This document shows positions 1-64,000 of a stretch of 64,000 nucleotides of DNA, piece by piece. Position numbers and translations under genes: made by a program. Where the stretch lies: positions 2,046,001 through 2,110,000 of the forward strand of contig NZ_CP127295.1 of assembly GCF_030285665.1 (NCBI RefSeq), in the 5' to 3' direction. Position 1 is the stretch's first letter. Every line of letters starts with the position of its first letter. The DNA comes from Amycolatopsis mongoliensis (GTDB taxonomy: Bacteria; Actinomycetota; Actinomycetes; Mycobacteriales; Pseudonocardiaceae). A model generated the notes under the pieces. The model was not told the origin of the DNA. It saw only the letters and a list, made by a program, of their open reading frames with translations, and did not search any database.

Positions 1-1
1 C

Positions 2-316
2 GACCTCGAAGTCGCGGCCGGCAAGTACTTCCACGCGCTGTCCGAGGGCGTCGTGCCGATGGTGCTGCTGTTCAGCGGCACCGTGTTCGGCAAGGGCGGA
101 CCGGGGTTCTGGGTCGAGCAGGTGCCGTGGCACACGCAGGCCGAGTGCCGGATGCCGGTGGCCGTCTGGGACGAGCTGATGTCCCGCTACTTCCCGAACG
201 TCGCGTGGATCAAGCTGCCGCGGGACACGGTGGACGCGCTGCTCAAGTACAAGGCGCAGCACGCGATCCCGACCTGGGAAGCCGCGATCGAGCAGCTGCT
301 GGCCGGTGGGCCGTGA
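2..316 (+). CDS. DUF6084 family protein, C-terminal part (cut by window edge)
   Basis: The reading frame is open from base 2, so only the last 104 residues are visible and the true start lies to the left. The visible part has the pattern I recall for DUF6084: a LLFSGTVF strand, FWVEQVPWH, then PVAVWDELMSRYFPN and an alternating C-terminal helix. DUF6084 genes sit in actinobacterial group 1h (formerly group 5) [NiFe]-hydrogenase loci. The molecular role is unknown; an accessory role in hydrogenase assembly is inferred from position. Its stop overlaps the next gene's GTG start by 4 bp (GTGA), so the two are probably translationally coupled. Confidence 0.75.
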   Translation, partial: DLEVAAGKYFHALSEGVVPMVLLFSGTVFGKGGPGFWVEQVPWHTQAECRMPVAVWDELMSRYFPNVAWIKLPRDTVDALLKYKAQHAIPTWEAAIEQLLAGGP

Positions 317-1509
317 ACGCCGGGGACCAGGCCCGCGCGGTCGGCGACGCCGTGCTCTACGAGGGCTACCTCCTCTACCCGTACCGGGCGTCGGCGGGGA
401 AGAACCGGGTGCGCTGGCAGTGGGGCGTGCTGGTGCCGCCGTCGTACGCGTCGGCCGAGATCGGCGAGCACGCGTCGACCCGCGTCGAGTGCCTGCTGGA
501 GCCGATGGCCCACACGATCCTGCGCGTCAAGCTGCGGTTCCTGCAGGCACAGACGCGGCTGTCCCCGGACACCACGTGGGACGAAGCCGTCGAGCACGAG
601 ATCGACTTCGAGCTGCCGCTTGCGGACCTCCCGGTCGAGACACCGTTCCGCGTGCCCGGCGGCGAAGAGCGCGAAGACGCGCTCGTGCGACGGAGGCACG
701 AGCTGTCCGGCGTCCTCAGTGCCCGGGTCGACCCGCTCGACGGGCCGTTCGGCGGCGCCCGGCTGCGGCTGGACCTGCACAACACGACGTCGTGGCGCTC
801 CGACGGCGTCCGCGAGCACGCCCTTCGCCACGCGCTGCTCGCCGCGCACCTGGTGCTCGCCGTCGACACCGGGCACTTCCTGTCCATGCTGGACCCGCCG
901 GAGTGGGCCAAGCCGGCCGTCGAAGCCTGCCGGCAGGAACGGCTGTGGCCGGTGCTGATCGGCGACACCGCCCGCAGCACGGTGCTGCTCGCGTCGCCGA
1001 TCATCCTCTACGACAACCCGTCCATCGCCGCCGAAAGCGCCGGAGAACTCTTCGACGGCACCGAGATCGACGAGATCCTGACGCTGCGCACGATGACGCT
1101 GACCGACGAGGAGAAGCGCGAGGCCCGGGCCACCGACCCGCGCGCGGCGGCCATCGTCGACCGCGTCGACACGATGCCGCCGGAACTGCTCGACCGCCTG
1201 CACGGGACCGTGCGGTACCTGCGGTCGGTCACCGGCGAGCCCGAGTCCGAGACGGTGACCGTCGGGGGCGTCCGCGTCACGGCCGGGTCGAAGGTGCGGC
1301 TGCGGCCGAACCTGCGTGGCGCGGACGCCCAGGACATGTTCCTCGCCGGCCTGGTCGCGACGGTCCGCACCGTGCTGTCCGATGTGGACGGCATGACGCA
1401 CGTGGCCGTCACCCTCGACGACGACCCGGGCGCCGACCTGCAGAACACGCACGGCCGGTTCCGGTACTTCTCACCCGACGAGATCGAGCCCATGGAGGTT
1501 GCGGAATGA
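313..1509 (+). CDS. Conserved protein of the hydrogenase locus, function unknown
   Basis: 398 residues from a GTG that overlaps the previous stop. It is a soluble protein without signal peptide or membrane segments. I recognise no enzyme motif. The N-terminal half (YEGYLLYPYRASAGKNR onward) reads as a beta-rich domain and the C-terminal third is acidic. It is locked into the cluster at both ends: GTGA overlap upstream and ATGA overlap with the maturation protease downstream. Such tight coupling argues for a role in making or assembling the hydrogenase, but nothing in the sequence shows what it does. The GTG was chosen because the longer in-frame extension runs antiparallel to conserved DUF6084 sequence and has no ribosome site. 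Confidence 0.7.
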   Translation: MNAGDQARAVGDAVLYEGYLLYPYRASAGKNRVRWQWGVLVPPSYASAEIGEHASTRVECLLEPMAHTILRVKLRFLQAQTRLSPDTTWDEAVEHEIDFELPLADLPVETPFRVPGGEEREDALVRRRHELSGVLSARVDPLDGPFGGARLRLDLHNTTSWRSDGVREHALRHALLAAHLVLAVDTGHFLSMLDPPEWAKPAVEACRQERLWPVLIGDTARSTVLLASPIILYDNPSIAAESAGELFDGTEIDEILTLRTMTLTDEEKREARATDPRAAAIVDRVDTMPPELLDRLHGTVRYLRSVTGEPESETVTVGGVRVTAGSKVRLRPNLRGADAQDMFLAGLVATVRTVLSDVDGMTHVAVTLDDDPGADLQNTHGRFRYFSPDEIEPMEVAE

Positions 1510-2003
1510 GGCCACGAGTCCTGGTCGCCGGAATCGGCAACATCTTCCTCGGCGACGACGGCTTCGGCGTCGAAGTCATCAAGGAGCTGGAAGGCACCGA
1601 CCTGCCGGAGTGGGTTCAGATCGCCGACTACGGCATCGCGGGCATGCACCTCGCCTACGACCTGATGGGCGGCTACGACACGACGATCCTGCTCGACGCG
1701 ACACCGCACGGACGGCCGCCCGGCACGCTCTCGCTCATCGAGGCGGACACCGACGACCTGGCCGCCTCGGCGTCGATCGACGCGCACGGCATGCAGCCCG
1801 AAGCGGTGTTCCGGCTGCTGGGTTTGCTCGGCGGCGACGCCGGGCGGGTGCTGATCGTCGGGTGCGAACCGGCCTGCCTCGACGAAGGGATCGGGCTGTC
1901 GCCGGCGGTCGAGGCCGCGGTGCCGGCCGCGGTCCGCGCCGTCACCGAGCTCGCCTGGGGAACCAGTCCCGAACTGCCCCTCAAGGAGAAGACGGAGGTC
2001 TGA
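1506..2003 (+). CDS. Hydrogenase maturation endopeptidase (HybD/HycI family)
   Basis: 165 residues. It should clip the C-terminal tail of the hydrogenase large subunit after Ni insertion, the last maturation step. The family signature is at the N-terminus: GIGNIFLGDDGFG at residues 9-21, in which Asp18 aligns with Glu16 of E. coli HybD. The other two Ni-sensing ligands are likely Asp in LLDAT near residue 62 and His in DAHGMQ near residue 93. Length is normal for the family. ATGA overlap with the upstream gene. The substrate is presumably the large subunit encoded outside the window to the left. Confidence 0.88.
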   Translation: MRPRVLVAGIGNIFLGDDGFGVEVIKELEGTDLPEWVQIADYGIAGMHLAYDLMGGYDTTILLDATPHGRPPGTLSLIEADTDDLAASASIDAHGMQPEAVFRLLGLLGGDAGRVLIVGCEPACLDEGIGLSPAVEAAVPAAVRAVTELAWGTSPELPLKEKTEV

Positions 2004-2004
2004 C

Positions 2005-2109
2005 ATGAAGCGTCTGCTGCTGCTGGCCGTGCTGCTCGGCGGGGCCACCTGGCTCGCCAAGCAGTTCGGGCCCGATATCCGGCGGTACCTCGAGATGAGC
2101 AGGATGTAA
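2005..2109 (+). CDS. 34-residue DUF6893-like single-pass peptide
   Basis: Small ORF one base after the protease stop: M-K-R, then a hydrophobic stretch LLLLAVLLGGATWLA, then a basic tail (QFGPDIRRYLEMSRM). GGAGG lies 7 bases upstream of the ATG. The peptide would cross the membrane once, with a short cytoplasmic or external tail. NCBI uses the name DUF6893 for small proteins of this look in actinobacterial hydrogenase loci; that assignment is from memory. Position between the endopeptidase and hypC, with no spare intergenic DNA, supports it as a real gene. Confidence 0.65.
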   Translation: MKRLLLLAVLLGGATWLAKQFGPDIRRYLEMSRM

Positions 2110-2114
2110 CGGCC

Positions 2115-2387
2115 GTGTGCCTCGGGATCCCCGGCGAGATCATCGAAATCAGCGAGGAGCGACCGGACCTCGCAAAGGTGTCCGTGAGCGGTGTCAAGCG
2201 CACCATCAACATCGGCCTGCTGGAGGACGACCCACCGGTGCCGGGCGACTGGATCCTGATCCACGTCGGCTTCGCACTGTCCAAAATAGACGAACAGGAG
2301 GCGGCGGCCGCCCTGGAGTTCCTCGAGAGCATCGGCAAGGCTTACGAGGACGAAATGGCCGCCCTCCTGGAGTCCAGGATCGAATAG
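2115..2387 (+). CDS. hypC: HypC family hydrogenase assembly chaperone
   Basis: 90 residues from a GTG. Starts MCLGIPGEI; the invariant Cys2 becomes N-terminal after Met removal and binds the Fe(CN)2CO precursor together with HypD. HypC ferries this group to the large subunit. Length and the short acidic C-terminal helix are typical. It lies 5 bases after the 34-residue peptide gene and 10 bases before hypD, whose ribosome site (GAGGAG) covers the intergenic gap. Confidence 0.93.
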   Translation: MCLGIPGEIIEISEERPDLAKVSVSGVKRTINIGLLEDDPPVPGDWILIHVGFALSKIDEQEAAAALEFLESIGKAYEDEMAALLESRIE

Positions 2388-2397
2388 AGGAGTCGTC

Positions 2398-3525
2398 ATG
2401 CGCTTCGTCGACGAGTTCCGCGACGCGGAGAAAGCGCGGGCGCTGTCCGCGAAGATCACGTCGTTGTGCGAGCCGGGCCGCCACTACAAGTTCATGGAGG
2501 TCTGCGGCGGGCACACGCACACCATCTACAAGCACGGCCTCGAGGACTACCTGCCCGAGAGCATCACGCTGGTGCACGGCCCGGGCTGCCCGGTGTGCGT
2601 GATCCCGATGGGCCGGATCGACGACGCCATCCACATCGCCCGGCAGCCCGGCGTGCTCATGACGTCGTTCGGGGACATGATGCGCGTGCCCGGCTCCGGC
2701 GGGAACTTCTTCGACTCCAACGCCGAGGGCACCAACATCCGCATGGTGTATTCGCCGCTCGACTCGCTGAAGATCGCGCGGCAGAACCCGGACCTGCGCG
2801 TCGTGTTCATGGCCATCGGGTTCGAGACGACCACGCCGTCCACCGCGATGACGCTGCTGCGCGCGGCCGCCGACGGCATCGAGAACTTCTCGGTGTTCGG
2901 CAACCACGTCACGATCATCCCGGCGATCAAGGCCATCCTCGACTCCCCCGACCTGCGGCTCGACGGCTTCATCGGGCCGGGGCACGTCTCCACGGTGATC
3001 GGCTGCCGTCCGTACGAGTTCATCGCCCGCGACTACGGCAAGCCCGTCGTGGTCGCCGGGTTCGAGCCCCTGGACATCCTGCAGTCGATCTACCTGCTGA
3101 TGCTGCAGCTGTCGGAGAAGCGGGCCGAGGTCGAGAACCAGTACTCGCGGGTCGTGCCGTGGAACGGCAACCTCGTGGCGCTGAAGGCGATCAACGAGGT
3201 GATGGAGCTGCGACCCTACTTCGAGTGGCGCGGCCTCGGGTTCATCACGCACTCGGCGATGGCGATCCGCGAGAAGTACGCGAAGTTCGACGCCGAGCGG
3301 ATCTTCGAGATCCCCGGGGTGCGCGTCGCCGACCCCAAGGCGTGCCAGTGCGGCGAGGTGCTCAAGGGCGTGCTGAAGCCGTGGGAGTGCAAGGTGTTCG
3401 GCACCGCGTGCACCCCGGAGACGCCGATCGGCACCTGCATGGTCTCGCCCGAAGGCGCCTGCGCGGCGTACTACAACTTCGGCCGGTTCAGCCGCCAGCG
3501 CGTCCGGGAGGCGAGCCGCGCATGA
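2398..3525 (+). CDS. hypD: HypD, iron-cyanide scaffold of hydrogenase maturation
   Basis: 375 residues. HypD holds the Fe(CN)2CO unit with HypC and carries a [4Fe-4S] cluster. Visible signatures: EVCGGHTH at residues 34-41, HGPGCPVC at 60-67, and a Cys-rich C-terminal part with Cys316, 318, 331, 338, 347 and 355 that includes the cluster ligands. Preceded by GAGGAG 7 bases before the ATG. Its stop overlaps the hypE start (ATGA). Confidence 0.95.
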   Translation: MRFVDEFRDAEKARALSAKITSLCEPGRHYKFMEVCGGHTHTIYKHGLEDYLPESITLVHGPGCPVCVIPMGRIDDAIHIARQPGVLMTSFGDMMRVPGSGGNFFDSNAEGTNIRMVYSPLDSLKIARQNPDLRVVFMAIGFETTTPSTAMTLLRAAADGIENFSVFGNHVTIIPAIKAILDSPDLRLDGFIGPGHVSTVIGCRPYEFIARDYGKPVVVAGFEPLDILQSIYLLMLQLSEKRAEVENQYSRVVPWNGNLVALKAINEVMELRPYFEWRGLGFITHSAMAIREKYAKFDAERIFEIPGVRVADPKACQCGEVLKGVLKPWECKVFGTACTPETPIGTCMVSPEGACAAYYNFGRFSRQRVREASRA

Positions 3526-4598
3526 CGACCACCGAGCGCGAGCAGCAGGTCCTCGACCGCATCGAGCGGGCCCGGCGCCGGCGCGCGAAGGTGCGTGAAG
3601 AGCGCATCACGCTGTCCCACGGCGCAGGCGGCAAGTCGACGCACACGCTCATCGAGGCCGTGTTCCTCGACGCGTTCCGCAACCCGCTGCTCGAGCCGCT
3701 GGAGGACGCGGCGTCGCTGACCATCGGCGACGCCCGGCTGGCCCTGACGACGGACTCCTACGTCGTCTCGCCGCTGTTCTTCCCCGGCGGGAACATCGGC
3801 GACCTGGCGGTCAACGGCACGGTGAACGACCTCGCCGTCTCCGGCGCGCGGCCGCTGTACCTGACCGCCGGGTTCATCCTCGAGGAGGGCTTTCCCGTCG
3901 AGGACCTGCTGAAGATCGTCGAGTCGATGAAGACGGCCGCCGAAGCGGCCGGCGTCCAGATCGTCACCGGCGACACGAAGGTCGTGCAGCGCGGCAAGGC
4001 CGACGGGGTCTACCTCAACACCGCCGGGGTCGGCGTGCTCACCCGCACCGGCCTCGGCGTCGCCACCGTGAAGCCCGGAGACGCCGTCCTCGTCTCCGGG
4101 CCGATCGGCGACCACGGCGTCACGATCATGCTGGCCCGTGGCGAGCTGGACATCGACGCCGACCTCGAGTCCGACACCGCACCGGTGCACGACCTGGTGG
4201 CGGGCCTGCTGGCCGCGGTGCCCGGCGTGCGCGCGATGCGCGACGCGACCCGCGGCGGCGTCGCGACGATCCTCAACGAGATCGCGAAGGCCGCGGAGGT
4301 CGCCGTGGTCGTCGACGAAAACGCCATCCCGGTCCGCGACGAGGTCCGCGGCGCGTCGGAGCTGCTGGGCATCGACCCGCTGTACGTCGCCTGCGAAGGC
4401 CGGATCGTGGTCGTCGTCGACGGCGCCCAGGCCTCGGACGCGCTGGCCGCGTTGCGCGCGAACCCGCTCGGCGCGGACGCGGCGGTGATCGGGCGAATCG
4501 CCGACGACCCGCCGGGGATCGTGCTGCTGAACACCGCGTTCGGCGGCACCCGGATCGTGGACCTGCTGGTCGGGGACCCGCTGCCGAGGATCTGCTGA
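3522..4598 (+). CDS. hypE: HypE, carbamoyl dehydratase of hydrogenase maturation
   Basis: 358 residues. HypE takes a carbamoyl group from HypF on its C-terminal Cys and dehydrates it with ATP to a thiocyanate, the source of the CN ligands. The C-terminus ends P-R-I-C, the required acceptor cysteine. The AIRS-type ATP-binding motif (LSHGAGGKSTHTLI) and the GDTKVV and RDATRGG loops are present. The first 28 residues form a charged helix (RIERARRRRAKVREER) longer than in many HypE; the start is fixed by the ATGA overlap with hypD but a later start cannot be excluded. Abuts hypA with no gap. Confidence 0.95.
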   Translation: MTTTEREQQVLDRIERARRRRAKVREERITLSHGAGGKSTHTLIEAVFLDAFRNPLLEPLEDAASLTIGDARLALTTDSYVVSPLFFPGGNIGDLAVNGTVNDLAVSGARPLYLTAGFILEEGFPVEDLLKIVESMKTAAEAAGVQIVTGDTKVVQRGKADGVYLNTAGVGVLTRTGLGVATVKPGDAVLVSGPIGDHGVTIMLARGELDIDADLESDTAPVHDLVAGLLAAVPGVRAMRDATRGGVATILNEIAKAAEVAVVVDENAIPVRDEVRGASELLGIDPLYVACEGRIVVVVDGAQASDALAALRANPLGADAAVIGRIADDPPGIVLLNTAFGGTRIVDLLVGDPLPRIC

Positions 4599-4928
4599 AT
4601 GCACGAAATGTCGATCACGCAGTCGGTCGTCGACGCGATCGTCGCCAAGCTGGGCGACGCGACGGTGACGAGCGTGCAGCTGGAGATCGGGCGGCTGTCC
4701 GGCGTGGTGCCGGACAGCGTCCGCTTCTGCTTCGACGTGCTGTGCACGGGCACTTCCCTCGAAGGCGCCCGGCTGGACATCGCCGAGCCGCCGGGCCGCG
4801 CCCGCTGCCACGACTGCGGCGAGGAGTTCGCCCTCGACGACTTCATCGTCCTGTGTCCCTGCGGCAGCGCCAACGCCGAGGTGCTGACCGGACGCGAACT
4901 GCGCATCACATCGGTGGAGGTGGTCTGA
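4599..4928 (+). CDS. hypA: HypA, nickel metallochaperone
   Basis: 109 residues starting MHEMSI, in which His2 binds nickel. HypA delivers Ni to the large subunit together with HypB. The zinc site has Cys70 and Cys73 (CHDC), but the second pair is C86-P-C88, one residue shorter than the CPxC of E. coli HypA. Starts directly after the hypE stop and ends one base before the hypB ATG, so translation is likely coupled along hypE-A-B. Confidence 0.92.
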   Translation: MHEMSITQSVVDAIVAKLGDATVTSVQLEIGRLSGVVPDSVRFCFDVLCTGTSLEGARLDIAEPPGRARCHDCGEEFALDDFIVLCPCGSANAEVLTGRELRITSVEVV

Positions 4929-4929
4929 C

Positions 4930-5625
4930 ATGTGCGACACGTGCGGCTGTTCGGATTCCGAGGTGCGGATCACCGACCACACGCACACGGTGGTGCTGGA
5001 ACAGGACATCCTGGCGAAGAACGACGAACTCGCGGCGCACAACCGCGCGCACCTGCGCGAGTCGGACGTCTTCGCGATCAACCTGATGAGCTCGCCCGGC
5101 GCCGGCAAGACGACGCTGCTGGAGCGGACCATCCGGGACCTCGACGTGCCCTGCGCGGTGATCGAGGGCGACCAGGAGACCCTGCTCGACGCCGAGCGGA
5201 TCAAGGCCACGGGCGCACCGGTGGTGCAGATCAACACCGGTGCCGGCTGCCACCTCGACGCGTCGATGCTGCACCGGGCGCTGCATTCGCTGTCGCCCGC
5301 GCCCGGCTCGACGCTGTTCATCGAGAACGTCGGCAACCTGGTCTGCCCGGCGTTGTTCGACCTCGGCGAGGCGGCGCGGGTCGTGGTCCTGTCGGTGACC
5401 GAGGGACCCGGGAAGCCGTTGAAGTACCCGCACATGTTCGCCGCGACCGACCTCGTGCTGCTGAACAAGGTCGACCTGCTGCCCTACGTCGACTTCGACG
5501 TCGCCGAGTTCGAGCGGGACACGCGGCGGGTCAACCCTTCGGCGTCGATCCTGCCGCTCAGCGTGACTCGCGGCGACGGCCTTCAGGACTGGTACGACTG
5601 GCTACGGCGACCTGACCGAAACTGA
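4930..5625 (+). CDS. hypB: HypB, GTPase for nickel insertion
   Basis: 231 residues. N-terminal CDTCGC (2-7) is the high-affinity Ni motif. The SIMIBI GTPase core follows: P-loop SSPGAGKTT at 54-62, the metal site C107-H108, ENVGNLVCP at 132-140, and the guanine motif NKVDLL at 179-184. The His-rich storage stretch found in some HypB proteins is absent; only THTH-like residues occur (HTHT, 17-20). The last 68 bases overlap the 3' end of convergent hypF. Confidence 0.94.
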   Translation: MCDTCGCSDSEVRITDHTHTVVLEQDILAKNDELAAHNRAHLRESDVFAINLMSSPGAGKTTLLERTIRDLDVPCAVIEGDQETLLDAERIKATGAPVVQINTGAGCHLDASMLHRALHSLSPAPGSTLFIENVGNLVCPALFDLGEAARVVVLSVTEGPGKPLKYPHMFAATDLVLLNKVDLLPYVDFDVAEFERDTRRVNPSASILPLSVTRGDGLQDWYDWLRRPDRN

Positions 5626-7738
5626 TCCCGCCGTCGTTGGTGGGCACGGTCCGGTGGGTGAGCACGCGGAACCCCGCGTGCTCGAGGTTTTCGACGGTCC
5701 GGTCGAGCAGCAGGACGTTCTGGAAGACCCCGCCGGAGAGCGCGACGGTGGTGCTGTGGTCGCGGAAGCGGTCGCAGGTCCGCACGATCGCGTCGGCGAC
5801 GCCGTTGTGGAAGCGGGCGGCTCTCTTCGCCCGGGTGCCCGTGTCGTCCAGGAGGGCGGCGATAAGGTCTTCGCCGTGGACGACGTCGTCGACGCGTGCC
5901 CGGTAGGCGGACTTCTCGGCGGGATCGGCCAGCTGTTCCAGCTCGATGGCGGCCTGACCTTCGTAGGTGATGCTGTCGCGGACGCCGAGCAGCGCGGCCG
6001 CGGCGTCGAAGAGCCGTCCGGCGCTGGACGTCAGCGGTGAGTTGATGCCGCTGCGCTTGAGCTTCACGACGTCTTCCCGCGCCGGCCGGCCGAGTTCGTC
6101 CACATAGGACGCGGCCATCCGCCAAGGCTGCTTGATGGCCATGACGCCGCCGGGCATGGCTACCGGCCGGAGGTGGCTCAGCCGCTGGTAGCCGGCGAGG
6201 TCGGCGAGGAGGAACTCCCCGCCCCAGATGGTGCCGTCGGGGCCGAAGCCGGTGCCGTCGAAGGCGACGCCGAGGACCGGGCCGTCCTCGCCGTTGTCGG
6301 CCAGGCACGCGGCGATGTGGGCGTGGTGGTGCTGGACGCCGAGCAGCTCGACGTCCTGCTCGAGCGCGTATTTCGTGGACAGGTACTCGGGGTGCAGGTC
6401 GTGCGCGACGAGCACCGGGTCGACGTCGAAGAGGTGCTTGAAGTGCTCGATGCCCTCGGTGAACGCCTTCAGCGTCTCGTAGTTCTCGAGGTCGCCGATG
6501 TGGTGCGAGACGAAGGCGTGGCGGCCCTTGGCGAGGCAGAACGTGTTCTTGAGTTCGGCGCCGCAGCCCAGGAGGTGCTGCTTCGCGGGTCTGCGCAGCG
6601 TCACGGGCTCGGGCGCGTAGCCGCGCGAACGCCGTTGCAGCTGGGGTTCCTGCCGGACGATCCGCACCACGGAGTCGTCGGTGCGGACGTGGATGGGCCG
6701 GTCGTGGACGAGGAAGGCGTCGGCGATGTCCTCGAGGCGGCCCAGGTCCTCGTCGAGGTAGACGATGGGCTCGTCGGAGACGTTGGCGCTGGTCAGCACG
6801 ATCGGCCCGGTGCTCTCCAGCAGCAGGTGGTGCAGCGGGGTGTAGGGCAGCATGAGCCCGATCCGGCGGTTCCCGGGCGCGACGGCGTCCGCGAGATCCG
6901 CCTTCTTCGGCAGCAGCACGATGGGCCGTCGCCGGCCGGTCAGCGCCCGCTCGGCGGCGTCGTCCACTTCGGCGAGTTCCCGGGCCTGCCTCAGATCGGC
7001 GACCATGACGGCGAACGGCTTGTCCTCCCGGTGCTTGCGCTGCCGAAGCCGGCGCGCGGCCTCCTGGTGCCGGGCACCGACGGCGAGGTGGTAGCCGCCG
7101 ATCCCCTTGATCGCGACGACCTGCCCCGCGCGCAGGGCTTCGACGGTCGCCGGGATCGGCTCCCCGCCACCGGGCTCGAACCGCAGCGCGGGCCCGCAGG
7201 CCGGGCAGCAGACGGGCTGGGCGTGGAACCGCCGATCGGCCGGATCCTCGTATTCCTGCTTGCACTCGGCACACATCCCGAAGGCGGCCATGGTGGTGAG
7301 CGGCCGGTCGTAGGGCACGCCCTTGACGATGGTGAACCGCGGGCCGCAGTTGGTGCAGTTGACGAAGGGGTACCGGAACCGCCGGTCGCCGGGGTCCCGG
7401 AGTTCGCGAAGGCAGTCGTCACAGGTGGCGGAATCGGCGGAGATCAGCGTGTCGGCGGCCCCGCCGGCCGGGCTGGCGACGATCCGGAACCCGACATCCC
7501 CGTCGGGCGGAATCTCCCGGGTCTCGACCCGATCGACGACCGCCAGCGGCGGCGCCTGGTCCCTGAGTGCTTCGACGAAGGCTTCCACCCGGGCTTCCGG
7601 ACCTTCGGCCTCGATGAAGACGCCGTGCACGTCGTTCCCGACGAACCCGGCGAGCCCGAACCTGGGCGCGAGCTGGTGGACGAAAGGCCGGAACCCGACG
7701 CCCTGGACCACTCCGGTGACACTGATCGCCACGCGCAC
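5558..7738 (-). CDS. hypF: HypF carbamoyltransferase
   Basis: 726 residues from a GTG. Makes carbamoyladenylate from carbamoyl phosphate and ATP and passes the carbamoyl group to HypE. Domains in order: acylphosphatase (VQGVGFRPF, 11-19), two zinc-finger-like CxxC clusters (CDDC, CTNC, CAEC, CCPAC, about 105-182), YrdC/Sua5-like domain (about 185-375), and a Kae1-like domain with the metal motif HHHAH near 469. Length is normal. It is convergent with hypB and overlaps it by 68 bp. Its start is only 4 bases after the LysR gene stop, so it may be transcribed from the regulator's promoter rather than with hypC-B. Confidence 0.94.
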   Translation of the reverse strand: MRVAISVTGVVQGVGFRPFVHQLAPRFGLAGFVGNDVHGVFIEAEGPEARVEAFVEALRDQAPPLAVVDRVETREIPPDGDVGFRIVASPAGGAADTLISADSATCDDCLRELRDPGDRRFRYPFVNCTNCGPRFTIVKGVPYDRPLTTMAAFGMCAECKQEYEDPADRRFHAQPVCCPACGPALRFEPGGGEPIPATVEALRAGQVVAIKGIGGYHLAVGARHQEAARRLRQRKHREDKPFAVMVADLRQARELAEVDDAAERALTGRRRPIVLLPKKADLADAVAPGNRRIGLMLPYTPLHHLLLESTGPIVLTSANVSDEPIVYLDEDLGRLEDIADAFLVHDRPIHVRTDDSVVRIVRQEPQLQRRSRGYAPEPVTLRRPAKQHLLGCGAELKNTFCLAKGRHAFVSHHIGDLENYETLKAFTEGIEHFKHLFDVDPVLVAHDLHPEYLSTKYALEQDVELLGVQHHHAHIAACLADNGEDGPVLGVAFDGTGFGPDGTIWGGEFLLADLAGYQRLSHLRPVAMPGGVMAIKQPWRMAASYVDELGRPAREDVVKLKRSGINSPLTSSAGRLFDAAAALLGVRDSITYEGQAAIELEQLADPAEKSAYRARVDDVVHGEDLIAALLDDTGTRAKRAARFHNGVADAIVRTCDRFRDHSTTVALSGGVFQNVLLLDRTVENLEHAGFRVLTHRTVPTNDGGISFGQVAVASRTSPEGRRRESR

Positions 7739-7742
7739 CCGA

Positions 7743-10081
<2,339 letters not shown>

Positions 10082-10153
10082 GGGCGGAATCCGGTGGCCT
10101 GCCGCGACGTTCTTCGTTAGGACTGACAAGGACCTGTCGCGAAGGAGCTCCCC

Positions 10154-10726
10154 ATGGCTCTCGGCTTCCCCAGTCGCTCGCTCACCGTCGACCTGCCGGT
10201 CATCGCGCTCACCCTCGCGGCGATCGCGCACTGGATCCGGGGCGCGCCGGCGGACGCGCTGATCTTCCTGGCGGTCACGCTGCTGCTCCTGATCACCGAA
10301 CGCCCCTCGGCGGACGACGGGTTCGAGCTCGCGGAACCGTTCCGGGTGCCGGGGTTCGCGGTGGTCGCGGCGGGGTTGCTGGTGCTGGCGTTCGGCCGCG
10401 ACAGCGTCCCGGTGGCGGTCGCGATCTCGGCGATCGGACTGGTCGCGCTGTTCGCGGAGTGGCGCGACCCGTCGCTGCCGGTGGACCGGCCGGTGCCGCG
10501 CCGGGCGTGGCTGTGGTCGGCGGTGGCGCTCTCGTGGTGCGCGTGGGAACTGCTGTCGTTCGTCTACGAGCAGGCGGCGGGCGGGCTGTCGGTGACCCAC
10601 CCGACGATGAGCGACCTGGTCGACCCGCTGCTGGCGAGCCGGATCGTCCAGGCGCTGGCGATCACGGGCTGGCTGGCGGCGGGCCTGGCGATGCTGCGCG
10701 CGGCGGCCACGGCGAGGCGGTCGTGA
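10154..10726 (+). CDS. Hypothetical membrane protein
   Basis: 190 residues with about five hydrophobic segments (residues 12-27, 33-47, 67-80, 85-100, 116-135, and one near the C-terminus). No family motif recognised. GAAGGAG lies 6 bases before the ATG. The stop overlaps the GTG of a small DUF6186-like gene (GTGA), so the two form a pair. No transport or enzymatic signature is visible; the function is unknown. Confidence 0.7.
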   Translation: MALGFPSRSLTVDLPVIALTLAAIAHWIRGAPADALIFLAVTLLLLITERPSADDGFELAEPFRVPGFAVVAAGLLVLAFGRDSVPVAVAISAIGLVALFAEWRDPSLPVDRPVPRRAWLWSAVALSWCAWELLSFVYEQAAGGLSVTHPTMSDLVDPLLASRIVQALAITGWLAAGLAMLRAAATARRS

Positions 10727-10926
10727 GCACCCGGGTCGTCACGGAGCTGGGCTTCGGGCTGATCGTCCTGGCGGCGATCGGCCTGGGCGTGGCGAGCCAC
10801 GTGTGGCCGAAGCGGGTCCCGAAGCTGACGAGCGTGCTGGCCGTGGTGATGCGGCGGCGGAGCGCGCGGATCGCGTTCGTGCTGGCCTGGTGGTGGGTGG
10901 GCTGGCACTTCTTCGTGGGGCATTGA
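10723..10926 (+). CDS. DUF6186-like small membrane protein
   Basis: 67 residues. One hydrophobic segment near the N-terminus (FGLIVLAAIGLGVA), a basic loop with MRRRSARIA, and a second short aromatic segment WWWVGWHFFV at the C-terminus. This W-rich ending is what I remember of DUF6186 proteins in actinobacteria, which are of unknown function. Coupled by GTGA to the upstream membrane protein gene and followed at once by a strong terminator hairpin. Confidence 0.65.
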   Translation: MSTRVVTELGFGLIVLAAIGLGVASHVWPKRVPKLTSVLAVVMRRRSARIAFVLAWWWVGWHFFVGH

Positions 10927-10928
10927 GA

Positions 10929-10969
10929 AAGGTCTCCTTGCCGGCCCGGGGAGCCGGCAAGGAGACCTT
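10929..10969. terminator. Bidirectional hairpin terminator
   Basis: Perfect 17-bp inverted repeat: arms AAGGTCTCCTTGCCGGC (10929-10945) and its complement (10953-10969), loop of 7. It lies exactly between the convergent small membrane protein gene and the chitinase genes and can serve both directions. Confidence 0.85.
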
Positions 10970-10983
10970 CGTTCACGACGGCG

Positions 10984-12329
10984 TCAGAAGCCCGCCGTCA
11001 CCTTCGTGAAGTCCCAGTCGTTCTGCGTGATGCCGCTGCAGGCCGACTGCACACCACCGCCGGGACACCCACGATCCCGGTTCACCGACCAGAACGCCAG
11101 CCTGCCGATGTGGTTCGCCTTGGCCCAGTTCGTGATCTGGGTCCACGTCGAAAGATCGGTCAGCTCCTGCTGGTCGGACAGGCCGTTCATGCCCGAGATG
11201 CCCAAGTGGCTGTACGCCGTGGCGTCGCTCCAGCCGAACGTCGACTTCAGCTTGTCGCGCAAGCCGTTCGCCGCGTTCACCGTGCTCTGGTACATGTTCG
11301 CACCGCCGCCGAAGTCGAACGGCATGATCGTGTACACGTCCACGCCGGCACCGAGGGCCTTCGACTGGTCGATGAGCCGGTTGCCGTAGTAGTTCGGGCC
11401 GGTCGTCGACGTGCCGAACGTCAGGATCGTCTGCACGCCCGGGTTGTTCTGCTTGACGATCTTCAGCGCGTTCAGGATCCGGTCCTGCACGGCCTCGTTC
11501 TCGAACTCGTCGGAGTTCTCGATGTCGATGTCGATCGCCTTCAGCCCGTACGCGTTGATCACCTGCTGGTACGCGCCGGCCAGGGCGGCGGGCGTCGAGC
11601 AGTTCGGGCCGAGCTTGTTGCCGCTCCAGCCGCCGAACGACGGGACGACCTGACCACCCGCCGCCTTGATCTGCGCGATCGCGTTCGCGTCCGCACTGCC
11701 CGACAGCGGACGGCTGCTGTCCCACGCCGGATTGCAGCCACCGGAGGCGTTGACGAACGCCATGGTGAACCACTTGACGCCGGTCGCGTTCATCACCGTC
11801 TGCGGGTTGGGCGGGCTGCCCCAGCCCATGTACAGGTACGGCGCGCCCTTGCCGCCGGTGCCCGGCGGCGGGGTGGTCGTGGGCGGGGGCGTCGTCGTAG
11901 GCGGCGGTGTCGTCGTGGGGGGTGTGCCCCCGGCGGAGCACGAACCCCCGTTCAGCTTGCAGTTCGACGGCGCGACGTACGAACCCGAGTACGCCACGTT
12001 GAAGCCGAAGCTCGCGCTACCGCCGTTGCCGACGTTGCCGTTCCAGGTGTTCTTCACCGTGACGTGCTGGCCGGACGCCGTGTAGCTGCCGTCCCACAGC
12101 GAGGAGATCTTCGCGCCGCTCGGCAGGTCGAACTCCACGGTCCAGGTCGGCAACGTCGAGCCCGAGCCGTTGGCGATCGTGTACTTGCCCTCGTACCCGG
12201 TGCCCCAGTCGGAGCCCTTGGTGAAGGTCGCGGACACGCCGCCCGCCGCGTTCGCCGGGGCGATCACGAACATCGCGCCGACCGTGGCGGCCGCGGCCGC
12301 CAGCCCGAGCGCGGGCAACCACCGGCGCC

Positions 12330-12333
<4 letters not shown>
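10984..12333 (-). CDS. Secreted GH18 chitinase-like protein with CBM2
   Basis: 449 residues. Signal peptide (MRRRW, hydrophobic run, cleavage after ANA-A near 30), CBM2 domain (about 31-120), a Cys-bounded SNCKLNGGSC segment, a Pro/Thr linker (140-158) and a GH18 barrel (about 160-449). The catalytic motif is DIDIE ending at Glu272, preceded by VVPSFGGWSG. GH18 enzymes hydrolyse chitin with retention through the N-acetyl group. The catalytic region is unlike that of the neighbouring chitinase while the CBM2 is nearly identical. Start overlaps the upstream chitinase stop (ATGA), implying coupled translation of two complementary enzymes. Confidence 0.88.
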
Positions 12334-13952
<1,619 letters not shown>

Positions 13953-14037
13953 CGCTCTCCCTTGAACCAGGTGCGGGGACGGCGGTACCACCAGGCGGGG
14001 ACCGGGGCGGTGTTTTGCGCCGTTTGCGAAGACGTTA

Positions 14038-14053
14038 CGTGGTCCAGACCAAT
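14038..14053. promoter_or_regulatory. DasR-like operator (dre), proximal
   Basis: Core TGGTCCAGACCA at 14040-14051, a 12-bp perfect palindrome. It matches the Streptomyces DasR consensus core TGGTCTAGACCA at 11 of 12 positions. DasR is the GntR-family GlcNAc-responsive repressor of chitinase genes. The site is 88 bp upstream of the chitinase ATG. Confidence 0.75.
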
Positions 14054-14116
14054 TAAGGAAGAACAACCACGGAGAGTGCTGAACGGCGGGTGACCAGCTG
14101 AGACGTTGGCGTGTTC

Positions 14117-14132
14117 ACTGGTCCAGTCCAGT
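14117..14132. promoter_or_regulatory. DasR-like operator (dre), distal
   Basis: ACTGGTCCAGTCCAGT matches the 16-bp dre consensus (ACTGGTCTAGACCAGT) at 14 positions. It lies 65 bp further from the chitinase start than the proximal site. Paired sites at this spacing are what one expects of a DasR-controlled promoter. Confidence 0.65.
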
Positions 14133-14140
14133 TACGCAAA

Positions 14141-14174
14141 GCAGCCGAGCCCGGCGGGTACCGGGCTCGGCTGC
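14141..14174. terminator. Hairpin terminator downstream of the Q/P-rich protein gene
   Basis: Perfect 14-bp stem, GCAGCCGAGCCCGG (14141-14154) and its complement (14161-14174), with a 6-base loop. It follows the stop of the leftward gene at 14187, separating it from the chitinase promoter. Confidence 0.75.
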
Positions 14175-14186
14175 GGGTGGTTCGGA

Positions 14187-14723
14187 TCAGTGCTGCGGGG
14201 GCGGTCCCCAGCCGGGATGCGGCGGGTACTGCTGCTGCGGCTGGTTGCCCGCGGGCCCGGCCTGCTGAGGCTGGCTCCACTGCTGGTTCCCGGTCGCGGG
14301 CTGCTGCGGCTGGTATCCCCCAGGCCCCTGCGGCTGGTTCCACGCCGCCTGCTGCGGCTGGTACCCGGTCTGCTGCGGCTGGTTCCACCCGGGCCCGGCC
14401 TGCCCGGCCGCCGCCGGCGTCCCCTCGCCGGGCTTCTTCCGCCGGTTCCGGATCCCGGTCCACAGGCTCTTGGCCCCGAAGACGACGATGAGCGCCCCGC
14501 CCCCCATCGCGGCCCACGTCCCGGCCTTGTCGGAGCTCTGCTGCTCGTCGACCGACTTGCGGCCGGTCTCCGCACCCGTCGAAGAGGAGCTCACACACTC
14601 GTCGCCGGACTGCATGATCCGCCCGCCACAGCGGACGGTCGAGTCGCCGAGCTTGCTGAACCCACCGGCGATCGCGGCGATCCCGAACAGCACGACCAGG
14701 CTCGAGATGATGATGCGTTTCAT
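14187..14723 (-). CDS. Hypothetical two-segment membrane protein with Gln/Pro-rich tail
   Basis: 178 residues. N-terminal hydrophobic helix (MKRIIISSLVVLFGIAAIA), an extracytoplasmic loop with two Cys (RCGG, DECVSS), a second hydrophobic segment (MGGGALIVVFGAKSL), a basic patch (RNRRKKPG), and about 80 residues of low complexity built from repeats of G-Y-Q-P-Q-Q and W-N-Q-P-Q. Function unknown. The start chosen has GAGGGGAA about 10 bases upstream. The tail could bind partners or be disordered; it is not an enzyme signature. Confidence 0.7.
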   Translation of the reverse strand: MKRIIISSLVVLFGIAAIAGGFSKLGDSTVRCGGRIMQSGDECVSSSSTGAETGRKSVDEQQSSDKAGTWAAMGGGALIVVFGAKSLWTGIRNRRKKPGEGTPAAAGQAGPGWNQPQQTGYQPQQAAWNQPQGPGGYQPQQPATGNQQWSQPQQAGPAGNQPQQQYPPHPGWGPPPQH

Positions 14724-14798
14724 GTGCGTGTTCCCCTCGTCCTCGACATCGAGGTGATCACGCGCGAAGGGGCCGAACGGCTTAGTGGTGACACAAAG

Positions 14799-14830
14799 AA
14801 AGAAGCCCCCTCGCGAGAGGGGGCTTCTTT
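14799..14830. terminator. Hairpin terminator after the tRNA-Arg gene
   Basis: Perfect 14-bp stem AAAGAAGCCCCCTC / its complement with loop GCGA, ending in TTCTTTG. It lies just past the 3' end of the leftward tRNA genes, so it most likely terminates their transcript. Confidence 0.8.
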
Positions 14831-14847
14831 GCTGTCTCAACCAGACG

Positions 14848-14921
14848 TGCGCCCGAAGGGATTCGAACCCCTGACCTTCTGATCCGTAGTCAGATGCTCT
14901 ATCCAGCTGAGCTACGGGCGC
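14848..14921 (-). tRNA. tRNA-Arg (ACG)
   Basis: 74 nt. Acceptor arms GCGCCCG (14915-14921, read leftward) and CGGGCGC pair fully. D-arm GCTC...GAGC, anticodon stem TCTGA/TCAGA around loop CTACGGA, giving anticodon ACG, and T-arm with GGTTCGAATCC are all present. CCA is not encoded. Confidence 0.95.
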
Positions 14922-14967
14922 GTGTTCAGTTGTTCTCTAACCTAGCACCCGGCGAACCGGGTACCAG

Positions 14968-15057
14968 CGGAGGCTCCGGGATTTGAACCCGGGAGGGGGG
15001 GTTACCCCCAACCGCATTAGCAGTGCGGCGCCATAGACCAGACTAGGCGAAGCCTCC
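14968..15057 (-). tRNA. tRNA-Ser (GCT)
   Basis: 90 nt with the long variable arm of type II tRNAs (GGGGGTAACCCCC). Acceptor GGAGGCT/AGCCTCC, anticodon loop CTGCTAA giving GCT, T-arm GGGTTCAAATCC. Located 46 bp upstream of tRNA-Arg in the same direction, so the two are probably co-transcribed. Confidence 0.95.
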
Positions 15058-15122
15058 TGGGCCCAACGACCACTGCTCAGATAGGTTACACACCCCCCGA
15101 TCACCCTCCGACAGCACCCCCC

Positions 15123-16838
15123 TCACGCCCGCTGCAGCAGCCTGAGCAGGCGCGGAGAGCGTCCGCCGAGGCCTTCCGCCTCGAACGTCGCGATGCCCAC
15201 GCGGGGCAGTTCGCGGACGCCCGGGTACACCAGATAGCGGGGCACCCAGCGGGGCTGGAACTTCGCGTTGAACTTGTACAGCGTCTCGATCTGGATCCAG
15301 CGCGAAAAGAAGTGGAGCACCTTCGCCGCCGTCTTGGCCACCGGGCCCGCGCCGATGCGCTGGCCCTGTTCCATCAGCGCCCGGAACGCGGCGAAGTTGA
15401 GCGACACCTGCTCGACGCCGTGCCGCCCCGCCGCCAGCAGGAGCTCGGAAATCATCAGCTCGTTGACGCCGTTGTCGGCCGTGCGGTCGCGGCGCATGAC
15501 GTCCAGCGACAACCCCTTCTCGCCCCACGGCACGAACTGGAGCACGCCGCGCACCCGCCCGCCCTGCTCGGCCGTCACCAGCACCGAACCCGCGTCGCCC
15601 ATGCGGCCCAGCGCCATCGAGAACCCGCGCTCGGTGTCCGTGCCGCGCCAGTTCGCGGCCAGCGTCACCAGCTCGGCGAGTTCCCCGGGACGCAGGTCCT
15701 CGGCCCGGCGGACCAGCACCTTGTAACCCGCGCGCTTCGTGCGGGCCGCGGCCTGGCGGACGCCGCGCATGACGCGTCCGTCCAAGGTGAACCCTTCGGC
15801 GTCGACGACCGCTTCGTCGCCGATCTCCAGGACCTCCAGGCCGAACCGGGCCCAGACCGTCGCGCCGAGTTCCGAGACACCCATCGCCGCGGGAACCCAG
15901 CCGTTGCGGCGGCAGACCTCCAGGTACTCCTCGATCGCACCCGGCCACGCCTCGTGGTCGCCGAGCGGGTCGGCCGAGCACAGCGCGACCCCGGCGATCA
16001 CGCGGTAGGTGACCGCGGCCTTGCCCGTCTTCGAGAACACCGCGAACTTGTCCCGCCGCAGCGCGAAGTAGCCGAGCGAGTCCCGCTCGCCGTGCTCGTC
16101 CAGCAGCTTGCGCAGGCGCGCGACCTCGTCGTCGGACAGCCGGGGCGCCGGCTCGGCCGAGCGCAGCAGGAAGTACGCCGAGACCAGGATCGCGGCGAGC
16201 CCGAACAGCAGGCCGACGGCCGCGGTCATGTCCTCCAGCCACATCTGGTGGAACACGGCGGGCCCGCTGGCCCCGACCAGCGCGAGCGCGGACTCCGCCA
16301 GCCGGTCCGGGAAGCTCATCGGCTCCAGCACCGCCCGGGACGCCACGGACAGCAGGATGACGTTGATCACGAACCCGGCCAGCGCCAGCTGCAGGAACAC
16401 GCGCACCGCGCGCCAGCGCCCGACCACCGGGTCCGGCTTCGCGACGAAGTAGCGCCGGCTCGCGATCAGGCCCACCAGCAGCACGACCGAGACCAGCCCG
16501 GCGCCGAAGACGTGCCGGAGCCCGATGTGCGACACCGTGAGCAGCACCGTCGCGCCGATCGCCAGCTGCCAGGCGCGGCGCTTGCGGCGGCGCAGGCCCG
16601 CGGCCAGCAGCACGAGCAGCACGCCCGTGACCAGCGCGACGGTCGCCGCGGCGACCGTCGCCTCCTGCGGCAGCTCGAGCCACTCCGACAGGTGCCCGCG
16701 CAGGTTCCGGCGCCCGGCGGGCACCAGGACCGACACGAGCGTCATCAGTCCCGCCAGCCGGGTCACCCAGGTGATCACCCCCACGGTGGTGGCTCCCGCC
16801 ACCCGCCAGGTGGTCTGCGCGCGTGTCCCCGTCACCAC
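15123..16838 (-). CDS. MprF/LysX-type phosphatidylglycerol lysyltransferase domain protein (DUF2156)
   Basis: 571 residues from a GTG; the start is uncertain because two GTG codons are adjacent and no clear ribosome site is seen. About six to seven membrane segments fill the first 220 residues. A cytoplasmic DUF2156 (GNAT-like) domain follows, with DKFAVFSKTGKAAVTYRVI, ADPLGDHEAW, WRGTDTERGFSMALGRMGD and NFAAFRALMEQGQ. In mycobacterial LysX this half is fused to a lysyl-tRNA synthetase that supplies Lys-tRNA; that half is missing here and is not the next gene. It therefore probably uses charged tRNA from the housekeeping synthetase. Aminoacylated lipids lower surface charge and sensitivity to cationic peptides. 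Confidence 0.82.
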   Translation of the reverse strand: MVTGTRAQTTWRVAGATTVGVITWVTRLAGLMTLVSVLVPAGRRNLRGHLSEWLELPQEATVAAATVALVTGVLLVLLAAGLRRRKRRAWQLAIGATVLLTVSHIGLRHVFGAGLVSVVLLVGLIASRRYFVAKPDPVVGRWRAVRVFLQLALAGFVINVILLSVASRAVLEPMSFPDRLAESALALVGASGPAVFHQMWLEDMTAAVGLLFGLAAILVSAYFLLRSAEPAPRLSDDEVARLRKLLDEHGERDSLGYFALRRDKFAVFSKTGKAAVTYRVIAGVALCSADPLGDHEAWPGAIEEYLEVCRRNGWVPAAMGVSELGATVWARFGLEVLEIGDEAVVDAEGFTLDGRVMRGVRQAAARTKRAGYKVLVRRAEDLRPGELAELVTLAANWRGTDTERGFSMALGRMGDAGSVLVTAEQGGRVRGVLQFVPWGEKGLSLDVMRRDRTADNGVNELMISELLLAAGRHGVEQVSLNFAAFRALMEQGQRIGAGPVAKTAAKVLHFFSRWIQIETLYKFNAKFQPRWVPRYLVYPGVRELPRVGIATFEAEGLGGRSPRLLRLLQRA

Positions 16839-16875
16839 CTGTGCAACCCGTTGTGGACGATCATGCTTCCCCCAT

Positions 16876-18855
16876 CTACCCTCCGGCGAGCTCCACGAAC
16901 GGCGTCAGCGCCGCGGGGTTCGCCAGCGCGTCGCGGCTGACGGCCCGGTCAGGAGCCACACCGGCGAGGATCTTCTTCACCGGTACCTCACACTTCTTAC
17001 CGTTCAAGGTACGAGGAATCTCCTGAACCACTACGAACCGATCGGGTACATGCCGGGGTGACAGTGCGCTACGGAGCTCCTTCTTCAGCCGGGGCTCGAC
17101 GTCTTCGAGCTCGACGCCGTCGGCGAGCACCACGAAACAGATCAGCTGCCCGTCCTCGTTCCCGGCCGCCGAAGTGTCCACGACCAGGGAATCCACGACC
17201 TCGTCGTAGCCCTCGACGACCCGGTAGAACTCCGCCGTGCCCATCCGGACGCCGCCGCGGTTGAGCGTCGAGTCGCTGCGGCCGTAGATCACCGCCGAGC
17301 CGCGGCCGGTGACCCGGATCCAGTCGCCGTGGCGCCACCTCCCCGGGTACATCTCGAAGTAGGCCTCACGCAGGCGCGAGCCGTCGGGGTCGTTCCAGAA
17401 GAACACCGGCATCGACGGCATCGGCTTGGTGATGACCAGCTCGCCGACCTGCTCGACGACTGCGTTGCCGGCCTCGTCGAACGCGTTGACCGCGGCGCCC
17501 AGCGCCGGGCAGGACAGCTCCCCCAGCCAGACCGGCACGTCGGGCGCCGACGCGACGAACGCCGCGCACAGGTCCGTGCCGCCGGAGACCGAGCAGATCT
17601 GCACCTTCCTCCCGACCTCGTCCACGATCCACCGGAAGCCCTCGACGCTCAGCGGCGCCCCGGTCGAGCCGAGCGCGCGCAACGCCGTCAGGTCGTAGCG
17701 CTCGGCGGGCTTGATGCCCGCCTTCAGGCAGCTCTGGATGAACGGCGCCGACGTCCCGAAGTACGTGACGCGGTGCTGCTCGGCCAGGTGCCAGAGCGCG
17801 TTGAGGTCCGGGTAACCGGGGCTGCCGTCGTAGAGCACGATCGTCGTGCCGACCAGCAGGCCGGAGATGAGGAAGTTCCACATCATCCAGCCGGTGGTGC
17901 TGAACCAGAAGAACCGGTCGCCCGGACCGAGGTCGGTCTGCAGCGCGAGGGCCTTCAGGTGCTCCAGCGTGATGCCGCCGTGGCCGTGCACGATGCCCTT
18001 GGGCAGGCCGGTGGTGCCCGACGAGTAGAGCACCCACAGCGGGTGCGCGAACTCGACCGGCTCGAACAGCAGCGGCGCGCCCTCGTGCTTCGCGAGCAGT
18101 TCGGCCCAGTCGAGCGCGCCGTCCATCCGGCCTTCGCCGACGTACTGGACGAGCACGGTCGCGGCCAGCGACGGCAGCTTCGCCTGCAGGTCGGCGAGCG
18201 TCGTCCGGATGTCGAACCGGCGGCCGTTGTACGCGTAGGCGTTGACCGCGAAGAGCACCTTCGGCTCGATTTGCACGAAGCGGTCCGCGACCGCGCGGAC
18301 GCCGAAGTCCGGCGAGCACGACGACCAGATCGCCCCGATGCTCGCCGCGGCGAGGAACGCGACCAGCGTCTGCGGGCAGTTCGGGGCCAGTGCGACGACG
18401 CGGTCGCCCTTGCCGACGCCCAGCTCGAGCAGCCCCGCCCGCGCGGCGGCGACCTGCGCGCGAAGCTCGCCGTAGGTCAGGTGGTCCGCGAAGCCGTCTT
18501 CGCGGTGGAAGATCACCGCCGTCTCGTCGTCACCCTTCGCGGCGCCCGCGACGCCGGGGGTGAGCGCGTGCTCGGCGTAGTTCAGCGTGGCGCCCTCGAA
18601 CCAGACGGCGTCGGGCATCTCGCCGGAGAGCACCGCACCCGGCTGGTCGTGCCAGCGGACGCCGAGGAAGTCCGCGACCGCCGTCCAGAAGTCCGGACCG
18701 CGCTCGACCGAGAACTCCCAGAGCGAGTGGTAGTCGTCCACCTCGACGCCGCGTTCGGCGCGCAGCCACTGGCGGAAGGCTTCGATCTTGGTGTCGGCAA
18801 CGTGGCTCGGCTCAGGGCGCCAGAGCACTTCGGGGGCGTCGGCGGTGTGCGTCAC
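16876..18855 (-). CDS. Acetoacetyl-CoA synthetase
   Basis: 659 residues from a GTG with GAAGGA upstream. ANL-superfamily ligase that activates acetoacetate with ATP and CoA. Motifs: VLYSSGTTGLPKGIVHGHGG (AMP-binding P-loop), WFSTTGWMMWNFLISGLLVG, GGTDLCAAF, W(R)HGDWI, YGRSDSTLNRGGVRMGT and the C-terminal lysine motif in PRTLNGKKCEVPVKK. The phrases STTGWMMWN and SGGTDLC and the length separate it from acetyl-CoA synthetase. Lies 49 bp downstream of a dienelactone-hydrolase-like gene in the same direction, probably one operon. Confidence 0.9.
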   Translation of the reverse strand: MTHTADAPEVLWRPEPSHVADTKIEAFRQWLRAERGVEVDDYHSLWEFSVERGPDFWTAVADFLGVRWHDQPGAVLSGEMPDAVWFEGATLNYAEHALTPGVAGAAKGDDETAVIFHREDGFADHLTYGELRAQVAAARAGLLELGVGKGDRVVALAPNCPQTLVAFLAAASIGAIWSSCSPDFGVRAVADRFVQIEPKVLFAVNAYAYNGRRFDIRTTLADLQAKLPSLAATVLVQYVGEGRMDGALDWAELLAKHEGAPLLFEPVEFAHPLWVLYSSGTTGLPKGIVHGHGGITLEHLKALALQTDLGPGDRFFWFSTTGWMMWNFLISGLLVGTTIVLYDGSPGYPDLNALWHLAEQHRVTYFGTSAPFIQSCLKAGIKPAERYDLTALRALGSTGAPLSVEGFRWIVDEVGRKVQICSVSGGTDLCAAFVASAPDVPVWLGELSCPALGAAVNAFDEAGNAVVEQVGELVITKPMPSMPVFFWNDPDGSRLREAYFEMYPGRWRHGDWIRVTGRGSAVIYGRSDSTLNRGGVRMGTAEFYRVVEGYDEVVDSLVVDTSAAGNEDGQLICFVVLADGVELEDVEPRLKKELRSALSPRHVPDRFVVVQEIPRTLNGKKCEVPVKKILAGVAPDRAVSRDALANPAALTPFVELAGG

Positions 18856-18904
18856 GTCACGAGCGTAATCCTTCGGATCCGGATGTGACGGCGCGCGGAA
18901 TCCC

Positions 18905-19534
18905 CTAGCGCAGGTGGGCGTCGAACCAGTTGAGCGTCCGCTGCCAGGCCTCGGCGGCCGCACCCGGGTCGGCGTCGAACCGGTGGTTCGCACCCGGGTA
19001 GTGGACGACGTTCGTAGCGACCTTCGCCGACGCCGCGGCGTCGCGCAGCCGCTCGACGTCGGCACCGCCCGCCTCGTCGCCGGCGTCGCCGTACATGCCG
19101 AGCCACGGGCTGGTGAGCTTGCCGGCGATCTCGACCAGCGCGGGCAGTTCGGCGGCCTGCTGGCCGCCGACGCTGACAGCGGCCCCCAGCCTGCGGTGCG
19201 AGGCGACGACGAGCGCCGCGGTACCACCCAGGTCGAAGCCCATGACGCCGAGCAGGTCGGCCTGGACGCCGCGTTCGACGAGCCAGGCGAGGGTGATGTC
19301 CGTCGCGTCGAGCAGGTCCCGCTGCGTCAGCTCCGCGTTTTCGAGATGCGGCGTGACGGTCAGCCAGCCCTCGACGGCGAGGCTGGCGAGCAGCAGCTTC
19401 ACGCCGTCGGTGACCCCGTCCGCTTCGTGCAGCACCACCAGACCGCCGCGTAGCGCGCCTTCGGGTTCCGAGAAGGTCAGGCGCAGAGCGCGGCCGTCGG
19501 TGCGCTGGTAGTCCACGGTGCTGGTCGACGTCAT
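18905..19534 (-). CDS. Dienelactone hydrolase family protein lacking the catalytic Cys
   Basis: 209 residues, alpha/beta-hydrolase of the DLH family by overall pattern: VVLHEADGVTDG (the conserved Glu near 37), then GFDLGG at 99-104 where family members have G-x-C-x-G-G, and the His motif HYPGANHRF near 180. The nucleophile position is Asp101 (codon GAC), so the Cys-dependent ester hydrolysis of true dienelactone hydrolases is doubtful. It may be a haloalkane/epoxide-like Asp hydrolase or a non-enzymatic member. Upstream partner of the acetoacetyl-CoA synthetase gene. Confidence 0.78.
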   Translation of the reverse strand: MTSTSTVDYQRTDGRALRLTFSEPEGALRGGLVVLHEADGVTDGVKLLLASLAVEGWLTVTPHLENAELTQRDLLDATDITLAWLVERGVQADLLGVMGFDLGGTAALVVASHRRLGAAVSVGGQQAAELPALVEIAGKLTSPWLGMYGDAGDEAGGADVERLRDAAASAKVATNVVHYPGANHRFDADPGAAAEAWQRTLNWFDAHLR

Positions 19535-19679
19535 ACGTCACTCAATCACTCGGAGGTGAACGGCGGGAAGCCAGTTTGGCAGGTCTGCTGGTCACATACC
19601 GCCTGTAGGGAGTCGCGGGGCGGCGGGCGGAAAAGATACGGTTGCCGGGTCGTCCCGTTCAATCCGAGGAGCGCCGAAG

Positions 19680-20735
19680 ATGTCGTCCGTGTCCCCACGT
19701 GCCGATCTCGAATCGTTGCCGAAATACATCCCCGGCCGGACGATCGAAGGTGCGATCAAGCTGGCGAGCAACGAGGTGCCCGGCGGCGCGCTGCCGAGCG
19801 TCGCGCGGGCGATCGCCGAGGCCGCGGCGGGCATCAACCGCTACCCGGACACCGGCTCGCAGGCCCTGCGCGAGCGGCTGGCGCGCGAGCTGGACGTGCC
19901 GGTCGAGCGCGTCGCCATCGGCTGCGGCTCGGTGTCCCTGTGCCAGCAGACGATCCAGGCGGCGTGCGCCCCGGGCGACGAGGTGCTCTTCGGCTGGCGG
20001 TCGTTCGAGGCGTACCCGATCGTCACGCAGGTGGCCCACGCGAAGCCGGTGCTGGTCCCGATCACCGAGGGCCAGGAGCTCGACCTCGACGCGATGCTCG
20101 CGGCGATCACCGACCGCACGCGCGTGGTCTTCGTCTGCAACCCCAACAACCCGACCGGCACGGCGGTGCGGCGCGCGGAGCTGGAGCGGTTCCTCGACGC
20201 GGTCCCGGAGCACGTGCTGGTGGTGCTGGACGAGGCGTACAAGGAGTTCGTCACCGACCCCGAGGTGCCCGACGGCGTCGAGTACACGCGGACGCGCTCG
20301 AACGTCATGGTGCTGCGCACGTTCTCCAAGGCGTACGGCCTCGCCGGCCTTCGGGTGGGTTACGCCGTCGCGCCGGAGCCGATCGCCGACGCGCTGCGCC
20401 AGGTCTACGTCGCCTTCTCGGTGAACATGCTGGCCCAGGTCGCGGCGCTGGCGTCGCTCGACGCGGCCGACGAGCTGCTCGAGCGCTGCCAGGAGATCGT
20501 CGCCGAGCGCGGCCGGGTGCGCGACGAGCTGATCGCGGCCGGCTACCAGGTGCCGGAGACGCAGGCGAACTTCGTCTGGCTGCCGCTGGGTGACCAGGCG
20601 GTGCCGTTCGCCGAGCACGCGCTGGACCGCAAGCTGGTGGTGCGCCCGTTCGCCGGCGACGGCGTGCGCGTGACCATCGGGACCCGCGAGGAGAACGACC
20701 TCTTCCTGGCCGCGGCGCGCGACTTCAGCCGCTGA
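19680..20735 (+). CDS. pat: HisC2/Pat-type aromatic (histidinol-phosphate) aminotransferase
   Basis: 351 residues. PLP aminotransferase fold I: KLASNE (27-32), [38 protein letters not shown], and [15 protein letters not shown] with the PLP lysine. The motif set, and CGSVSLCQQ in particular, matches M. tuberculosis Rv3772 (HisC2/Pat) as I recall it rather than the HisC of the his operon. Likely acts on phenylpyruvate/phenylalanine or as a second histidinol-phosphate aminotransferase. AGGAG lies upstream of the ATG. The last 11 bases overlap the convergent TauE-type gene. Confidence 0.85.
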
Positions 20736-21498
20736 ACTGCTTGATCGCCAGCTGGATCACGGCGGCGACGCCGATCACGACGATCACGCCGCGCAGCACC
20801 GCCGGCGGCAGCTTCCGGCCGATCTTCGCGCCGAGGAAGCCGCCGGCGGTCGACCCGACGGCCAGCCACAGCACCACGGGCCAGCTGATCGGCGCGACGA
20901 ACGCGTAGATCACCCCGGCGACGACGTTGACCACGGCGGCGAGGACGTTCTTGACGCCGTTGAGCTTCTGCAGCGGTTCGGACAGCAGCATCCCCATGAC
21001 GGCCATCAGCATCACGCCCTGCGCGGCGGTGAAGTACCCGCCGTAGATGCCGATGAGGAAGATGAAGAACATCAGCAGCGGGCCGGGCTTGTGCTCGGTG
21101 CCGTTCCGTTCGCGGCGGTCGGCGACCCACCTCGACACCTTCGGCTGCACGATCACGAGGATCACGGCCAGGCCGACGAGCACGGGGACGACGGCCTCGA
21201 AGGCGTCCTTCGGCAGCGACAGCAGCAGGACGGTGCCCCCGATGGCGCCGAGGAACGACGCGACGGCGAACTTCGCGACCTGCGGCCAGTAGCCGCCGAG
21301 CTCGTGCCGGTAGCCCCAGGCGCCGCTGAGGGTCCCCGGCGCGAGGCCGATGGCGTTGGACGTCGTCGCCGTCACCGGTGGGTAGCCCAGCGCGACCAGG
21401 ACGGGGAAGGTCACGAGGGTCCCCGACCCGACCACGGCGTTGATGGTCCCCGCCCAGATCCCGGCGACCACGATGACCACCGCGTGCCACCACGTCAT
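20725..21498 (-). CDS. TauE/SafE family membrane permease (anion or sulfite exporter)
   Basis: 257 residues with about eight hydrophobic segments. Family hallmarks: an N-terminal [18 protein letters not shown] loop, [20 protein letters not shown], then a repeat in the C-terminal half ([26 protein letters not shown]). TauE/SafE proteins move sulfoacetate, sulfite or other organic anions; the substrate cannot be read from the sequence. No linked sulfur genes. Convergent with pat and overlapping it by 11 bp. Confidence 0.85.
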
Positions 21499-21577
21499 GA
21501 AGCACTCACGTGCGGAGCCTAAGCATCTCGGCGCAAGGCCGCGAAGCGGACGGGCCCAGATGTGGCAGGCGAGACAG

Positions 21578-21931
21578 TCACCACGGCGTGAAGACGCAGA
21601 ACTCGTTGCCTTCCGGGTCGGCCATCACCTCCCATTCGAGGTCGCCGCCGCGGGGGTGGATCAGCGTCGCGCCCAGTTCCGCCAGCTCCGCCGGATCGCC
21701 GAAGACGTCCAGGTGCATGCGGTTCTTCACCGTCTTCTCCTCCGGGACCGGGTTGACCCAGATCAGCGGCCCCTCCCCGGCCGGGTCCACGATCGGGACG
21801 GGCCAGTCGTCCGGGCGTTCGCCACCGGTCAGCGAGTCGCGGCGGACGTAGCCCATCGCCCGGCACCACCAGTCCGCCAGTGCCTGGTGGTCGGTCGCGT
21901 CGAGCGCGAGGTCCTTGAACCGTGCGGTCAT
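21578..21931 (-). CDS. VOC superfamily (glyoxalase/bleomycin-resistance-like) protein
   Basis: 117 residues, single VOC module: FKDLALDATDHQALADWWCRAMGY at the start, then LIWVNPVPE, NRMHLDVFGD, and the closing strand WEVMADPEGNEFCVFTPW. This pattern is common for small actinobacterial VOC proteins of unknown substrate. Metal-ligand positions (His near 9, His in RMHLDV, Glu in NEFCVF) look partly kept. Divergent from the GntR gene 54 bp away. Confidence 0.8.
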   Translation of the reverse strand: MTARFKDLALDATDHQALADWWCRAMGYVRRDSLTGGERPDDWPVPIVDPAGEGPLIWVNPVPEEKTVKNRMHLDVFGDPAELAELGATLIHPRGGDLEWEVMADPEGNEFCVFTPW

Positions 21932-21985
21932 GGCGTGATCATGACAGTCACCACCGACACTTTCCGGAGCTGACAGGATGGCCGG

Positions 21986-22675
21986 GTGGACACCGAGCAG
22001 GTCTGGAGCACGACCGTCGACCGGCTGCGGTCGCTGATCGACTCCGGGAAGCTGCCGCCGGGCTCCCGGCTGCCCGCCGAACGCGTCCTGTGCGAGGACC
22101 TCGGCATCAGCCGCGGCTCGCTGCGGCAGGCGCTGCGCGTGCTCGACTCCATCGGCTACGTCCGGATCCGCGCCGGCTCCGGCACCTACGTCCGCGAGCA
22201 GCAGGAACAGCCCCTGCGCACCTGGTTCACCGAGCACGACCAGCTCGTCGAGAAGCTCTTCGACCTGCGCGCGACCGTCGAACCGACCCTCGCCGAACGG
22301 CTCGCGCGGCAGGCGACCGCGAAGACCGTCAGCCGGCTCGAGGACAACGTCGCCGAGATGGCGCAGGCCGCGGAGGACGGCGACATGCTGCACGTCATCG
22401 CCGCCGACGCCGAGTTCCACCGGGTGATCGCGCAGAACGCCGGCAACGACGACGTCGCCGGGCTGCTGCGGTCCGTGCTCGCCCTGGTCGGCGAGGAACG
22501 GCGGGCGGCGCTGCGGCTGCCCGGCCAGATCCGCAAGGCCGTCGACGACCACCGCGCCATCCTCGACGCCATCCGCCGGTCCGACCCGGCCGCGGCCCGC
22601 GAGCTGACCCTCAAGCACCTGGTCGACGCCAAGACCTACGCGCACGACTTCGCCGCGCACCCCGAAGAGCGCTAG
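21986..22675 (+). CDS. FadR-subfamily GntR transcriptional regulator
   Basis: 229 residues from a GTG. N-terminal winged helix (VDRLRSLIDSGKLPPGSRLPAERVLCEDLGISRGSLRQALRVLD) and a C-terminal FCD effector domain with the expected metal ligands (LFDLRATVEP, AEFHRVIAQNAGN, DDHRAILDAI). It ends 36 bases before a methyltransferase gene, and an 18-bp palindrome lies in that gap, suggesting that it controls the methyltransferase. The effector is unknown. Confidence 0.87.
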   Translation: MDTEQVWSTTVDRLRSLIDSGKLPPGSRLPAERVLCEDLGISRGSLRQALRVLDSIGYVRIRAGSGTYVREQQEQPLRTWFTEHDQLVEKLFDLRATVEPTLAERLARQATAKTVSRLEDNVAEMAQAAEDGDMLHVIAADAEFHRVIAQNAGNDDVAGLLRSVLALVGEERRAALRLPGQIRKAVDDHRAILDAIRRSDPAAARELTLKHLVDAKTYAHDFAAHPEER

Positions 22676-22678
22676 ACT

Positions 22679-22696
22679 TTTCACAACATTGTGAAA
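22679..22696. promoter_or_regulatory. 18-bp palindrome before the methyltransferase gene
   Basis: TTTCACAA-CA-TTGTGAAA, a perfect 8-bp dyad with a 2-bp centre, 16 bases upstream of the ATG at 22712. Its AT-rich sequence stands out from the surrounding DNA. Candidate operator for the GntR protein encoded immediately upstream. A GTG at 22691 that would extend the methyltransferase lies inside the dyad and is unlikely to be the start. Confidence 0.6.
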
Positions 22697-22711
22697 CTTT
22701 TGGGGGTCGTG

Positions 22712-23524
22712 ATGGAGAAGGTGCACTTCACCGAAGAAAAGGCCACCATGCTGGCCACCCTGTACGGCCGCGCGCTCGACAGCCGCGAAGCCGACCCGGT
22801 GCTCGGCGACCACGCCGCCGACGAAGCCGTCCGGCAGATCGACTACGACTTCGCCAAGCTGGGGATCACCCGCGACAGCGCCGTGAGCGTCGTCCTGCGC
22901 GCGAAGCCGATCGACGAGTGGGCGGCCGACTACCTGCGGCAGCACCCCGACGCCCTCGTGCTGCACCTCGGCTGCGGCATGGACACGCGCTTCCAGCGCC
23001 TCGCGCCGCCGGAGACCGTCCACTGGTACGACGTCGACTACCCCGAGGTCGTCGAGCTGCGCGAGAAGCTCTACGCACCCGCGCCGAACCACACGAACAT
23101 CGGCACGTCGGTGACCGACTTCGGATGGCTCGACCAGGTGCCCTCGGACCGCCCGGCGCTGATCGTCGCCGAAGGCCTGACCATGTACCTGACCCCGGAG
23201 GACGGCACCGAGCTCATCCGCCGGCTGGTCGCGAAGTTCCCGTCGGGCGAACTGATCTGCGACGTCTTCAGCAAGCTGGGCATCAAGGCCCAGAAGCTCA
23301 ACACCCCGGTCCGGCGCGCGAAGGCGACGCTGCGCTGGGGCATCGACGACCCGCACGAGCTGGAGCGCTACGGCCTCGACCTGATGTCCTCTTTGGACGC
23401 CTCGCACTGGTCCACTCCGGACGTCATGGCGCGGCTGCGGCCGTTCACGCGGTTCCAGCTGCGGATGCTCAAGTACTTCCCGGCGCTGGCCCGGATGGCG
23501 AACATCGTGCGGTACCGCTTCTAG
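22712..23524 (+). CDS. Class I SAM-dependent methyltransferase (LCM/TcmP-like)
   Basis: 270 residues. SAM-binding motif I is LVLHLGCGMDTRFQRL, followed by VHWYDVDYPEVVELR, the arrangement of the leucine carboxyl methyltransferase / TcmP family; RADPVLGDHAADEAV at the N-terminus is also typical of it. LIVAEGLTMYLTPEDG is motif IV. Such enzymes O-methylate carboxylates or hydroxyls of small molecules; the substrate is unknown. Start at the ATG with GGGGG 7 bases upstream. The stop overlaps that of the convergent FBP-domain gene by 4 bp. Confidence 0.82.
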   Translation: MEKVHFTEEKATMLATLYGRALDSREADPVLGDHAADEAVRQIDYDFAKLGITRDSAVSVVLRAKPIDEWAADYLRQHPDALVLHLGCGMDTRFQRLAPPETVHWYDVDYPEVVELREKLYAPAPNHTNIGTSVTDFGWLDQVPSDRPALIVAEGLTMYLTPEDGTELIRRLVAKFPSGELICDVFSKLGIKAQKLNTPVRRAKATLRWGIDDPHELERYGLDLMSSLDASHWSTPDVMARLRPFTRFQLRMLKYFPALARMANIVRYRF

Positions 23525-24018
23525 CGCGACTCCAGCACCCGCGCCACGAACTTGTGCAGCTTCTCCTCCATCCGCGCGAGGCGTTCGGCCAAGGTGAGCG
23601 TCTCGTGCGGCTGGGGCACGTCGGACTTCAGCTCGCCGCGGACGTACTGGCAGCAGGCCAGGTTCCCGCAGGCGTAGATGCCCAGGGTGTTGCCGTCCCG
23701 GCCGGGCTTCCCGGCGCGCTTGCCCGAGAACAGCGTGATGTCGGCGAGCCCGTGGGTGGTGGTGCAGAAGCCGCAGATGTTGCTGCGCAGGCGGGACTTC
23801 GGGGCCGGCGCGGCCCGCAGCGCGAGCCCGACCACCTCACCGGCGTACGGCAGCACGAGGTAGGCGCGCCCCGGCGCCTTCGGGTCGCGCCAGCCGAGGA
23901 ACTCCCGCCGCTCCCACGGGATTTCTCCGGGCCGGGCGGGCAGTGTCACGCCCTTGGCCTCGCCGCGGGTGCAGTTGACGAACGAGGCCCGGATCTCCTC
24001 CTGGCCGAGTGGCTCCAT
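23521..24018 (-). CDS. FBP-domain (elongation factor G-binding, treble-clef zinc finger) protein
   Basis: 165 residues. The C-terminal part carries a four-Cys zinc site: CGFC near 83-86 and CGNLAC/C near 117-122, with the flanking pattern LRSNICGFCTTTH and GIYACGNLACCQYVRG typical of the FusB/FusC-type FBP domain. FusB proteins bind EF-G on the ribosome and give fusidic-acid resistance in staphylococci. Actinobacterial FBP proteins are common and mostly uncharacterised, so a ribosome-linked role is inference. Confidence 0.8.
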   Translation of the reverse strand: MEPLGQEEIRASFVNCTRGEAKGVTLPARPGEIPWERREFLGWRDPKAPGRAYLVLPYAGEVVGLALRAAPAPKSRLRSNICGFCTTTHGLADITLFSGKRAGKPGRDGNTLGIYACGNLACCQYVRGELKSDVPQPHETLTLAERLARMEEKLHKFVARVLESR

Positions 24019-24082
24019 GATCCGCACGGTAACCAGCGGCCACCGGCGGTGGCCACGCATTTTCGGCCGTACGATCAACGCC

Positions 24083-25582
24083 GTGCGCAAGATCGCCGCA
24101 GGCAACTTCCGGGTGGTGTTGCGCACGAGCCTGGGCTTCGCCGGGCTCGGCCTCGGCTCCAGCGTCGCCGGCTCCGGGGTCGTCGCGCTGCTCCTGCTGC
24201 TGCAGGGCCTGCCGGGTGACGTCGGGGACCGCGGGTGGATCCTCGGGCTGACCGCCGCCGGGATCGTCGCCGCCTCGCTGCTCGTCGGGACACTGTGGAC
24301 GGCGTGGCTGCAGCGCCGCACCGCGATCTGGTTCGTGCTCGGCCGCCCGCCGTCGGAAAGCGAAGCGAAACGCGCGCTGCGGCTGCCCGTCGACATGGCC
24401 GTGGTCAGCGGGACGCTCTGGCTGATCGGCACCGCGGTCCTGAGCGTGCTGGCCGGCGTGCTCGGCTCGGGCGAAGACGCGGTCGGCATGGCGACGGTGA
24501 TCGGGCTCGGTGGCCTCACCACCGTGGGCCTCACCTACCTCGCCGCCGAGTGGGTGGCGCGGCCGGTGATGACGATCGCGCTGGAGATCCTCCCGCCGCG
24601 CGGGTCGCTGCCGGTCACCGTGCTCACCCGGCTCGTCGTCACCTGGGCGCTGGCCAGCGGCGTCCCGTTCGTCGGCGTCCTGCTCGTCGCCACGCCGCCG
24701 GACCTCGGTTCGGGCAACCACACCGCCAGCCTGATCATGCTGTCGGTGATCGGGCTCGGTGTCGGCGCGATCGGCACCGCCCTGCTGGCCAGGGCCGTCG
24801 CGGCGCCGCTGCACCGGCTGCGCGTCGCTCTCGACCGGATCGCGCGCGGCGACAACGACGTCACGGTCGACGTCGACGACTCCAGCGAGATCGGCCTGCT
24901 CCAGACGTCGATCAACCAGCTGGCCGCGGGCCTGCGCGAGCAGGCACGGATGCGGGACCTCTTCGGCAGGCACGTCGGCGCCGACGTCGCCCGGCACGCG
25001 CTGGAGTACGGCGCGTCGCTCTCCGGCGACGTCCGCGAGGTCACGGCGTTGTTCGTCGACGTCGTCGACTCGACCGCACTCGCCTACCACACGCCGCCGG
25101 AGGAGCTCGTCGAGAAGCTGAACCGGCTGTTCGCCGCGGTCGTCTCCGCGGTCGGCGCGCGCGGCGGGCTGGTCAACAAGTTCCAGGGCGACGCCGCGTT
25201 GTGCATCTTCGGCGCCCCGACGCGGCTCGCGGACGCGCCGACGGCCGCGCTGGCCGCCGCCCGCGCGATCCGGGACACGGTGTGCGCGAACGGCGAGCTC
25301 GACCTCGGCATCGGCGTCTCGAGCGGCCCGGTGTTCGCCGGGCAGCTCGGCACCAGCAGCCGGCTCGAGTACACCGTGATCGGCGACGCCGTCAACGAGG
25401 CCGCGCGGCTGACCGAGCTGGCCAAGACGGTGCCGTCACGGATCCTCGCCAGCGACGCCGTCGTCTCGGCCGCGCTGCCGAGCGAAGGCGCGTACTGGGA
25501 GAAGCACGGCGAGGTGGAGCTGCGCGGTCGCCAGGAGCCGACGCCGACCTGGACAGCCGGCCCGGAACCTCAGGACAGCTGA
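24083..25582 (+). CDS. Membrane-bound class III adenylate cyclase with HAMP domain
   Basis: 499 residues from a GTG. Six hydrophobic segments occupy about residues 10-250, a HAMP linker follows (LLARAVAAPLHRLRVALDRIARGDND), then the catalytic domain. Metal-binding Asp residues are in FVDVVDST and FQGDAALC; the Lys of NKFQGD and the Thr/Asp of YTVIGD fit ATP specificity; transition-state Asn/Arg are in AVNEAARL. Architecture matches mycobacterial Rv1318c-Rv1320c/Rv3645 cyclases. Makes cAMP, probably in response to a membrane or lipid signal. The last 13 bases overlap the convergent KAS III gene. Confidence 0.88.
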   Translation: MRKIAAGNFRVVLRTSLGFAGLGLGSSVAGSGVVALLLLLQGLPGDVGDRGWILGLTAAGIVAASLLVGTLWTAWLQRRTAIWFVLGRPPSESEAKRALRLPVDMAVVSGTLWLIGTAVLSVLAGVLGSGEDAVGMATVIGLGGLTTVGLTYLAAEWVARPVMTIALEILPPRGSLPVTVLTRLVVTWALASGVPFVGVLLVATPPDLGSGNHTASLIMLSVIGLGVGAIGTALLARAVAAPLHRLRVALDRIARGDNDVTVDVDDSSEIGLLQTSINQLAAGLREQARMRDLFGRHVGADVARHALEYGASLSGDVREVTALFVDVVDSTALAYHTPPEELVEKLNRLFAAVVSAVGARGGLVNKFQGDAALCIFGAPTRLADAPTAALAAARAIRDTVCANGELDLGIGVSSGPVFAGQLGTSSRLEYTVIGDAVNEAARLTELAKTVPSRILASDAVVSAALPSEGAYWEKHGEVELRGRQEPTPTWTAGPEPQDS

Positions 25583-26559
25583 CCCAGCTCCGGCCAGCGC
25601 AGCACCGTCGAGCCCCAGGTCAGGCCCGCACCGAACGCGCTGAGCAGCACGCGGTGCCCGGCGACGAGGGTGCCGTCGGCCCGGGCGTCGGCCAGGGCGA
25701 GCGGGATGGACGCGGCACTGGTGTTGCCGACGCGGTCGATGTTGGCGACGACGGCGTCGGCCGGCATGCCGAGCTGCTTCGCCGTCGCCTGGAGGATCCG
25801 GATGTTCGCCTGGTGCCCGACGAAGCGGTCGACGTCGCCGACCATCCAGCCCGCGCGCTCCAGCACGGTCCGCGACGACTCCGCCATCCGCGCGCAGGCG
25901 TGCCGGAACACCGCGGTGCCCTGCATCGCGAGGAAGCGGTCGCTCGGCTGGTCGGACAGCCGCCGCCGCGCGCCGCCGGCTTCGACCCACAGCAGGTCGG
26001 CGAGCTCGCCCTCGCTGTGCAGGTCGAACGGCCCGAACGCGCCGGGTTCGTCGGGCTCGCCCGCTCGCAGCAGGACCGCGCCCGCACCGTCGCCGAAGAT
26101 CGGGACGGTCGTGCGGTCTTCGGGGTCGATGAGCGTGGTGAAGGTGTCGGCGCCGATCACGAGCACGCGCTCGGCCAGGCCGCCCGCGATGAACCCGGCG
26201 CCCGTGGCCAGCGCGTAGACGAACCCGCTGCAGACGGCGTTGACGTCGAAGGCCGCGGCGGTGCCCAGCCCGAGCCGGGCGGCGACCTGCGGCGCGCTGG
26301 CCGGGCAGGGCTGGTCGGGGGTCGACGTGGCGAGCACGACGACGTCGGCGGAGCCGCCCGCCAGGGCTTCGCGGCCCGCCCCGACCGCGAGGTCCACAGT
26401 GGACTCGTCGGGCCCCGCGACGCGGCGCTCGCGGATGCCGGTGCGGGTCCGGATCCACTCGTCCGAGGTGTCGAGCCGGGCGGCGATCTCGTGGTTTCCC
26501 AGGACTGTCGTCGGCAGCCACGAACCGATTCCGGTCAGCACGGCGGCAGGTGCGGGCAC
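25570..26559 (-). CDS. 3-oxoacyl-ACP synthase III (KAS III) family protein
   Basis: 329 residues. Thiolase fold with the Cys-His-Asn triad of KAS III: NAVCSGF (Cys110), GHQANIRI (His near 247) and NIDRVGNTSAAS (Asn near 277). It would condense acyl-CoA with malonyl-ACP. The housekeeping fabH is usually in a fab cluster; this gene stands alone, so it may serve a specialised lipid or starter unit. No other biosynthetic genes flank it. A long 5' intergenic region separates it from the Lrp gene. Confidence 0.87.
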   Translation of the reverse strand: MPAPAAVLTGIGSWLPTTVLGNHEIAARLDTSDEWIRTRTGIRERRVAGPDESTVDLAVGAGREALAGGSADVVVLATSTPDQPCPASAPQVAARLGLGTAAAFDVNAVCSGFVYALATGAGFIAGGLAERVLVIGADTFTTLIDPEDRTTVPIFGDGAGAVLLRAGEPDEPGAFGPFDLHSEGELADLLWVEAGGARRRLSDQPSDRFLAMQGTAVFRHACARMAESSRTVLERAGWMVGDVDRFVGHQANIRILQATAKQLGMPADAVVANIDRVGNTSAASIPLALADARADGTLVAGHRVLLSAFGAGLTWGSTVLRWPELGQLS

Positions 26560-26772
26560 GGGAAAGCCTCCCCACGCCGGCGGGTTGGCGGGCAGACCGG
26601 CTGGTCTTCCACTTGTATGGGCTACCCCCTGGTAGACCGGCGAGTTGTGTTCCAGGTCACGGAAAAAGTTGTTTCACTTTCCCGGCGGACGGAGTAGTGA
26701 GCGACGTCACGCAAGAGTGAGCGCGCAGCGAACGCCGGGCGAATCGTCGGGGGTCCCGGCTAGCCTGCTGGA

Positions 26773-27246
26773 GTGCAGACTCCCGACCTCGACCAGCTGG
26801 ACACCGCCATCCTCGCCTGCCTCCAGGAGGACGCCCGCACCATCGCCGAGACGATCGGCGCGAAGGTCGGCCTCTCGGCCGCGGCGGTGCAACGGCGGAT
26901 CAAGCGGCTGCGCGAAGCGGGGGTCATCGAGCGCGAGGTCGCGGTGCTCTCCCCGGAGGCGCTCGGACTGAGCATGACGTTCGTGGTCATGGTCGAGATG
27001 GAGCGGGAGAACCTGGCGGTCCTGGACGCGTTCCGCCGCCAGATCCTCGCCGACGACTGCGTCCAGCAGTGCTACTACGTCACCGGCAACGCGGACTTCG
27101 TGCTGGTCGTGACGTGCCCGGACATGGCGGGCTTCGAGGCGTTCACCCGGCGGATGTTCTTCGACAACCCGAACGTCCGGCACTTCACGACGAGCGTCGC
27201 CATGGACCGGGTGAAGGTCGGGCTCACCCTGCCGCTCGGGCCGTAG
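26773..27246 (+). CDS. Lrp/AsnC family transcriptional regulator
   Basis: 157 residues from a GTG. N-terminal HTH (LDTAILACLQEDARTIAETIGAKVGLSAAAVQRRIKRLREAGVI) and a C-terminal RAM/AsnC domain (FVVMVEMERE ... CVQQCYYVTGNADFVLVVTCPDM). Feast-famine regulators of this type sense amino acids. Transcribed divergently from the KAS III gene across 213 bp. Its last 23 bases overlap the convergent FAD monooxygenase gene. Confidence 0.9.
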   Translation: MQTPDLDQLDTAILACLQEDARTIAETIGAKVGLSAAAVQRRIKRLREAGVIEREVAVLSPEALGLSMTFVVMVEMERENLAVLDAFRRQILADDCVQQCYYVTGNADFVLVVTCPDMAGFEAFTRRMFFDNPNVRHFTTSVAMDRVKVGLTLPLGP

Positions 27247-28303
27247 GCGGGGTCCAGGACCACAGCTTCTCCGTCTGCTTCCGGATCACCGCCGCGGGCG
27301 CGCGCATGCCCAGGCGGTTGAGCGCATACCCGAGCCGTGACGTCGTCAGGGCCATCGCGCCCTTCCGGCGGGCCATCCGCGCGATGCCGCGGGTCCGGGC
27401 GAGCCGCGCCCGGTCGTAGCCCTCGAGGCCGACCGCCGCGAGCGTCACCGCGTCCTCGATCGCCTGGCACGCGCCCTGGCCCAGGTCGGGCGCCATCGCG
27501 TGCGCGGCGTCGCCGAGCAGCGCCACCCGGCCGCGGACGTAGGCCGGGAGCGGCGGCAGGTCCGTGACGTCGTTGTGCAGCACCTTCGGCGTCGCGTCGA
27601 GGAGCGGCTCGACGTGCCAGCCGCGCACCCGGCGCCGGACCTCGGCCAGGTCGTCGGCGTAGCGGACGCCCGGACGGCGTTCGTGCACCGCGAGCGCCCA
27701 GTACACCCGCTCGCCGCCGATCGGGTGGGCCAGGAAGTACGCGCCGCGGCCGAAGGTGAACGTGCCGGCCTCCTCGACACCGGGTTCGGTGACCCCACGC
27801 CAGACCGTGCAGCGGAACCGGGGCGTGATGCCGGGCCACAGCGCTTCCCGGACCGCGCTGTGGATGCCGTCCGCACCCACCACCAAATCGGCTGTCACCC
27901 GACCGGCGTCGTGGACGACTTCGCCGTCCTCGGTCACCGAATGCACCGCGCAGCCGGTCCGGACCACCCCGTCCGGCAGCTCGGCGGCGAGCAGGCGGTG
28001 CAGGTCCGCGCGGTGGAAGCACGACAACGGCGTGTCGTGCGCGGGGTCGAAGCGCCGCAGCCGCTCCCCCGAGGGCACGCACAGGTTGTAGGCCGCCTGG
28101 GACGGCGTCGCCGCGGCCCGCACCTTCTCCCCGATGCCCAGCGAGTCGAGCGCACGCAGGGCGTTCGGCGCGATCGACAGCCCGGCGCCGACCTCGCCGA
28201 GCTCGGGAGCGCGTTCGAGCACCTCGACGTCCCAGCCCGCCCGGATCAGGGCGAGCGCCGCCGTGACGCCGCCGATGCCGGCGCCTGCCACCACTGCCTT
28301 CAT
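27224..28303 (-). CDS. FAD-dependent monooxygenase
   Basis: 359 residues, PHBH-like class A flavoprotein: GAGIGG at 7-12 with ELGEVGAGLSI, DLVVGADGIHSAVR, and GDAAHAMAPDLGQGACQAIED. Hydroxylates small aromatic or antibiotic-type substrates with NAD(P)H. Start overlaps the stop of the MarR-type gene (ATGA). Together with that regulator and the divergent MFS pump it looks like a detoxification cassette; substrate unknown. Confidence 0.87.
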   Translation of the reverse strand: MKAVVAGAGIGGVTAALALIRAGWDVEVLERAPELGEVGAGLSIAPNALRALDSLGIGEKVRAAATPSQAAYNLCVPSGERLRRFDPAHDTPLSCFHRADLHRLLAAELPDGVVRTGCAVHSVTEDGEVVHDAGRVTADLVVGADGIHSAVREALWPGITPRFRCTVWRGVTEPGVEEAGTFTFGRGAYFLAHPIGGERVYWALAVHERRPGVRYADDLAEVRRRVRGWHVEPLLDATPKVLHNDVTDLPPLPAYVRGRVALLGDAAHAMAPDLGQGACQAIEDAVTLAAVGLEGYDRARLARTRGIARMARRKGAMALTTSRLGYALNRLGMRAPAAVIRKQTEKLWSWTPPTARAAG

Positions 28304-28728
28304 CGCGGTCCCTCCAGAGCCTCGGCCAACCACGCGAAGGTGTCCCGCGCGGCTTGGACCCGGGCGGCGCGCTCGTCGCCGGGTTCGAACAGCGCCAAGC
28401 CGTCGTCGGCGATGTCGACGAACGAGGCGAGCGTCGCGATGCGCTCCCGGACCACGCGCGGCCAGGCGTCGTCGTCGATGCGGAAGTAGGTGGTGCGGTC
28501 GCCCGGCACACGCTGCTTGCGGACCAGCCGCGACGCCGTCAGCAGGTTCGTGTTCGAGGTGAGCGACGCCCGGCTCGCGCCGATGGCCTCGGCGATCGCG
28601 GTCGCCGACTGCGCGGGCGGGTCGCAGACCATCAGCCAGCCGAGGATGCGGCCGGCGATCGGCGGGATGCCGTACTGCTCGGCGAAGAAGGCCGCGGCCC
28701 GTTCGGCCCAAGCTGTCGACTCGTCCAT
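28300..28728 (-). CDS. GbsR/MarR-type transcriptional regulator
   Basis: 142 residues from the ATG at 28728. Winged helix: GIPPIAGRILGWLMVCDPPAQSATAIAEAIGASRASLTSNTNLLTASRLV, typical of the GbsR branch, followed by a helical tail. An alternative ATG at 28746 would add six residues but would read through a perfect dyad (28729-28744). Coupled to the downstream monooxygenase gene by ATGA and divergent from an MFS transporter. Likely represses both directions until the substrate appears. Confidence 0.83.
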   Translation of the reverse strand: MDESTAWAERAAAFFAEQYGIPPIAGRILGWLMVCDPPAQSATAIAEAIGASRASLTSNTNLLTASRLVRKQRVPGDRTTYFRIDDDAWPRVVRERIATLASFVDIADDGLALFEPGDERAARVQAARDTFAWLAEALEGPR

Positions 28729-28744
28729 GCTAGTTGAGACTAGC
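28729..28744. promoter_or_regulatory. Dyad GCTAGT-N4-ACTAGC between marR-type and MFS genes
   Basis: Perfect 6-bp inverted repeat with spacer TGAG, immediately upstream of the regulator's ATG at 28728 and 40 bp before the MFS ATG. Its place in a short divergent promoter region makes it the best candidate operator for the regulator. Confidence 0.5.
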
Positions 28745-28784
28745 ATCTTCTGAAGGTCGGTAGGCTGGCCGTCTTGGGGGAACC

Positions 28785-29984
28785 ATGCTTCGACACCGGC
28801 GGATCTTCCTGGTCGCCACCCTGATCGACGCTCTCGGCAGCGGGCTGTGGGTGCCGTTCGCGCTGCTGTTCCTGGTGCACGGCCAGGACATGGGCCTGCT
28901 CGACGCGGGGACGTCGCCGAGCACCGGTGCGCTGCTGGCGCTCGTCACCGGCCCGGCGACCGGGGCCGCCATGGACCGGTTCGGGCCGCGGGCACTGCTC
29001 GTCGCCGGGAACCTCGTGCGGCTCCTGGCCTTCTGTGCGTACCCACTGGTCCACACCAGCTGGCAGGTGATCGTGGTTTCGGTGGTCGCCGGGTTCGGCG
29101 ACCGGCTGTTCTGGACGTGCAACGCGCCGATGGTGGCCCGGCTCACCTCGGGCAGCGGAACGGACCGCATGCTGGCGACGCAGACGGTGGGACGGTTCGC
29201 CGGCGCGGGGATCGGCGCGGCCGCGACCGCGGTGCTGCCGACGATCACGAGTCCGTGGGCGTTCCACCTGCTCGCGTACGTGAACGCGGCGAGCTTCGGG
29301 GTGGCAGCGGTGCTGATGGGGTTGCTGCCGCGGGCCGAAGCCCGCACGCACGCGCCGTCCGGGAGCTGGCGAACTGTGCTCGGGGATCGGCCCTTCACCG
29401 GGTTCTGCGTCACCCACACGGCTTTCACGCTCGCCAGCGCGAGCAAGTTCGCCGTGCTGCCCATCGTCGTGCGCGATTTCCTGCACGGTCCACAGTGGAT
29501 CGCCGGGACCGCGATCACGCTCGGCACCGTGGTCGTCGTGACCGCGCAGCGCCCGATCGTCTCCCTGCTCGCCGGGCGCAGCCGGACCGCGGGGCTGATC
29601 GGCGCCGCGACGCTGTTCTCTGTTTCCTTCGCCCTGCTGATCCCGTTGGAAATGGTCCCCCTGCACATTGCGACCGGGCTGATCCTCGTGACGAGCCTCG
29701 GTTTCTCCGTCGCGGAGGCGATGTTCGGCCCCACCGGCACCGCGACGGCCGCCGCGGCCGCGCCCGCCGGCGCCGAAGGCCGGGCCAGCTCGATCTTCCA
29801 GCTCTCCTGGGGCCTGCCCGTCGCGCTCGCCCCGGGCCTGCTGGCCGTCCTGCTCAGCGTGAGCACCGCGCTGACCTGGTCGGTACTGGCCCTGACCTGC
29901 ACGGCGGCGATCCCGGCACTGCTCGTGCTGCGGAAGAAGCTCCCCCAGGCCCTGCGCGAACCGTCACCGGCAGTCGCGGGTTGA
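28785..29984 (+). CDS. MFS transporter
   Basis: 399 residues with about twelve hydrophobic segments and short loops. The motif A-like loop between the second and third segments reads GAAMDRFGPRALLVAG. A central cytoplasmic loop (LPRAEARTHAPSGSW) divides the halves. Probably a drug or metabolite exporter. Divergent from the GbsR-type regulator and its monooxygenase, which suggests joint control. Confidence 0.85.
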   Translation: MLRHRRIFLVATLIDALGSGLWVPFALLFLVHGQDMGLLDAGTSPSTGALLALVTGPATGAAMDRFGPRALLVAGNLVRLLAFCAYPLVHTSWQVIVVSVVAGFGDRLFWTCNAPMVARLTSGSGTDRMLATQTVGRFAGAGIGAAATAVLPTITSPWAFHLLAYVNAASFGVAAVLMGLLPRAEARTHAPSGSWRTVLGDRPFTGFCVTHTAFTLASASKFAVLPIVVRDFLHGPQWIAGTAITLGTVVVVTAQRPIVSLLAGRSRTAGLIGAATLFSVSFALLIPLEMVPLHIATGLILVTSLGFSVAEAMFGPTGTATAAAAAPAGAEGRASSIFQLSWGLPVALAPGLLAVLLSVSTALTWSVLALTCTAAIPALLVLRKKLPQALREPSPAVAG

Positions 29985-30138
29985 ACGCAAGGGGTATGTG
30001 CCGGACGTTACACCACAATGGACGGATGCAACCGATCAAGTGAACGTGAGAGTTCCTCCGTCATGCCGCAAGGCCCTGGCCATCTCCTTGCCGAACAGTT
30101 CGCGCCGCGCGAACCGCCACCGGACTCCAGGAGGGGCC

Positions 30139-30543
30139 ATGCACACCGACGCCGTTCACCAGAGCCAGTTCGTGGTGCTGAACGAGAGCACCACGCCCGT
30201 CCTTTCCCGCCTCTCCTACCACGCCGACGAGCCGTTCGCGGTCACCGTCGCGTTCCGGACCGAGCGCGGCCGGTGGATCGAATGGACCTTCGCGCGTGAC
30301 CTCCTCGTGTCCGGCATCGACGAGCCGGCCGGCCTCGGTGACGTCCGGGTCCGCCCGGACCTGTCCGAGGACGAGGACTTCCTCACCCTGGAAATCGAGT
30401 CACCGGACGGCTATGCGTCGTTCGAGCTCGAGGTCGAGGACGTCCGGACGTTCCTCGATGCGTCCTACGAGCTGGTGCCGCTCGGCGAAGAGAGCGCGCA
30501 CTTCGACGTCGACGGGCTGATCGAGGAGATCAGCAACGTCTGA
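30139..30543 (+). CDS. SsgA/SsgB-family sporulation and cell-division regulator
   Basis: 134 residues. SALP-family pattern: LSYHADEPFAVTVAFRTERG, W(I)EWTFARDLLVSGI, GLGDVRVRPD, and the C-terminal FLDASYELVPLGEE. SsgB recruits FtsZ to sporulation septa in Streptomyces. Start at the ATG with AGGAGGGG 2-9 bases upstream; a longer frame lacks support. The acidic composition and length are normal for the family. Single gene flanked by a terminator shared with the convergent protease gene. Confidence 0.88.
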   Translation: MHTDAVHQSQFVVLNESTTPVLSRLSYHADEPFAVTVAFRTERGRWIEWTFARDLLVSGIDEPAGLGDVRVRPDLSEDEDFLTLEIESPDGYASFELEVEDVRTFLDASYELVPLGEESAHFDVDGLIEEISNV

Positions 30544-30575
30544 CCCCTGAACCTCCCATTCCCGCGGCGAGGACG

Positions 30576-30620
30576 AAGGGCGGGTTTCGAGTGCGCTGGA
30601 GGCACTCGAAACCCGCCCTT
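30576..30620. terminator. Bidirectional hairpin terminator
   Basis: Perfect 19-bp stem, AAGGGCGGGTTTCGAGTGC (30576-30594) and complement (30602-30620), 7-base loop, T-rich on one side. It lies between the convergent ssg and protease genes. Confidence 0.87.
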
Positions 30621-30634
30621 TCGCGTTGCCGGGA

Positions 30635-31738
30635 TCAGCTGGTCTTGAGGGTGGTGCCGGTGCCGGACAGCGCGCCGGCGATCGGGAAGAAGTACGTCGT
30701 CGCGGTGTTGCCACCGGACAGCAGGCCCTGCGCCGAGTTGCCGCTGATGAAGCCGCCGCCCGAGTCACCGGCCGCCGAGCGGACGTTGGTCGCGGTCATG
30801 CCGTTGACCGTGCCCTCGGAGTACCGGACGCTCTGGTTCTTGGCGCCGATGGTGCCGCAGGTCCAGCCGGTGGTCGAACCGGCCTTGCAGACCGACGTGC
30901 CGGTCGCCGCGTTCGACGAACCCCGCACCGCGGTCCCGTTGTTCATCTGCGCGACCGGGGTCCAGCTGCTGGTGGTCCGCACCGCCGCGTAGTCGCTGCC
31001 GGGGAAGCGGTAGGTGATCCAGCTGCCGAGCGCCGCGCCGTTCGACCCGGTCAGCGCGCCGCCGCCGGTGAGCGCGCCGCAGTGGCCGGCGGTGAGGAAG
31101 CCGGTCGTGGTCGAGAAGCCGACCGAGCAGCGCGACGAGCCACCGATGTAGTAGGCGTCACCGCCGCGGATGTTGGCGTGCAGGGCCGGCTTCGCGGCCG
31201 CGTCGAGGATCGTCACCGACGACTTGTCCACACCGGACCGGGTGAGGAACGCGTCGGCGGCGGCCCGCTGGCCCTGCAGGACCGACAGCGTGACGCGGTT
31301 GGTGGCGGAGTCGACGCCCCAGCCCGTGATCGCGTACGGGGCCGAGCTGTCGAGGGACTTGAACTTGTCCACAGTGGAGTCGAGCTGGCGGGCGCTGAAC
31401 TTCACGACCTCCGCCTCGGCCCCGGAGGCCCGGATCCTGCCGACCGCGGCGGCGTCCGTCGTCTGGATGTGCGCCTTGCCCGTGGCGGCGTTGTAGGTGG
31501 CGCCGCCGAACGCGTCGCCGAGCGTCGCGCTGACGGCCTCGGTGACCTTGTTCGCGACGTCTTCGCTCTTCAGCCGCGTCAGCACCTGGTCGTGGGTCAG
31601 GCCCAGGTCGCGCTGCATGGCGGGCACGATGTCCGGGTTCAGCAGGTCCTGGCCCGACGCGGGGACGGCGACCGCGACGAGCGCACCCGTCGTCATCACC
31701 ACGGCGGCAGCGGCACCGAAGAGTCTGGCGATCTTCAT
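30635..31738 (-). CDS. Secreted streptogrisin-type S1 protease with alpha-lytic pro-domain
   Basis: 367 residues. Signal peptide (1-29, ending VPASG), an alpha-lytic-protease-type pro-region (about 35-185, LLNPDIVPAMQRDLGL at its start), then a mature chymotrypsin-fold domain beginning near 190. Catalytic His in TAGHC, Asp in SDYAAV, Ser in GDSGGGF; Cys pairs RCSVGF/TAGHC and VCKAG/WTCG fit two disulfides. Extracellular protein degradation. The pro-region would fold the protease and be removed by autocleavage. Confidence 0.92.
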   Translation of the reverse strand: MKIARLFGAAAAVVMTTGALVAVAVPASGQDLLNPDIVPAMQRDLGLTHDQVLTRLKSEDVANKVTEAVSATLGDAFGGATYNAATGKAHIQTTDAAAVGRIRASGAEAEVVKFSARQLDSTVDKFKSLDSSAPYAITGWGVDSATNRVTLSVLQGQRAAADAFLTRSGVDKSSVTILDAAAKPALHANIRGGDAYYIGGSSRCSVGFSTTTGFLTAGHCGALTGGGALTGSNGAALGSWITYRFPGSDYAAVRTTSSWTPVAQMNNGTAVRGSSNAATGTSVCKAGSTTGWTCGTIGAKNQSVRYSEGTVNGMTATNVRSAAGDSGGGFISGNSAQGLLSGGNTATTYFFPIAGALSGTGTTLKTS

Positions 31739-32186
31739 GCTTCTCCCTAGATGGTTACGCGCGGCTCTGCACTGGCCACGCAGTGGTACTCCCCCGAGTG
31801 AGGGTCCCCGCAGTGGGCGTTACGGTGCAATCCGGACGCCCGGCGAATGGGTATACGCATTCCCCCCGGACGAATCCCCTGCTCCAAGCGGTCCCACCCG
31901 CGGGTTGTCACCCGGTCGGACAGGTCCTTAAGTAGGGTTTCCAAGAACTACTTTCAGTAGCCGTCACACCCCCCTGAACGCGTTATGCGCAGCCGGAATG
32001 CGGTAATCGCCGGCGTTTCCCACGCACGGTGACCCGGGACCGGCGAATCCCGCGGCAAACCGGTGACAGCCGGTAGGCGGACGTGTGAGGGCGGTACCGA
32101 CCACCTATTCGGTTAATGGTTTACGGACGGATGCGCGCTGCTTAGGCTCCCGCGCACAGCCCCCGGTGTGCGTCGAGGAGGTCGTT
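31739..32186. other. 448-bp intergenic region between protease and LuxR-family gene
   Basis: Divergent promoter region. On the leftward strand GTATAC (around 31850) could be a -10 for the protease. On the right, TTAGGCT about 35 bp before the LuxR-family start is a weak -10 candidate. No ORF with coding character, no hairpin and no repeat was recognised. Confidence 0.4.
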
Positions 32187-35096
32187 ATGTGGTTGACGGC
32201 TCCCCGCCCCACCTCGGTGTCCGTCCGGTCGGGACCCGCCCGGCTGACCGGCCGCGACACCGAGCTGGACGCCATCGTCGACGTACTCCGGAGGCGCCCC
32301 GCCGCGGTCATGATCGAGGGTGAGCCCGGCATGGGCCGGACCCGGCTGCTCGCCGAGATCGGGCGGCGCAAGGAGTTCGCCGGCGGCCGCGTGCTCACCG
32401 GCGCCTGCCAGCCGCTGCGGGAACCGTTCCCGTACGGGCCCGTCCTGGAAGCGCTGCGCTCGGTGGGCGACGCCCCGCTCGGGCCGCTCAGCCCGGTCGC
32501 CGGGGTGCTGCGGCCGTTGCTGCCGGAGCTCGCGGAAGCGCTTCCTCCCCGGCCCGAGCCCCTCGCCGACCCGGTCGCCGAACGCCACCGCGTCTTCCGC
32601 GCGATCCGGGAACTCCTGCAGGCGTGCGGGCCGGCGCTCGTGCTGATCGACGACCTGCAGTGGGCCGACGAAGACACCCGCGACCTCCTGCGGTTCCTCG
32701 CCGGCGCGATGCCGCCGGAGCTGGCGGTGGTCGCCACCTACCGGTCCGCCACCGACGCCGGGGCGGTGACCTGGAGCGCGCCGTTCCGGACCGACCCGGC
32801 CGTGCACTCCGCGCGCGTCGCGCTGGGCGCGCTCGACGTCACCGCCGTGCGCAAGCTCGCGGTCGAAATCCTCGATCTTCCCCGCGTCACCGACGAGTTC
32901 GCGGCGAAGCTGCACGAGTGCACCGCCGGGATCCCGTTCGTGGTCGAAGAAACCCTGCGGGCCCTGCGCGAAGCGGCCGAGCGGCTGCCGGTCGGCGAAG
33001 TCCTCTCCGACCGGATGCTGGAGAACCTCGAAGTCCCGGTGCTGCTGCGCGAAGCCGTCACCGAACGGCTTTCCGCGCTGCCGGGGTCGGCGGTGCGGTT
33101 GGCCGGCGCGGCCGCGGTGCTCGGCGTCGGCGCCGAAGCCGACGTCCTCGGCGAGCTGGCCGGGCTGTCCGGCGACACCCTCCGCACCGCGCTGCTCGCG
33201 GCGTTGTCCGGCGGGGTGCTCGGCGAGGTCGGCGACAGCAAGTACGGCTTCCGGCACCCGTTGGCACGCAAGGCGGTCTACGACACGGTGAGCGGGCCCG
33301 AGCGCGCGTTGCTGCACGCGCAGGCGATCCGCGTGCTCGCCGCGCAGCCGTCGCCACCGCTCACGCTGCTGGCCCGGCACTCCCGCGCCGCCGGCCGCGT
33401 CGACCAGTGGCGCCACTACGCCGAAGCTGCCGCCGACGAGGCCGTCACCCGCGGCGAGACGTCCCGCGCGATCGACCTCCTGCAGTCCGTGCTGGCCGAA
33501 CCCGGCCCGGCGCAGTCCGACATCGGGCGCGTCGCCGGCAAGCTGAGCCAGGTCGCGCTGCGCGGGTTCCGGCCCGACGTGATCGGCACGCTCGAACGCG
33601 TCCTCGAAGAGGTGGCGCTGCCGCCGTCGGTGCGCGGCTCGATCCGGCTGAGCCTCGGCATGCTGCAGGTCCGGACCGTCGGCGGGCTCGGCCGCGGCCG
33701 GCTGGAGGTCGAGCGCGCGATCGGCGAGCTGACCGACCGGCCCGACCTCGCCGCGCGCGGGATCACGCTGCTGGCGCAGCCGATCGACGGCCTGACGCCG
33801 TTGTCGTGGCACGAATCCTGGCGCGCCCGGGCGAACGAGGTGTACGAGCGGCTCGACGACCCGGAGCTGCGGCTCGCGCTCACCGCCGACCGCATCGCGG
33901 CCGCGTCGCACGTCGGCGACGGCTCGGCGTGGGCGGAGTTCGAAGCGCTGTCGGACACCGTGGGCACGGTCGCCGAGCGCGTCCAGCTGGCCCGGCTGTG
34001 GTGCAACCTCGCGGACGGCCAGTCGTGGGCCGGGCACCTCGACCGGGCGGACCGGCTGGTGACCGAGGGCGTCCGGCGGGCGACCGACGCGGGCGCGCTG
34101 TACGCGATCGGCCTGATCCAGGGCACCCGCGTCCGGCTGGACTGGGTGCGCGGACGCTGGAGCGGGCTGGCCGAAGCCGCCGAGCAGCTGCGCGACAGCT
34201 ACCCCGAGCTCGGCCCGATCGTCATGGAGTCGTCGCTGGTGCTCGGCGGGCTCGCGGCCGTGCGCGGGGAGTTCGCCGCCGCGCAGCGGCACCTGAGCGC
34301 GGCGAGCGTCCACGCGCCGGACCGCGGGCCGATCCCGGTGGTGCTTTCGGCGGCCGGAGTGCTGATCACGGTGCTGCTCGCGACCGACGACGTCGACGGC
34401 GCGTGCGCGGTGGCCGACACCGCGGTGGCCGCGGCCGGGCGCAAGGGCGTCTGGATCTGGGCGGCGGCGCTGGTCCCGCCGGCGGCGCAGGCGTACGCGC
34501 GGGCGGGGCGCTGGCCCGAGGCGGACAGCGTGGTCGAGGCGTTCGCCCGCGGCATCGAAGACCGGGACGCGCCGGTCGCGACGGCCGCCCTGGTGGCCGG
34601 CCGGGCGGTGTTGCTGGAGGCACGCGGAAAGCACCTGGCCGCGGCGGCGCTGTTCGACGAAGCGGCCTCGGGCTACGCGGCACTGCCGATGCCGTACCCG
34701 GCGACGGCCATGCGGGAGCGGGCGGCGATGTGCCGGCTCGCGGCGGGCAACCGCGACGCGATCGAGGAACTGACGGCGGCGGCCGAGGCGTACGAGCAGC
34801 TGGGCGCGACGCGGGATGCCGGGCGGTGCCGTCACCAACTGCGGGAGCACGGCGCTTGGGCGCCCTCGCAACGCGGGCGGCGCGGGTACGGGAGCGAGCT
34901 TTCGCCACGGGAGCGCGAAGTCGCGCGGATGCTGGCGGAGGGAAGGACGAACCGCGAGATCGCCGACGGGCTGTTCCTGTCGCCGCGGACGGTCGAGCAG
35001 CACGTGGCGAAGGTGCTGCGGAAGCTGGGCGCTCGGTCACGGACGGACGTGGCGCGCAAGTTGCCCGGCGAAGTCACCACGGCTCCGGCGGGCTGA
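32187..35096 (+). CDS. Large LuxR-family (LAL-type) transcriptional regulator with AAA ATPase
   Basis: 969 residues. N-terminal AAA/NACHT-like ATPase: GEPGMGRT at 45-52, Walker B VLIDDLQWAD, then a long helical TPR-like middle, and a C-terminal LuxR helix-turn-helix (LSPREREVARMLAEGRTNREIADGLFLSPRTVEQHVAKVLRKLG). The P-loop lysine is replaced by Arg51 (codon CGG), which usually weakens ATP hydrolysis. GAGGAGG lies upstream of the ATG; the track-style longer start at 32085 lacks a ribosome site. Probable pathway-specific activator; no linked target is evident. An 84-bp tandem repeat follows directly. Confidence 0.88.
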   Translation: MWLTAPRPTSVSVRSGPARLTGRDTELDAIVDVLRRRPAAVMIEGEPGMGRTRLLAEIGRRKEFAGGRVLTGACQPLREPFPYGPVLEALRSVGDAPLGPLSPVAGVLRPLLPELAEALPPRPEPLADPVAERHRVFRAIRELLQACGPALVLIDDLQWADEDTRDLLRFLAGAMPPELAVVATYRSATDAGAVTWSAPFRTDPAVHSARVALGALDVTAVRKLAVEILDLPRVTDEFAAKLHECTAGIPFVVEETLRALREAAERLPVGEVLSDRMLENLEVPVLLREAVTERLSALPGSAVRLAGAAAVLGVGAEADVLGELAGLSGDTLRTALLAALSGGVLGEVGDSKYGFRHPLARKAVYDTVSGPERALLHAQAIRVLAAQPSPPLTLLARHSRAAGRVDQWRHYAEAAADEAVTRGETSRAIDLLQSVLAEPGPAQSDIGRVAGKLSQVALRGFRPDVIGTLERVLEEVALPPSVRGSIRLSLGMLQVRTVGGLGRGRLEVERAIGELTDRPDLAARGITLLAQPIDGLTPLSWHESWRARANEVYERLDDPELRLALTADRIAAASHVGDGSAWAEFEALSDTVGTVAERVQLARLWCNLADGQSWAGHLDRADRLVTEGVRRATDAGALYAIGLIQGTRVRLDWVRGRWSGLAEAAEQLRDSYPELGPIVMESSLVLGGLAAVRGEFAAAQRHLSAASVHAPDRGPIPVVLSAAGVLITVLLATDDVDGACAVADTAVAAAGRKGVWIWAAALVPPAAQAYARAGRWPEADSVVEAFARGIEDRDAPVATAALVAGRAVLLEARGKHLAAAALFDEAASGYAALPMPYPATAMRERAAMCRLAAGNRDAIEELTAAAEAYEQLGATRDAGRCRHQLREHGAWAPSQRGRRGYGSELSPREREVARMLAEGRTNREIADGLFLSPRTVEQHVAKVLRKLGARSRTDVARKLPGEVTTAPAG

Positions 35097-35405
35097 CCAG
35101 CGCCCCAATGTGGCGTTCGGTGCGTCCCACGCACCCAATGTGGCGTTCGGTGCGTCCCGGCTCGCGCTGTTGACCACTCGCCAGCACCCCAAAGTGGCGT
35201 TCGGTGCGTCCCACGCACCCAATGTGGCGTTCGGTGCGTCCCGGCTCGCGCTGTTGACCACTCGCCAGCACCCCAAAGTGGCGTTCGGTGCGTCCCACGC
35301 ACCCAATGTGGCGTTGGGTGCGTACCGGCTCCGTTGTTGACCACTCGCCAGCGCCCCAAGGCGGCCTTCGGTGCGTTCAACGCACCCAATGTGGCCTTGG
35401 GGCGC
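35097..35405. repeat. 84-bp tandem repeat array with internal hairpins
   Basis: Units begin CCAGC[GA]CCCCAA at 35097, 35181 and 35265 (period 84), and a shorter, diverged fourth begins at 35348. Each unit holds two copies of a GTGGCGTTCGGTGCGTC module around the dyad GGTGCGT-N3-ACGCACC, then a 28-bp tail with TTGACCACTCG. The last unit forms a long hairpin, CGCCCCAAGG near 35352 pairing with CCTTGGGGCG near 35404. Units two and three are almost identical, which points to recent duplication. Starts one base after the LuxR-family stop, so it may also end that transcript. Confidence 0.9.
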
Positions 35406-35454
35406 TCTGGGGGGCGCGCTGGCGGGGTGGGCGGGAGCGACCTAACGTGAGCCG

Positions 35455-36126
35455 GTGACTGAACAGGCACTTCCCGCGTGGCGCCGGCGGACCTCCGGGG
35501 AGACCCGGTGGCCCGCGATGGGCGTCGTCGTCGCCACCCTCGTGCTGCAGGTCGCCCTGCCCGCCGACATGGCGCTGCACCCGCGGTGGCTGCTGCCCGC
35601 CGTCTCCGGGTTGCTCGTCGTCGCGCTGCTGCTGGTCAACCCGGGCCGGATGTCGCAGTTCAGCGCCGTCGAACGGGCCATCTCGCTGCTGCTCGTCGCG
35701 GCCGTGACCGCCGTGAACGCCTTCTCCGCCGTGTCGCTCGTCTACGGCATCGCGGCCGGCACGATCGGCGACCACGCCGGCGCCGTGCTGGTCACCGGCG
35801 GGATCGTCTACTGGACGAACATCGTCGCCTTCTCCCTCTGGTACTGGGAGTTCGACCGCGGCGGCCCGGGCCGACGGGCCGCAGGCCGGGCCGAGTTCCC
35901 CGACCTGCAGTTCCCGCAGATGGCCGACCCGGGCCTGGCGCACCAGGACTGGGAACCGTCCTACCTGGACTACCTCTACTTCTCCTTCACCAACGCGGCC
36001 GCGTTCAGCCCCACCGACGTCATGCCCCTGCGGATCTGGGCGAAGATGACGATGATGCTGCAGGCCGTCGTCTCGCTGGTGCTCGCGGTGATGGTGGTCG
36101 CCTGGGCGATCAACAACCTGAAGTGA
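35455..36126 (+). CDS. DUF1345 family membrane protein
   Basis: 223 residues from a GTG. About five to six hydrophobic segments. The C-terminal half has the family signature DYLYFSFTNAAAFSPTDVMPL followed by a last helix (MLQAVVSLVLAVMVVAWAI). DUF1345 proteins resemble small channel-like proteins but have no established function. Convergent with the G1 protease gene, with one base between the stops. Confidence 0.85.
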   Translation: MTEQALPAWRRRTSGETRWPAMGVVVATLVLQVALPADMALHPRWLLPAVSGLLVVALLLVNPGRMSQFSAVERAISLLLVAAVTAVNAFSAVSLVYGIAAGTIGDHAGAVLVTGGIVYWTNIVAFSLWYWEFDRGGPGRRAAGRAEFPDLQFPQMADPGLAHQDWEPSYLDYLYFSFTNAAAFSPTDVMPLRIWAKMTMMLQAVVSLVLAVMVVAWAINNLK

Positions 36127-36127
36127 C

Positions 36128-36838
36128 TCAGTGCCGCGAGATCGTGAAGCTCTGGCCGTCCGAGCCGATCGCGCCCGGGATCCAGGTGTTCGTGCCTCGG
36201 TCGTCGGCGTTCAGCGCGGACGGGCTCGTCGAGGCCAGGTTCGTCCCGTTGAACTTGACGCCGGTGAACGTGATGCCGCCCGAGATCGTCGGGTAGGAGT
36301 CGGTCGGCGACTCGATGATCGCCTCCGCCGACGCGTGCTTCGACGTCAGCGACTTCGTGGTGCTCTTGGTCCAGCCCTTGGTCGTGTCGGACAGGTCGAG
36401 CCGGTAGGTGTTGGTGGCGGTCCGGGTGACCGTCGCGGTGATGTGGTCGCCCGCGCTGACCGACACGTTGTAGTACACCGGCGCGGCCGGGTACATCTCG
36501 TACCAGGCGGAGTACACCGGACGCCCGCTGGAGCAGTCGGTCTCGACGCCGGTCTGCTCCACTGTGGACGATCCGTCGCCGTCGATGCCGACCCACGGCG
36601 CGAACAGGTCGTTGCTCGACCGGCACGTCACCGTCGGCTCGGTCCAGCTCGCCGTCGCCGTGGTGAAGCTGCCGAAGCTGACGTAACCACCCCAGTTGCC
36701 ACCCGAGAACTGGTGGCCGTGGAAGTGGGAGCCGTACTCGACCGCGGCGTGGGCCGTGCCCGAAACAGCCAAGCCGGCGGCGGCAGCGGCAACCGCCGTG
36801 AGGACGCGGGCAGCGCGCGACGCAAGGATTCTGGACAT
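36128..36838 (-). CDS. Secreted G1-family (glutamic) endopeptidase
   Basis: 236 residues. Signal peptide of about 32 residues (ending GTAHA-A). Family pattern: NWGGYV, ATASWTEPTV, APWVGIDG, STVEQTGVET with catalytic Gln95, AWYEMYP, and the second catalytic position Glu176 in AEAIIESPT. Eqolisins were first known from fungi; bacterial members like this occur in actinobacteria. Works best at acid pH in known cases. Divergent from nothing; the SBP operon lies beyond its start. Confidence 0.9.
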   Translation of the reverse strand: MSRILASRAARVLTAVAAAAAGLAVSGTAHAAVEYGSHFHGHQFSGGNWGGYVSFGSFTTATASWTEPTVTCRSSNDLFAPWVGIDGDGSSTVEQTGVETDCSSGRPVYSAWYEMYPAAPVYYNVSVSAGDHITATVTRTATNTYRLDLSDTTKGWTKSTTKSLTSKHASAEAIIESPTDSYPTISGGITFTGVKFNGTNLASTSPSALNADDRGTNTWIPGAIGSDGQSFTISRH

Positions 36839-36987
36839 GCGGGGACTCCGTTCACCGAGGGGGACCGGGAAAACCGTGTCCCCAAGTGTTGGATCCCCAT
36901 CAAAAAGAAGGTAGCTACTTTCGAAGGGTCTTCACATTCCGGGAAATACCCACCAATTTGCCGGATTTGCGCCCGCTTGAACGAAAA

Positions 36988-37029
36988 GACCCGTGAAGGC
37001 CTCCGCGGGGGAAGAGGCCTTCACGGGTC
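36988..37029. terminator. Hairpin terminator of the ABC transporter operon
   Basis: Perfect 16-bp stem, GACCCGTGAAGGCCTC (36988-37003) and complement (37014-37029), 10-base loop. It lies 41 bp past the stop of the substrate-binding protein gene, the last gene of the leftward operon. Confidence 0.85.
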
Positions 37030-37069
37030 ATGACGCTCACCTACCGCCCGGTCAGGTGAGCGGGGACTG

Positions 37070-38119
37070 CTAGCCCTGCTTCGCGGCCGCGTCGACGAAC
37101 TCCGTCGTGTAGGTCTTCGACAGGTCGATCTTGTCCTTGCGCGGCTGCACGTTCTTCGAAAAGCTCGAAAGCACTTCGAGCACGTTCTTCGCGCCGGCGG
37201 CGTCCATCTTTCCGTCGCCGTTGAACATCCCGATGCTGTCCTTGATGGACTTGACGTACAGCGCCTTGTCACCGCCGCTGTAGGACGGCGGCATCTTCGC
37301 CGCGATCTCCTCCGGGCTGTGCTGGTCGATCCACTTCAGCGTCGCCACGAACGCGTTGGCCAGCTTCTGCACGGCGTCCTTGTTCCGGTCCACGAAGTCA
37401 CAGCTCATGTACAGCGACGACGCGGGGTACAGCCCGCCCAGCGCGGCCTTCGTGCCCTCGGGCGTCCGCAGGTCGTACAGCACCTTCGCCTTGCCCGTGT
37501 TGGTCAGCTGCGCGATCGTCGGGTCGGTCGTCATGCCGCCGTCGATGCCGCCGTTGTCCAGGCTCGCGATGAACGTCTGCCCGGCGCCGACCTTCACCGG
37601 CGTGTACTGGTCGGCTCCGACGCCCGCCTTGGCCGCCAGCGCCTTCGTGAGGAAGTCGGTGGACGACCCGAGCGACGTGACGCCCAGCTTCTTGCCCTTG
37701 AAGTCGGCCGAGCTCTTGATCGCGTCGACGTGCGCGGTGCCGACGACCTCGGCCTCACCCGGGATGTTGGCCAGCTGCACCACGCTCTTGATGCACTGGT
37801 CCTTGGCCTGCAGGTCGATCGTGTGGTCGTAGAACCCGACCACGCCCTGCACCTGCCCGGCGACGAGTGCGGTCTCGGCGTTGGCGCCCGACTGCTCGCT
37901 CTGCAGCTCGACGTCGATGCCCTGCGCGGCGAAGTTCCCGAGCTGCTGGGTGAGCATGGCGGGCAGGTAGATGACCTTTTCCAGGCCGCCGACCATGATC
38001 GTGACCTTCGGCTTGCCACCCTCGCCCGTCGCGGCGACGCGGGAGTCCTGGCAGGCGGTGGTCAGTGCCGCCACCGCGGTCAGCGCGGTGGCCGCGACGG
38101 CGATGCGTCGAATCCTCAT
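37070..38119 (-). CDS. ABC transporter substrate-binding lipoprotein (NitT/TauT family)
   Basis: 349 residues. Lipoprotein signal ending LTTAC with Cys23 as the anchor. NMT1/TauA-type periplasmic fold: KVTIMVGGLEKVIYLPAMLTQQLGNFAAQGIDVEL, LVAGQVQGVVGFYDHTI, KGKKLGVTSLGSSTDFLTKALA. Binds the ligand and delivers it to the permease 14 bp upstream in the operon. Ligand could be an aliphatic sulfonate, nitrate, taurine or thiamine precursor; the sequence does not decide. AAGGGAA precedes the ATG. Confidence 0.88.
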   Translation of the reverse strand: MRIRRIAVAATALTAVAALTTACQDSRVAATGEGGKPKVTIMVGGLEKVIYLPAMLTQQLGNFAAQGIDVELQSEQSGANAETALVAGQVQGVVGFYDHTIDLQAKDQCIKSVVQLANIPGEAEVVGTAHVDAIKSSADFKGKKLGVTSLGSSTDFLTKALAAKAGVGADQYTPVKVGAGQTFIASLDNGGIDGGMTTDPTIAQLTNTGKAKVLYDLRTPEGTKAALGGLYPASSLYMSCDFVDRNKDAVQKLANAFVATLKWIDQHSPEEIAAKMPPSYSGGDKALYVKSIKDSIGMFNGDGKMDAAGAKNVLEVLSSFSKNVQPRKDKIDLSKTYTTEFVDAAAKQG

Positions 38120-38133
38120 CGATTCGTTCCCTT

Positions 38134-39021
38134 TCAGATGACGGTCTGGCCGCTTGAGGCGGACATCGAGGGCCGCCAGCGCAGCAGCCGGTTCTCGAGG
38201 TTCCCGATGCCCCACTCGGCGAACAGGGCGACGACGGTGATGATGATCATCGCGGCGTAGATGCCCGCGGAGTCGAAGGTTCCCTGCGCGTTCGAGATGA
38301 GGAAGCCGATGCCGGCCTTGGAGCCGGCGTACTCGCCGACGACCGCACCGATCAGCGCGAAGCCGAACGCGGTGTGCAGCGAGGACAGGATCCACGACGT
38401 CGCGCTGGGCAGCACGATCGCCTTGATCACCTGCATCCGGCCCGCGCCGAGGATGCGCGCGTTGTCGATCAGGTTGCGGTCCACCTCGCGGGCGCCGGTG
38501 AAGGCGTTGAAGAACACCACGAAGAACACCAGCACGACGACGGTGGCGACCTTCGACGCCAGCCCCAGCCCGAACCAGATGACGAACAGCGAGGCGAGCA
38601 CGATGCGCGGCACCGCGTTGGCGGCCTTGATGAACGGCGCGAGCACGTCGGCCAGGTACTGGCTGCGGCCCAGGATCACGCCGAGGATCACGCCGGCCAC
38701 GGCGCCGATCGCGAAGCCGACCAAGGCCTCCTCGACGGTGACCCACAGCTGGTACCAGAGGGAGCCGAAGTCGGTGCCGTTGGTGACCCATTCGGTCAGC
38801 CGTTCCCAGATCCGGGACGGCTTCGAGTAGAAGAACGGGTCGATCCAGTAGGTCGCGGTCAGCTCCCAGCTGCCGAGCCAGACGACGACCAGCGCCAGCC
38901 GCAGCAGCCAGGTGTTGCGCTTGCGCCGGGACGTCGCCCGCTTGGCCTTCGTGAGGATGTCCTGCTCGGTTTCCAGCACCGGCAGCGAAGTGGCCGGGGC
39001 CGCGGGGGTCTCAAGCGACAT
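38134..39021 (-). CDS. ABC transporter permease (NitT/TauT family)
   Basis: 295 residues with six hydrophobic segments. The EAA-type loop reads IDNARILGAGRMQVIKAIVLP, where permeases contact the ATPase. A basic N-terminal tail (TKAKRATSRRKRN) precedes the first segment. The start overlaps the end of the ATPase gene by 11 bp, so ATPase, permease and binding protein form one operon. Confidence 0.92.
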   Translation of the reverse strand: MSLETPAAPATSLPVLETEQDILTKAKRATSRRKRNTWLLRLALVVVWLGSWELTATYWIDPFFYSKPSRIWERLTEWVTNGTDFGSLWYQLWVTVEEALVGFAIGAVAGVILGVILGRSQYLADVLAPFIKAANAVPRIVLASLFVIWFGLGLASKVATVVVLVFFVVFFNAFTGAREVDRNLIDNARILGAGRMQVIKAIVLPSATSWILSSLHTAFGFALIGAVVGEYAGSKAGIGFLISNAQGTFDSAGIYAAMIIITVVALFAEWGIGNLENRLLRWRPSMSASSGQTVI

Positions 39022-39817
39022 TGGCCGCTCCCTTCTCACGGGCCTTGTCGACCTCACTGCGCAACGATTCCCAGATGTCCGCGTAGAGCTTGCGGAACTC
39101 CTCGGTGAGCCGGAGGTCCTCGACCTTCCGCGGCCGCTCCAGCGGGATCTCGAAGACGTCCTTCACGGTGGCCGGCGACGTCGTCAGCACGACGACCTTG
39201 TCCGCCAGGGCGATCGCCTCGTCGAGGTCGTGGGTCACGAAGATGACGGCCGCGCCGGAGCCGGACCACAAGCGCAGCAGCTCGTCCTGCATCAACGCGC
39301 GCGTCTGGACGTCCAGGGCCGAGAACGGCTCGTCCATCAGCATGATCTTCGGCTTGGTGACCAGGGTCTGCGCCAGTGCGACGCGCTTGCGCATGCCGCC
39401 GGAGAGCTGGTGCGGGTAGTACTTCTCGAACCCGGCGAGCCCGACGCGGGCGATCCAGTCGACGGCCTGCGCGCGGGCCTCGGCCTTCGGCACGCCGCGG
39501 AAGCGCGGGCCGGAGGCGACGTTGTCGAGCACCGAACGCCACGGCATCACGGCGTCGCTCTGGAACATGTAGCCGACCCCGTCCGGGATGGACTTCACGT
39601 CTTCGCCGTTCACCCGCACCCGGCCGGCGGACGGCGGCTGCAGCCCGGAGACCAGCGAGAGCGTCGTCGACTTGCCGCAGCCGGTGGGGCCGACGACGGC
39701 GACGAACTCGCCGGGCTGGACGGTCATGGACAGGTCGCGGACGGCCGTGTGCACGGAACCGGACCCGCTCGGGAACCGTTTGGTGGCTCCGGTGAGTTCG
39801 ATCAGAGGGGGGACCAT
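39011..39817 (-). CDS. ABC transporter ATP-binding protein (NitT/TauT family)
   Basis: 268 residues. Walker A GPTGCGKST (43-51), Q-loop MFQSDAVMPWR, signature LSGGM, Walker B IMLMDEP, H-loop THDLDEA. The alternative signature LSGGMRKRVALAQ and the DAVMPWRSVLDNV stretch are typical of nitrate/sulfonate importers. First gene of the operon, divergent from a CitA-type sensor kinase. Confidence 0.94.
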   Translation of the reverse strand: MVPPLIELTGATKRFPSGSGSVHTAVRDLSMTVQPGEFVAVVGPTGCGKSTTLSLVSGLQPPSAGRVRVNGEDVKSIPDGVGYMFQSDAVMPWRSVLDNVASGPRFRGVPKAEARAQAVDWIARVGLAGFEKYYPHQLSGGMRKRVALAQTLVTKPKIMLMDEPFSALDVQTRALMQDELLRLWSGSGAAVIFVTHDLDEAIALADKVVVLTTSPATVKDVFEIPLERPRKVEDLRLTEEFRKLYADIWESLRSEVDKAREKGAANVA

Positions 39818-39983
39818 CGGGAGGTGACTCCTTCGTCACGTGGTGGGGGTCACGCGTTGGGGAAGGACGTTAAGTACGTGTGGCGACCGCGTGAAGCTTG
39901 TCGACGTTCTGCGTGCGCGCTGCGCGTTCTGAATGTTTTGCTCATTTAGCGCACGGGCTTGACCTGGGGGTATGTTCCCAGCC

Positions 39984-41588
39984 ATGCCAAAGTGGGCGCT
40001 CTTCCCGCGGATGCGGTTCAGCAGGCAGGTGCTGCTGCTGCAGATCGGCGTCGTCGTGCTGGTCGTCGGGATCGGCGTCGCGCTGGTGAGCGTGCTGCTG
40101 TCCCGCACCCTCACCGACCAGTACGGCCGCCGCGCGCTGGCCATCGCGAAGTCCGTCGCCGCGGACCCGGTCGTCGTCGCGGACGCGGCCGCGAAGATCC
40201 CCGGCGGACCGCTCGAAGAGCGCGTTCTCGCCGTCACGAAGGCCAACGACGCGCTGTTCGTCGTCATCACCGACGACAAGGGCATCCGGCTGGCGCACCC
40301 GACGCCGAGCGAGATCGGCAAGCCCGTCAGCACCCCGCCGGACGTCGCGCTCGCCGGCGGCGACGAGGTCAGCGCGGTGCAAAGCGGCACTCTCGGCCTG
40401 TCCGTGCGCAGCAAGACCCCGATCTGGCAGGGACAACGCGTCGTCGGCGAGGTCAGCGTCGGCTTCGAGGTCGGCGACCCCACCGGGGACTTCAACCGCC
40501 TGCTGACGATCACGCTGCTGTTCGCCGGCGGCGCGCTGCTGCTCGGCGCGGGCGCGTCGGCGTTGCTGAACCGGCGGCTGCGGCGCGTCACGCACGGCCT
40601 CGAACCGCACGAACTCACCGAGCTGCTCTACGAACGCGAGGCGGTGCTGCACGGGATCGGCGAAGGCGTCCTCGCCGTCGACGAGGCGAACCGCGTCTCG
40701 GTGCGCAACGACGAAGCCGAACGCCTGCTCGGCACCGAGCTCCCGATCGGCGCGGCGATGGCCGAGCTCGAGCTTTCCCCGCGGCTGCACAAGGCCGTCG
40801 CCGAAGGGCGCCCGGTCGACAACCTCCTTGCGGTGGCCGGAAACCGGGTGCTGGTGATCAACAGCCGGGCGGTGCGGCTGGACGACCGGCCGATCGGCAC
40901 CGTGCTGACCTTCCGCGACCGCACCGACCTCGACACGCTCACCCGCGAGCTCGACGGCATCCGCGTGCTGTCCGACGGCCTGCGCGCCCAGCGGCACGAG
41001 TTCGCGAACCGGCTGCACACGCTCTACGGGCTGCTCCAGCTCGGCCACCACACCGAGGCCGTCGAGTACCTGCAGACGCTGACGGATTCCACGTCGGCCC
41101 GGCCGAGCGAGCTGGGGGACGCCGTGGCCGACCCGTACCTGCAGGCCCTGCTCGTCGCGAAAACCGAGCAGGCGCAGGAAAAGGGCCTCACGCTCAAGCT
41201 CGCCGACGACACCTGGGTGCCCACGACCGTGACCGACCCGATCGCCGCGAACACCGTGATCGGCAACCTCGTCGACAACGCGCTGCACGCCGCCCGGATG
41301 GGCCCGCGCCGGCCGGCGACCGTCGAGATCAGCCTGCTCGCCGAGGGCGGCACCCTGCACCTGTCCGTTGTGGACAGTGGGCCCGGAGTGCCCGAAGCCC
41401 TGCGGCGGTCGTTGTTCGACGAAGGCGTCTCGACGAAGATCGCGCCCGGCCACGGACTCGGATTGGCGCTCGCCCGGCAGGCGGCCCGCGCCCGCGGCGG
41501 CGACGTCTGGCTGGCGGATCCCGGCGACGGCGAGACGGGTGCCCTGTTCGTCGCGAAACTGCCCGGAATGCTGACGGAGGACGGATGA
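39984..41588 (+). CDS. CitA/DcuS-type sensor histidine kinase
   Basis: 534 residues. Membrane segment at 15-40, an extracytoplasmic sCache/PAS domain (about 45-165), second segment 172-195, a cytoplasmic PAS (about 215-312), then a SpoOB-type dimerisation helix with phosphoacceptor His338 (QRHEFANRLHTL), and an HATPase with N-box NTVIGNLVDNALHAA and DSGPGVPE. This layout is that of kinases that sense citrate or C4-dicarboxylates. An in-frame ATG at 39972 is also possible; GGGGG lies just before it. Coupled to the response regulator by ATGA. Confidence 0.9.
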   Translation: MPKWALFPRMRFSRQVLLLQIGVVVLVVGIGVALVSVLLSRTLTDQYGRRALAIAKSVAADPVVVADAAAKIPGGPLEERVLAVTKANDALFVVITDDKGIRLAHPTPSEIGKPVSTPPDVALAGGDEVSAVQSGTLGLSVRSKTPIWQGQRVVGEVSVGFEVGDPTGDFNRLLTITLLFAGGALLLGAGASALLNRRLRRVTHGLEPHELTELLYEREAVLHGIGEGVLAVDEANRVSVRNDEAERLLGTELPIGAAMAELELSPRLHKAVAEGRPVDNLLAVAGNRVLVINSRAVRLDDRPIGTVLTFRDRTDLDTLTRELDGIRVLSDGLRAQRHEFANRLHTLYGLLQLGHHTEAVEYLQTLTDSTSARPSELGDAVADPYLQALLVAKTEQAQEKGLTLKLADDTWVPTTVTDPIAANTVIGNLVDNALHAARMGPRRPATVEISLLAEGGTLHLSVVDSGPGVPEALRRSLFDEGVSTKIAPGHGLGLALARQAARARGGDVWLADPGDGETGALFVAKLPGMLTEDG

Positions 41589-42244
41589 TCCGCACGCTCA
41601 TCGTCGACGACGACTTCCGCGTCGCCGGGGTGCACGCCGGGTTCGTCGAGGAGGTCGACGGCTTCGCGGTGGTCGGCACGGCCCACACCGCGGCCGAGGC
41701 GCGCGCCCGTGTCCGGGAGCTCGCGCCGGACCTGATCCTGCTCGACGTCTACCTGCCCGACGAGTCCGGCCTCGCGGTGCTCCCGGAGCTGCAGACGGAC
41801 ACGATCGTGCTGTCCGCGGCGACCGACAGCGCGTCGGTGGCGGCGGCGATCCGGGCCGGCGCGCTGAACTACCTGATCAAGCCGTTCACCACGCGCCAGC
41901 TCGCGGAACGGCTGACGTCGTACGCGCGCTTCCGCGGCCTGCTCGCCGAAGACCGCGCACTGGGCCAGGACGACGTCGACCGCGCGTACCGGGTGCTGCA
42001 CGACCAGGACCGCACGTCCGCGCCGAAGGGCCAGTCGACGGCGACGTCCCGGCTCGTCTCGGAGCAGCTGCGCCGGGCGGGCCGTCCGCTGTCGGCCGCG
42101 GAGGTCGCCGGCGAGCTGGGCATGGCGCGGGCGACCGCGCAGCGGTACCTGACGGCGCTGGCCGAGTCGGGGACCGTCCAGATGCGCCTGCGCTACGGCG
42201 CCACCGGGCGCCCGGAGCACGAATACCGCTGGTCCGACGCCTGA
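41585..42244 (+). CDS. CitB/DcuR-type response regulator
   Basis: 219 residues. Receiver domain with acidic pocket VDDD (8-10), phosphoacceptor Asp54 in LLDVYLP, and the conserved Lys in YLIKPF. C-terminal winged HTH with LSAAEVAGELGMARATAQRYLTALAESG. Partner of the CitA-type kinase. The divergent ABC operon is the nearest target candidate. The stop lies in a perfect 14-bp palindrome CTGACCCGGGTCAG (42241-42254) that also holds the stop of the convergent gene. Confidence 0.92.
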   Translation: MIRTLIVDDDFRVAGVHAGFVEEVDGFAVVGTAHTAAEARARVRELAPDLILLDVYLPDESGLAVLPELQTDTIVLSAATDSASVAAAIRAGALNYLIKPFTTRQLAERLTSYARFRGLLAEDRALGQDDVDRAYRVLHDQDRTSAPKGQSTATSRLVSEQLRRAGRPLSAAEVAGELGMARATAQRYLTALAESGTVQMRLRYGATGRPEHEYRWSDA

Positions 42245-42250
42245 CCCGGG

Positions 42251-42880
42251 TCAGCGGCGGGTGGTCGTCTCCGCGCGGTACTGGTACTGCTGCATCATGC
42301 TCTCGGCCACGTTCACCCAGGACTGGACCGGGTTGGGGGTCGACGGCTTGGCCGAGGCCGACGGCAGGTCGACGCGCGCCACGTCCTCTTCCCGCACGGT
42401 CTTCTTCGCCTGCGGTTTCGCCTGCGCCTGAACCTGTTTCGGGGCCGGCTTGGCGGGCACCGGCACGAACACGGTCGTCGGAGCGGGCGTGGCCACCGGC
42501 GCCTGCGGGGCCTGCGGCTGGGGCGCCGGCGCCTCGGCGACGGCCGGGCGCGCGTCCAGCTGGGCGACGTCGGCGGGGTTCGAGGCGAACAGGCTCCCGG
42601 TGACCGTCCCGCCGGCCAGCCAGCCGACCGCTACGAGCAGCACCGCGGCGCCGCTGCCGAGCCACGCGCGGGCGCGGCGCCGGATCACCACGGACTTCGG
42701 GCGCAGGTCCTGGTCGCACACCGGCGGCCGGGTGTAGATCGGCTCGGCGGCCGCCACGTCGCCGTCGGTGCGGCGGCGCCGGGGCAGGCTCGCCGCGACG
42801 ATGCCGGTGCGGTCCAGCAGCTCCACCGCCGTGCGGTCGTCGGACGGACGGGTCGCAACGCGCTGTGCGGTGCGAAGCAT
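42251..42880 (-). CDS. Hypothetical single-pass membrane protein with Ala/Pro-rich region
   Basis: 209 residues. Basic N-terminal cytoplasmic part (to about 75), one hydrophobic segment (SGAAVLLVAVGWLAGGTVTGSLF), then an Ala/Pro/Gln-rich external stretch (APAPQPQAPQAPVATPAP) and a charged C-terminus. No family recognised. GAGGTCC precedes the ATG. Its role is unknown. Confidence 0.65.
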   Translation of the reverse strand: MLRTAQRVATRPSDDRTAVELLDRTGIVAASLPRRRRTDGDVAAAEPIYTRPPVCDQDLRPKSVVIRRRARAWLGSGAAVLLVAVGWLAGGTVTGSLFASNPADVAQLDARPAVAEAPAPQPQAPQAPVATPAPTTVFVPVPAKPAPKQVQAQAKPQAKKTVREEDVARVDLPSASAKPSTPNPVQSWVNVAESMMQQYQYRAETTTRR

Positions 42881-43008
42881 CGGGGACCTCCGGGACGGGG
42901 CTCGCGGACCCCACGCATTCTGGACCATTTCGGACGGCCCTGTCAGAAACGCAACTCCATTGAGTGAAGCGACAGCGCATGGGCAACCCGAAAGCCGCAA
43001 CCGGTAAT

Positions 43009-43827
43009 TCAGCTTTCCATTTGCTTGAGGCCCAGCCGGGCGAGCAGCGCCAGCGGCCGCTGGTACGCCGAACCGAGCACGCGCGGGATGGCGTCGATGA
43101 CGTAGGCGTCCGGTCCGATGAGGATTCGCGCGCACTTGTGCTCGATACCGCGCAGGATCGTCTGTGCCGCCTTCTCCGGCGTCGTCATCGCGATCCGCTC
43201 GAAGCCCTGCGCGGCCTTCTCCCGGTCGTCGGCGATGCTGCGCGCGTTGCGCACGATGTTGGTCTTGATCCCGCCGGGGTGCACGCAGCTCACCGCGACC
43301 GGGTGCCGCGCGATCAGCATTTCTTCGCGCAGTGCTTCGGTGAATCCGCGGACCGCGAACTTCGCCGCGTTGTACGCGCTCTGCGTCGGCACGCCGACGA
43401 AGCCGAAGACGCTGGAAATGTTCACGACGTGCCCGTCGCCGGAAGCGATCAGGTGCGGCAGGAAGGCCTTCGTGCCGTTCACGACTCCGCCGAGGTTGAC
43501 GCCCATCAGCCAGTCGTAGTCCTCGAACGTCATCTCCTCGACGGTCGCGCCGAGCGCCACGCCGGCGTTGTTCACGATGACGTTGACGCGGCCGAACTCC
43601 TCCGCGACCTCGTCGGCGTGGGCGAGCACGGCGGCGCGGTCGGCGACGTCGAGGACGTACGCGCGGGCGTTGTCGCCGGCCAGCTGCGCGGTCTCCTCCG
43701 CGTTCGCGGCGTTGACGTCGGAGAGGGCGACCCGTGCCCCGCGCCGGGCGAACTCGAGCGACAGCGCCCGCCCGATCCCCGAGCCCGCCCCGGTGACCAC
43801 CACGACCTTGCCCGCGAACTGCTTCAT
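43009..43827 (-). CDS. SDR family NAD(P)-dependent oxidoreductase
   Basis: 272 residues. Rossmann TGAGSGIG (12-19), NNAGV, catalytic Ser in ISSVFG and YNAAK. The long C-terminal tail (RILIGPDAYVIDAIPRVLGSAYQRPLALLARLG) is typical of actinobacterial SDRs that act on lipid or xenobiotic ketones. GGGAGGG lies just before the ATG. Divergent from a serine protease. Confidence 0.88.
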   Translation of the reverse strand: MKQFAGKVVVVTGAGSGIGRALSLEFARRGARVALSDVNAANAEETAQLAGDNARAYVLDVADRAAVLAHADEVAEEFGRVNVIVNNAGVALGATVEEMTFEDYDWLMGVNLGGVVNGTKAFLPHLIASGDGHVVNISSVFGFVGVPTQSAYNAAKFAVRGFTEALREEMLIARHPVAVSCVHPGGIKTNIVRNARSIADDREKAAQGFERIAMTTPEKAAQTILRGIEHKCARILIGPDAYVIDAIPRVLGSAYQRPLALLARLGLKQMES

Positions 43828-43919
43828 CGGCCCTCCCTGGAACGACTGGGTGTTACCCACGAGTTACGGATATTAGCGGCTGTGAGCTTGCTGTGGGTGT
43901 GCCGATCGTGTCGGTGCGG

Positions 43920-43931
43920 CACCTTAAGGTG
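43920..43931. promoter_or_regulatory. Palindrome CACCTTAAGGTG in divergent promoter region
   Basis: Perfect 12-bp palindrome, 93 bp upstream of the SDR start and 39 bp before the protease ATG at 43971. A candidate operator; the binding protein is unknown. Confidence 0.3.
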
Positions 43932-43970
43932 ATGGGGACGACCGACCGGGGCGAGTACGACGAGGAGGCG

Positions 43971-44774
43971 ATGCGCGTGCGGCGGCCCGCCGTCCTGCTG
44001 ACCCTCGCCGCGATCCTCCTGCTCGGCGCGGGGTTCGTGGTCTTCGCGGCCCGGGAGCCGCGGTCCGCGAACGCGTCCGCTCCGGACACCGGGGTCGTCG
44101 AAGCGGCGCCGGTGCCGACCCCCGACCTGCCCGCGGCGTCCAGCCCGGCGGTCGGCGCGCTGTTCGTCGAGGGGTCGCACTACTGCACCGCCAGCGTCGT
44201 CCACAGCGACCAGGGCGACGTGCTGCTGACCGCGGCCCACTGCATCCACGACGGCGAGGGCGGCGACTACTTCACCGGCGTCACGTTCGCGCCCGGCTAC
44301 CACGACGGCGTCGCGCCGTTCGGCTACTGGACGGTGTCCGACGAGCTCGTCGCGCCCGGCTGGAGCACGTCGTCGGACCCGGACCTCGACGTCGGCTTCG
44401 CCACCGCGCACCAGAGCGGGGCCACGAAGCCCCTGGAAAGCCTGGTCGGCGCGAACACCCTCGCGACGGGCACCGAGTTCGAGCAGACCATCACGCTCAC
44501 CGGCTACCCGGACGACTCCGAGACGCCGGCGGTCTGCCAGAACACCACGAGCCGGCAGGACACCTACCAGCTGAAGGTGGACTGCGCGGGCTTCCCCACG
44601 GGCACCAGCGGCGGCCCGTGGGTCGCCGCGGCGGACCCGAAGACCCACCTCGGCACGGTCATCGGCGTCATCGGCGGCTTCGAGTCCGGCGGCGACGACC
44701 CGGACACGTCGTACTCGAGCTACTTCGACACGGACGTCCAGGCGCTGTACCGGCAGACGACCGCCCGCGCCTGA
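43971..44774 (+). CDS. Membrane-anchored trypsin-like serine protease
   Basis: 267 residues. N-terminal membrane anchor or signal (RRPAVLLTLAAILLLGAGFVVFAA), then a chymotrypsin fold: TAAHC (His), DLDVGFA (Asp), GTSGGPW (Ser), with Cys pairs YCTASV/TAAHC. The start was set at the ATG with GAGGAGGCG directly upstream; a longer frame exists from 43893 but has no ribosome site. Extracytoplasmic proteolysis. Confidence 0.85.
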   Translation: MRVRRPAVLLTLAAILLLGAGFVVFAAREPRSANASAPDTGVVEAAPVPTPDLPAASSPAVGALFVEGSHYCTASVVHSDQGDVLLTAAHCIHDGEGGDYFTGVTFAPGYHDGVAPFGYWTVSDELVAPGWSTSSDPDLDVGFATAHQSGATKPLESLVGANTLATGTEFEQTITLTGYPDDSETPAVCQNTTSRQDTYQLKVDCAGFPTGTSGGPWVAAADPKTHLGTVIGVIGGFESGGDDPDTSYSSYFDTDVQALYRQTTARA

Positions 44775-44791
44775 GCGGCATGATGCGGGGT

Positions 44792-45016
44792 ATGAGCGAC
44801 CCCGTCGACGTACCGATCACCGGCGAGCCGATCCGGCTCGGCCAGTTCCTCAAGCTGGCCGGCCTCGCCGAAGACGGCTCCCACGCGAAGGACCTGATCG
44901 ACGCGGAGGAGGTCACCGTCAACGGCGAGGTCGAGACCCGCCGCGGCCGCCAGCTGACCGACGGCGACGTCGTGGCGGTCGGCGAGGACCGCGGCAAGGT
45001 CGTCCTGGTGTCCTGA
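44792..45016 (+). CDS. Small S4-domain RNA-binding protein
   Basis: 74 residues; the S4 fold spans IRLGQFLKLAGLAEDGSHAKDLIDAEEVTVNGEVETRRGRQLTDGDVV. YaaA/RlbA/YbcJ-like single-domain S4 proteins bind structured rRNA or tRNA. Two in-frame ATGs lie up to 12 bases earlier, so the exact start is uncertain. Confidence 0.85.
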   Translation: MSDPVDVPITGEPIRLGQFLKLAGLAEDGSHAKDLIDAEEVTVNGEVETRRGRQLTDGDVVAVGEDRGKVVLVS

Positions 45017-45026
45017 CCCACGCTGC

Positions 45027-45986
45027 CTAACCCACGCTGGTCAGCGGGGGCAGGCCCAGCGACGCCGCCAGCGCGTCCAGCTCGCGGCGCACCGGGCCGG
45101 ACAGCGGCACCCCCAGCGCCCGGCACTGCTCCAGGTGCTGGGCCTCGCGCCAGCCGGGGTAGCGGATCGGCGCACCGCCCTCCCAGCCGAGCATGCTGCC
45201 GAAGAGCGCGCTCGCCGCGCGGTAGAAGCCGTCGGCGCTGCGCAAAGTCGTCGGCGCGATCGCCAGCACCAGCAGGCCCGTGTCGTGCTCGTGGTCGGCC
45301 ACGCCGGAGAGCACCCCGGCGAGGACCTCGACCAGCAGCGTCAGCCCGGCGGCTTCTTCGCCGGGCTTGTCCATGTCGAAGACGAACTCGGGGTACGCAC
45401 CCCCGGGCGCGGCCATGCCGAGCGGGTTCACCGGCTGGCCGGGTTCGCCGCCCGCGGCGAGCACCAGCCCGATCATGGCGTGCGGCAGGGCCCGTGCGGC
45501 GTGGTGCCCGGCCCGGCCGAACGGCCCGATGCCGCGCAGCGAAACGAGCCCGACGCCGAAGCGGCCGGCCCGCGTCACCGCCCGGTCCATCGCGTCGCCG
45601 ACCGCCCAGAGCCCGGGCGCGCGGCGGTAGTCGAGCAGTGCGGCGGCCCCGCGGTCGGCGATCATCAGCGGCTCGGCGTGCGGCACGACGAGCCCGGTCT
45701 TCAGCATCGGCAGGTGGATCCGGGTCAGGTCGGCGACGCCGGTGTCCGGCGAACCGGTCAGGTCGCCGTGGCAGAGGGCCTCCGCCGCGATGCGGGCGCG
45801 CGGTTCGGGGAAGCCGTGAGCGGCGAAGACGTGTGCCACGAGGGTGACCAGCTCGTCGGCCCGCACGCGCGGCCAGGCCTGTTCCGGGATCGGGGTTTCG
45901 GGGGTTTCTTCTTCGAGGATGCCGGGTTCGGGGCGGGCGGAGCGGAAGGGACGCGGTCTGAGAGGCACTTCCCCGACACTGCCCAA
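45027..45986 (-). CDS. Ldh-family (malate/L-lactate dehydrogenase type 2) protein, diverged
   Basis: 319 residues. The pattern of the Ldh_2 family is present: ADELVTLVAHVFAAHGFPEPRARIAAEALCHGDLTG near the N-terminus, DRAVTRAGRFGVGLVSLRG, and NPLGMAAPGG with FVFDMDKPG. The sequence expected near R-N-S-x-H-F-G reads LRGIGPFGRAG, so the catalytic His is gone. The protein is also shorter than most members. Either a diverged dehydrogenase or a non-enzymatic member; confidence in function is low. Confidence 0.6.
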   Translation of the reverse strand: MGSVGEVPLRPRPFRSARPEPGILEEETPETPIPEQAWPRVRADELVTLVAHVFAAHGFPEPRARIAAEALCHGDLTGSPDTGVADLTRIHLPMLKTGLVVPHAEPLMIADRGAAALLDYRRAPGLWAVGDAMDRAVTRAGRFGVGLVSLRGIGPFGRAGHHAARALPHAMIGLVLAAGGEPGQPVNPLGMAAPGGAYPEFVFDMDKPGEEAAGLTLLVEVLAGVLSGVADHEHDTGLLVLAIAPTTLRSADGFYRAASALFGSMLGWEGGAPIRYPGWREAQHLEQCRALGVPLSGPVRRELDALAASLGLPPLTSVG

Positions 45987-46070
45987 CCGCGGGATCCGCC
46001 GTCAACGAGGTGGGGCCGGGCCTACCCGACCGTGTGATCGAGGCGTCCGAAGAGTCGTACCCTGGGCGGC

Positions 46071-46352
46071 ATGTGCCGAAACATCACCACCCTCCGGGGG
46101 CTCCAGCCGGCCGCGACGGGCGAGGAGATCGAGGCCGCGGCCCGCCAGTACGTCCGCAAGGTGACCGGCGTGCAGTCGCTGTCGGACGCCACGCGCGAGC
46201 CGTTCGAAGCGGCGGTCGCCGAGATCACGGAGATCACCGCGCGGCTGCTGGAGCAGCTGCCCGAACGCCGCCAGCCGCCGGCGACCATCCCGCCGCTGCG
46301 CCGTCCCGAGGTGCAGGCGCGGATCGCGGCCAAGGCCCTGAAGCAGGCCTGA
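46071..46352 (+). CDS. DUF2277 family protein
   Basis: 93 residues beginning MCRNITTLRGLQPAATGEEI, followed by AARQYVRKVTG and a helical acidic middle, which is the DUF2277 pattern. All-alpha, no catalytic motif seen. Function unknown. It precedes a patatin gene by 32 bp and may share its transcript. Confidence 0.88.
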   Translation: MCRNITTLRGLQPAATGEEIEAAARQYVRKVTGVQSLSDATREPFEAAVAEITEITARLLEQLPERRQPPATIPPLRRPEVQARIAAKALKQA

Positions 46353-46384
46353 AACTGTCGTACCCCGTCGCTAGGCTTTCCCGC

Positions 46385-47224
46385 ATGGGCGGACAGGCTT
46401 TGGTACTGGGTGGCGGCGGGGTCGCCGGAGTCGCGTGGACGACGGGGTTGCTGACCGGGCTGGCCGAGCACGGCCAGGACCTGACGGGCGCGGACCTGCT
46501 GGTCGGGACGTCGGCGGGGTCGGTCGTGGCGGCGCAGGTGACGAGCGGTACGCCGCTTCACGAGCTGTTCGCGCGCCAGGCCGACCCGGCGCGCCAGGCT
46601 CCGGAGATCCCGGCCGAGATCGACTTCGAGAAGTTCGCCGCCGAGTTCGGCGGCGCGGTCACCGGCTGGACGTCACCGGCCGAGGTCCGGCGCGCGGTGG
46701 GCCGGCTCGCGCTGGCGGCCGAAACGGTGCCCGAAGCCGACCGCCGCGCGGTGATCGAGGCGCGGCTGCCGGTGCACGAGTGGCCGGAGCAGCGCCTGGT
46801 GATCGTGGCGGTCGACGCGGAGACCGGCGAGCCGCGCCGTTTCGACCGCGCGTCCGGGGTGTCCCTGGTCGACGCGGTGGCGGCGAGCTGCGCGGTCCCG
46901 GGCATCTGGCCGGCGGTGACGATCGGCGGCCGCCGGTACGTCGACGGCGGCGTCCGTTCGGCCGAGAACGCCGACTACGCGACGGGCCACTCGCGCGTCA
47001 CGGTGGTTTCGCCGCTGGGGGCGGATGCCCCGCTGCCGATGGAGAAACCGCTGCTGGAGGTGCTGGACGACCTGCGCGCGGCGGGCGCGGAGGTCGCCCT
47101 GATCACTCCGGACGAGGCATCGGTGGCGTCGATCGGCGAGAACCCGCTGGACCCGGCGACCCGCACCCCGGCCGCGGAGGCCGGCCGGGCGCAGGGTGCG
47201 GCGTTGACGGTCACCTGGAAGTAG
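46385..47224 (+). CDS. Patatin-like phospholipase
   Basis: 279 residues. Oxyanion loop LGGGGVAG (8-15), nucleophile motif GTSAGS with Ser43, and the Asp of the dyad in YVDGGVRS (near 184). Short, single-domain bacterial patatin without signal peptide, so an intracellular lipid hydrolase. Upstream DUF2277 gene co-directional. Confidence 0.88.
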   Translation: MGGQALVLGGGGVAGVAWTTGLLTGLAEHGQDLTGADLLVGTSAGSVVAAQVTSGTPLHELFARQADPARQAPEIPAEIDFEKFAAEFGGAVTGWTSPAEVRRAVGRLALAAETVPEADRRAVIEARLPVHEWPEQRLVIVAVDAETGEPRRFDRASGVSLVDAVAASCAVPGIWPAVTIGGRRYVDGGVRSAENADYATGHSRVTVVSPLGADAPLPMEKPLLEVLDDLRAAGAEVALITPDEASVASIGENPLDPATRTPAAEAGRAQGAALTVTWK

Positions 47225-47279
47225 GTGCCGGGCCGGGCGCAGGGTGCCCCGAACTCCGTCGGCTACCCTCGTGGAGCGA

Positions 47280-47366
47280 GGTAGCGTGTCCGAGCGGCCG
47301 AAGGAACATGTCTTGAAAACATGCGAGGGGGCAACCTCTCCGTGGGTTCGAATCCCACCGCTACCG
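47280..47366 (+). tRNA. tRNA-Ser (TGA)
   Basis: 87 nt. Acceptor GGTAGCG/CGCTACC, anticodon loop CTTGAAA giving TGA, long variable arm GCGAGGGGGCAACCTCTC, T-arm GGGTTCGAATCCC. CCA not encoded. Confidence 0.95.
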
Positions 47367-47374
47367 CTCCAGGC

Positions 47375-47402
47375 CCCGGGCGCGGAGTAGCCCGCGCCCG
47401 GG
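47375..47402. terminator. Hairpin terminator after tRNA-Ser
   Basis: Perfect 11-bp stem CCCGGGCGCGG / CCGCGCCCGGG with a 6-base loop, between the rightward tRNA and the 3' end of the leftward MarR gene (stop at 47404). Can act in both directions. Confidence 0.75.
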
Positions 47403-47403
47403 T

Positions 47404-47877
47404 TCAGCCCTCCACCTCGGACAGGTGGTCCAGCACCCGGTCGAACGCCGCGGCGAACGTCGCCTGTTCCTGGGGGCTCAGCAGGTCGATGAGGTGCTCG
47501 CGCACCCCCTCCAGGTGAGTCGGCGCCGCCTTCGTGAGCAGGGCCAGGCCCTCGGGGGTCAGCTCCGTGATGACGCCGCGCTTGTCCTCGGGGTCGCGGA
47601 CACGCCGGACCACCCCCGCGTCCTCGAGCCGGCCGACCTGGTGCGACAGCCTGCTCTTCGTCGAGCCCATCAGCACGGCCAGCTCCGACATCCGCATCCG
47701 GTGCTCGGCCTGCATCTCCAGGCACACGAGCACTTCGTAGTCGGTCAAGGACACGTCGTGCTGCACCGCCAGCTCGCGGTGCAGCACCTGCCGCAGCTTC
47801 AAGGTCGCCACGATGTAGGAGCGCCACGCCGCCATCTCGGCTTCGTTCAACCAACGCACAGGCCGCTCCTCGGTCAT
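47404..47877 (-). CDS. MarR family transcriptional regulator
   Basis: 157 residues. MarR core: LTDYEVLVCLEMQAEHRMRMSELAVLMGSTKSRLSHQVGRLEDAGVVRRVRDPEDKRGVITELTPEG, with the wing D-x-R-G-V. Stands alone; the target is not evident, and no obvious operator was found in the 509-bp region upstream. Confidence 0.9.
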   Translation of the reverse strand: MTEERPVRWLNEAEMAAWRSYIVATLKLRQVLHRELAVQHDVSLTDYEVLVCLEMQAEHRMRMSELAVLMGSTKSRLSHQVGRLEDAGVVRRVRDPEDKRGVITELTPEGLALLTKAAPTHLEGVREHLIDLLSPQEQATFAAAFDRVLDHLSEVEG

Positions 47878-48386
47878 AAGGCAGCCTAGAACGCTGATCA
47901 AGGGACCGCGCGGTCCGAGTCCGAACTGCGCGCCGGTAAAAATGCCGTCGCAACATCGCCCGAAGGTGGGGTTACGAAAAGGTTGAGACTCGGCCGGAAA
48001 AGGCGCATTCTGCTTGTGGCGGACGGTCGGCCAGGGTATGCGGCTCGGCAACGGTGACGTGCCGGCCCGGCTCCCCGCCGGGAGAGGTCAGGTGGTTGCG
48101 TGGCGGGTGATTCTCGCGGTTGACCGCCAGCTGTGTCCCCGCGACCGGAACGGCACAAGAACGGGCCGGGCGCGATTGTGAACAGCACATGCGCGGGCTT
48201 TCCATGCGATCACGCATACGGCGTCGATCGGGCCTGTATCGAGCCACGACCTCCGCAGTCGTGGCGACAGCGCCTGCACGCCGGCCCGATCGCGGCCAAC
48301 CGCTCGACCAAAGACACAACCTCGGTACAGAGCCTGGGTGTGGCCGCCAGCGCGACGGCCGCACCCAGGCTCGTTACCATTCGCGG
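47878..48386. other. 509-bp intergenic region with two hairpins
   Basis: No coding signal. Two structured spots: an 8-bp dyad GCCACGAC (48243-48250) / GTCGTGGC (48258-48265), and a 17-bp hairpin at 48330-48372 with one mismatch. A -10-like TACCAT follows at 48375-48380. The left 350 bases have nothing I recognise apart from the MarR promoter. Confidence 0.45.
48330..48372. promoter_or_regulatory. Long hairpin overlapping the ypfJ-type promoter
   Basis: Arms 48330-48346 and 48356-48372 pair over 17 bp with a single T/C exception; GAGCCTGGGTG pairs with CACCCAGGCTC. Loop of 9. The right arm ends 2 bases before the -10-like TACCAT, so the -35 region falls in the loop and right arm. It could be a terminator for an unseen transcript or a regulator's site. 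Confidence 0.5.
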
Positions 48387-49313
48387 GTGAGATTCGACGA
48401 CGACGCCGGCCTGGACGCCTCCGAGGTCCAGGACCTGCGCGGAAGCGGTGGAGGCGGCGGCGGGATCGGCGGTCGCGTTGCGCTCGGCGGTGGCGGGCTC
48501 GGCGTCGTCGGCCTGATCATCTACTTCGTGCTCTCCCAGCTCGGCGGGGTGAGCACCGGCGGCAGCGGCCTGTCCGGCGGGCTCGGCAGCGTCGGCTCCG
48601 GTCAGCAGGTCGACAACTCGAAGCTCTCCAGCCAGTGCAAGACCGGCGCGGACGCCAACAAGAACCACGACTGCGCCATCGTCGCGGTCGTCAACTCCGT
48701 CCAGGACTACTGGACGCAGCAGTTCGCGCGCTCCGGTTCGACCTACCGGAAGGCGCCGACCAACTTCTTCAACGGCGGTGTGCGCACCGGCTGCGGCAGC
48801 GCCACCTCCGACACCGGGCCGTTCTACTGCCCGGCCGACTCCGAGGTCTACATCGACCTCTCCTTCTTCGACGAGCTGAAGACCCGCTTCGGCGCGCAGG
48901 GCGGTCTCTTCACCGAGGCGTACGTGCTCGCCCACGAGTACGGCCACCACGTGCAGAACCTGCTCGGCACGTCGAAGAAGGGCAGCGGCACCGGCCCGAC
49001 CTCCGGCTCGGTGCGCCTGGAACTGCAGGCCGACTGCTACGCCGGCGTCTGGGCCAACCACGCCTCGACGACGCCGACCGAGAGCGGCAAGCCGCTGATC
49101 ACCGACGTCACCCAGGATGACATCGCGTCCGCGCTGGACACCGCGTCCCGCATCGGCGACGACTACATCCAGCAGAACCTCGGCGGCGGCCAGGTCGACC
49201 GCTCGAAGTTCACCCACGGCACATCGGCGCAGCGCAAGAAGTGGTTCACCACCGGCTTCCAGACCGGCGACCCGGCCCGCTGCGACACCTTCGGCACCAG
49301 CAACCTGGGCTAG
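48387..49313 (+). CDS. YpfJ-type neutral zinc metallopeptidase, membrane-anchored
   Basis: 308 residues from a GTG. Glycine-rich N-terminus, one membrane helix (GVVGLIIYFVLSQLG), then the metallopeptidase domain with HEYGHH (zinc ligands and Glu) and a downstream ADCYAGVWA helix carrying the third ligand region. No ribosome site precedes the GTG, while TACCAT lies 7 bases upstream, so the mRNA may be leaderless. Substrate unknown. Confidence 0.87.
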   Translation: MRFDDDAGLDASEVQDLRGSGGGGGGIGGRVALGGGGLGVVGLIIYFVLSQLGGVSTGGSGLSGGLGSVGSGQQVDNSKLSSQCKTGADANKNHDCAIVAVVNSVQDYWTQQFARSGSTYRKAPTNFFNGGVRTGCGSATSDTGPFYCPADSEVYIDLSFFDELKTRFGAQGGLFTEAYVLAHEYGHHVQNLLGTSKKGSGTGPTSGSVRLELQADCYAGVWANHASTTPTESGKPLITDVTQDDIASALDTASRIGDDYIQQNLGGGQVDRSKFTHGTSAQRKKWFTTGFQTGDPARCDTFGTSNLG

Positions 49314-49332
49314 CCCGGAAGCACAGCGGCAC

Positions 49333-49372
49333 GAAGAAGGGGCCGTCCCGAACCCGGGACGGCCCCTTCTTC
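49333..49372. terminator. Bidirectional hairpin terminator
   Basis: Perfect 17-bp stem GAAGAAGGGGCCGTCCC (49333-49349) and complement (49356-49372), loop of 6. Separates the convergent YpfJ and M28 peptidase genes. Confidence 0.87.
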
Positions 49373-49377
49373 CGTCC

Positions 49378-50919
49378 TCAGGCGGTCAGCGCGTGCGGGT
49401 CACCGGCGACGGCGCGGGCGGAGAAGTTCCGCTGCGCACCGCGGTCGGCGGCCTTCTGCTTGACCGTCTTGCTCTTGCCCGGCTGCACGCCGTTGACGCT
49501 CTCGGTGCTCGTCGCGTAGACGCCGAGGGCCCAGGCGACGCCGTCCGCGTTGCGGTCCAGCGCGACCCGGTCGATGTTGCCCAGGTTGTCGCAGGCCTGG
49601 TGGTAGCACGGGTCGAACGCGATGCCGGCCGTGCCGCCCCACTTCGCCGCCTGCGCCGGGGTCTTCAGCACCTCGGCGCCGGTGTCCAGGCCGCCGGCCG
49701 GGATGCCGACGGCGATGAACTCGCCGTAGTCCGAGCGGCCGGTGAAGTCGGTGCCCTCGAGGGACACGCCGCGCGCGGCCTGCAGGTAGTCGACGAAGGT
49801 CTTCTCGATCTGCGCCGAGCCGTACGGGCCGGGGCCCGCGCCGACGCCGTCGGAGTTGTCACCGTCGTAGGCGAAGTACCCGGCGTTCGGCGAGCCGATC
49901 ATGTCGAAGTTCAGGTACAGCGCGATGTCGAGCTGCTGCTCGAAGCTCAGCGAGTCGACGTAGTAGGTGGAGCCGATCAGGCCGAACTCCTCCGCGCTCC
50001 AGAAGCCGAAGCGGACGGCGTTGTTGGCCTTCGGGCTGCTCCCCAGCTGCAGCGCCGTCTCGAGCAGGGTCGCCGAGCCGGTGCCGTTGTCGTTGATGCC
50101 CGGGCCGGCCGGGACGCTGTCGAGGTGCGACCCCAGCATCACGACGTTGTCCTTGCGCCCGGTCTTGGTCTCGGCGATGACGTTGTAGCTGGTCCGCGCC
50201 TCCTGGAAGGTGCGCAGCTCCAGGGTCACCGGCTGCCCGGCGAGGGTGGCCAGCTGCGCGCCCGCGGCCGCCGTCACGCCCCCGGTCGGGATCTTCGCGT
50301 TGGCCGGGTCCCCCAGCGTGCCGTTCAGGTCGCCGTCGGTGTTGTTGTAGACGACGGCGCCGATCGCGCCCGCCGCCGCGGCGGTCTGCTGCTTCTGCGC
50401 GAACGAGCAGCCGCCGCGCTTGATCAGCGCGATCTTGCCGGCGACGTCGGCGGTGTAGTCGGTGGCCTCGCAGCCGCTGGTGTCGTCGACCGCGACCACG
50501 GCGAGCGGCGCGGTGATGCCGCCGACCGGCGTCGAGACGGTGTACTCCATCGCGATGACCGGGACGTTCTGGCCGCCCGCGGTCAGCTTCTCCGCCAGGG
50601 TCTGCGAGAAGGTGAACGGGAACTCCTGGCGGGTCACCTGGAAGCCGGCCGCCTCGAGCTTGGTCGCGATGTACTCGGCGGACTTCTTGTGGCCGTCGGT
50701 GCTAGCCGCCCGCGTGCCGCCGTTGGTGTCGGCGATGCGCTGCAGGGCGATCAGGTGCCGGTTGACGCCGTTGACGTCGACCTTCTTGACGAGCTGCTTC
50801 GCCAGGGCAGGACCGTCGGGGACCGTGTTCGCGGCGGCGGCCGGGGTCAGGCCGAGCACCAGCGTCGCGCCGGCGGCCAGGGCCATCGGCGGGAGGAATC
50901 TCTTTCGGAAAAGTGACAT
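49378..50919 (-). CDS. Secreted M28 aminopeptidase with PA domain
   Basis: 513 residues. Signal peptide (ending PAAAA near 29), N-terminal part, a PA insert (about 135-240, VAGKIALIKRGGCSFAQK), then the M28 domain. Zinc ligands: His in GSHLDS, Asp in GINDNGTG, Glu in WSAEEFG, Asp in NFDMIGSPN and His in DPCYHQACD. Resembles Streptomyces griseus aminopeptidase S, which removes N-terminal hydrophobic residues. Extracellular peptide use. Confidence 0.9.
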   Translation of the reverse strand: MSLFRKRFLPPMALAAGATLVLGLTPAAAANTVPDGPALAKQLVKKVDVNGVNRHLIALQRIADTNGGTRAASTDGHKKSAEYIATKLEAAGFQVTRQEFPFTFSQTLAEKLTAGGQNVPVIAMEYTVSTPVGGITAPLAVVAVDDTSGCEATDYTADVAGKIALIKRGGCSFAQKQQTAAAAGAIGAVVYNNTDGDLNGTLGDPANAKIPTGGVTAAAGAQLATLAGQPVTLELRTFQEARTSYNVIAETKTGRKDNVVMLGSHLDSVPAGPGINDNGTGSATLLETALQLGSSPKANNAVRFGFWSAEEFGLIGSTYYVDSLSFEQQLDIALYLNFDMIGSPNAGYFAYDGDNSDGVGAGPGPYGSAQIEKTFVDYLQAARGVSLEGTDFTGRSDYGEFIAVGIPAGGLDTGAEVLKTPAQAAKWGGTAGIAFDPCYHQACDNLGNIDRVALDRNADGVAWALGVYATSTESVNGVQPGKSKTVKQKAADRGAQRNFSARAVAGDPHALTA

Positions 50920-50987
50920 GGTTGCTCACCTTTGTTCCGAATGAGTAGTTCGTCAATGCGTCATTAGGCGGGAACTTCGTCAGCCGG

Positions 50988-50993
50988 TATACA
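50988..50993 (+). promoter_or_regulatory. -10 element TATACA before the quinone oxidoreductase gene
   Basis: TATACA ends 8 bases before the ATG at 51002, and no ribosome site lies between them, so the transcript likely starts at the ATG (leaderless). The -35 region is weak. Confidence 0.4.
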
Positions 50994-51001
50994 GTCGACA
51001 C

Positions 51002-51979
51002 ATGTACGCGATCACCATCCGTGAACCAGGTGACCCGGACGTTCTCGAGTGGGCGGAGGTCGCGGATCCGCGCCCCGGCCCCGGTGAAGTGCTGCTGGAC
51101 GTCGCGGCGAGCGCGGTGAACCGGGCGGACCTCCTGCAGCGCCAAGGCCACTACCCGCCGCCCCCGGGCGCCAGCGAAACGATCGGCCTCGAGTGCTCCG
51201 GCACGATCGCCGAACTCGGCGAAGGCGTCGAAGGCTGGAACGTCGGCGACGAGGTCTGCGCGCTGCTCGCCGGCGGCGGCTACGCGGAGAAGGCCGTCGT
51301 CCCGGCCGGGCAGCTGCTGCCGGTGCCCGGCGAAATCGACCTGATCACCGCGGCCGGCCTGCCCGAGGTGGCGTGCACGGTGTGGGCGAACGTCGTGATG
51401 CACGCGAAGCTCGCCGAGGGCGACGTGCTGCTGGTCCACGGCGGCGCGGGCGGCATCGGCACGCACGCGATCCAGGTCGGCAAGGCGCTCGGCGCGACCG
51501 TCGCCGTGACCGCCGGTTCGGCCGAGCGGCTCGAACGCTGCCGCCAGCTCGGCGCCGACATTGCGATCAACTACAAGGAAGAGGACTTCGTCGAGGTCCT
51601 CAAGAAGGAGACCGGCGGCGCGAACGTCATCCTCGACAACATGGGCGCGTCCTACCTCGGCCGCAACGTCGACGCGCTGGCGCCCGACGGCCGGTTGGTG
51701 ATCATCGGCATGCAGGGCGGGGTGAAGGGCGAGCTGAACGTCGGCGCGCTGCTCGGCAAGCGGGCTTCGGTGTTCGCGGCGGGCCTGCGCTTCCGGCCCC
51801 TGGACCAGAAGGCGGCGATCGTCGCCGACGTCCGCGAACGGCTGTGGCCCCTGGTCGAGGAAGGTTCGGTCAAGCCGATCATCGGCCAGGTCGTGCCGAT
51901 GGCCGAAGCCGCGTCCGCGCACCGCGCGCTCGAAGAGGGTTCGGTGTTCGGGAAGATCCTGCTGGCGGCGAAGTCCTAG
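51002..51979 (+). CDS. NAD(P)H-quinone oxidoreductase (zinc-free MDR, PIG3-like)
   Basis: 325 residues. GroES-like domain with NRADLLQRQGHYPPPPGASE, then the Rossmann GGAGGIGTHAIQ. Zinc ligands are absent, as in the quinone oxidoreductase branch. Position next to the class V aminotransferase homologue and Bpa matches Rv3777 of M. tuberculosis, as remembered. The stop codon lies inside a 14-bp inverted repeat that borders the following intergenic element. Confidence 0.88.
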   Translation: MYAITIREPGDPDVLEWAEVADPRPGPGEVLLDVAASAVNRADLLQRQGHYPPPPGASETIGLECSGTIAELGEGVEGWNVGDEVCALLAGGGYAEKAVVPAGQLLPVPGEIDLITAAGLPEVACTVWANVVMHAKLAEGDVLLVHGGAGGIGTHAIQVGKALGATVAVTAGSAERLERCRQLGADIAINYKEEDFVEVLKKETGGANVILDNMGASYLGRNVDALAPDGRLVIIGMQGGVKGELNVGALLGKRASVFAAGLRFRPLDQKAAIVADVRERLWPLVEEGSVKPIIGQVVPMAEAASAHRALEEGSVFGKILLAAKS

Positions 51980-52226
51980 TGTCGCGCGTCTGAGGTTCGT
52001 TGACAGCGGCCCGGCCCTGCGCGCCAAGGTGGCGTCGGGCGCATCGGACCGGGATCTGCCGAGCGTCGCGCCGGCTGGTCCGGCGACATGAATGACTCAT
52101 TCATATCGCCGGACGAGGTGAATGGGTCATTCACTGCATCGCGGCCGAGGCCTGCCCGGGCCGGGCTCTCATGACGCAGGTTCCCGCCGCCCCGAACGTC
52201 AAACACCTTGCAACGCGCGACACTAG
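51975..52226. repeat. 252-bp MITE-like intergenic element
   Basis: Bordered by perfect 14-bp inverted repeats CTAGTGTCGCGCGT (51975-51988) and its complement (52213-52226), both ending in CTAG. The interior holds a 45-bp double-hairpin element (52089-52133) and a CCAAGGTGGCGTCGGGCGCATC stretch resembling the 84-bp array module. No ORF. Fills the whole gap between convergent genes; the left repeat includes the stop codon of the oxidoreductase gene. Confidence 0.65.
52089..52133. repeat. 45-bp TGAATGACTCATTCA element, copy 1
   Basis: Left part TGAATGACTCATTCA is a palindrome in itself and also pairs with the right part, TGAATGGGTCATTCA, at 14 of 15 positions. About 41 of 45 bases match the copy at 54306. 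It sits between convergent genes. Confidence 0.8.
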
Positions 52227-52231
52227 CTACA

Positions 52232-53431
52232 TCAGCGCAGTTCTTCGAGGACCCGCACGAGCTGGTTGATCTCGAAGACGTTGGAGTAGTGGGCGAGCCC
52301 GATCCGCACGGCGCCGCCCACTTCTCCGACGCCGAGTGACGCGAAGACGCCGGCCGCTCCGTCGTCGGCGAAGGCACACAACCCCTGCGACGCCAGGTAC
52401 TCGGCGACCTCGGGCGCCTTCTTGCCGGCGACCGCGAAGGCGAGCGCAGGGATGCGGCGCATCGCGTTGCCGATGACCATGATGTGCCGCAGCGACAGCA
52501 GTTCCGTCGACAGCTGCGCGAGCAGTCCCGCGTGGTACGACTTCGCCGAGCCGAGCGAGGTGACCAGGCGCTCGCGGCGCGATCCGGTCGCGGCGTCGTC
52601 GAGGCCCGCGAGGTAGTCGATCGACGCGATCAGCCCGGCCAGCAGCGGGTAGGCGTGCGGGCCGAGCTCGAGACGGGCGGCGCCGCGCGCCATCGGGTCG
52701 AGCGAGACCGACGGGATCCGCTCGATCAGCTCCGGATCGCGGAAGACGAGCGCCCCCACCGAAGGCCCGCCCCAGGCTTGGGCGGAGACGACCATGACGT
52801 CGGCGCCGAGCGCGTTGATGTCCAGCGGCAGGAACGGCGCGGCGTAGGTGGCGTCGACGACGACGAGCGCGCCGACCCGCTTGGCGAACTCGATGATCGT
52901 CGGGACGTCCGGCCGGGTGCCGACGGAACCGGACGCGAGCGTGACCGCGACGGCCTTCGTGCGCGCCGACACGAGCTGCTCGTACTGCCACGCGGGCAGC
53001 TCGCAGGTTTCGATGTCGATCTCGCCCCACCGCACGACGGCACCGACGCGCTTCGCGGCGCGCTGCCACGGCGCGAGGTTGGCCTGTTCGTCGAGCCTCG
53101 ACACGACGACCTCGTCGCCGATCGTCCAGCGCTCGGCGAGCGCGTCGCAGAGGCGGCGCAGCATCACCGGCGAGCTCGGCCCGAGCACGACGGCGGCCGG
53201 GTCGGCCCCGACCAGGTCGGCCACGGCCCGGCGGGCCGCGGTCACGATGCTCTCCGCGCGCTGTGAGGCCGGAAACGCTCCACCCGGCCCGGACACCGGG
53301 GCGCGCATAGCCGTGGAAACGGCCGAAGCGACCTGTTCCGGGACCAGCATTCCGGCGGCGCCGTCGAAGTGAATCCAGCCGTCACCCAGCGCGGGAAAGA
53401 GCCCACGGATACGAGCGACGTCGAACGCCAT
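52232..53431 (-). CDS. Class V aminotransferase-like protein lacking the PLP lysine
   Basis: 399 residues. Cysteine-desulfurase-like fold: IHFDGAAG, VSRLDEQANLAPW, DIETCELP, VTLASGSVGTRPDV, and VVVDAT with the conserved Asp193. Where the family has S-x-H-K, the sequence reads SAQAWGG (216-222): Gln218 and Ala219 replace His and the PLP lysine. This matches what I recall of M. tuberculosis Rv3778c, whose equivalent stretch also lacks Lys. It may bind PLP without turnover or have another role. Synteny with Rv3777-Rv3780 supports orthology. Confidence 0.85.
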   Translation of the reverse strand: MAFDVARIRGLFPALGDGWIHFDGAAGMLVPEQVASAVSTAMRAPVSGPGGAFPASQRAESIVTAARRAVADLVGADPAAVVLGPSSPVMLRRLCDALAERWTIGDEVVVSRLDEQANLAPWQRAAKRVGAVVRWGEIDIETCELPAWQYEQLVSARTKAVAVTLASGSVGTRPDVPTIIEFAKRVGALVVVDATYAAPFLPLDINALGADVMVVSAQAWGGPSVGALVFRDPELIERIPSVSLDPMARGAARLELGPHAYPLLAGLIASIDYLAGLDDAATGSRRERLVTSLGSAKSYHAGLLAQLSTELLSLRHIMVIGNAMRRIPALAFAVAGKKAPEVAEYLASQGLCAFADDGAAGVFASLGVGEVGGAVRIGLAHYSNVFEINQLVRVLEELR

Positions 53432-53574
53432 GGGGACACCGTACGGACGTGCGGTTTCGCCGCGCGTCCGGGGTTGGGTGGAGAGCCACCGGGAACCCCG
53501 ATAGCCGCTACGCTCGGAGACGGACACCCCGCGGGTGTCGCGGAGCGTGGCTAACGCGAGCCAGGATGGAGCAC

Positions 53575-54129
53575 ATGACCGAGCCGAACTCCCGGGAATC
53601 GGGTACAGCGGGTGACACCGACCACGAATCTTCACCCCACATAGTGGTAGTCGGCCAGGATGGCTCACCTGTTGACGGTGCGGAGCACGCCGAGGCGGTG
53701 GGTGAGCTCATCGAAGAGCCGGCCAAGGTGATGCGGATCGGCACGATGATCAAGCAGCTGCTGGAGGAGGTCCGCGCGGCTCCGCTGGACGACGCTTCCC
53801 GCACGCGGGTCCGCGAGATCCACCAGACCTCGGTGAAGGAGCTGGCCAACGCGCTGGCGCCGGAGCTGCAGGAGGAGCTGGAGCGGCTGGTCCGCCCGTT
53901 CACGGACGACTCGACGCCTTCGGACGCCGAGCTGCGGATCGCCCAGGCGCAGCTGGTCGGGTGGCTGGAGGGGTTGTTCAGCGGGATCCAGACGGCGCTG
54001 TTCGCCCAGCAGATGGCGGCGCGGGTCCAGCTGGAGCAGATGCGGCGCGGGTTGCCGGCCGGCCCTTCGGCCGCCGGCGGGCACGAGCCGCACGGGCCGG
54101 GGATTTCGGGGACGGGCCAGTACCTCTGA
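53575..54129 (+). CDS. bpa: Bacterial proteasome activator Bpa
   Basis: 184 residues. Helical middle with EPAKVMRIGTMIKQLLEEVRAAPLD and LANALAPELQEELERLVRPFT, disordered ends, and the C-terminus G-Q-Y-L, the proteasome-gate-opening motif of Bpa (Rv3780). Bpa forms a ring that docks on the 20S proteasome and feeds it unfolded substrates without ATP. Start placed at the second ATG (53575), with GGATGGAG upstream; 53566 is possible. Adjacent genes match the Mycobacterium neighbourhood. Confidence 0.93.
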   Translation: MTEPNSRESGTAGDTDHESSPHIVVVGQDGSPVDGAEHAEAVGELIEEPAKVMRIGTMIKQLLEEVRAAPLDDASRTRVREIHQTSVKELANALAPELQEELERLVRPFTDDSTPSDAELRIAQAQLVGWLEGLFSGIQTALFAQQMAARVQLEQMRRGLPAGPSAAGGHEPHGPGISGTGQYL

Positions 54130-54139
54130 CGGTTGTCCC

Positions 54140-54186
54140 GGGGTTGTCCACAGACCGAAGGGGATGTGGACAACCCCTGTGGACAA
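54140..54186. terminator. bpa terminator hairpin containing three DnaA-box-like sequences
   Basis: Perfect 13-bp stem GGGGTTGTCCACA (54140-54152) / TGTGGACAACCCC (54165-54177) with a 12-base loop, 11 bases after the bpa stop. The stem and the next bases give three exact copies of the actinobacterial DnaA box TTGTCCACA: 54144-54152, and inverted at 54165-54173 and 54178-54186. Confidence 0.65.
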
Positions 54187-54305
54187 CTCGCTTCGCGGCG
54201 GTTTCGTCCGAGGTGGCCGATAGACTGGACGAGGGGCCGCCCCCCAGGGAAGGGCGGGGGTCCCGGCGAGGTCGGGCCGCTGTGGCAATGGGCGCCCGGA
54301 CGTCT

Positions 54306-54350
54306 TGAATGACTCATTCCTGTCCTCGGACGAGGTGAATGGGTCATTCA
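54306..54350. repeat. 45-bp TGAATGACTCATTCA element, copy 2
   Basis: Near copy of the element at 52089. The centre forms an extra small hairpin (CCTC-GGAC-GAGG). Also between convergent genes (bpa and the epoxide hydrolase gene). Confidence 0.8.
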
Positions 54351-54481
54351 AGGCGCCTCGGTCACGCGACCACGCCCCCGAGCAGCACATCAGTCCCTGA
54401 GTGCCGCCAGGCCTCGAGTCGGCCCGGACCCGTCCTTGCCGGGACTCCGCCGAGAAGGGCGCGCCGTCCGGCCAGTGCGCC

Positions 54482-55636
54482 TCAGGGCCGCAGGGTGCGG
54501 AAGAACTCCCGGATGTCGCCGATCAGCGCGTCCGGTTCCTCCAGGGCCGGGAAGTGGCCGCCGCGCGGGAACTCCGTCCAGTGGACGATCTTGTCCGTTC
54601 GCTCTGCCAGGGTCCGGATCGGCAGGCCGATGTCGTCCGGGAAGACCGCCACCCCCGTCGGGACCGTGTTCGGTGCCGGCGGCGCTCCCCAGCCGCCCGT
54701 CAAGGCCGCGTACAGGCGCGCCGAGGAGTTGGCCGTTTCGGTGAACCAGTAGATCGACACGTCCGCCAGCAGGTCGTCGCGGTCGATCAGGTCGGCCGAG
54801 GTGTTCGAGAACGACCGGAACTTCTCCGCGATCCAGGCCAGCTGCCCCGCCGGCGAGTCGTGCAGGCCGTACGCAAGCGTTTGCGGCTTCGTCGCCTGGA
54901 GGATCGCGTAGCCCGTTCCCGACGCCGAAAACGCCTGCCCCTTCTCCAGCGACCGGCGTCCGGCGGCGAGTTCGTCACCCGCCAGCTCGGCGAGGTCCGA
55001 CGGCGTCCGCGCCACCGCCGACGGCAGCATCGTCACGTGGATCCCCAGCACCCGCGCGGGGAACTGGACCGCCAGCTCCCGCGAGATGGTCGCGCCCCAG
55101 TCACCGCCGTGGGCGCCGAACCGCTCGTAGCCCAGGCGGGTCATCAGCTCCGCGAACGCCCGCGCGATCCGCTCCGGACCCCAGTCCGGCGTCGGTGTCG
55201 GGCCCGAGAAGCCGTAACCCGGGATCGACGGCACCACCACCGTCAGCGCGTCCGCCGGGTCGCCGCCGTACGCGCGTGGATCCGTCAGCGGCCCGATGAC
55301 GTCCAGGAACTCGACGATCGAGCCCGGCCAGCCGTGCGTCAGCAGCACCGGCGGCGCGGCCGGCTCCGGGGAGACCACGTGCAGGAAGTGCACGTTCGTC
55401 CCGTCGATCACCGTCGCGAACTGCGGAAACGCGTTGATCCGCTCCTCCTGCGCCCGCCAGTCGAAGCTCGTCCGCCAGTACTCGGCCAGCTCACGCACGT
55501 AGTCGACGGGCGCCCCGAGCCGCCAGCCGGCGTCGGCGGGCTGGTCGGGCCAGCGCGTGTTCGCCAGCCGCGCGCGGAGATCGTCGAGAGCGGCCTGCGG
55601 GACGTCGATGCGGAACGGCGTGATCTCTGAGGTCAT
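54482..55636 (-). CDS. Epoxide hydrolase (alpha/beta-hydrolase)
   Basis: 384 residues. N-terminal EHN domain (TPFRIDVPQAALDDLRARLANTRWPDQP), oxyanion HGWPG (101-105), nucleophile motif GGDWG with Asp179, ring-opening Tyr region, and catalytic His in PRGGHFPALEEP near the C-terminus. Converts epoxides to diols. Its start is 3 bases after the pseG stop, so it is probably on the same transcript, although no sugar-related role is apparent. Confidence 0.9.
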   Translation of the reverse strand: MTSEITPFRIDVPQAALDDLRARLANTRWPDQPADAGWRLGAPVDYVRELAEYWRTSFDWRAQEERINAFPQFATVIDGTNVHFLHVVSPEPAAPPVLLTHGWPGSIVEFLDVIGPLTDPRAYGGDPADALTVVVPSIPGYGFSGPTPTPDWGPERIARAFAELMTRLGYERFGAHGGDWGATISRELAVQFPARVLGIHVTMLPSAVARTPSDLAELAGDELAAGRRSLEKGQAFSASGTGYAILQATKPQTLAYGLHDSPAGQLAWIAEKFRSFSNTSADLIDRDDLLADVSIYWFTETANSSARLYAALTGGWGAPPAPNTVPTGVAVFPDDIGLPIRTLAERTDKIVHWTEFPRGGHFPALEEPDALIGDIREFFRTLRP

Positions 55637-55639
55637 GCC

Positions 55640-56620
55640 TCAACGATAGGAAGCACCGAGGACAGATCCGGTCCTCGATTCCACCTGATCCAGCACCCGG
55701 TCCACCCCACGGCCGTCCACTGTGGCCGACGCCGTCTCCGACAACCGCCGCCGGAGTGCCGGGTCGGACAACAGCGAACGCAGGACCGCCGTCACCTCGG
55801 GCAGCCGCTCCGCCAGGGACTCCGCCGGGCCGAGTCCCGCCGCCAAGCCGAGCTCCAAAGCGGCCCGGTAGCCCGCTTCCTGGTTGTCCACCAGCAGCAC
55901 CGCCGCCGTCGGGACGCCGAGGCAGCACAGCTCCACGAAGGTCACTCCGGACGCGCTCACCGCGACGTCCGTCGTCGCGAACAGCTCCAGCAGCGCAGGA
56001 CTCGGCGCCGCGACGCGGATCGACTGGTCCGGCCGCAGGTCCGGCAACGCAGGTTCACCGCGCACCAGCACATCCGCCGTGAAGGGCAACTCCGTGTCGC
56101 GAAGCGCGCGAAGCAGCAACCCTGCTGTCGGCGCCCGCTCGTCGCTGCCACCGAGGGCCAGCGTGACGTGCAGCGGCGGCCCGGAAAGCACCCGGCGCGT
56201 ACCCCGCACGACGTCCCGAAGCGGCGCGTAAGCGATCCCCCGCAGCAAGACGTCCGAGCCGTCGTCGGGCCGGGGCGAAGGCGCGAAGCCCGAGTCCACG
56301 ACGATGTCCGCGGGCCGGCGCCCGAACACGTCGTCCTCGATCGAGACGAGCAGCGCACCCGCCGCGTTGACCTCTTTCCGCAGGTCACCGAGGCCGTAGT
56401 GGTCGACGACCACCGCGTCGAACCCCGTCGCGTCAAAAGACCCGACCCGCGAGACGCCCAGCTCGTCGAACCGCGAAGCGAGCCACTCCGCGTTCTCGAC
56501 GCGGCCGGAAAACGCCACCCGCCAGCCCCGCGCGACCGCCCGCTCGGCGTAGGCGACCATCCGCGCGATGTGCCCGGCGCCGATCGACGCCGACGCGTCC
56601 GCGCGCAGGAGCAGCCTCAC
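55640..56620 (-). CDS. pseG: PseG-like UDP-sugar hydrolase
   Basis: 326 residues from a GTG. GT-B-like fold with RADASASIGAGHIARM at 7-21, in which His17 is the catalytic base of PseG, then VVDHYGLG and EDDVFGRRPADIVVDSG. PseG removes UDP from the 2,4-diacetamido-trideoxy-altrose intermediate of pseudaminic acid. SpsG of Bacillus is the same family. GTGA overlap with the SpsF-like gene upstream. Confidence 0.85.
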   Translation of the reverse strand: MRLLLRADASASIGAGHIARMVAYAERAVARGWRVAFSGRVENAEWLASRFDELGVSRVGSFDATGFDAVVVDHYGLGDLRKEVNAAGALLVSIEDDVFGRRPADIVVDSGFAPSPRPDDGSDVLLRGIAYAPLRDVVRGTRRVLSGPPLHVTLALGGSDERAPTAGLLLRALRDTELPFTADVLVRGEPALPDLRPDQSIRVAAPSPALLELFATTDVAVSASGVTFVELCCLGVPTAAVLLVDNQEAGYRAALELGLAAGLGPAESLAERLPEVTAVLRSLLSDPALRRRLSETASATVDGRGVDRVLDQVESRTGSVLGASYR

Positions 56621-57363
56621 GAACCGACCTTCTTCTGCTCGACGTGCGCGTTGAGCGCCACCAGATCCGGGCGCGACCGCAGCAGCGCGACCACCGCCCG
56701 CCAGTCGCCGACGCCGTCGCCGAGTTCGCTCACCACCGCGGAAAGCAGTTCCCAGTCCTCCGTCGTGTCCAACGTCACCCGCAGGTCGTCGGCCGCGGGG
56801 CTCACCACGATTCCGGTGCACGAATAGCGCGAAGGGTCCGAATAGATGCCCGAGGTGACGTGCTCGCGGTCCGCCCCGGTGGCCGTCGAGACCTGCTCCA
56901 GCAGCACGGCAGCCCGCACCAGCTCGGCGTCGAAGCCGCGGGGCAGCGTCCGGACCAGCGTCGTGCTCACGTAGTCCAGCGACGGCTGGGCCCGCCAGAG
57001 CGACGCGAGCTGGCCGATCAGCGCCGGGTCCAGCAGCGGGCAGTCGGCGGTGAGCCTGATCACGGCGTCGGCGGGATACTCGCGCAGCGCCACCGCGAAC
57101 CGGCCGAGCACGTCGTCGAGGGGACCCCGGACCACCGCGGCGCCGCAGCGGGCCGCCTCCGCCGCGACATCGTCGTCCGAAGCGTCCGAAGACGTCGCGA
57201 CCACCACCTGGTCGACGCCGGGTGCGGCCGCCGCGGCCCGGACGACCCAGCCCAGCACACTGCGGCCGCCGAGCGGGCGCAGCACCTTGCCGGGGAGCCG
57301 GGTCGACGACGACCGGGCCTGGATGACGGCGTTGACCACGGGCGCTGCACGCATGGGTGACAT
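56617..57363 (-). CDS. SpsF-like cytidylyltransferase
   Basis: 248 residues. Nucleotidyltransferase N-terminus NAVIQARSSSTRLPGKVLRPLGG, then VVATSSDASDD, RLTADCPLLDP and EHVTSGIY. This is the SpsF/CMP-KDO-synthetase-like family (COG1861), unlike the classical PseF. In Bacillus sps operons SpsF accompanies PseG and PseI homologues, so it probably makes the CMP-nonulosonic acid here. The ATG at 57354 is an alternative start. Divergent from pseB, 41 bp away. Confidence 0.82.
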   Translation of the reverse strand: MSPMRAAPVVNAVIQARSSSTRLPGKVLRPLGGRSVLGWVVRAAAAAPGVDQVVVATSSDASDDDVAAEAARCGAAVVRGPLDDVLGRFAVALREYPADAVIRLTADCPLLDPALIGQLASLWRAQPSLDYVSTTLVRTLPRGFDAELVRAAVLLEQVSTATGADREHVTSGIYSDPSRYSCTGIVVSPAADDLRVTLDTTEDWELLSAVVSELGDGVGDWRAVVALLRSRPDLVALNAHVEQKKVGS

Positions 57364-57404
57364 GATGGCCGACGCACACCGTCACCCGAACGCGGAGGTC
57401 AACG

Positions 57405-58388
57405 ATGTCCGAGCTGGATGGCTCCAGCATCCTGCTCACCGGCGGGACCGGTTCCTTCGGCAAGGCGTTCATCGCGCACGCGCTGGCCGAGCTGAACCCG
57501 AGCCGGCTGGTCGTGCTCTCCCGCGACGAGCTGAAGCAGTACGAAACGCGCCAGCTGTTCGGCGACGACCCGCGCCTGCGCTGGTTCATCGGTGACATCC
57601 GCGACCGCCGCCGGCTCGAGCGCGCCATGCACGGCGTCGACTACGTCGTGCACGCCGCCGCGCTCAAGCAGGTCGACACCGGTGAGTACAACCCGTTCGA
57701 ATTCGTCCAGACCAACGTCATGGGCTCCCAGAACGTGATCGAGGCTTCGATCGACACGGGCGTCAAGAAGGTCGTCGCGCTGTCGACCGACAAGGCGTCC
57801 AGCCCGATCAACCTCTACGGCGCCACCAAGCTGTGCGCCGACCGGATGTTCATCAGCGGCAACCACTACGCGGCCGCGCACGTGACGCGCTTCTCCGTCG
57901 TCCGCTACGGCAACGTGATGGGCTCGCGCGGCAGCGTCATCCCGTTCTTCCGCAAGCTGGCCGAGCAGGGCGAGTCGCTGCCGATCACGCACAAGGACAT
58001 GACCCGGTTCTGGATCACGCTCCCCCAGGCCGTGCGGTTCGTCGTCGACTCCTTCGACCAGATGCACGGTGGCGAGCTGTACGTGCCGCGCATCCCGAGC
58101 ATGCGGCTGGTCGACCTGGCCCAGGCGATCGCGCCGGGCAGCGAGATGCACGAGGTCGGCATCCGCCCGGGCGAGAAGCTGCACGAGGAGATGATCGCCC
58201 CCGACGACGCGCGCCGGACGGTCCAGCTCAAGGACCGCTACGTCGTCCAGCCCCACCTCGCCGGCTGGGGCTTCCAGCCGCCGGCCGACGGCACGCCGAT
58301 GCCGGAGGGCTTCGCCTACCGCTCGGACACCAACGACCTCTGGCTGAACGGCGAGGAGCTGCGCGAACTGGTCGAGCAGCATGCCTGA
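57405..58388 (+). CDS. pseB: UDP-GlcNAc 4,6-dehydratase (inverting), PseB
   Basis: 327 residues. Extended SDR with TGGTGSFG (12-19), D129-K130 and YGATK (138-142). HAAALKQVD and NPFEFVQTNVMGSQN are PseB/FlaA1 hallmarks. First step of pseudaminic acid synthesis: removes water at C4-C6 and inverts C5. Overlaps pseC by 8 bp. Confidence 0.93.
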   Translation: MSELDGSSILLTGGTGSFGKAFIAHALAELNPSRLVVLSRDELKQYETRQLFGDDPRLRWFIGDIRDRRRLERAMHGVDYVVHAAALKQVDTGEYNPFEFVQTNVMGSQNVIEASIDTGVKKVVALSTDKASSPINLYGATKLCADRMFISGNHYAAAHVTRFSVVRYGNVMGSRGSVIPFFRKLAEQGESLPITHKDMTRFWITLPQAVRFVVDSFDQMHGGELYVPRIPSMRLVDLAQAIAPGSEMHEVGIRPGEKLHEEMIAPDDARRTVQLKDRYVVQPHLAGWGFQPPADGTPMPEGFAYRSDTNDLWLNGEELRELVEQHA

Positions 58389-59550
58389 GTCCGATGCCGC
58401 CTCCGCGGGAAAGAGTGCGTCGGCGGGCTTCCTCCCCTACGGACGCCAGTCCATCAGCGAAGAGGACATCCAGGCCGTCGTCGGCGTGCTGCGCGGTGAC
58501 TGGCTGACGACCGGCCCCGCGGTCCAGCAGTTCGAGAACGACCTCGCGGCGCACACCGGCGGGGCGCCCGCGGTGGCCGTCACCTCGGGTACGGCCGCCC
58601 TGCACGTCGCCTACGCGGCGGCCGGCATCAAGGCCGGTGACGAGGTCGTCGCGTCGCCGATGACGTTCGTCGCCACCGCCGCGACCGCCGCGCTGCACGG
58701 CGCGAAGGTGGTCTTCGCCGACGTCGAACCGGACACCGGGAACCTTTCGGTCGAGGCAGCCGCGGCCGCGGTGACCGACCGCACGAAGGTCGTCGCCGCC
58801 GTCGACTACGCCGGCCACCCGGCCGAGCTGGACGCGCTGGGCGAGGTCGCGCACAACGCGGGCGCGCTGCTCCTCGAGGACGCGGCGCACTCCGTCGGCG
58901 GCTCCTGGCAGGGCCGACCGGTGGGCTCGATCGCCGACCTGACGACGTTCTCCTTCTTCCCGACGAAGAACCTCACGACGGCCGAAGGCGGCGCCGTCGT
59001 CACGCCCGACGAGAACCTCCTGGACCGGGCGCGGAAGTTCCGCAACCACGGCCTGGTCCGCGACCGCGCCGAGCAGCGCTACCCGGACGAGGGCGGCTGG
59101 CACCAGGAGGTGCACGAGTTCGGCCTGAACTACCGCCTGCCGGACGTCCTGTGCGCGCTCGGCAGCAGCCAGCTCACCCGGCTCGCGGAGTTCAAGAAGC
59201 GCCGCGCCGAGATCCACGCCCGCTACAACGCGGCCCTGGCCGACCTCGACGGCGTGGCGACGCCGCCGAGCCGCCCGGGCGCCGACCCGGTGTGGCACCT
59301 CTACCCGCTGCGCGTGCTGGAGGGCCGCCGCAAGGCGCTGTTCGAGCACCTGCGCGGGGTCGGCATCGGCGTCCAGGTGAACTACATCCCGGCGTACTGG
59401 CACCCGGTGTTCGAGGACCTCGGCTACCGGCGCGGGCTCTGCCCGAACGCCGAGGCGTACTACGAGCAGGAGCTCTCGCTGCCGCTGTTCCCGTCGCTGA
59501 CGGACGCCGACGTCGACCGCGTCGTCGACGCCGTGCACGCGTTCTTCTAG
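58381..59550 (+). CDS. pseC: PseC aminotransferase (DegT/DnrJ/EryC1 family)
   Basis: 389 residues. PYGRQSISEEDIQAVVGVLRGDWLTTGP at the N-terminus, VTSGTAALH, EDAAHSVGG, and SFFPTKNLTTAEGG with PLP Lys196. Transfers the C4 amino group in the second step after PseB. The stop overlaps that of convergent pseI by 4 bp. Confidence 0.93.
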   Translation: MPESDAASAGKSASAGFLPYGRQSISEEDIQAVVGVLRGDWLTTGPAVQQFENDLAAHTGGAPAVAVTSGTAALHVAYAAAGIKAGDEVVASPMTFVATAATAALHGAKVVFADVEPDTGNLSVEAAAAAVTDRTKVVAAVDYAGHPAELDALGEVAHNAGALLLEDAAHSVGGSWQGRPVGSIADLTTFSFFPTKNLTTAEGGAVVTPDENLLDRARKFRNHGLVRDRAEQRYPDEGGWHQEVHEFGLNYRLPDVLCALGSSQLTRLAEFKKRRAEIHARYNAALADLDGVATPPSRPGADPVWHLYPLRVLEGRRKALFEHLRGVGIGVQVNYIPAYWHPVFEDLGYRRGLCPNAEAYYEQELSLPLFPSLTDADVDRVVDAVHAFF

Positions 59551-60596
59551 ATCAGGTCCCAGGTCAGGGGCGTGCCCTTCGCGGCGTCGACGCGGAAGGT
59601 GCGCCCCACGACCTTGGTGATCTCGGCCGGGGCCAGGCCGCCGGCGGGCCGGATCGACCGGACGTTCGCCGGCGTCACCTCGTCGCCCGCACGCACGTCC
59701 TCGACGACGTAGAGGGACCGGCGCAGCCGCAGGCCCTCCTTCTCGCTCTCCCGCGGGCCCAGCACCGGCTCACCCAGCGCTTCCCAGGCCCGGTGCGTCT
59801 CGGTGACCAGCGCGGCCAGTTCGGCGGGCTCCAGCGAGAACTCGGAGTCGACGCCGCCGTCGGCCCTGGCCAGCGTGACGTGCTTCTCGATGGCCACCGC
59901 GCCCAGCGCGACGGCCGCGACCGGCGCCCCGATGCCCGGCGTGTGGTCGGACAGGCCCACCAGCGTCTGCGTGAGGCCGGCCAGCAGCGGCAGGCCGCGC
60001 AGGTTGCTCTCGGACGGCGACGCCGGGTAGCTCGCCGTGCATCCGAGCACGATCAGCTGGTCGTTGCCCGCGGCCCGCGCGGTGCGCACCGCGGCGTCGA
60101 TCTCCGCGACGTTCGCCATGCCGGTGGAGATGACCAGCGGCTTCCCCGTGCGAGCGCACAGCTCGACCAGCGGCAGGTCGACGATCTCGGACGACGCGAT
60201 CTTGTACGCCGGCGCGTCCAGGGACTCCAGCAGCTCGACCGCGGTCGGGTCGAAGGGGCTGGAGAAGATCTCCAGACCGCGAGCCCGGGCGCGTTCGAAG
60301 AGCGGCTCGTGCCAGTCCCAGGGCGTGTGGGCCTTTTCGTACAGTTTGTACAGGTTTTCCCCGCCCCAAAGGGAGTGCGAGTCCCCGATGCGGAACGCCG
60401 GGGTGTCGACGTCGATGGTGATCGTGTCCGGGCGGTAGGTCTGCAGCTTGACCGCCTGCGCGCCGGTCTCCGCGATCGCGTCGATGATCTGCAGCGCCCG
60501 GTCGAGGTCGCCGTTGTGGTTGCCGGACATCTCGGCGATCACGAACGGCGCGTGGCCCGGACCGATCAGGTGCGCGCCGAACCGGATGTCGTGCAT
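59547..60596 (-). CDS. pseI: Pseudaminic acid synthase, PseI
   Basis: 349 residues. NeuB-family TIM barrel: FVIAEMSGNHNGDLDRALQII, AVKLQTYRPDTITID, EIFSSPFDPTAVELLE, YKIASSEIVDLPLVE, IEKHVTLARADGGVDSEFSLEP, with a C-terminal antifreeze/SAF domain (about 285-345, RSLYVVEDVRAGDEV). Condenses phosphoenolpyruvate with the 6-deoxy-altrose derivative to give the nine-carbon acid. Transcribed with the GNAT gene. Confidence 0.93.
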   Translation of the reverse strand: MHDIRFGAHLIGPGHAPFVIAEMSGNHNGDLDRALQIIDAIAETGAQAVKLQTYRPDTITIDVDTPAFRIGDSHSLWGGENLYKLYEKAHTPWDWHEPLFERARARGLEIFSSPFDPTAVELLESLDAPAYKIASSEIVDLPLVELCARTGKPLVISTGMANVAEIDAAVRTARAAGNDQLIVLGCTASYPASPSESNLRGLPLLAGLTQTLVGLSDHTPGIGAPVAAVALGAVAIEKHVTLARADGGVDSEFSLEPAELAALVTETHRAWEALGEPVLGPRESEKEGLRLRRSLYVVEDVRAGDEVTPANVRSIRPAGGLAPAEITKVVGRTFRVDAAKGTPLTWDLI

Positions 60597-60622
60597 GGTG
60601 CCTCCCCGGGGTGGACTGCGGG

Positions 60623-61075
60623 TCAGCTCAGAGTCTTGCGCAGCTGCCGGAAGCCGCTGACGGCAGGCGCGGCTTCGGTGTAGCCGGCGTGGTCGAACAG
60701 CTTCGCCGACGCGGCGTTGTCCTGGTGGACGGCGGCGATCACGACCCGGATTCCGAGGCGCTCCCGCGCCGCCCGCTCCCCCTCGGCGAGCACCGCGCCG
60801 GAGCGGCCACGGCCGCGGTGCTCCGGCGCGAGGGTGATGCTGACCTCCCAGCCGTCGCCGTCCCGGCGGTCGAAGCGGACGGTGCCCACCGGCGCGTCCT
60901 CGTGCTCCACGACGAGCAGCAGCCGGTCGGGGTCGGCGAGCACTCCGCGCAGCCAGGCGAGGTGCTCGTCCAGGGAGACCACCGCCGTCGACCGCGACGA
61001 CCGGCGGGTCCGCGGGTCGTTGCGCCAGCCCAGCAGCAGCTCGGCGTCGGCGTCGGTGGCCTCCCGGGCGCGCAA
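60623..61075 (-). CDS. pseH: GNAT acetyltransferase, probable PseH
   Basis: 150 residues from a TTG. GNAT fold: LLGWRNDPRTRR, VGTVRFDRRDG, acetyl-CoA loop LAPEHRGRGRSGAVL, and AAVHQDNAASAKLFDHAGY. Position between pseI and the coiled-coil gene suggests the N4-acetylation step. The start is weak (TTG, one base after the previous stop), and another start inside the upstream gene cannot be excluded. Confidence 0.75.
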   Translation of the reverse strand: MRAREATDADAELLLGWRNDPRTRRSSRSTAVVSLDEHLAWLRGVLADPDRLLLVVEHEDAPVGTVRFDRRDGDGWEVSITLAPEHRGRGRSGAVLAEGERAARERLGIRVVIAAVHQDNAASAKLFDHAGYTEAAPAVSGFRQLRKTLS

Positions 61076-61076
61076 G

Positions 61077-61511
61077 CTACTGGGCGACGGGCTGCTCGGC
61101 CCGCTCCTCGACGCGGCGGAGCCGGTCCTCGTAGCGGGAGATGCCGGCGAGCCGGACGCGGATCTGGGCGTGCTGGCGCTGGATCTCCTCGATCAGCGTG
61201 CGGGCCTCGGCGTTCTGGGCGCTGTCGGTGCTGGGCACCAGCGCCATCGACTCGCGCAGCGTCTCCAGCCGGCCTTCCTGCGCGGCCACGTGCGGGATCA
61301 GGCGGTCGAGCTCGGCGCGGGTCCAGCGCAGGTCGCCGCGAGCCTGCTCGAGGTTGTGCTCGGCGTTGTCCAGCCGGCGCCGGTGGTCGGCGGTGGCGTG
61401 CTCGAGGTTGTTGACGCGCTCGGCCAGGCCGCGGGTGCGGTCGTCGACCCGGAAGTCGATGAGCCGGGCGATCCGGTCGACGAGGCCTCTGCCGAGTTTC
61501 TGCACTGCCAT
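61077..61511 (-). CDS. Coiled-coil protein of the nonulosonic acid cluster
   Basis: 144 residues, almost all helical, with heptad repeats from about 30 to 140 (LAERVNNLEHATADHRRRLDNAEHNLEQARGDL and on). No known domain. GGACC/AAGG precedes the ATG. Located between the GT29-like gene and pseH in one direction. Coiled-coil proteins of this size sometimes pair with surface-polymer machinery; here the role is unknown. Confidence 0.7.
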   Translation of the reverse strand: MAVQKLGRGLVDRIARLIDFRVDDRTRGLAERVNNLEHATADHRRRLDNAEHNLEQARGDLRWTRAELDRLIPHVAAQEGRLETLRESMALVPSTDSAQNAEARTLIEEIQRQHAQIRVRLAGISRYEDRLRRVEERAEQPVAQ

Positions 61512-61542
61512 GGGTGGTCCTTAAGTCGGTGGGGACGCGCGT

Positions 61543-62199
61543 CTAGCGCAGGAGAGTGGTGTCACCGGTCTTGGTCCAGGACTCCAGCAGCCGCCCTTCG
61601 GCGGCGATCTGGTGTTCCGGGCCGACGATGCAGGAGTCACCGGCGGCGTGCTCCCACGAGGTCTGGTCCGGGTTGTCGATGAACGAGAACCCGGTGAGCA
61701 CGAGCTGGGCGGTCGGGAACGACGTCCGCGCGATCCAGGCGGCCAGCGTGCCGGTGGTCGACCACGTCGGCTCGTCGCGGGTCGGCAGGCCCAGCGCGTC
61801 CGACAACGGCAGCACCACCTCGCGGTTCGACACCGGGACCGCACCGAGGTCGGCGGGCCACCAGCCCGGCACGTCCTCCGGCTCCCAGTGCATCCGGCCG
61901 GGCTCGACCAGCAGGTAGAGCCGTTTCCGGTAGTCCTGGAAGACGTACGGGGTGGCACGGATCGCCCGGTTGAACACCACGACGTGCGTCCGGGAGCCGA
62001 CGACCTCCTCGCCCGGCTTGTCGACGACGAAGCCGTTGACGCGGATCACGAGGTCGCACGCGTCGATCGCCTTCGCGCGCTGGGGGTCGGGTGGGAGCGG
62101 CTGGTTTCCGACGACGGCCACCGAACGGGGGTCCGGCCGGTCGGCGTAGGCCGCGAGCAGGTTGACCATCAAGCTCGCCGCGCCGAGAGCAGCAGTCAT
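61543..62199 (-). CDS. GT29 sialyltransferase-like protein
   Basis: 218 residues. Has features of the sialyltransferase motifs of family GT29: an L-like motif (VAVVGN, 27-32; IDACDLVIRVNGF, 45-57; VGSRTHVVVFNRA), an S-like motif (TWSTTGTLAAWIA), and a VS-like His-Glu pair in GPEHQIAAEGRLLESW near the C-terminus. GT29 enzymes use CMP-nonulosonic acids, which fits its cluster. The N-terminal start is unclear (GTG at 62229 or ATG at 62169 are options). Assignment is a motif reading, not a search. Confidence 0.6.
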   Translation of the reverse strand: MTAALGAASLMVNLLAAYADRPDPRSVAVVGNQPLPPDPQRAKAIDACDLVIRVNGFVVDKPGEEVVGSRTHVVVFNRAIRATPYVFQDYRKRLYLLVEPGRMHWEPEDVPGWWPADLGAVPVSNREVVLPLSDALGLPTRDEPTWSTTGTLAAWIARTSFPTAQLVLTGFSFIDNPDQTSWEHAAGDSCIVGPEHQIAAEGRLLESWTKTGDTTLLR

Positions 62200-62313
62200 A
62201 AGCCGAGAAAGTACCAGCACGCAGGACACACCCCGCCGCGTAGCGGTCCCTAACCTCTACCACACGGGCGGGGTGGGCCGAACGCCGCTCATCCCATCGG
62301 TACCCTCGTCCAC

Positions 62314-63267
62314 GTGCATGCCACCAGCACGGTTCAGGCCGCGAACTCACCCGTAGCGACGTCGGTGCCCCCGCCGTCGGACAGCAAGACGTTCGCGCGC
62401 GCCTTCGCCGACATCAAGGCCGGTTTCTCCGCCCGCGAGCTGTGGGGTCACCTCGGCTGGCAGGACATCAAGCAGCGGTACCGCCGGTCGGTGATCGGGC
62501 CGTTCTGGATCACCATCAGCCAGGCGGTCATCGCCCTCGGGCTCGGGCTGCTGTACTCGCAGCTGTTCAACTCGCCGATCCAGGTGTTCCTGCCCTACCT
62601 GAGCACCGGTTTCATCCTCTGGGGCTTCATCAGCGGCTGCCTCGCCGAGGGCATGGAGACGTTCATCGCCAACGAGGGGCTGATCAAGCAGCTCCCGGCG
62701 CCGCTGAGCGTCTACATGCTGCGCACGGTGTGGCGGCAGTCGCTGCTGCTGGCGCACAACATGATCGTCTACGTCGTGATCCTCGTGATCTTCTTCTCGG
62801 CGCTGGACAACAAGTACTCGCTGGGCTCGCCGGACGGCATCTGCCACCCGAACCTGTACTGCCACCCGGGTCTGAGCTGGAACATCCTGCTCGCCATCCC
62901 CGGCTTCTTCCTGCTCGCGCTGAACGCGGGCTGGGTGACGCTGCTGCTGGGCATCATCTCGACCCGCTTCCGCGACATCCCGCAGGTCATCAACTCGCTG
63001 ATCCAGCTGCTGTTCTACGGCACGCCGATCGTCTGGCCGGTCGACCAGCTGCTGTCCGGCGGGACGCGCTCGGGTATCTCGTGGGTGTTGCCGATCATCC
63101 AGGCGAACCCGCTCTACCACTTCATGCAGGTGGTCCGGGCGCCGCTGATCGGCCAGCAGTTCACGCCGGGCAACTGGATCGTGGTCGGCTCCATCACCAT
63201 CGTCGGCTGGGCGCTCGCGCTCGTCGCGATGCGCAACTACCGTGCCCGCGTCTCCTACTGGGTGTGA
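62314..63267 (+). CDS. Galactan/polysaccharide ABC exporter permease, Wzm-type
   Basis: 317 residues from a GTG. ABC-2 exporter permease: a cytoplasmic amphipathic start (DSKTFARAFADIKAGFSARELWGHLGWQDIKQRYRRSVIGPFWI), six membrane segments from about 75, and FYGTPIVWPVDQLL. Corresponds to Rv3783 (RfbD), the permease that exports lipid-linked galactan in mycobacteria. Start of a transcript with the ATPase gene 5 bases further on. Confidence 0.88.
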   Translation: MHATSTVQAANSPVATSVPPPSDSKTFARAFADIKAGFSARELWGHLGWQDIKQRYRRSVIGPFWITISQAVIALGLGLLYSQLFNSPIQVFLPYLSTGFILWGFISGCLAEGMETFIANEGLIKQLPAPLSVYMLRTVWRQSLLLAHNMIVYVVILVIFFSALDNKYSLGSPDGICHPNLYCHPGLSWNILLAIPGFFLLALNAGWVTLLLGIISTRFRDIPQVINSLIQLLFYGTPIVWPVDQLLSGGTRSGISWVLPIIQANPLYHFMQVVRAPLIGQQFTPGNWIVVGSITIVGWALALVAMRNYRARVSYWV

Positions 63268-63272
63268 CAAAC

Positions 63273-64000
63273 ATGGTCAGCATTGACGTCCAGAACGCCT
63301 ACGTCGACTTCCCGATCTTCGACGCCAAGACCCGGTCGATGAAGAAGAAGGTCCTCGGCAAGGTCGGCGGCAAGATCGGTACCGACACCAAGGTGCCGAT
63401 CATCGAGGCCCTGCACGACGTGACCTTGAACCTCCGCGAAGGTGACCGGGTCGGCCTGGTCGGGCACAACGGCGCGGGCAAGTCCACGCTGCTGCGGCTG
63501 CTCGCCGGGATCTACGAGCCGACCCGCGGTTCCTCGCGGATCCACGGGAAGATCGCGCCGGTCTTCGACCTCGGCATCGGCATGGACCCGGAGATCTCGG
63601 GCGAGGAGAACATCATCATCCGCGGCCTCTTCCTCGGCATGAGCGCCAAGGAGATGGAGAAGCGGGTCGACGACATCGCGGAGTTCACCGAGCTCGGCGA
63701 CTACCTGCAGATGCCGCTGCGGACGTACTCGACCGGCATGCGCGTGCGGCTCGCGCTGGGTGTCGTCACCTCGATCGACCCCGAGATCCTGATCCTCGAC
63801 GAGGGCATCGGCGCGGTCGACGCGGCGTTCCTCAACAAGGCGCGCGACCGCCTCAAGGACCTGGTCAAGCGCTCGGGCATCCTGGTGTTCGCCAGCCACG
63901 CCGACGAGTTCCTCTTCGAGCTCTGCGACTCGGCGCTCTGGATGGACGAAGGGCACATCAAGCAGCAGGGCTCGCTGCGGGACGTCCTCACCGGGTACAA
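63273..64000 (+). CDS. Galactan/polysaccharide ABC exporter ATPase, Wzt-type (cut by window edge)
   Basis: 242 residues are visible; the gene runs beyond the window. Walker A GHNGAGKST, YSTGMRVRLALG signature (lacking the LSGGQ form, typical for this family), ILDEGIGAVD Walker B, and SHADEF switch region. Resembles Rv3781 (RfbE). In mycobacteria the galactofuranosyltransferase gene glfT1 is nearby; it would be expected to the right of the window. Confidence 0.88.
   Translation, partial: MVSIDVQNAYVDFPIFDAKTRSMKKKVLGKVGGKIGTDTKVPIIEALHDVTLNLREGDRVGLVGHNGAGKSTLLRLLAGIYEPTRGSSRIHGKIAPVFDLGIGMDPEISGEENIIIRGLFLGMSAKEMEKRVDDIAEFTELGDYLQMPLRTYSTGMRVRLALGVVTSIDPEILILDEGIGAVDAAFLNKARDRLKDLVKRSGILVFASHADEFLFELCDSALWMDEGHIKQQGSLRDVLTGY

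Follow-up and report, generated by a model that had tools for sequence, protein, structure and literature searches.

A pseudaminic-type gene set and a GT29-like protein beside the galactan exporter of Amycolatopsis mongoliensis: a putative exchangeable module for galactan decoration

In Amycolatopsis mongoliensis, the interval between the genes encoding Bpa and the exporter permease Wzm contains a gene set for a pseudaminic-type nonulosonic acid, together with genes for a GT29-like (sialyltransferase-type) protein and a coiled-coil protein (CC). We consider it rather probable that these genes form an exchangeable module which acts in the cytoplasm, placing a nonulosonic acid on lipid-linked galactan ahead of its export. 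This reading draws on the gene set itself, the fold and motifs of the GT29-like protein, its co-occurrence with nonulosonate synthesis and the exchange of genes at this slot among relatives, all established by comparison of sequences.

Every gene that the preliminary description named in the Bpa-Wzm interval was found as an intact open reading frame in the window (the whole stretch of 64,000 nucleotides analysed here), and the order of the flanking genes presumably resembles that of M. tuberculosis Rv3777-Rv3783. The block, previously placed at 54482..62199, is corrected to 55640-62229, with its sugar set retained and the epoxide hydrolase at one end removed. PseB and PseC are encoded on the plus strand and the remaining genes of the set on the minus strand. 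The protein families were called with NCBIfam and Pfam profiles at their curated cut-offs, and the features are as follows.

54482..55636, minus strand: epoxide hydrolase-like gene, outside the system (present in slots without nonulosonate genes)
55640..56620, minus strand: PseG-like UDP-sugar hydrolase (TIGR03590, 91 bits, below the cut-off of 153.55)
56617..57363, minus strand: SpsF/PseF-like cytidylyltransferase, presumed CMP-Pse synthetase (PF02348, 89.7 bits, cut-off 22.6)
57405..58388, plus strand: PseB, UDP-GlcNAc 4,6-dehydratase (inverting) (TIGR03589, 483.5 bits, above the cut-off of 407.75)
58381..59550, plus strand: PseC aminotransferase (TIGR03588, 424.9 bits, above the cut-off of 423.5)
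59547..60596, minus strand: PseI, pseudaminic acid synthase with NeuB and SAF domains (TIGR03586, 450.3 bits, above 340.25)
60623..61075, minus strand: GNAT acetyltransferase, PseH-like (TIGR03585, 53.1 bits, below the cut-off of 93.1)
61077..61511, minus strand: CC, coiled-coil partner protein (alignment; adjoins GT29)
61543..62229, minus strand: GT29-like (sialyltransferase-type) protein, presumed CMP-nonulosonate transferase (PF00777, 23.7 against 23.0)
62314..63267, plus strand: Wzm, galactan ABC exporter permease, presumed export route (NF050109, 427 bits, above the cut-off of 380)
63264..64000, plus strand, continuing to about 64085 beyond the window: Wzt, exporter ATPase (ABC_tran)

The block resembles the bacterial PseB-C-H-G-I-F pathway in that PseB, PseC and PseI all score above their NCBIfam cut-offs, while the PseG-, PseH- and PseF-like homologues are present, each below its own (30.4 bits against 205.7 for the PseF profile on the cytidylyltransferase). 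A PseH role of the GNAT protein is supported by eight loci of relatives, in which PseG and GNAT form a single open reading frame. The cytidylyltransferase, which we take to be of the SpsF type found in the sps set of Bacillus, has homologues in all 47 named complete Pse loci and in neither of two incomplete ones, as well as in 1 of 13 Neu loci and 0 of 10 Kdn loci. In contrast to the known Pse and sps sets, which presumably lie with flagellar or spore genes, the set described here adjoins a wall-galactan exporter. A second nonulosonate pathway was considered and rejected, as the one PF03102 match in the genome besides PseI (30 bits) is, by eye, a DAHP synthase-like open reading frame of 355 aa. 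The synthesis of a CMP-nonulosonate donor by the block is a well-supported prediction, and the gene set bears out the earlier claim of an on-paper complete CMP-pseudaminic-type pathway with a GT29-type transferase.

The identification of the putative transferase as a GT29 protein is likewise well supported by its sequence features. It has the GT29 (sialyltransferase) fold and, by the residue patterns that we presume for them, the sialylmotifs L, S, III and VS. It shares this fold and sialylmotif-like invariant residues with the sialyltransferases ST3Gal, ST6Gal, ST6GalNAc and ST8Sia. Invariant in 34 GT29-like sequences are V40 G41 N42, D56 D59 V61 R63, T158 T159 G160 T161, H194 and H206-x4-E211, of which N42, R63, T159, G160, H194, H206 and E211 are invariant across 73 sequences; position 65 is Asn in the Pse type and Thr in the Neu/Kdn type. 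The PF00777 score lies barely above the gathering score, and among six further members L194 exceeds it (28.1), L180 and L201 fall below it and L104, L119 and L188 give no match. NeuB is present in 58 of 61 GT29 genomes, the three exceptions having eroded GT29 motifs, and GT29 phylogeny tracks the donor type more closely than the flanks do. In a phylum-wide sample of 396 genomes GT29 was found solely in the genome studied here; a separate search nevertheless turned up isolated members among Geodermatophilaceae, Nocardioidaceae and Microbacteriaceae, which shows that a miss in that sample does not equal absence.

The names of the sialylmotifs are those used in a study which, in its available text, reports bacterial GT29 members from alpha-, gamma- and epsilon-proteobacteria, likewise without a transmembrane domain, and states that its trees did not permit function prediction in bacteria (PMC5811610). 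In contrast to these, the proteins described here are actinobacterial, tied to Pse, Neu or Kdn cassettes, accompanied by a coiled-coil partner and mostly located near the galactan exporter.

CC adjoins GT29 in all 80 named loci, with the two as separate genes and no fusion noticed. It was modelled as two helices, 2-91 and 98-139 (pLDDT 87.9, pTM 0.46). CC is retained where GT29 has decayed and may therefore also serve some separate function. The idea that its N-terminus forms a membrane-binding amphipathic helix, as described for the C-terminal region of WbdD, found no support: only 3 of 27 sequences, including the window CC, did better than 95 % of composition shuffles.

The link to galactan rests on the neighbourhood. 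Wzm is a 'galactan export permease' by NF050109, a GlfT1 homologue lies next door (L236:4085-4993; 87 % to the GlfT1 of L104, which itself exceeds the NF050113 cut-off) and a GlfT2-type polymerase follows at L236:12959-14875. Wzt has 274 aa (L236:3264-4085) with ABC_tran as the sole Pfam family over the cut-off. In 72 stretches fetched around NeuB/PseI matches in a 249-genome family sample, loci that are not phylogenetically independent, Wzm lies 163-5484 nt from NeuB in 51, which suggests linkage beyond chance. The exporter link held in part: it recurs across genera and persists despite replacement of the sugar genes, whereas no Wzm was seen within the fetched stretch of 21 of the 72 NeuB loci, some of them on short contigs. 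Loci lacking an exporter link, against which the preliminary description had staked its proposal, were also found among relatives, as 17 of 80 named GT29 loci show no Wzm within the fetched stretch (9 with about 9 kb visible on both sides, 8 cut by contig ends), including all three from Nocardioidaceae, both from Microbacteriaceae and 8 of 13 from Geodermatophilaceae; moreover, GT29 is missing from 13 of the 71 genomes with NeuB. Galactan is a moderately supported acceptor.

Relatives keep the GT29/CC pair beside Neu- or Kdn-type donor genes instead of Pse, or else a pyruvyl transferase fills the slot. Within Amycolatopsis, A. pretoriensis and A. orientalis are of the Pse type, A. rifamycinica is of the Neu type and A. 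thermalba of the Kdn type. The alternative occupant in eight genomes belongs to another polysaccharide-modifying family. The acidic tag of the wall polymer thus seems, from these gene arrangements, to be swappable between relatives. The epoxide hydrolase, listed earlier as a block member, does not belong to the system: it occupies slots without nonulosonate genes (L216, L217, L219 and L221) and, for 30 of the 47 named Pse loci, the stretch that was fetched did not contain it. The slot can likewise hold a gene for a 540-aa membrane protein.

In the favoured mechanism, PseB, PseC, GNAT (in the PseH role), PseG and PseI would produce a pseudaminic-type nonulosonic acid, which the SpsF-like enzyme would activate with CTP. 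The GT29-like enzyme with CC would transfer the sugar in the cytoplasm, presumably as one residue rather than many, to lipid-linked galactan built by GlfT1/GlfT2, and Wzm/Wzt would export the polymer afterwards. In relatives, the same pair would be loaded with Neu- or Kdn-type donors.

An appreciable, though clearly lesser, possibility is that the nonulosonic acid is destined for another envelope glycan or glycoprotein and that the Bpa-Wzm slot is merely an integration hotspot near conserved genes. No Wzm was seen within the stretches fetched for the loci of Blastococcus (except L209), Modestobacter, Nocardioidaceae, Schumannella, Actinokineospora xionganensis and Umezawaea, and the unrelated epoxide hydrolase and membrane protein genes also enter the slot. 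However, in Sciscionella the GT29-CC pair sits with Wzm-Wzt-GlfT1, apart from the sugar genes, in Geodermatophilus it adjoins two GlfT2-like genes, Wzm, Wzt and GlfT1, and the polysaccharide-modifying nature of the alternative occupant also argues for the galactan.

That the block makes a separate repeating polymer resembling teichulosonic acid, in which the nonulosonate is part of a distinct repeat unit, appears very unlikely. Such a polymer containing Kdn is known from the actinobacterium Promicromonospora (PMC6801904), but the block has a single glycosyltransferase, the GT29-like one, and itself encodes neither a polymerase nor an exporter, and the neighbouring exporter scores as galactan type. 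It is also highly improbable that the GT29-like protein has another job and is associated by chance or hitchhiking, as the marginal PF00777 score and the lack of a match in the Neu/Kdn-type L104, L119 and L188 might suggest; the sialyltransferase fold, the co-occurrence with NeuB and the fit of the phylogeny to donor type speak against it.

A more specific and doubtful proposal is that the GT29/CC pair acts as a galactan chain terminator, in which a CMP-nonulosonate-derived cap at the non-reducing end would be combined with a separate coiled-coil ruler; the cap (Pse, Neu, Kdn, or pyruvate via another enzyme) would then be swapped between species in a serotype-like manner. The pair would then be a possible equivalent, in actinobacteria, of the terminators with coiled coils that act on ABC-exported O antigens, described in the available text of PMC11231755 as WbdD, WbbB (Klebsiella O12) and the CMP-Kdo-dependent GT137 (Klebsiella O4). 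Both systems have a Wzm/Wzt-type exporter, the coiled coil that accompanies the terminating enzyme there has a possible equivalent in CC, and the O12 and O4 chain ends carry a keto-sugar acid, Kdo (PMC11231755). Here, in contrast, separate genes encode the transferase and the coiled coil, the fold is GT29-like rather than of the GT137 or WbbB type, the polymer would be galactofuran on decaprenyl-PP and termination is only putative. Wzt also differs: no cap-reading domain was found, the Pfam search giving no carbohydrate-binding module on the Wzt studied here, and Wzt has at most 295 aa in 111 of 113 loci. In the remaining two, L099 and L175 (apparently one contig), it reaches 363 aa, and in L099 its tail is Gly-rich.

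A Pse-containing wall polymer is known from Kribbella; it was not found in open-licence PMC literature. Among the matches listed there (titles and abstract starts), none connected the galactan of actinobacteria with nonulosonic acids or with a sialyltransferase. A close parallel is Promicromonospora, whose wall contains a pyruvylated galactan as well as a Kdn teichulosonic acid, and which shares the acidic decoration of wall galactan and a nonulosonate in a wall polymer; as described in the available text, there the polymer is a galactopyranan with pyruvate in the repeat, Kdn belongs to a repeat unit, and that text names no corresponding gene system (PMC6801904). If the favoured reading is true, many actinobacterial wall galactans bear a variable acidic sugar related to sialic acid, which a GT29-type enzyme adds before export; for bacterial members of that family the available text of PMC5811610 gives no predicted function. 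Galactan length control, on which a mycobacterial group has a hypothesis still under exploration according to the available text of PMC10951656, would become testable in harmless soil actinomycetes, and chain termination by the pair would make the setting of galactan length accessible to genetics. At this one locus, nature would moreover provide series of strains whose slot is empty or of the Pse, Neu, Kdn or pyruvyl-transferase type. Genome G049 carries GT29 and, on one contig with it at a distance of about 7 kb, also a homologue of the pyruvyl transferase, and locus L226 has a gap of 1024 nt.

The block of nonulosonic acid genes that the preliminary description had placed beside the galactan exporter was confirmed by open reading frames (ORFs) and family scores, as follows.

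55640-56620, minus strand: PseG-like ORF, matching the PseG model below the NCBIfam cut-off
56617-57363, minus strand: SpsF-like cytidylyltransferase ORF, matching the PseF model below the NCBIfam cut-off
57405-58388, plus strand: PseB, above the curated NCBIfam cut-off
58381-59550, plus strand: PseC, above the curated NCBIfam cut-off
59547-60596, minus strand: PseI, above the curated NCBIfam cut-off
60623-61075, minus strand: GNAT ORF, matching the PseH model below the NCBIfam cut-off
61077-61511, minus strand: coiled-coil protein (CC) ORF
61543-62229, minus strand: GT29-like presumed CMP-nonulosonate transferase, exceeding the PF00777 cut-off by 0.7 bit
62314-63267, plus strand: Wzm of galactan type, above the curated NCBIfam cut-off, followed by Wzt

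Wzt (274 aa) has a GlfT1 homologue next downstream, and a GlfT2-type polymerase lies about 9 kb beyond Wzt (L236); the neighbourhood is therefore the galactan export locus. The source genome comprises 10.8 Mb on a single contig, and its GT29 is most closely related to the homologues in Amycolatopsis sp. NBRC 101858 and A. pretoriensis. The second NeuB-family match of this genome (L238:9167-10234; G000:C1, about 4600166-4601233) falls in a 355-aa ORF that, by eye, looks like a DAHP synthase within a biosynthetic cluster.

Among 249 sampled genomes of the family, PseI/NeuB, called by TIGR03586 at E up to 1e-30, was found in 71 (41 above cut-off) and Wzm in 247. The search gave 73 places, around 72 of which, all except the window's own, loci were fetched. 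The proposed exporter link held across relatives in part: Wzm was present in 51 of the 72 loci, 163-5484 nt from NeuB, and was not found in 21 of the fetched stretches, some of them on short contigs. The order Bpa-PseG-cytidylyltransferase-PseB-PseC-PseI-GNAT-CC-GT29-Wzm-Wzt recurs in many genera, in loci that share descent and are thus not independent. Fusion of PseG and GNAT into a single ORF of 446-589 aa in eight loci (L070, L073, L074, L077, L079, L082, L083 and L096) supports a PseH role for the GNAT. The window's GNAT is just 29-39% similar to those of six close Amycolatopsis loci (L076, L078, L095, L139, L140 and L143), the remaining Pse genes of which are highly alike the window's; such divergence beside PseI hints that the acyl groups of the sugar differ.

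Adjoining the same GT29-CC pair, loci whose PseI scores are weaker carry other donor sets, designated Neu and Kdn by family alone; the donor labels of loci are based on gene families and identity thresholds. The Neu set comprises NeuC (L103:7715-8878; TIGR03568, 361 bits against a cut-off of 236), NeuB (353 bits, below the cut-off of 400) and a CMP-synthetase. The Kdn-type set includes a NeuB that lacks the SAF domain. Its CMP-synthetase (L104:9754-10944) is fused to a KdsC/KDN-9-phosphatase-like domain that does not reach the phosphatase cut-offs. In the 80 named GT29 loci retained from 90 found, CC invariably lies within 320 nt of GT29 on the same strand; NeuB is present in 72, Wzm in 63 and both in 57. 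The donor types are Pse in 47 (plus two incomplete), Neu in 13, Kdn in 10 and none in eight. For six of these eight, two from Sciscionella and four from Geodermatophilus, NeuB lies at another place in the genome; the presumed genomes of the other two, L188 and L207 (G017 and G167), also have NeuB. The SpsF-like cytidylyltransferase occurs in 47/47 complete Pse, 0/2 incomplete Pse, 0/10 Kdn and 1/13 Neu loci, and the Neu-type CMP-synthetase in 13/13 Neu, 2/8 'none', 0/47 Pse and 0/10 Kdn loci.

These donor cassettes appear to be exchanged between conserved flanks. The 29 named Amycolatopsis loci divide into 21 Pse, five Neu and three Kdn, and, compared with A. rifamycinica (Neu, L199), the window is 89% identical in Bpa, 84% in Wzm and 95% in Wzt, but 51% in GT29 and 34% in CC; the Neu strains L197, L210 and L214 repeat this pattern (Wzt 93-97%, GT29 51-52%, CC 32-34%). 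The distinction of Pse from Neu/Kdn requires four changes on the GT29 tree, in which 90 of the 98 rows carry a label. On quick trees of the 56 loci with full flanks, it requires two changes for GT29 versus seven for Wzt+GlfT1+Wzm, and a three-state label requires four versus nine. Labels at odds with the GT29 clade are found in Blastococcus, Modestobacter and A. arida, the last of which (L176) has a Pse-type GT29 (74%) together with its Neu genes and retains a cytidylyltransferase as a remnant. The GT29 columns that best track donor type are 87 (N/H), 203 (G/T) and 208 (I/L).

Across the 249 genomes, GT29 was found in 61, NeuB in 71 and both in 58 (Fisher p 6e-40, uncorrected for descent), and CC in 62, namely all 61 with GT29 and G103. 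NeuB was not found in three GT29 genomes (G173, G196 and G216), which are 82-91% complete, so that it may have been missed. Their GT29 copies (L234:9659-10378, L235 and L237) have lost sialylmotif residues: Asn42 and Asn65 are substituted in all three, His194 and His206 are gone in G196, and the copies of G173 and G216 do not align beyond residue 178. The neighbouring CC is intact despite this erosion and may have a role without transfer. Thirteen genomes have NeuB without GT29; nonulosonates therefore have other uses in the family.

In the proposed mechanism, the block would produce CMP-Pse, and GT29 with CC would transfer Pse onto lipid-linked galactan ahead of export by Wzm/Wzt. The best evidence for galactan as the acceptor comes from gene arrangement: in Sciscionella, GT29-CC lies beside Wzm-Wzt-GlfT1, apart from the sugar genes, which are at Bpa (L100/L101 vs L169/L170), and in Geodermatophilus the pair is arranged with GlfT2-like genes. 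By analogy with Klebsiella, where known coiled-coil rulers accompany a CMP-Kdo terminator and an ABC exporter (PMC11231755), a putative cap-and-ruler function of GT29-CC for galactan is a natural reading. The CC model contains one helix of 90 residues, which at 1.5 A per residue would be about 13.5 nm long, and one of 42 residues; how the two are placed relative to each other is uncertain (pTM 0.46). Neither a cap-reading module on Wzt nor a consistent amphipathic helix in CC was seen when looked for. Some genomes have an extra GlfT2-like galactofuranosyltransferase gene beside Wzm (L106:6082-7944, L201:6832-8691 and L213), and each of the four Geodermatophilus loci carries two such genes. In Geodermatophilus, GT29-CC is adjoined by LGFP-repeat proteins of very large size (L201:10282-13170 and 13940-16954), one of which carries an amidase domain; they are possibly wall-binding partners.

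The Bpa-Wzm interval was also surveyed in 20 Wzm loci, 18 from genomes without GT29 and two with an eroded copy. The gap is just 92-270 nt in seven; a polysaccharide pyruvyl transferase adjoins Wzm in eight, a 540-aa membrane protein stands alone in two, CC with eroded GT29 occupies two, and one (L226) fits none of these groups. The eight pyruvyl transferases, which take the GT29 position, were called by PF04230 in four cases (L216:11204-12448, L220:9830-11065, L223:7333-8586 of G246, and L229:10327-11478) and by a separate profile in G054, G085, G107 and G223. Their matches lie 168-229 nt from that of Wzm, with transcription pointing away from it, and GT29 is absent from all eight genomes. 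Weaker homologues elsewhere do occur with GT29, as in G049, about 7 kb off on the same contig. The 17 sampled genomes of the window's genus comprise eight with GT29 and PseI, seven with pyruvyl transferase in the interval and two with neither; the eighth pyruvyl transferase genome has another genus code. We infer that a negative charge would come with any of the four groups, Pse, Neu, Kdn or pyruvate. The 540-aa protein (L104:6114-7733), for which Pfam and NCBIfam gave no match, has about ten hydrophobic segments; it accompanies Kdn/Neu cassettes of Amycolatopsis in this interval and occurs without a cassette in L224 and L225.
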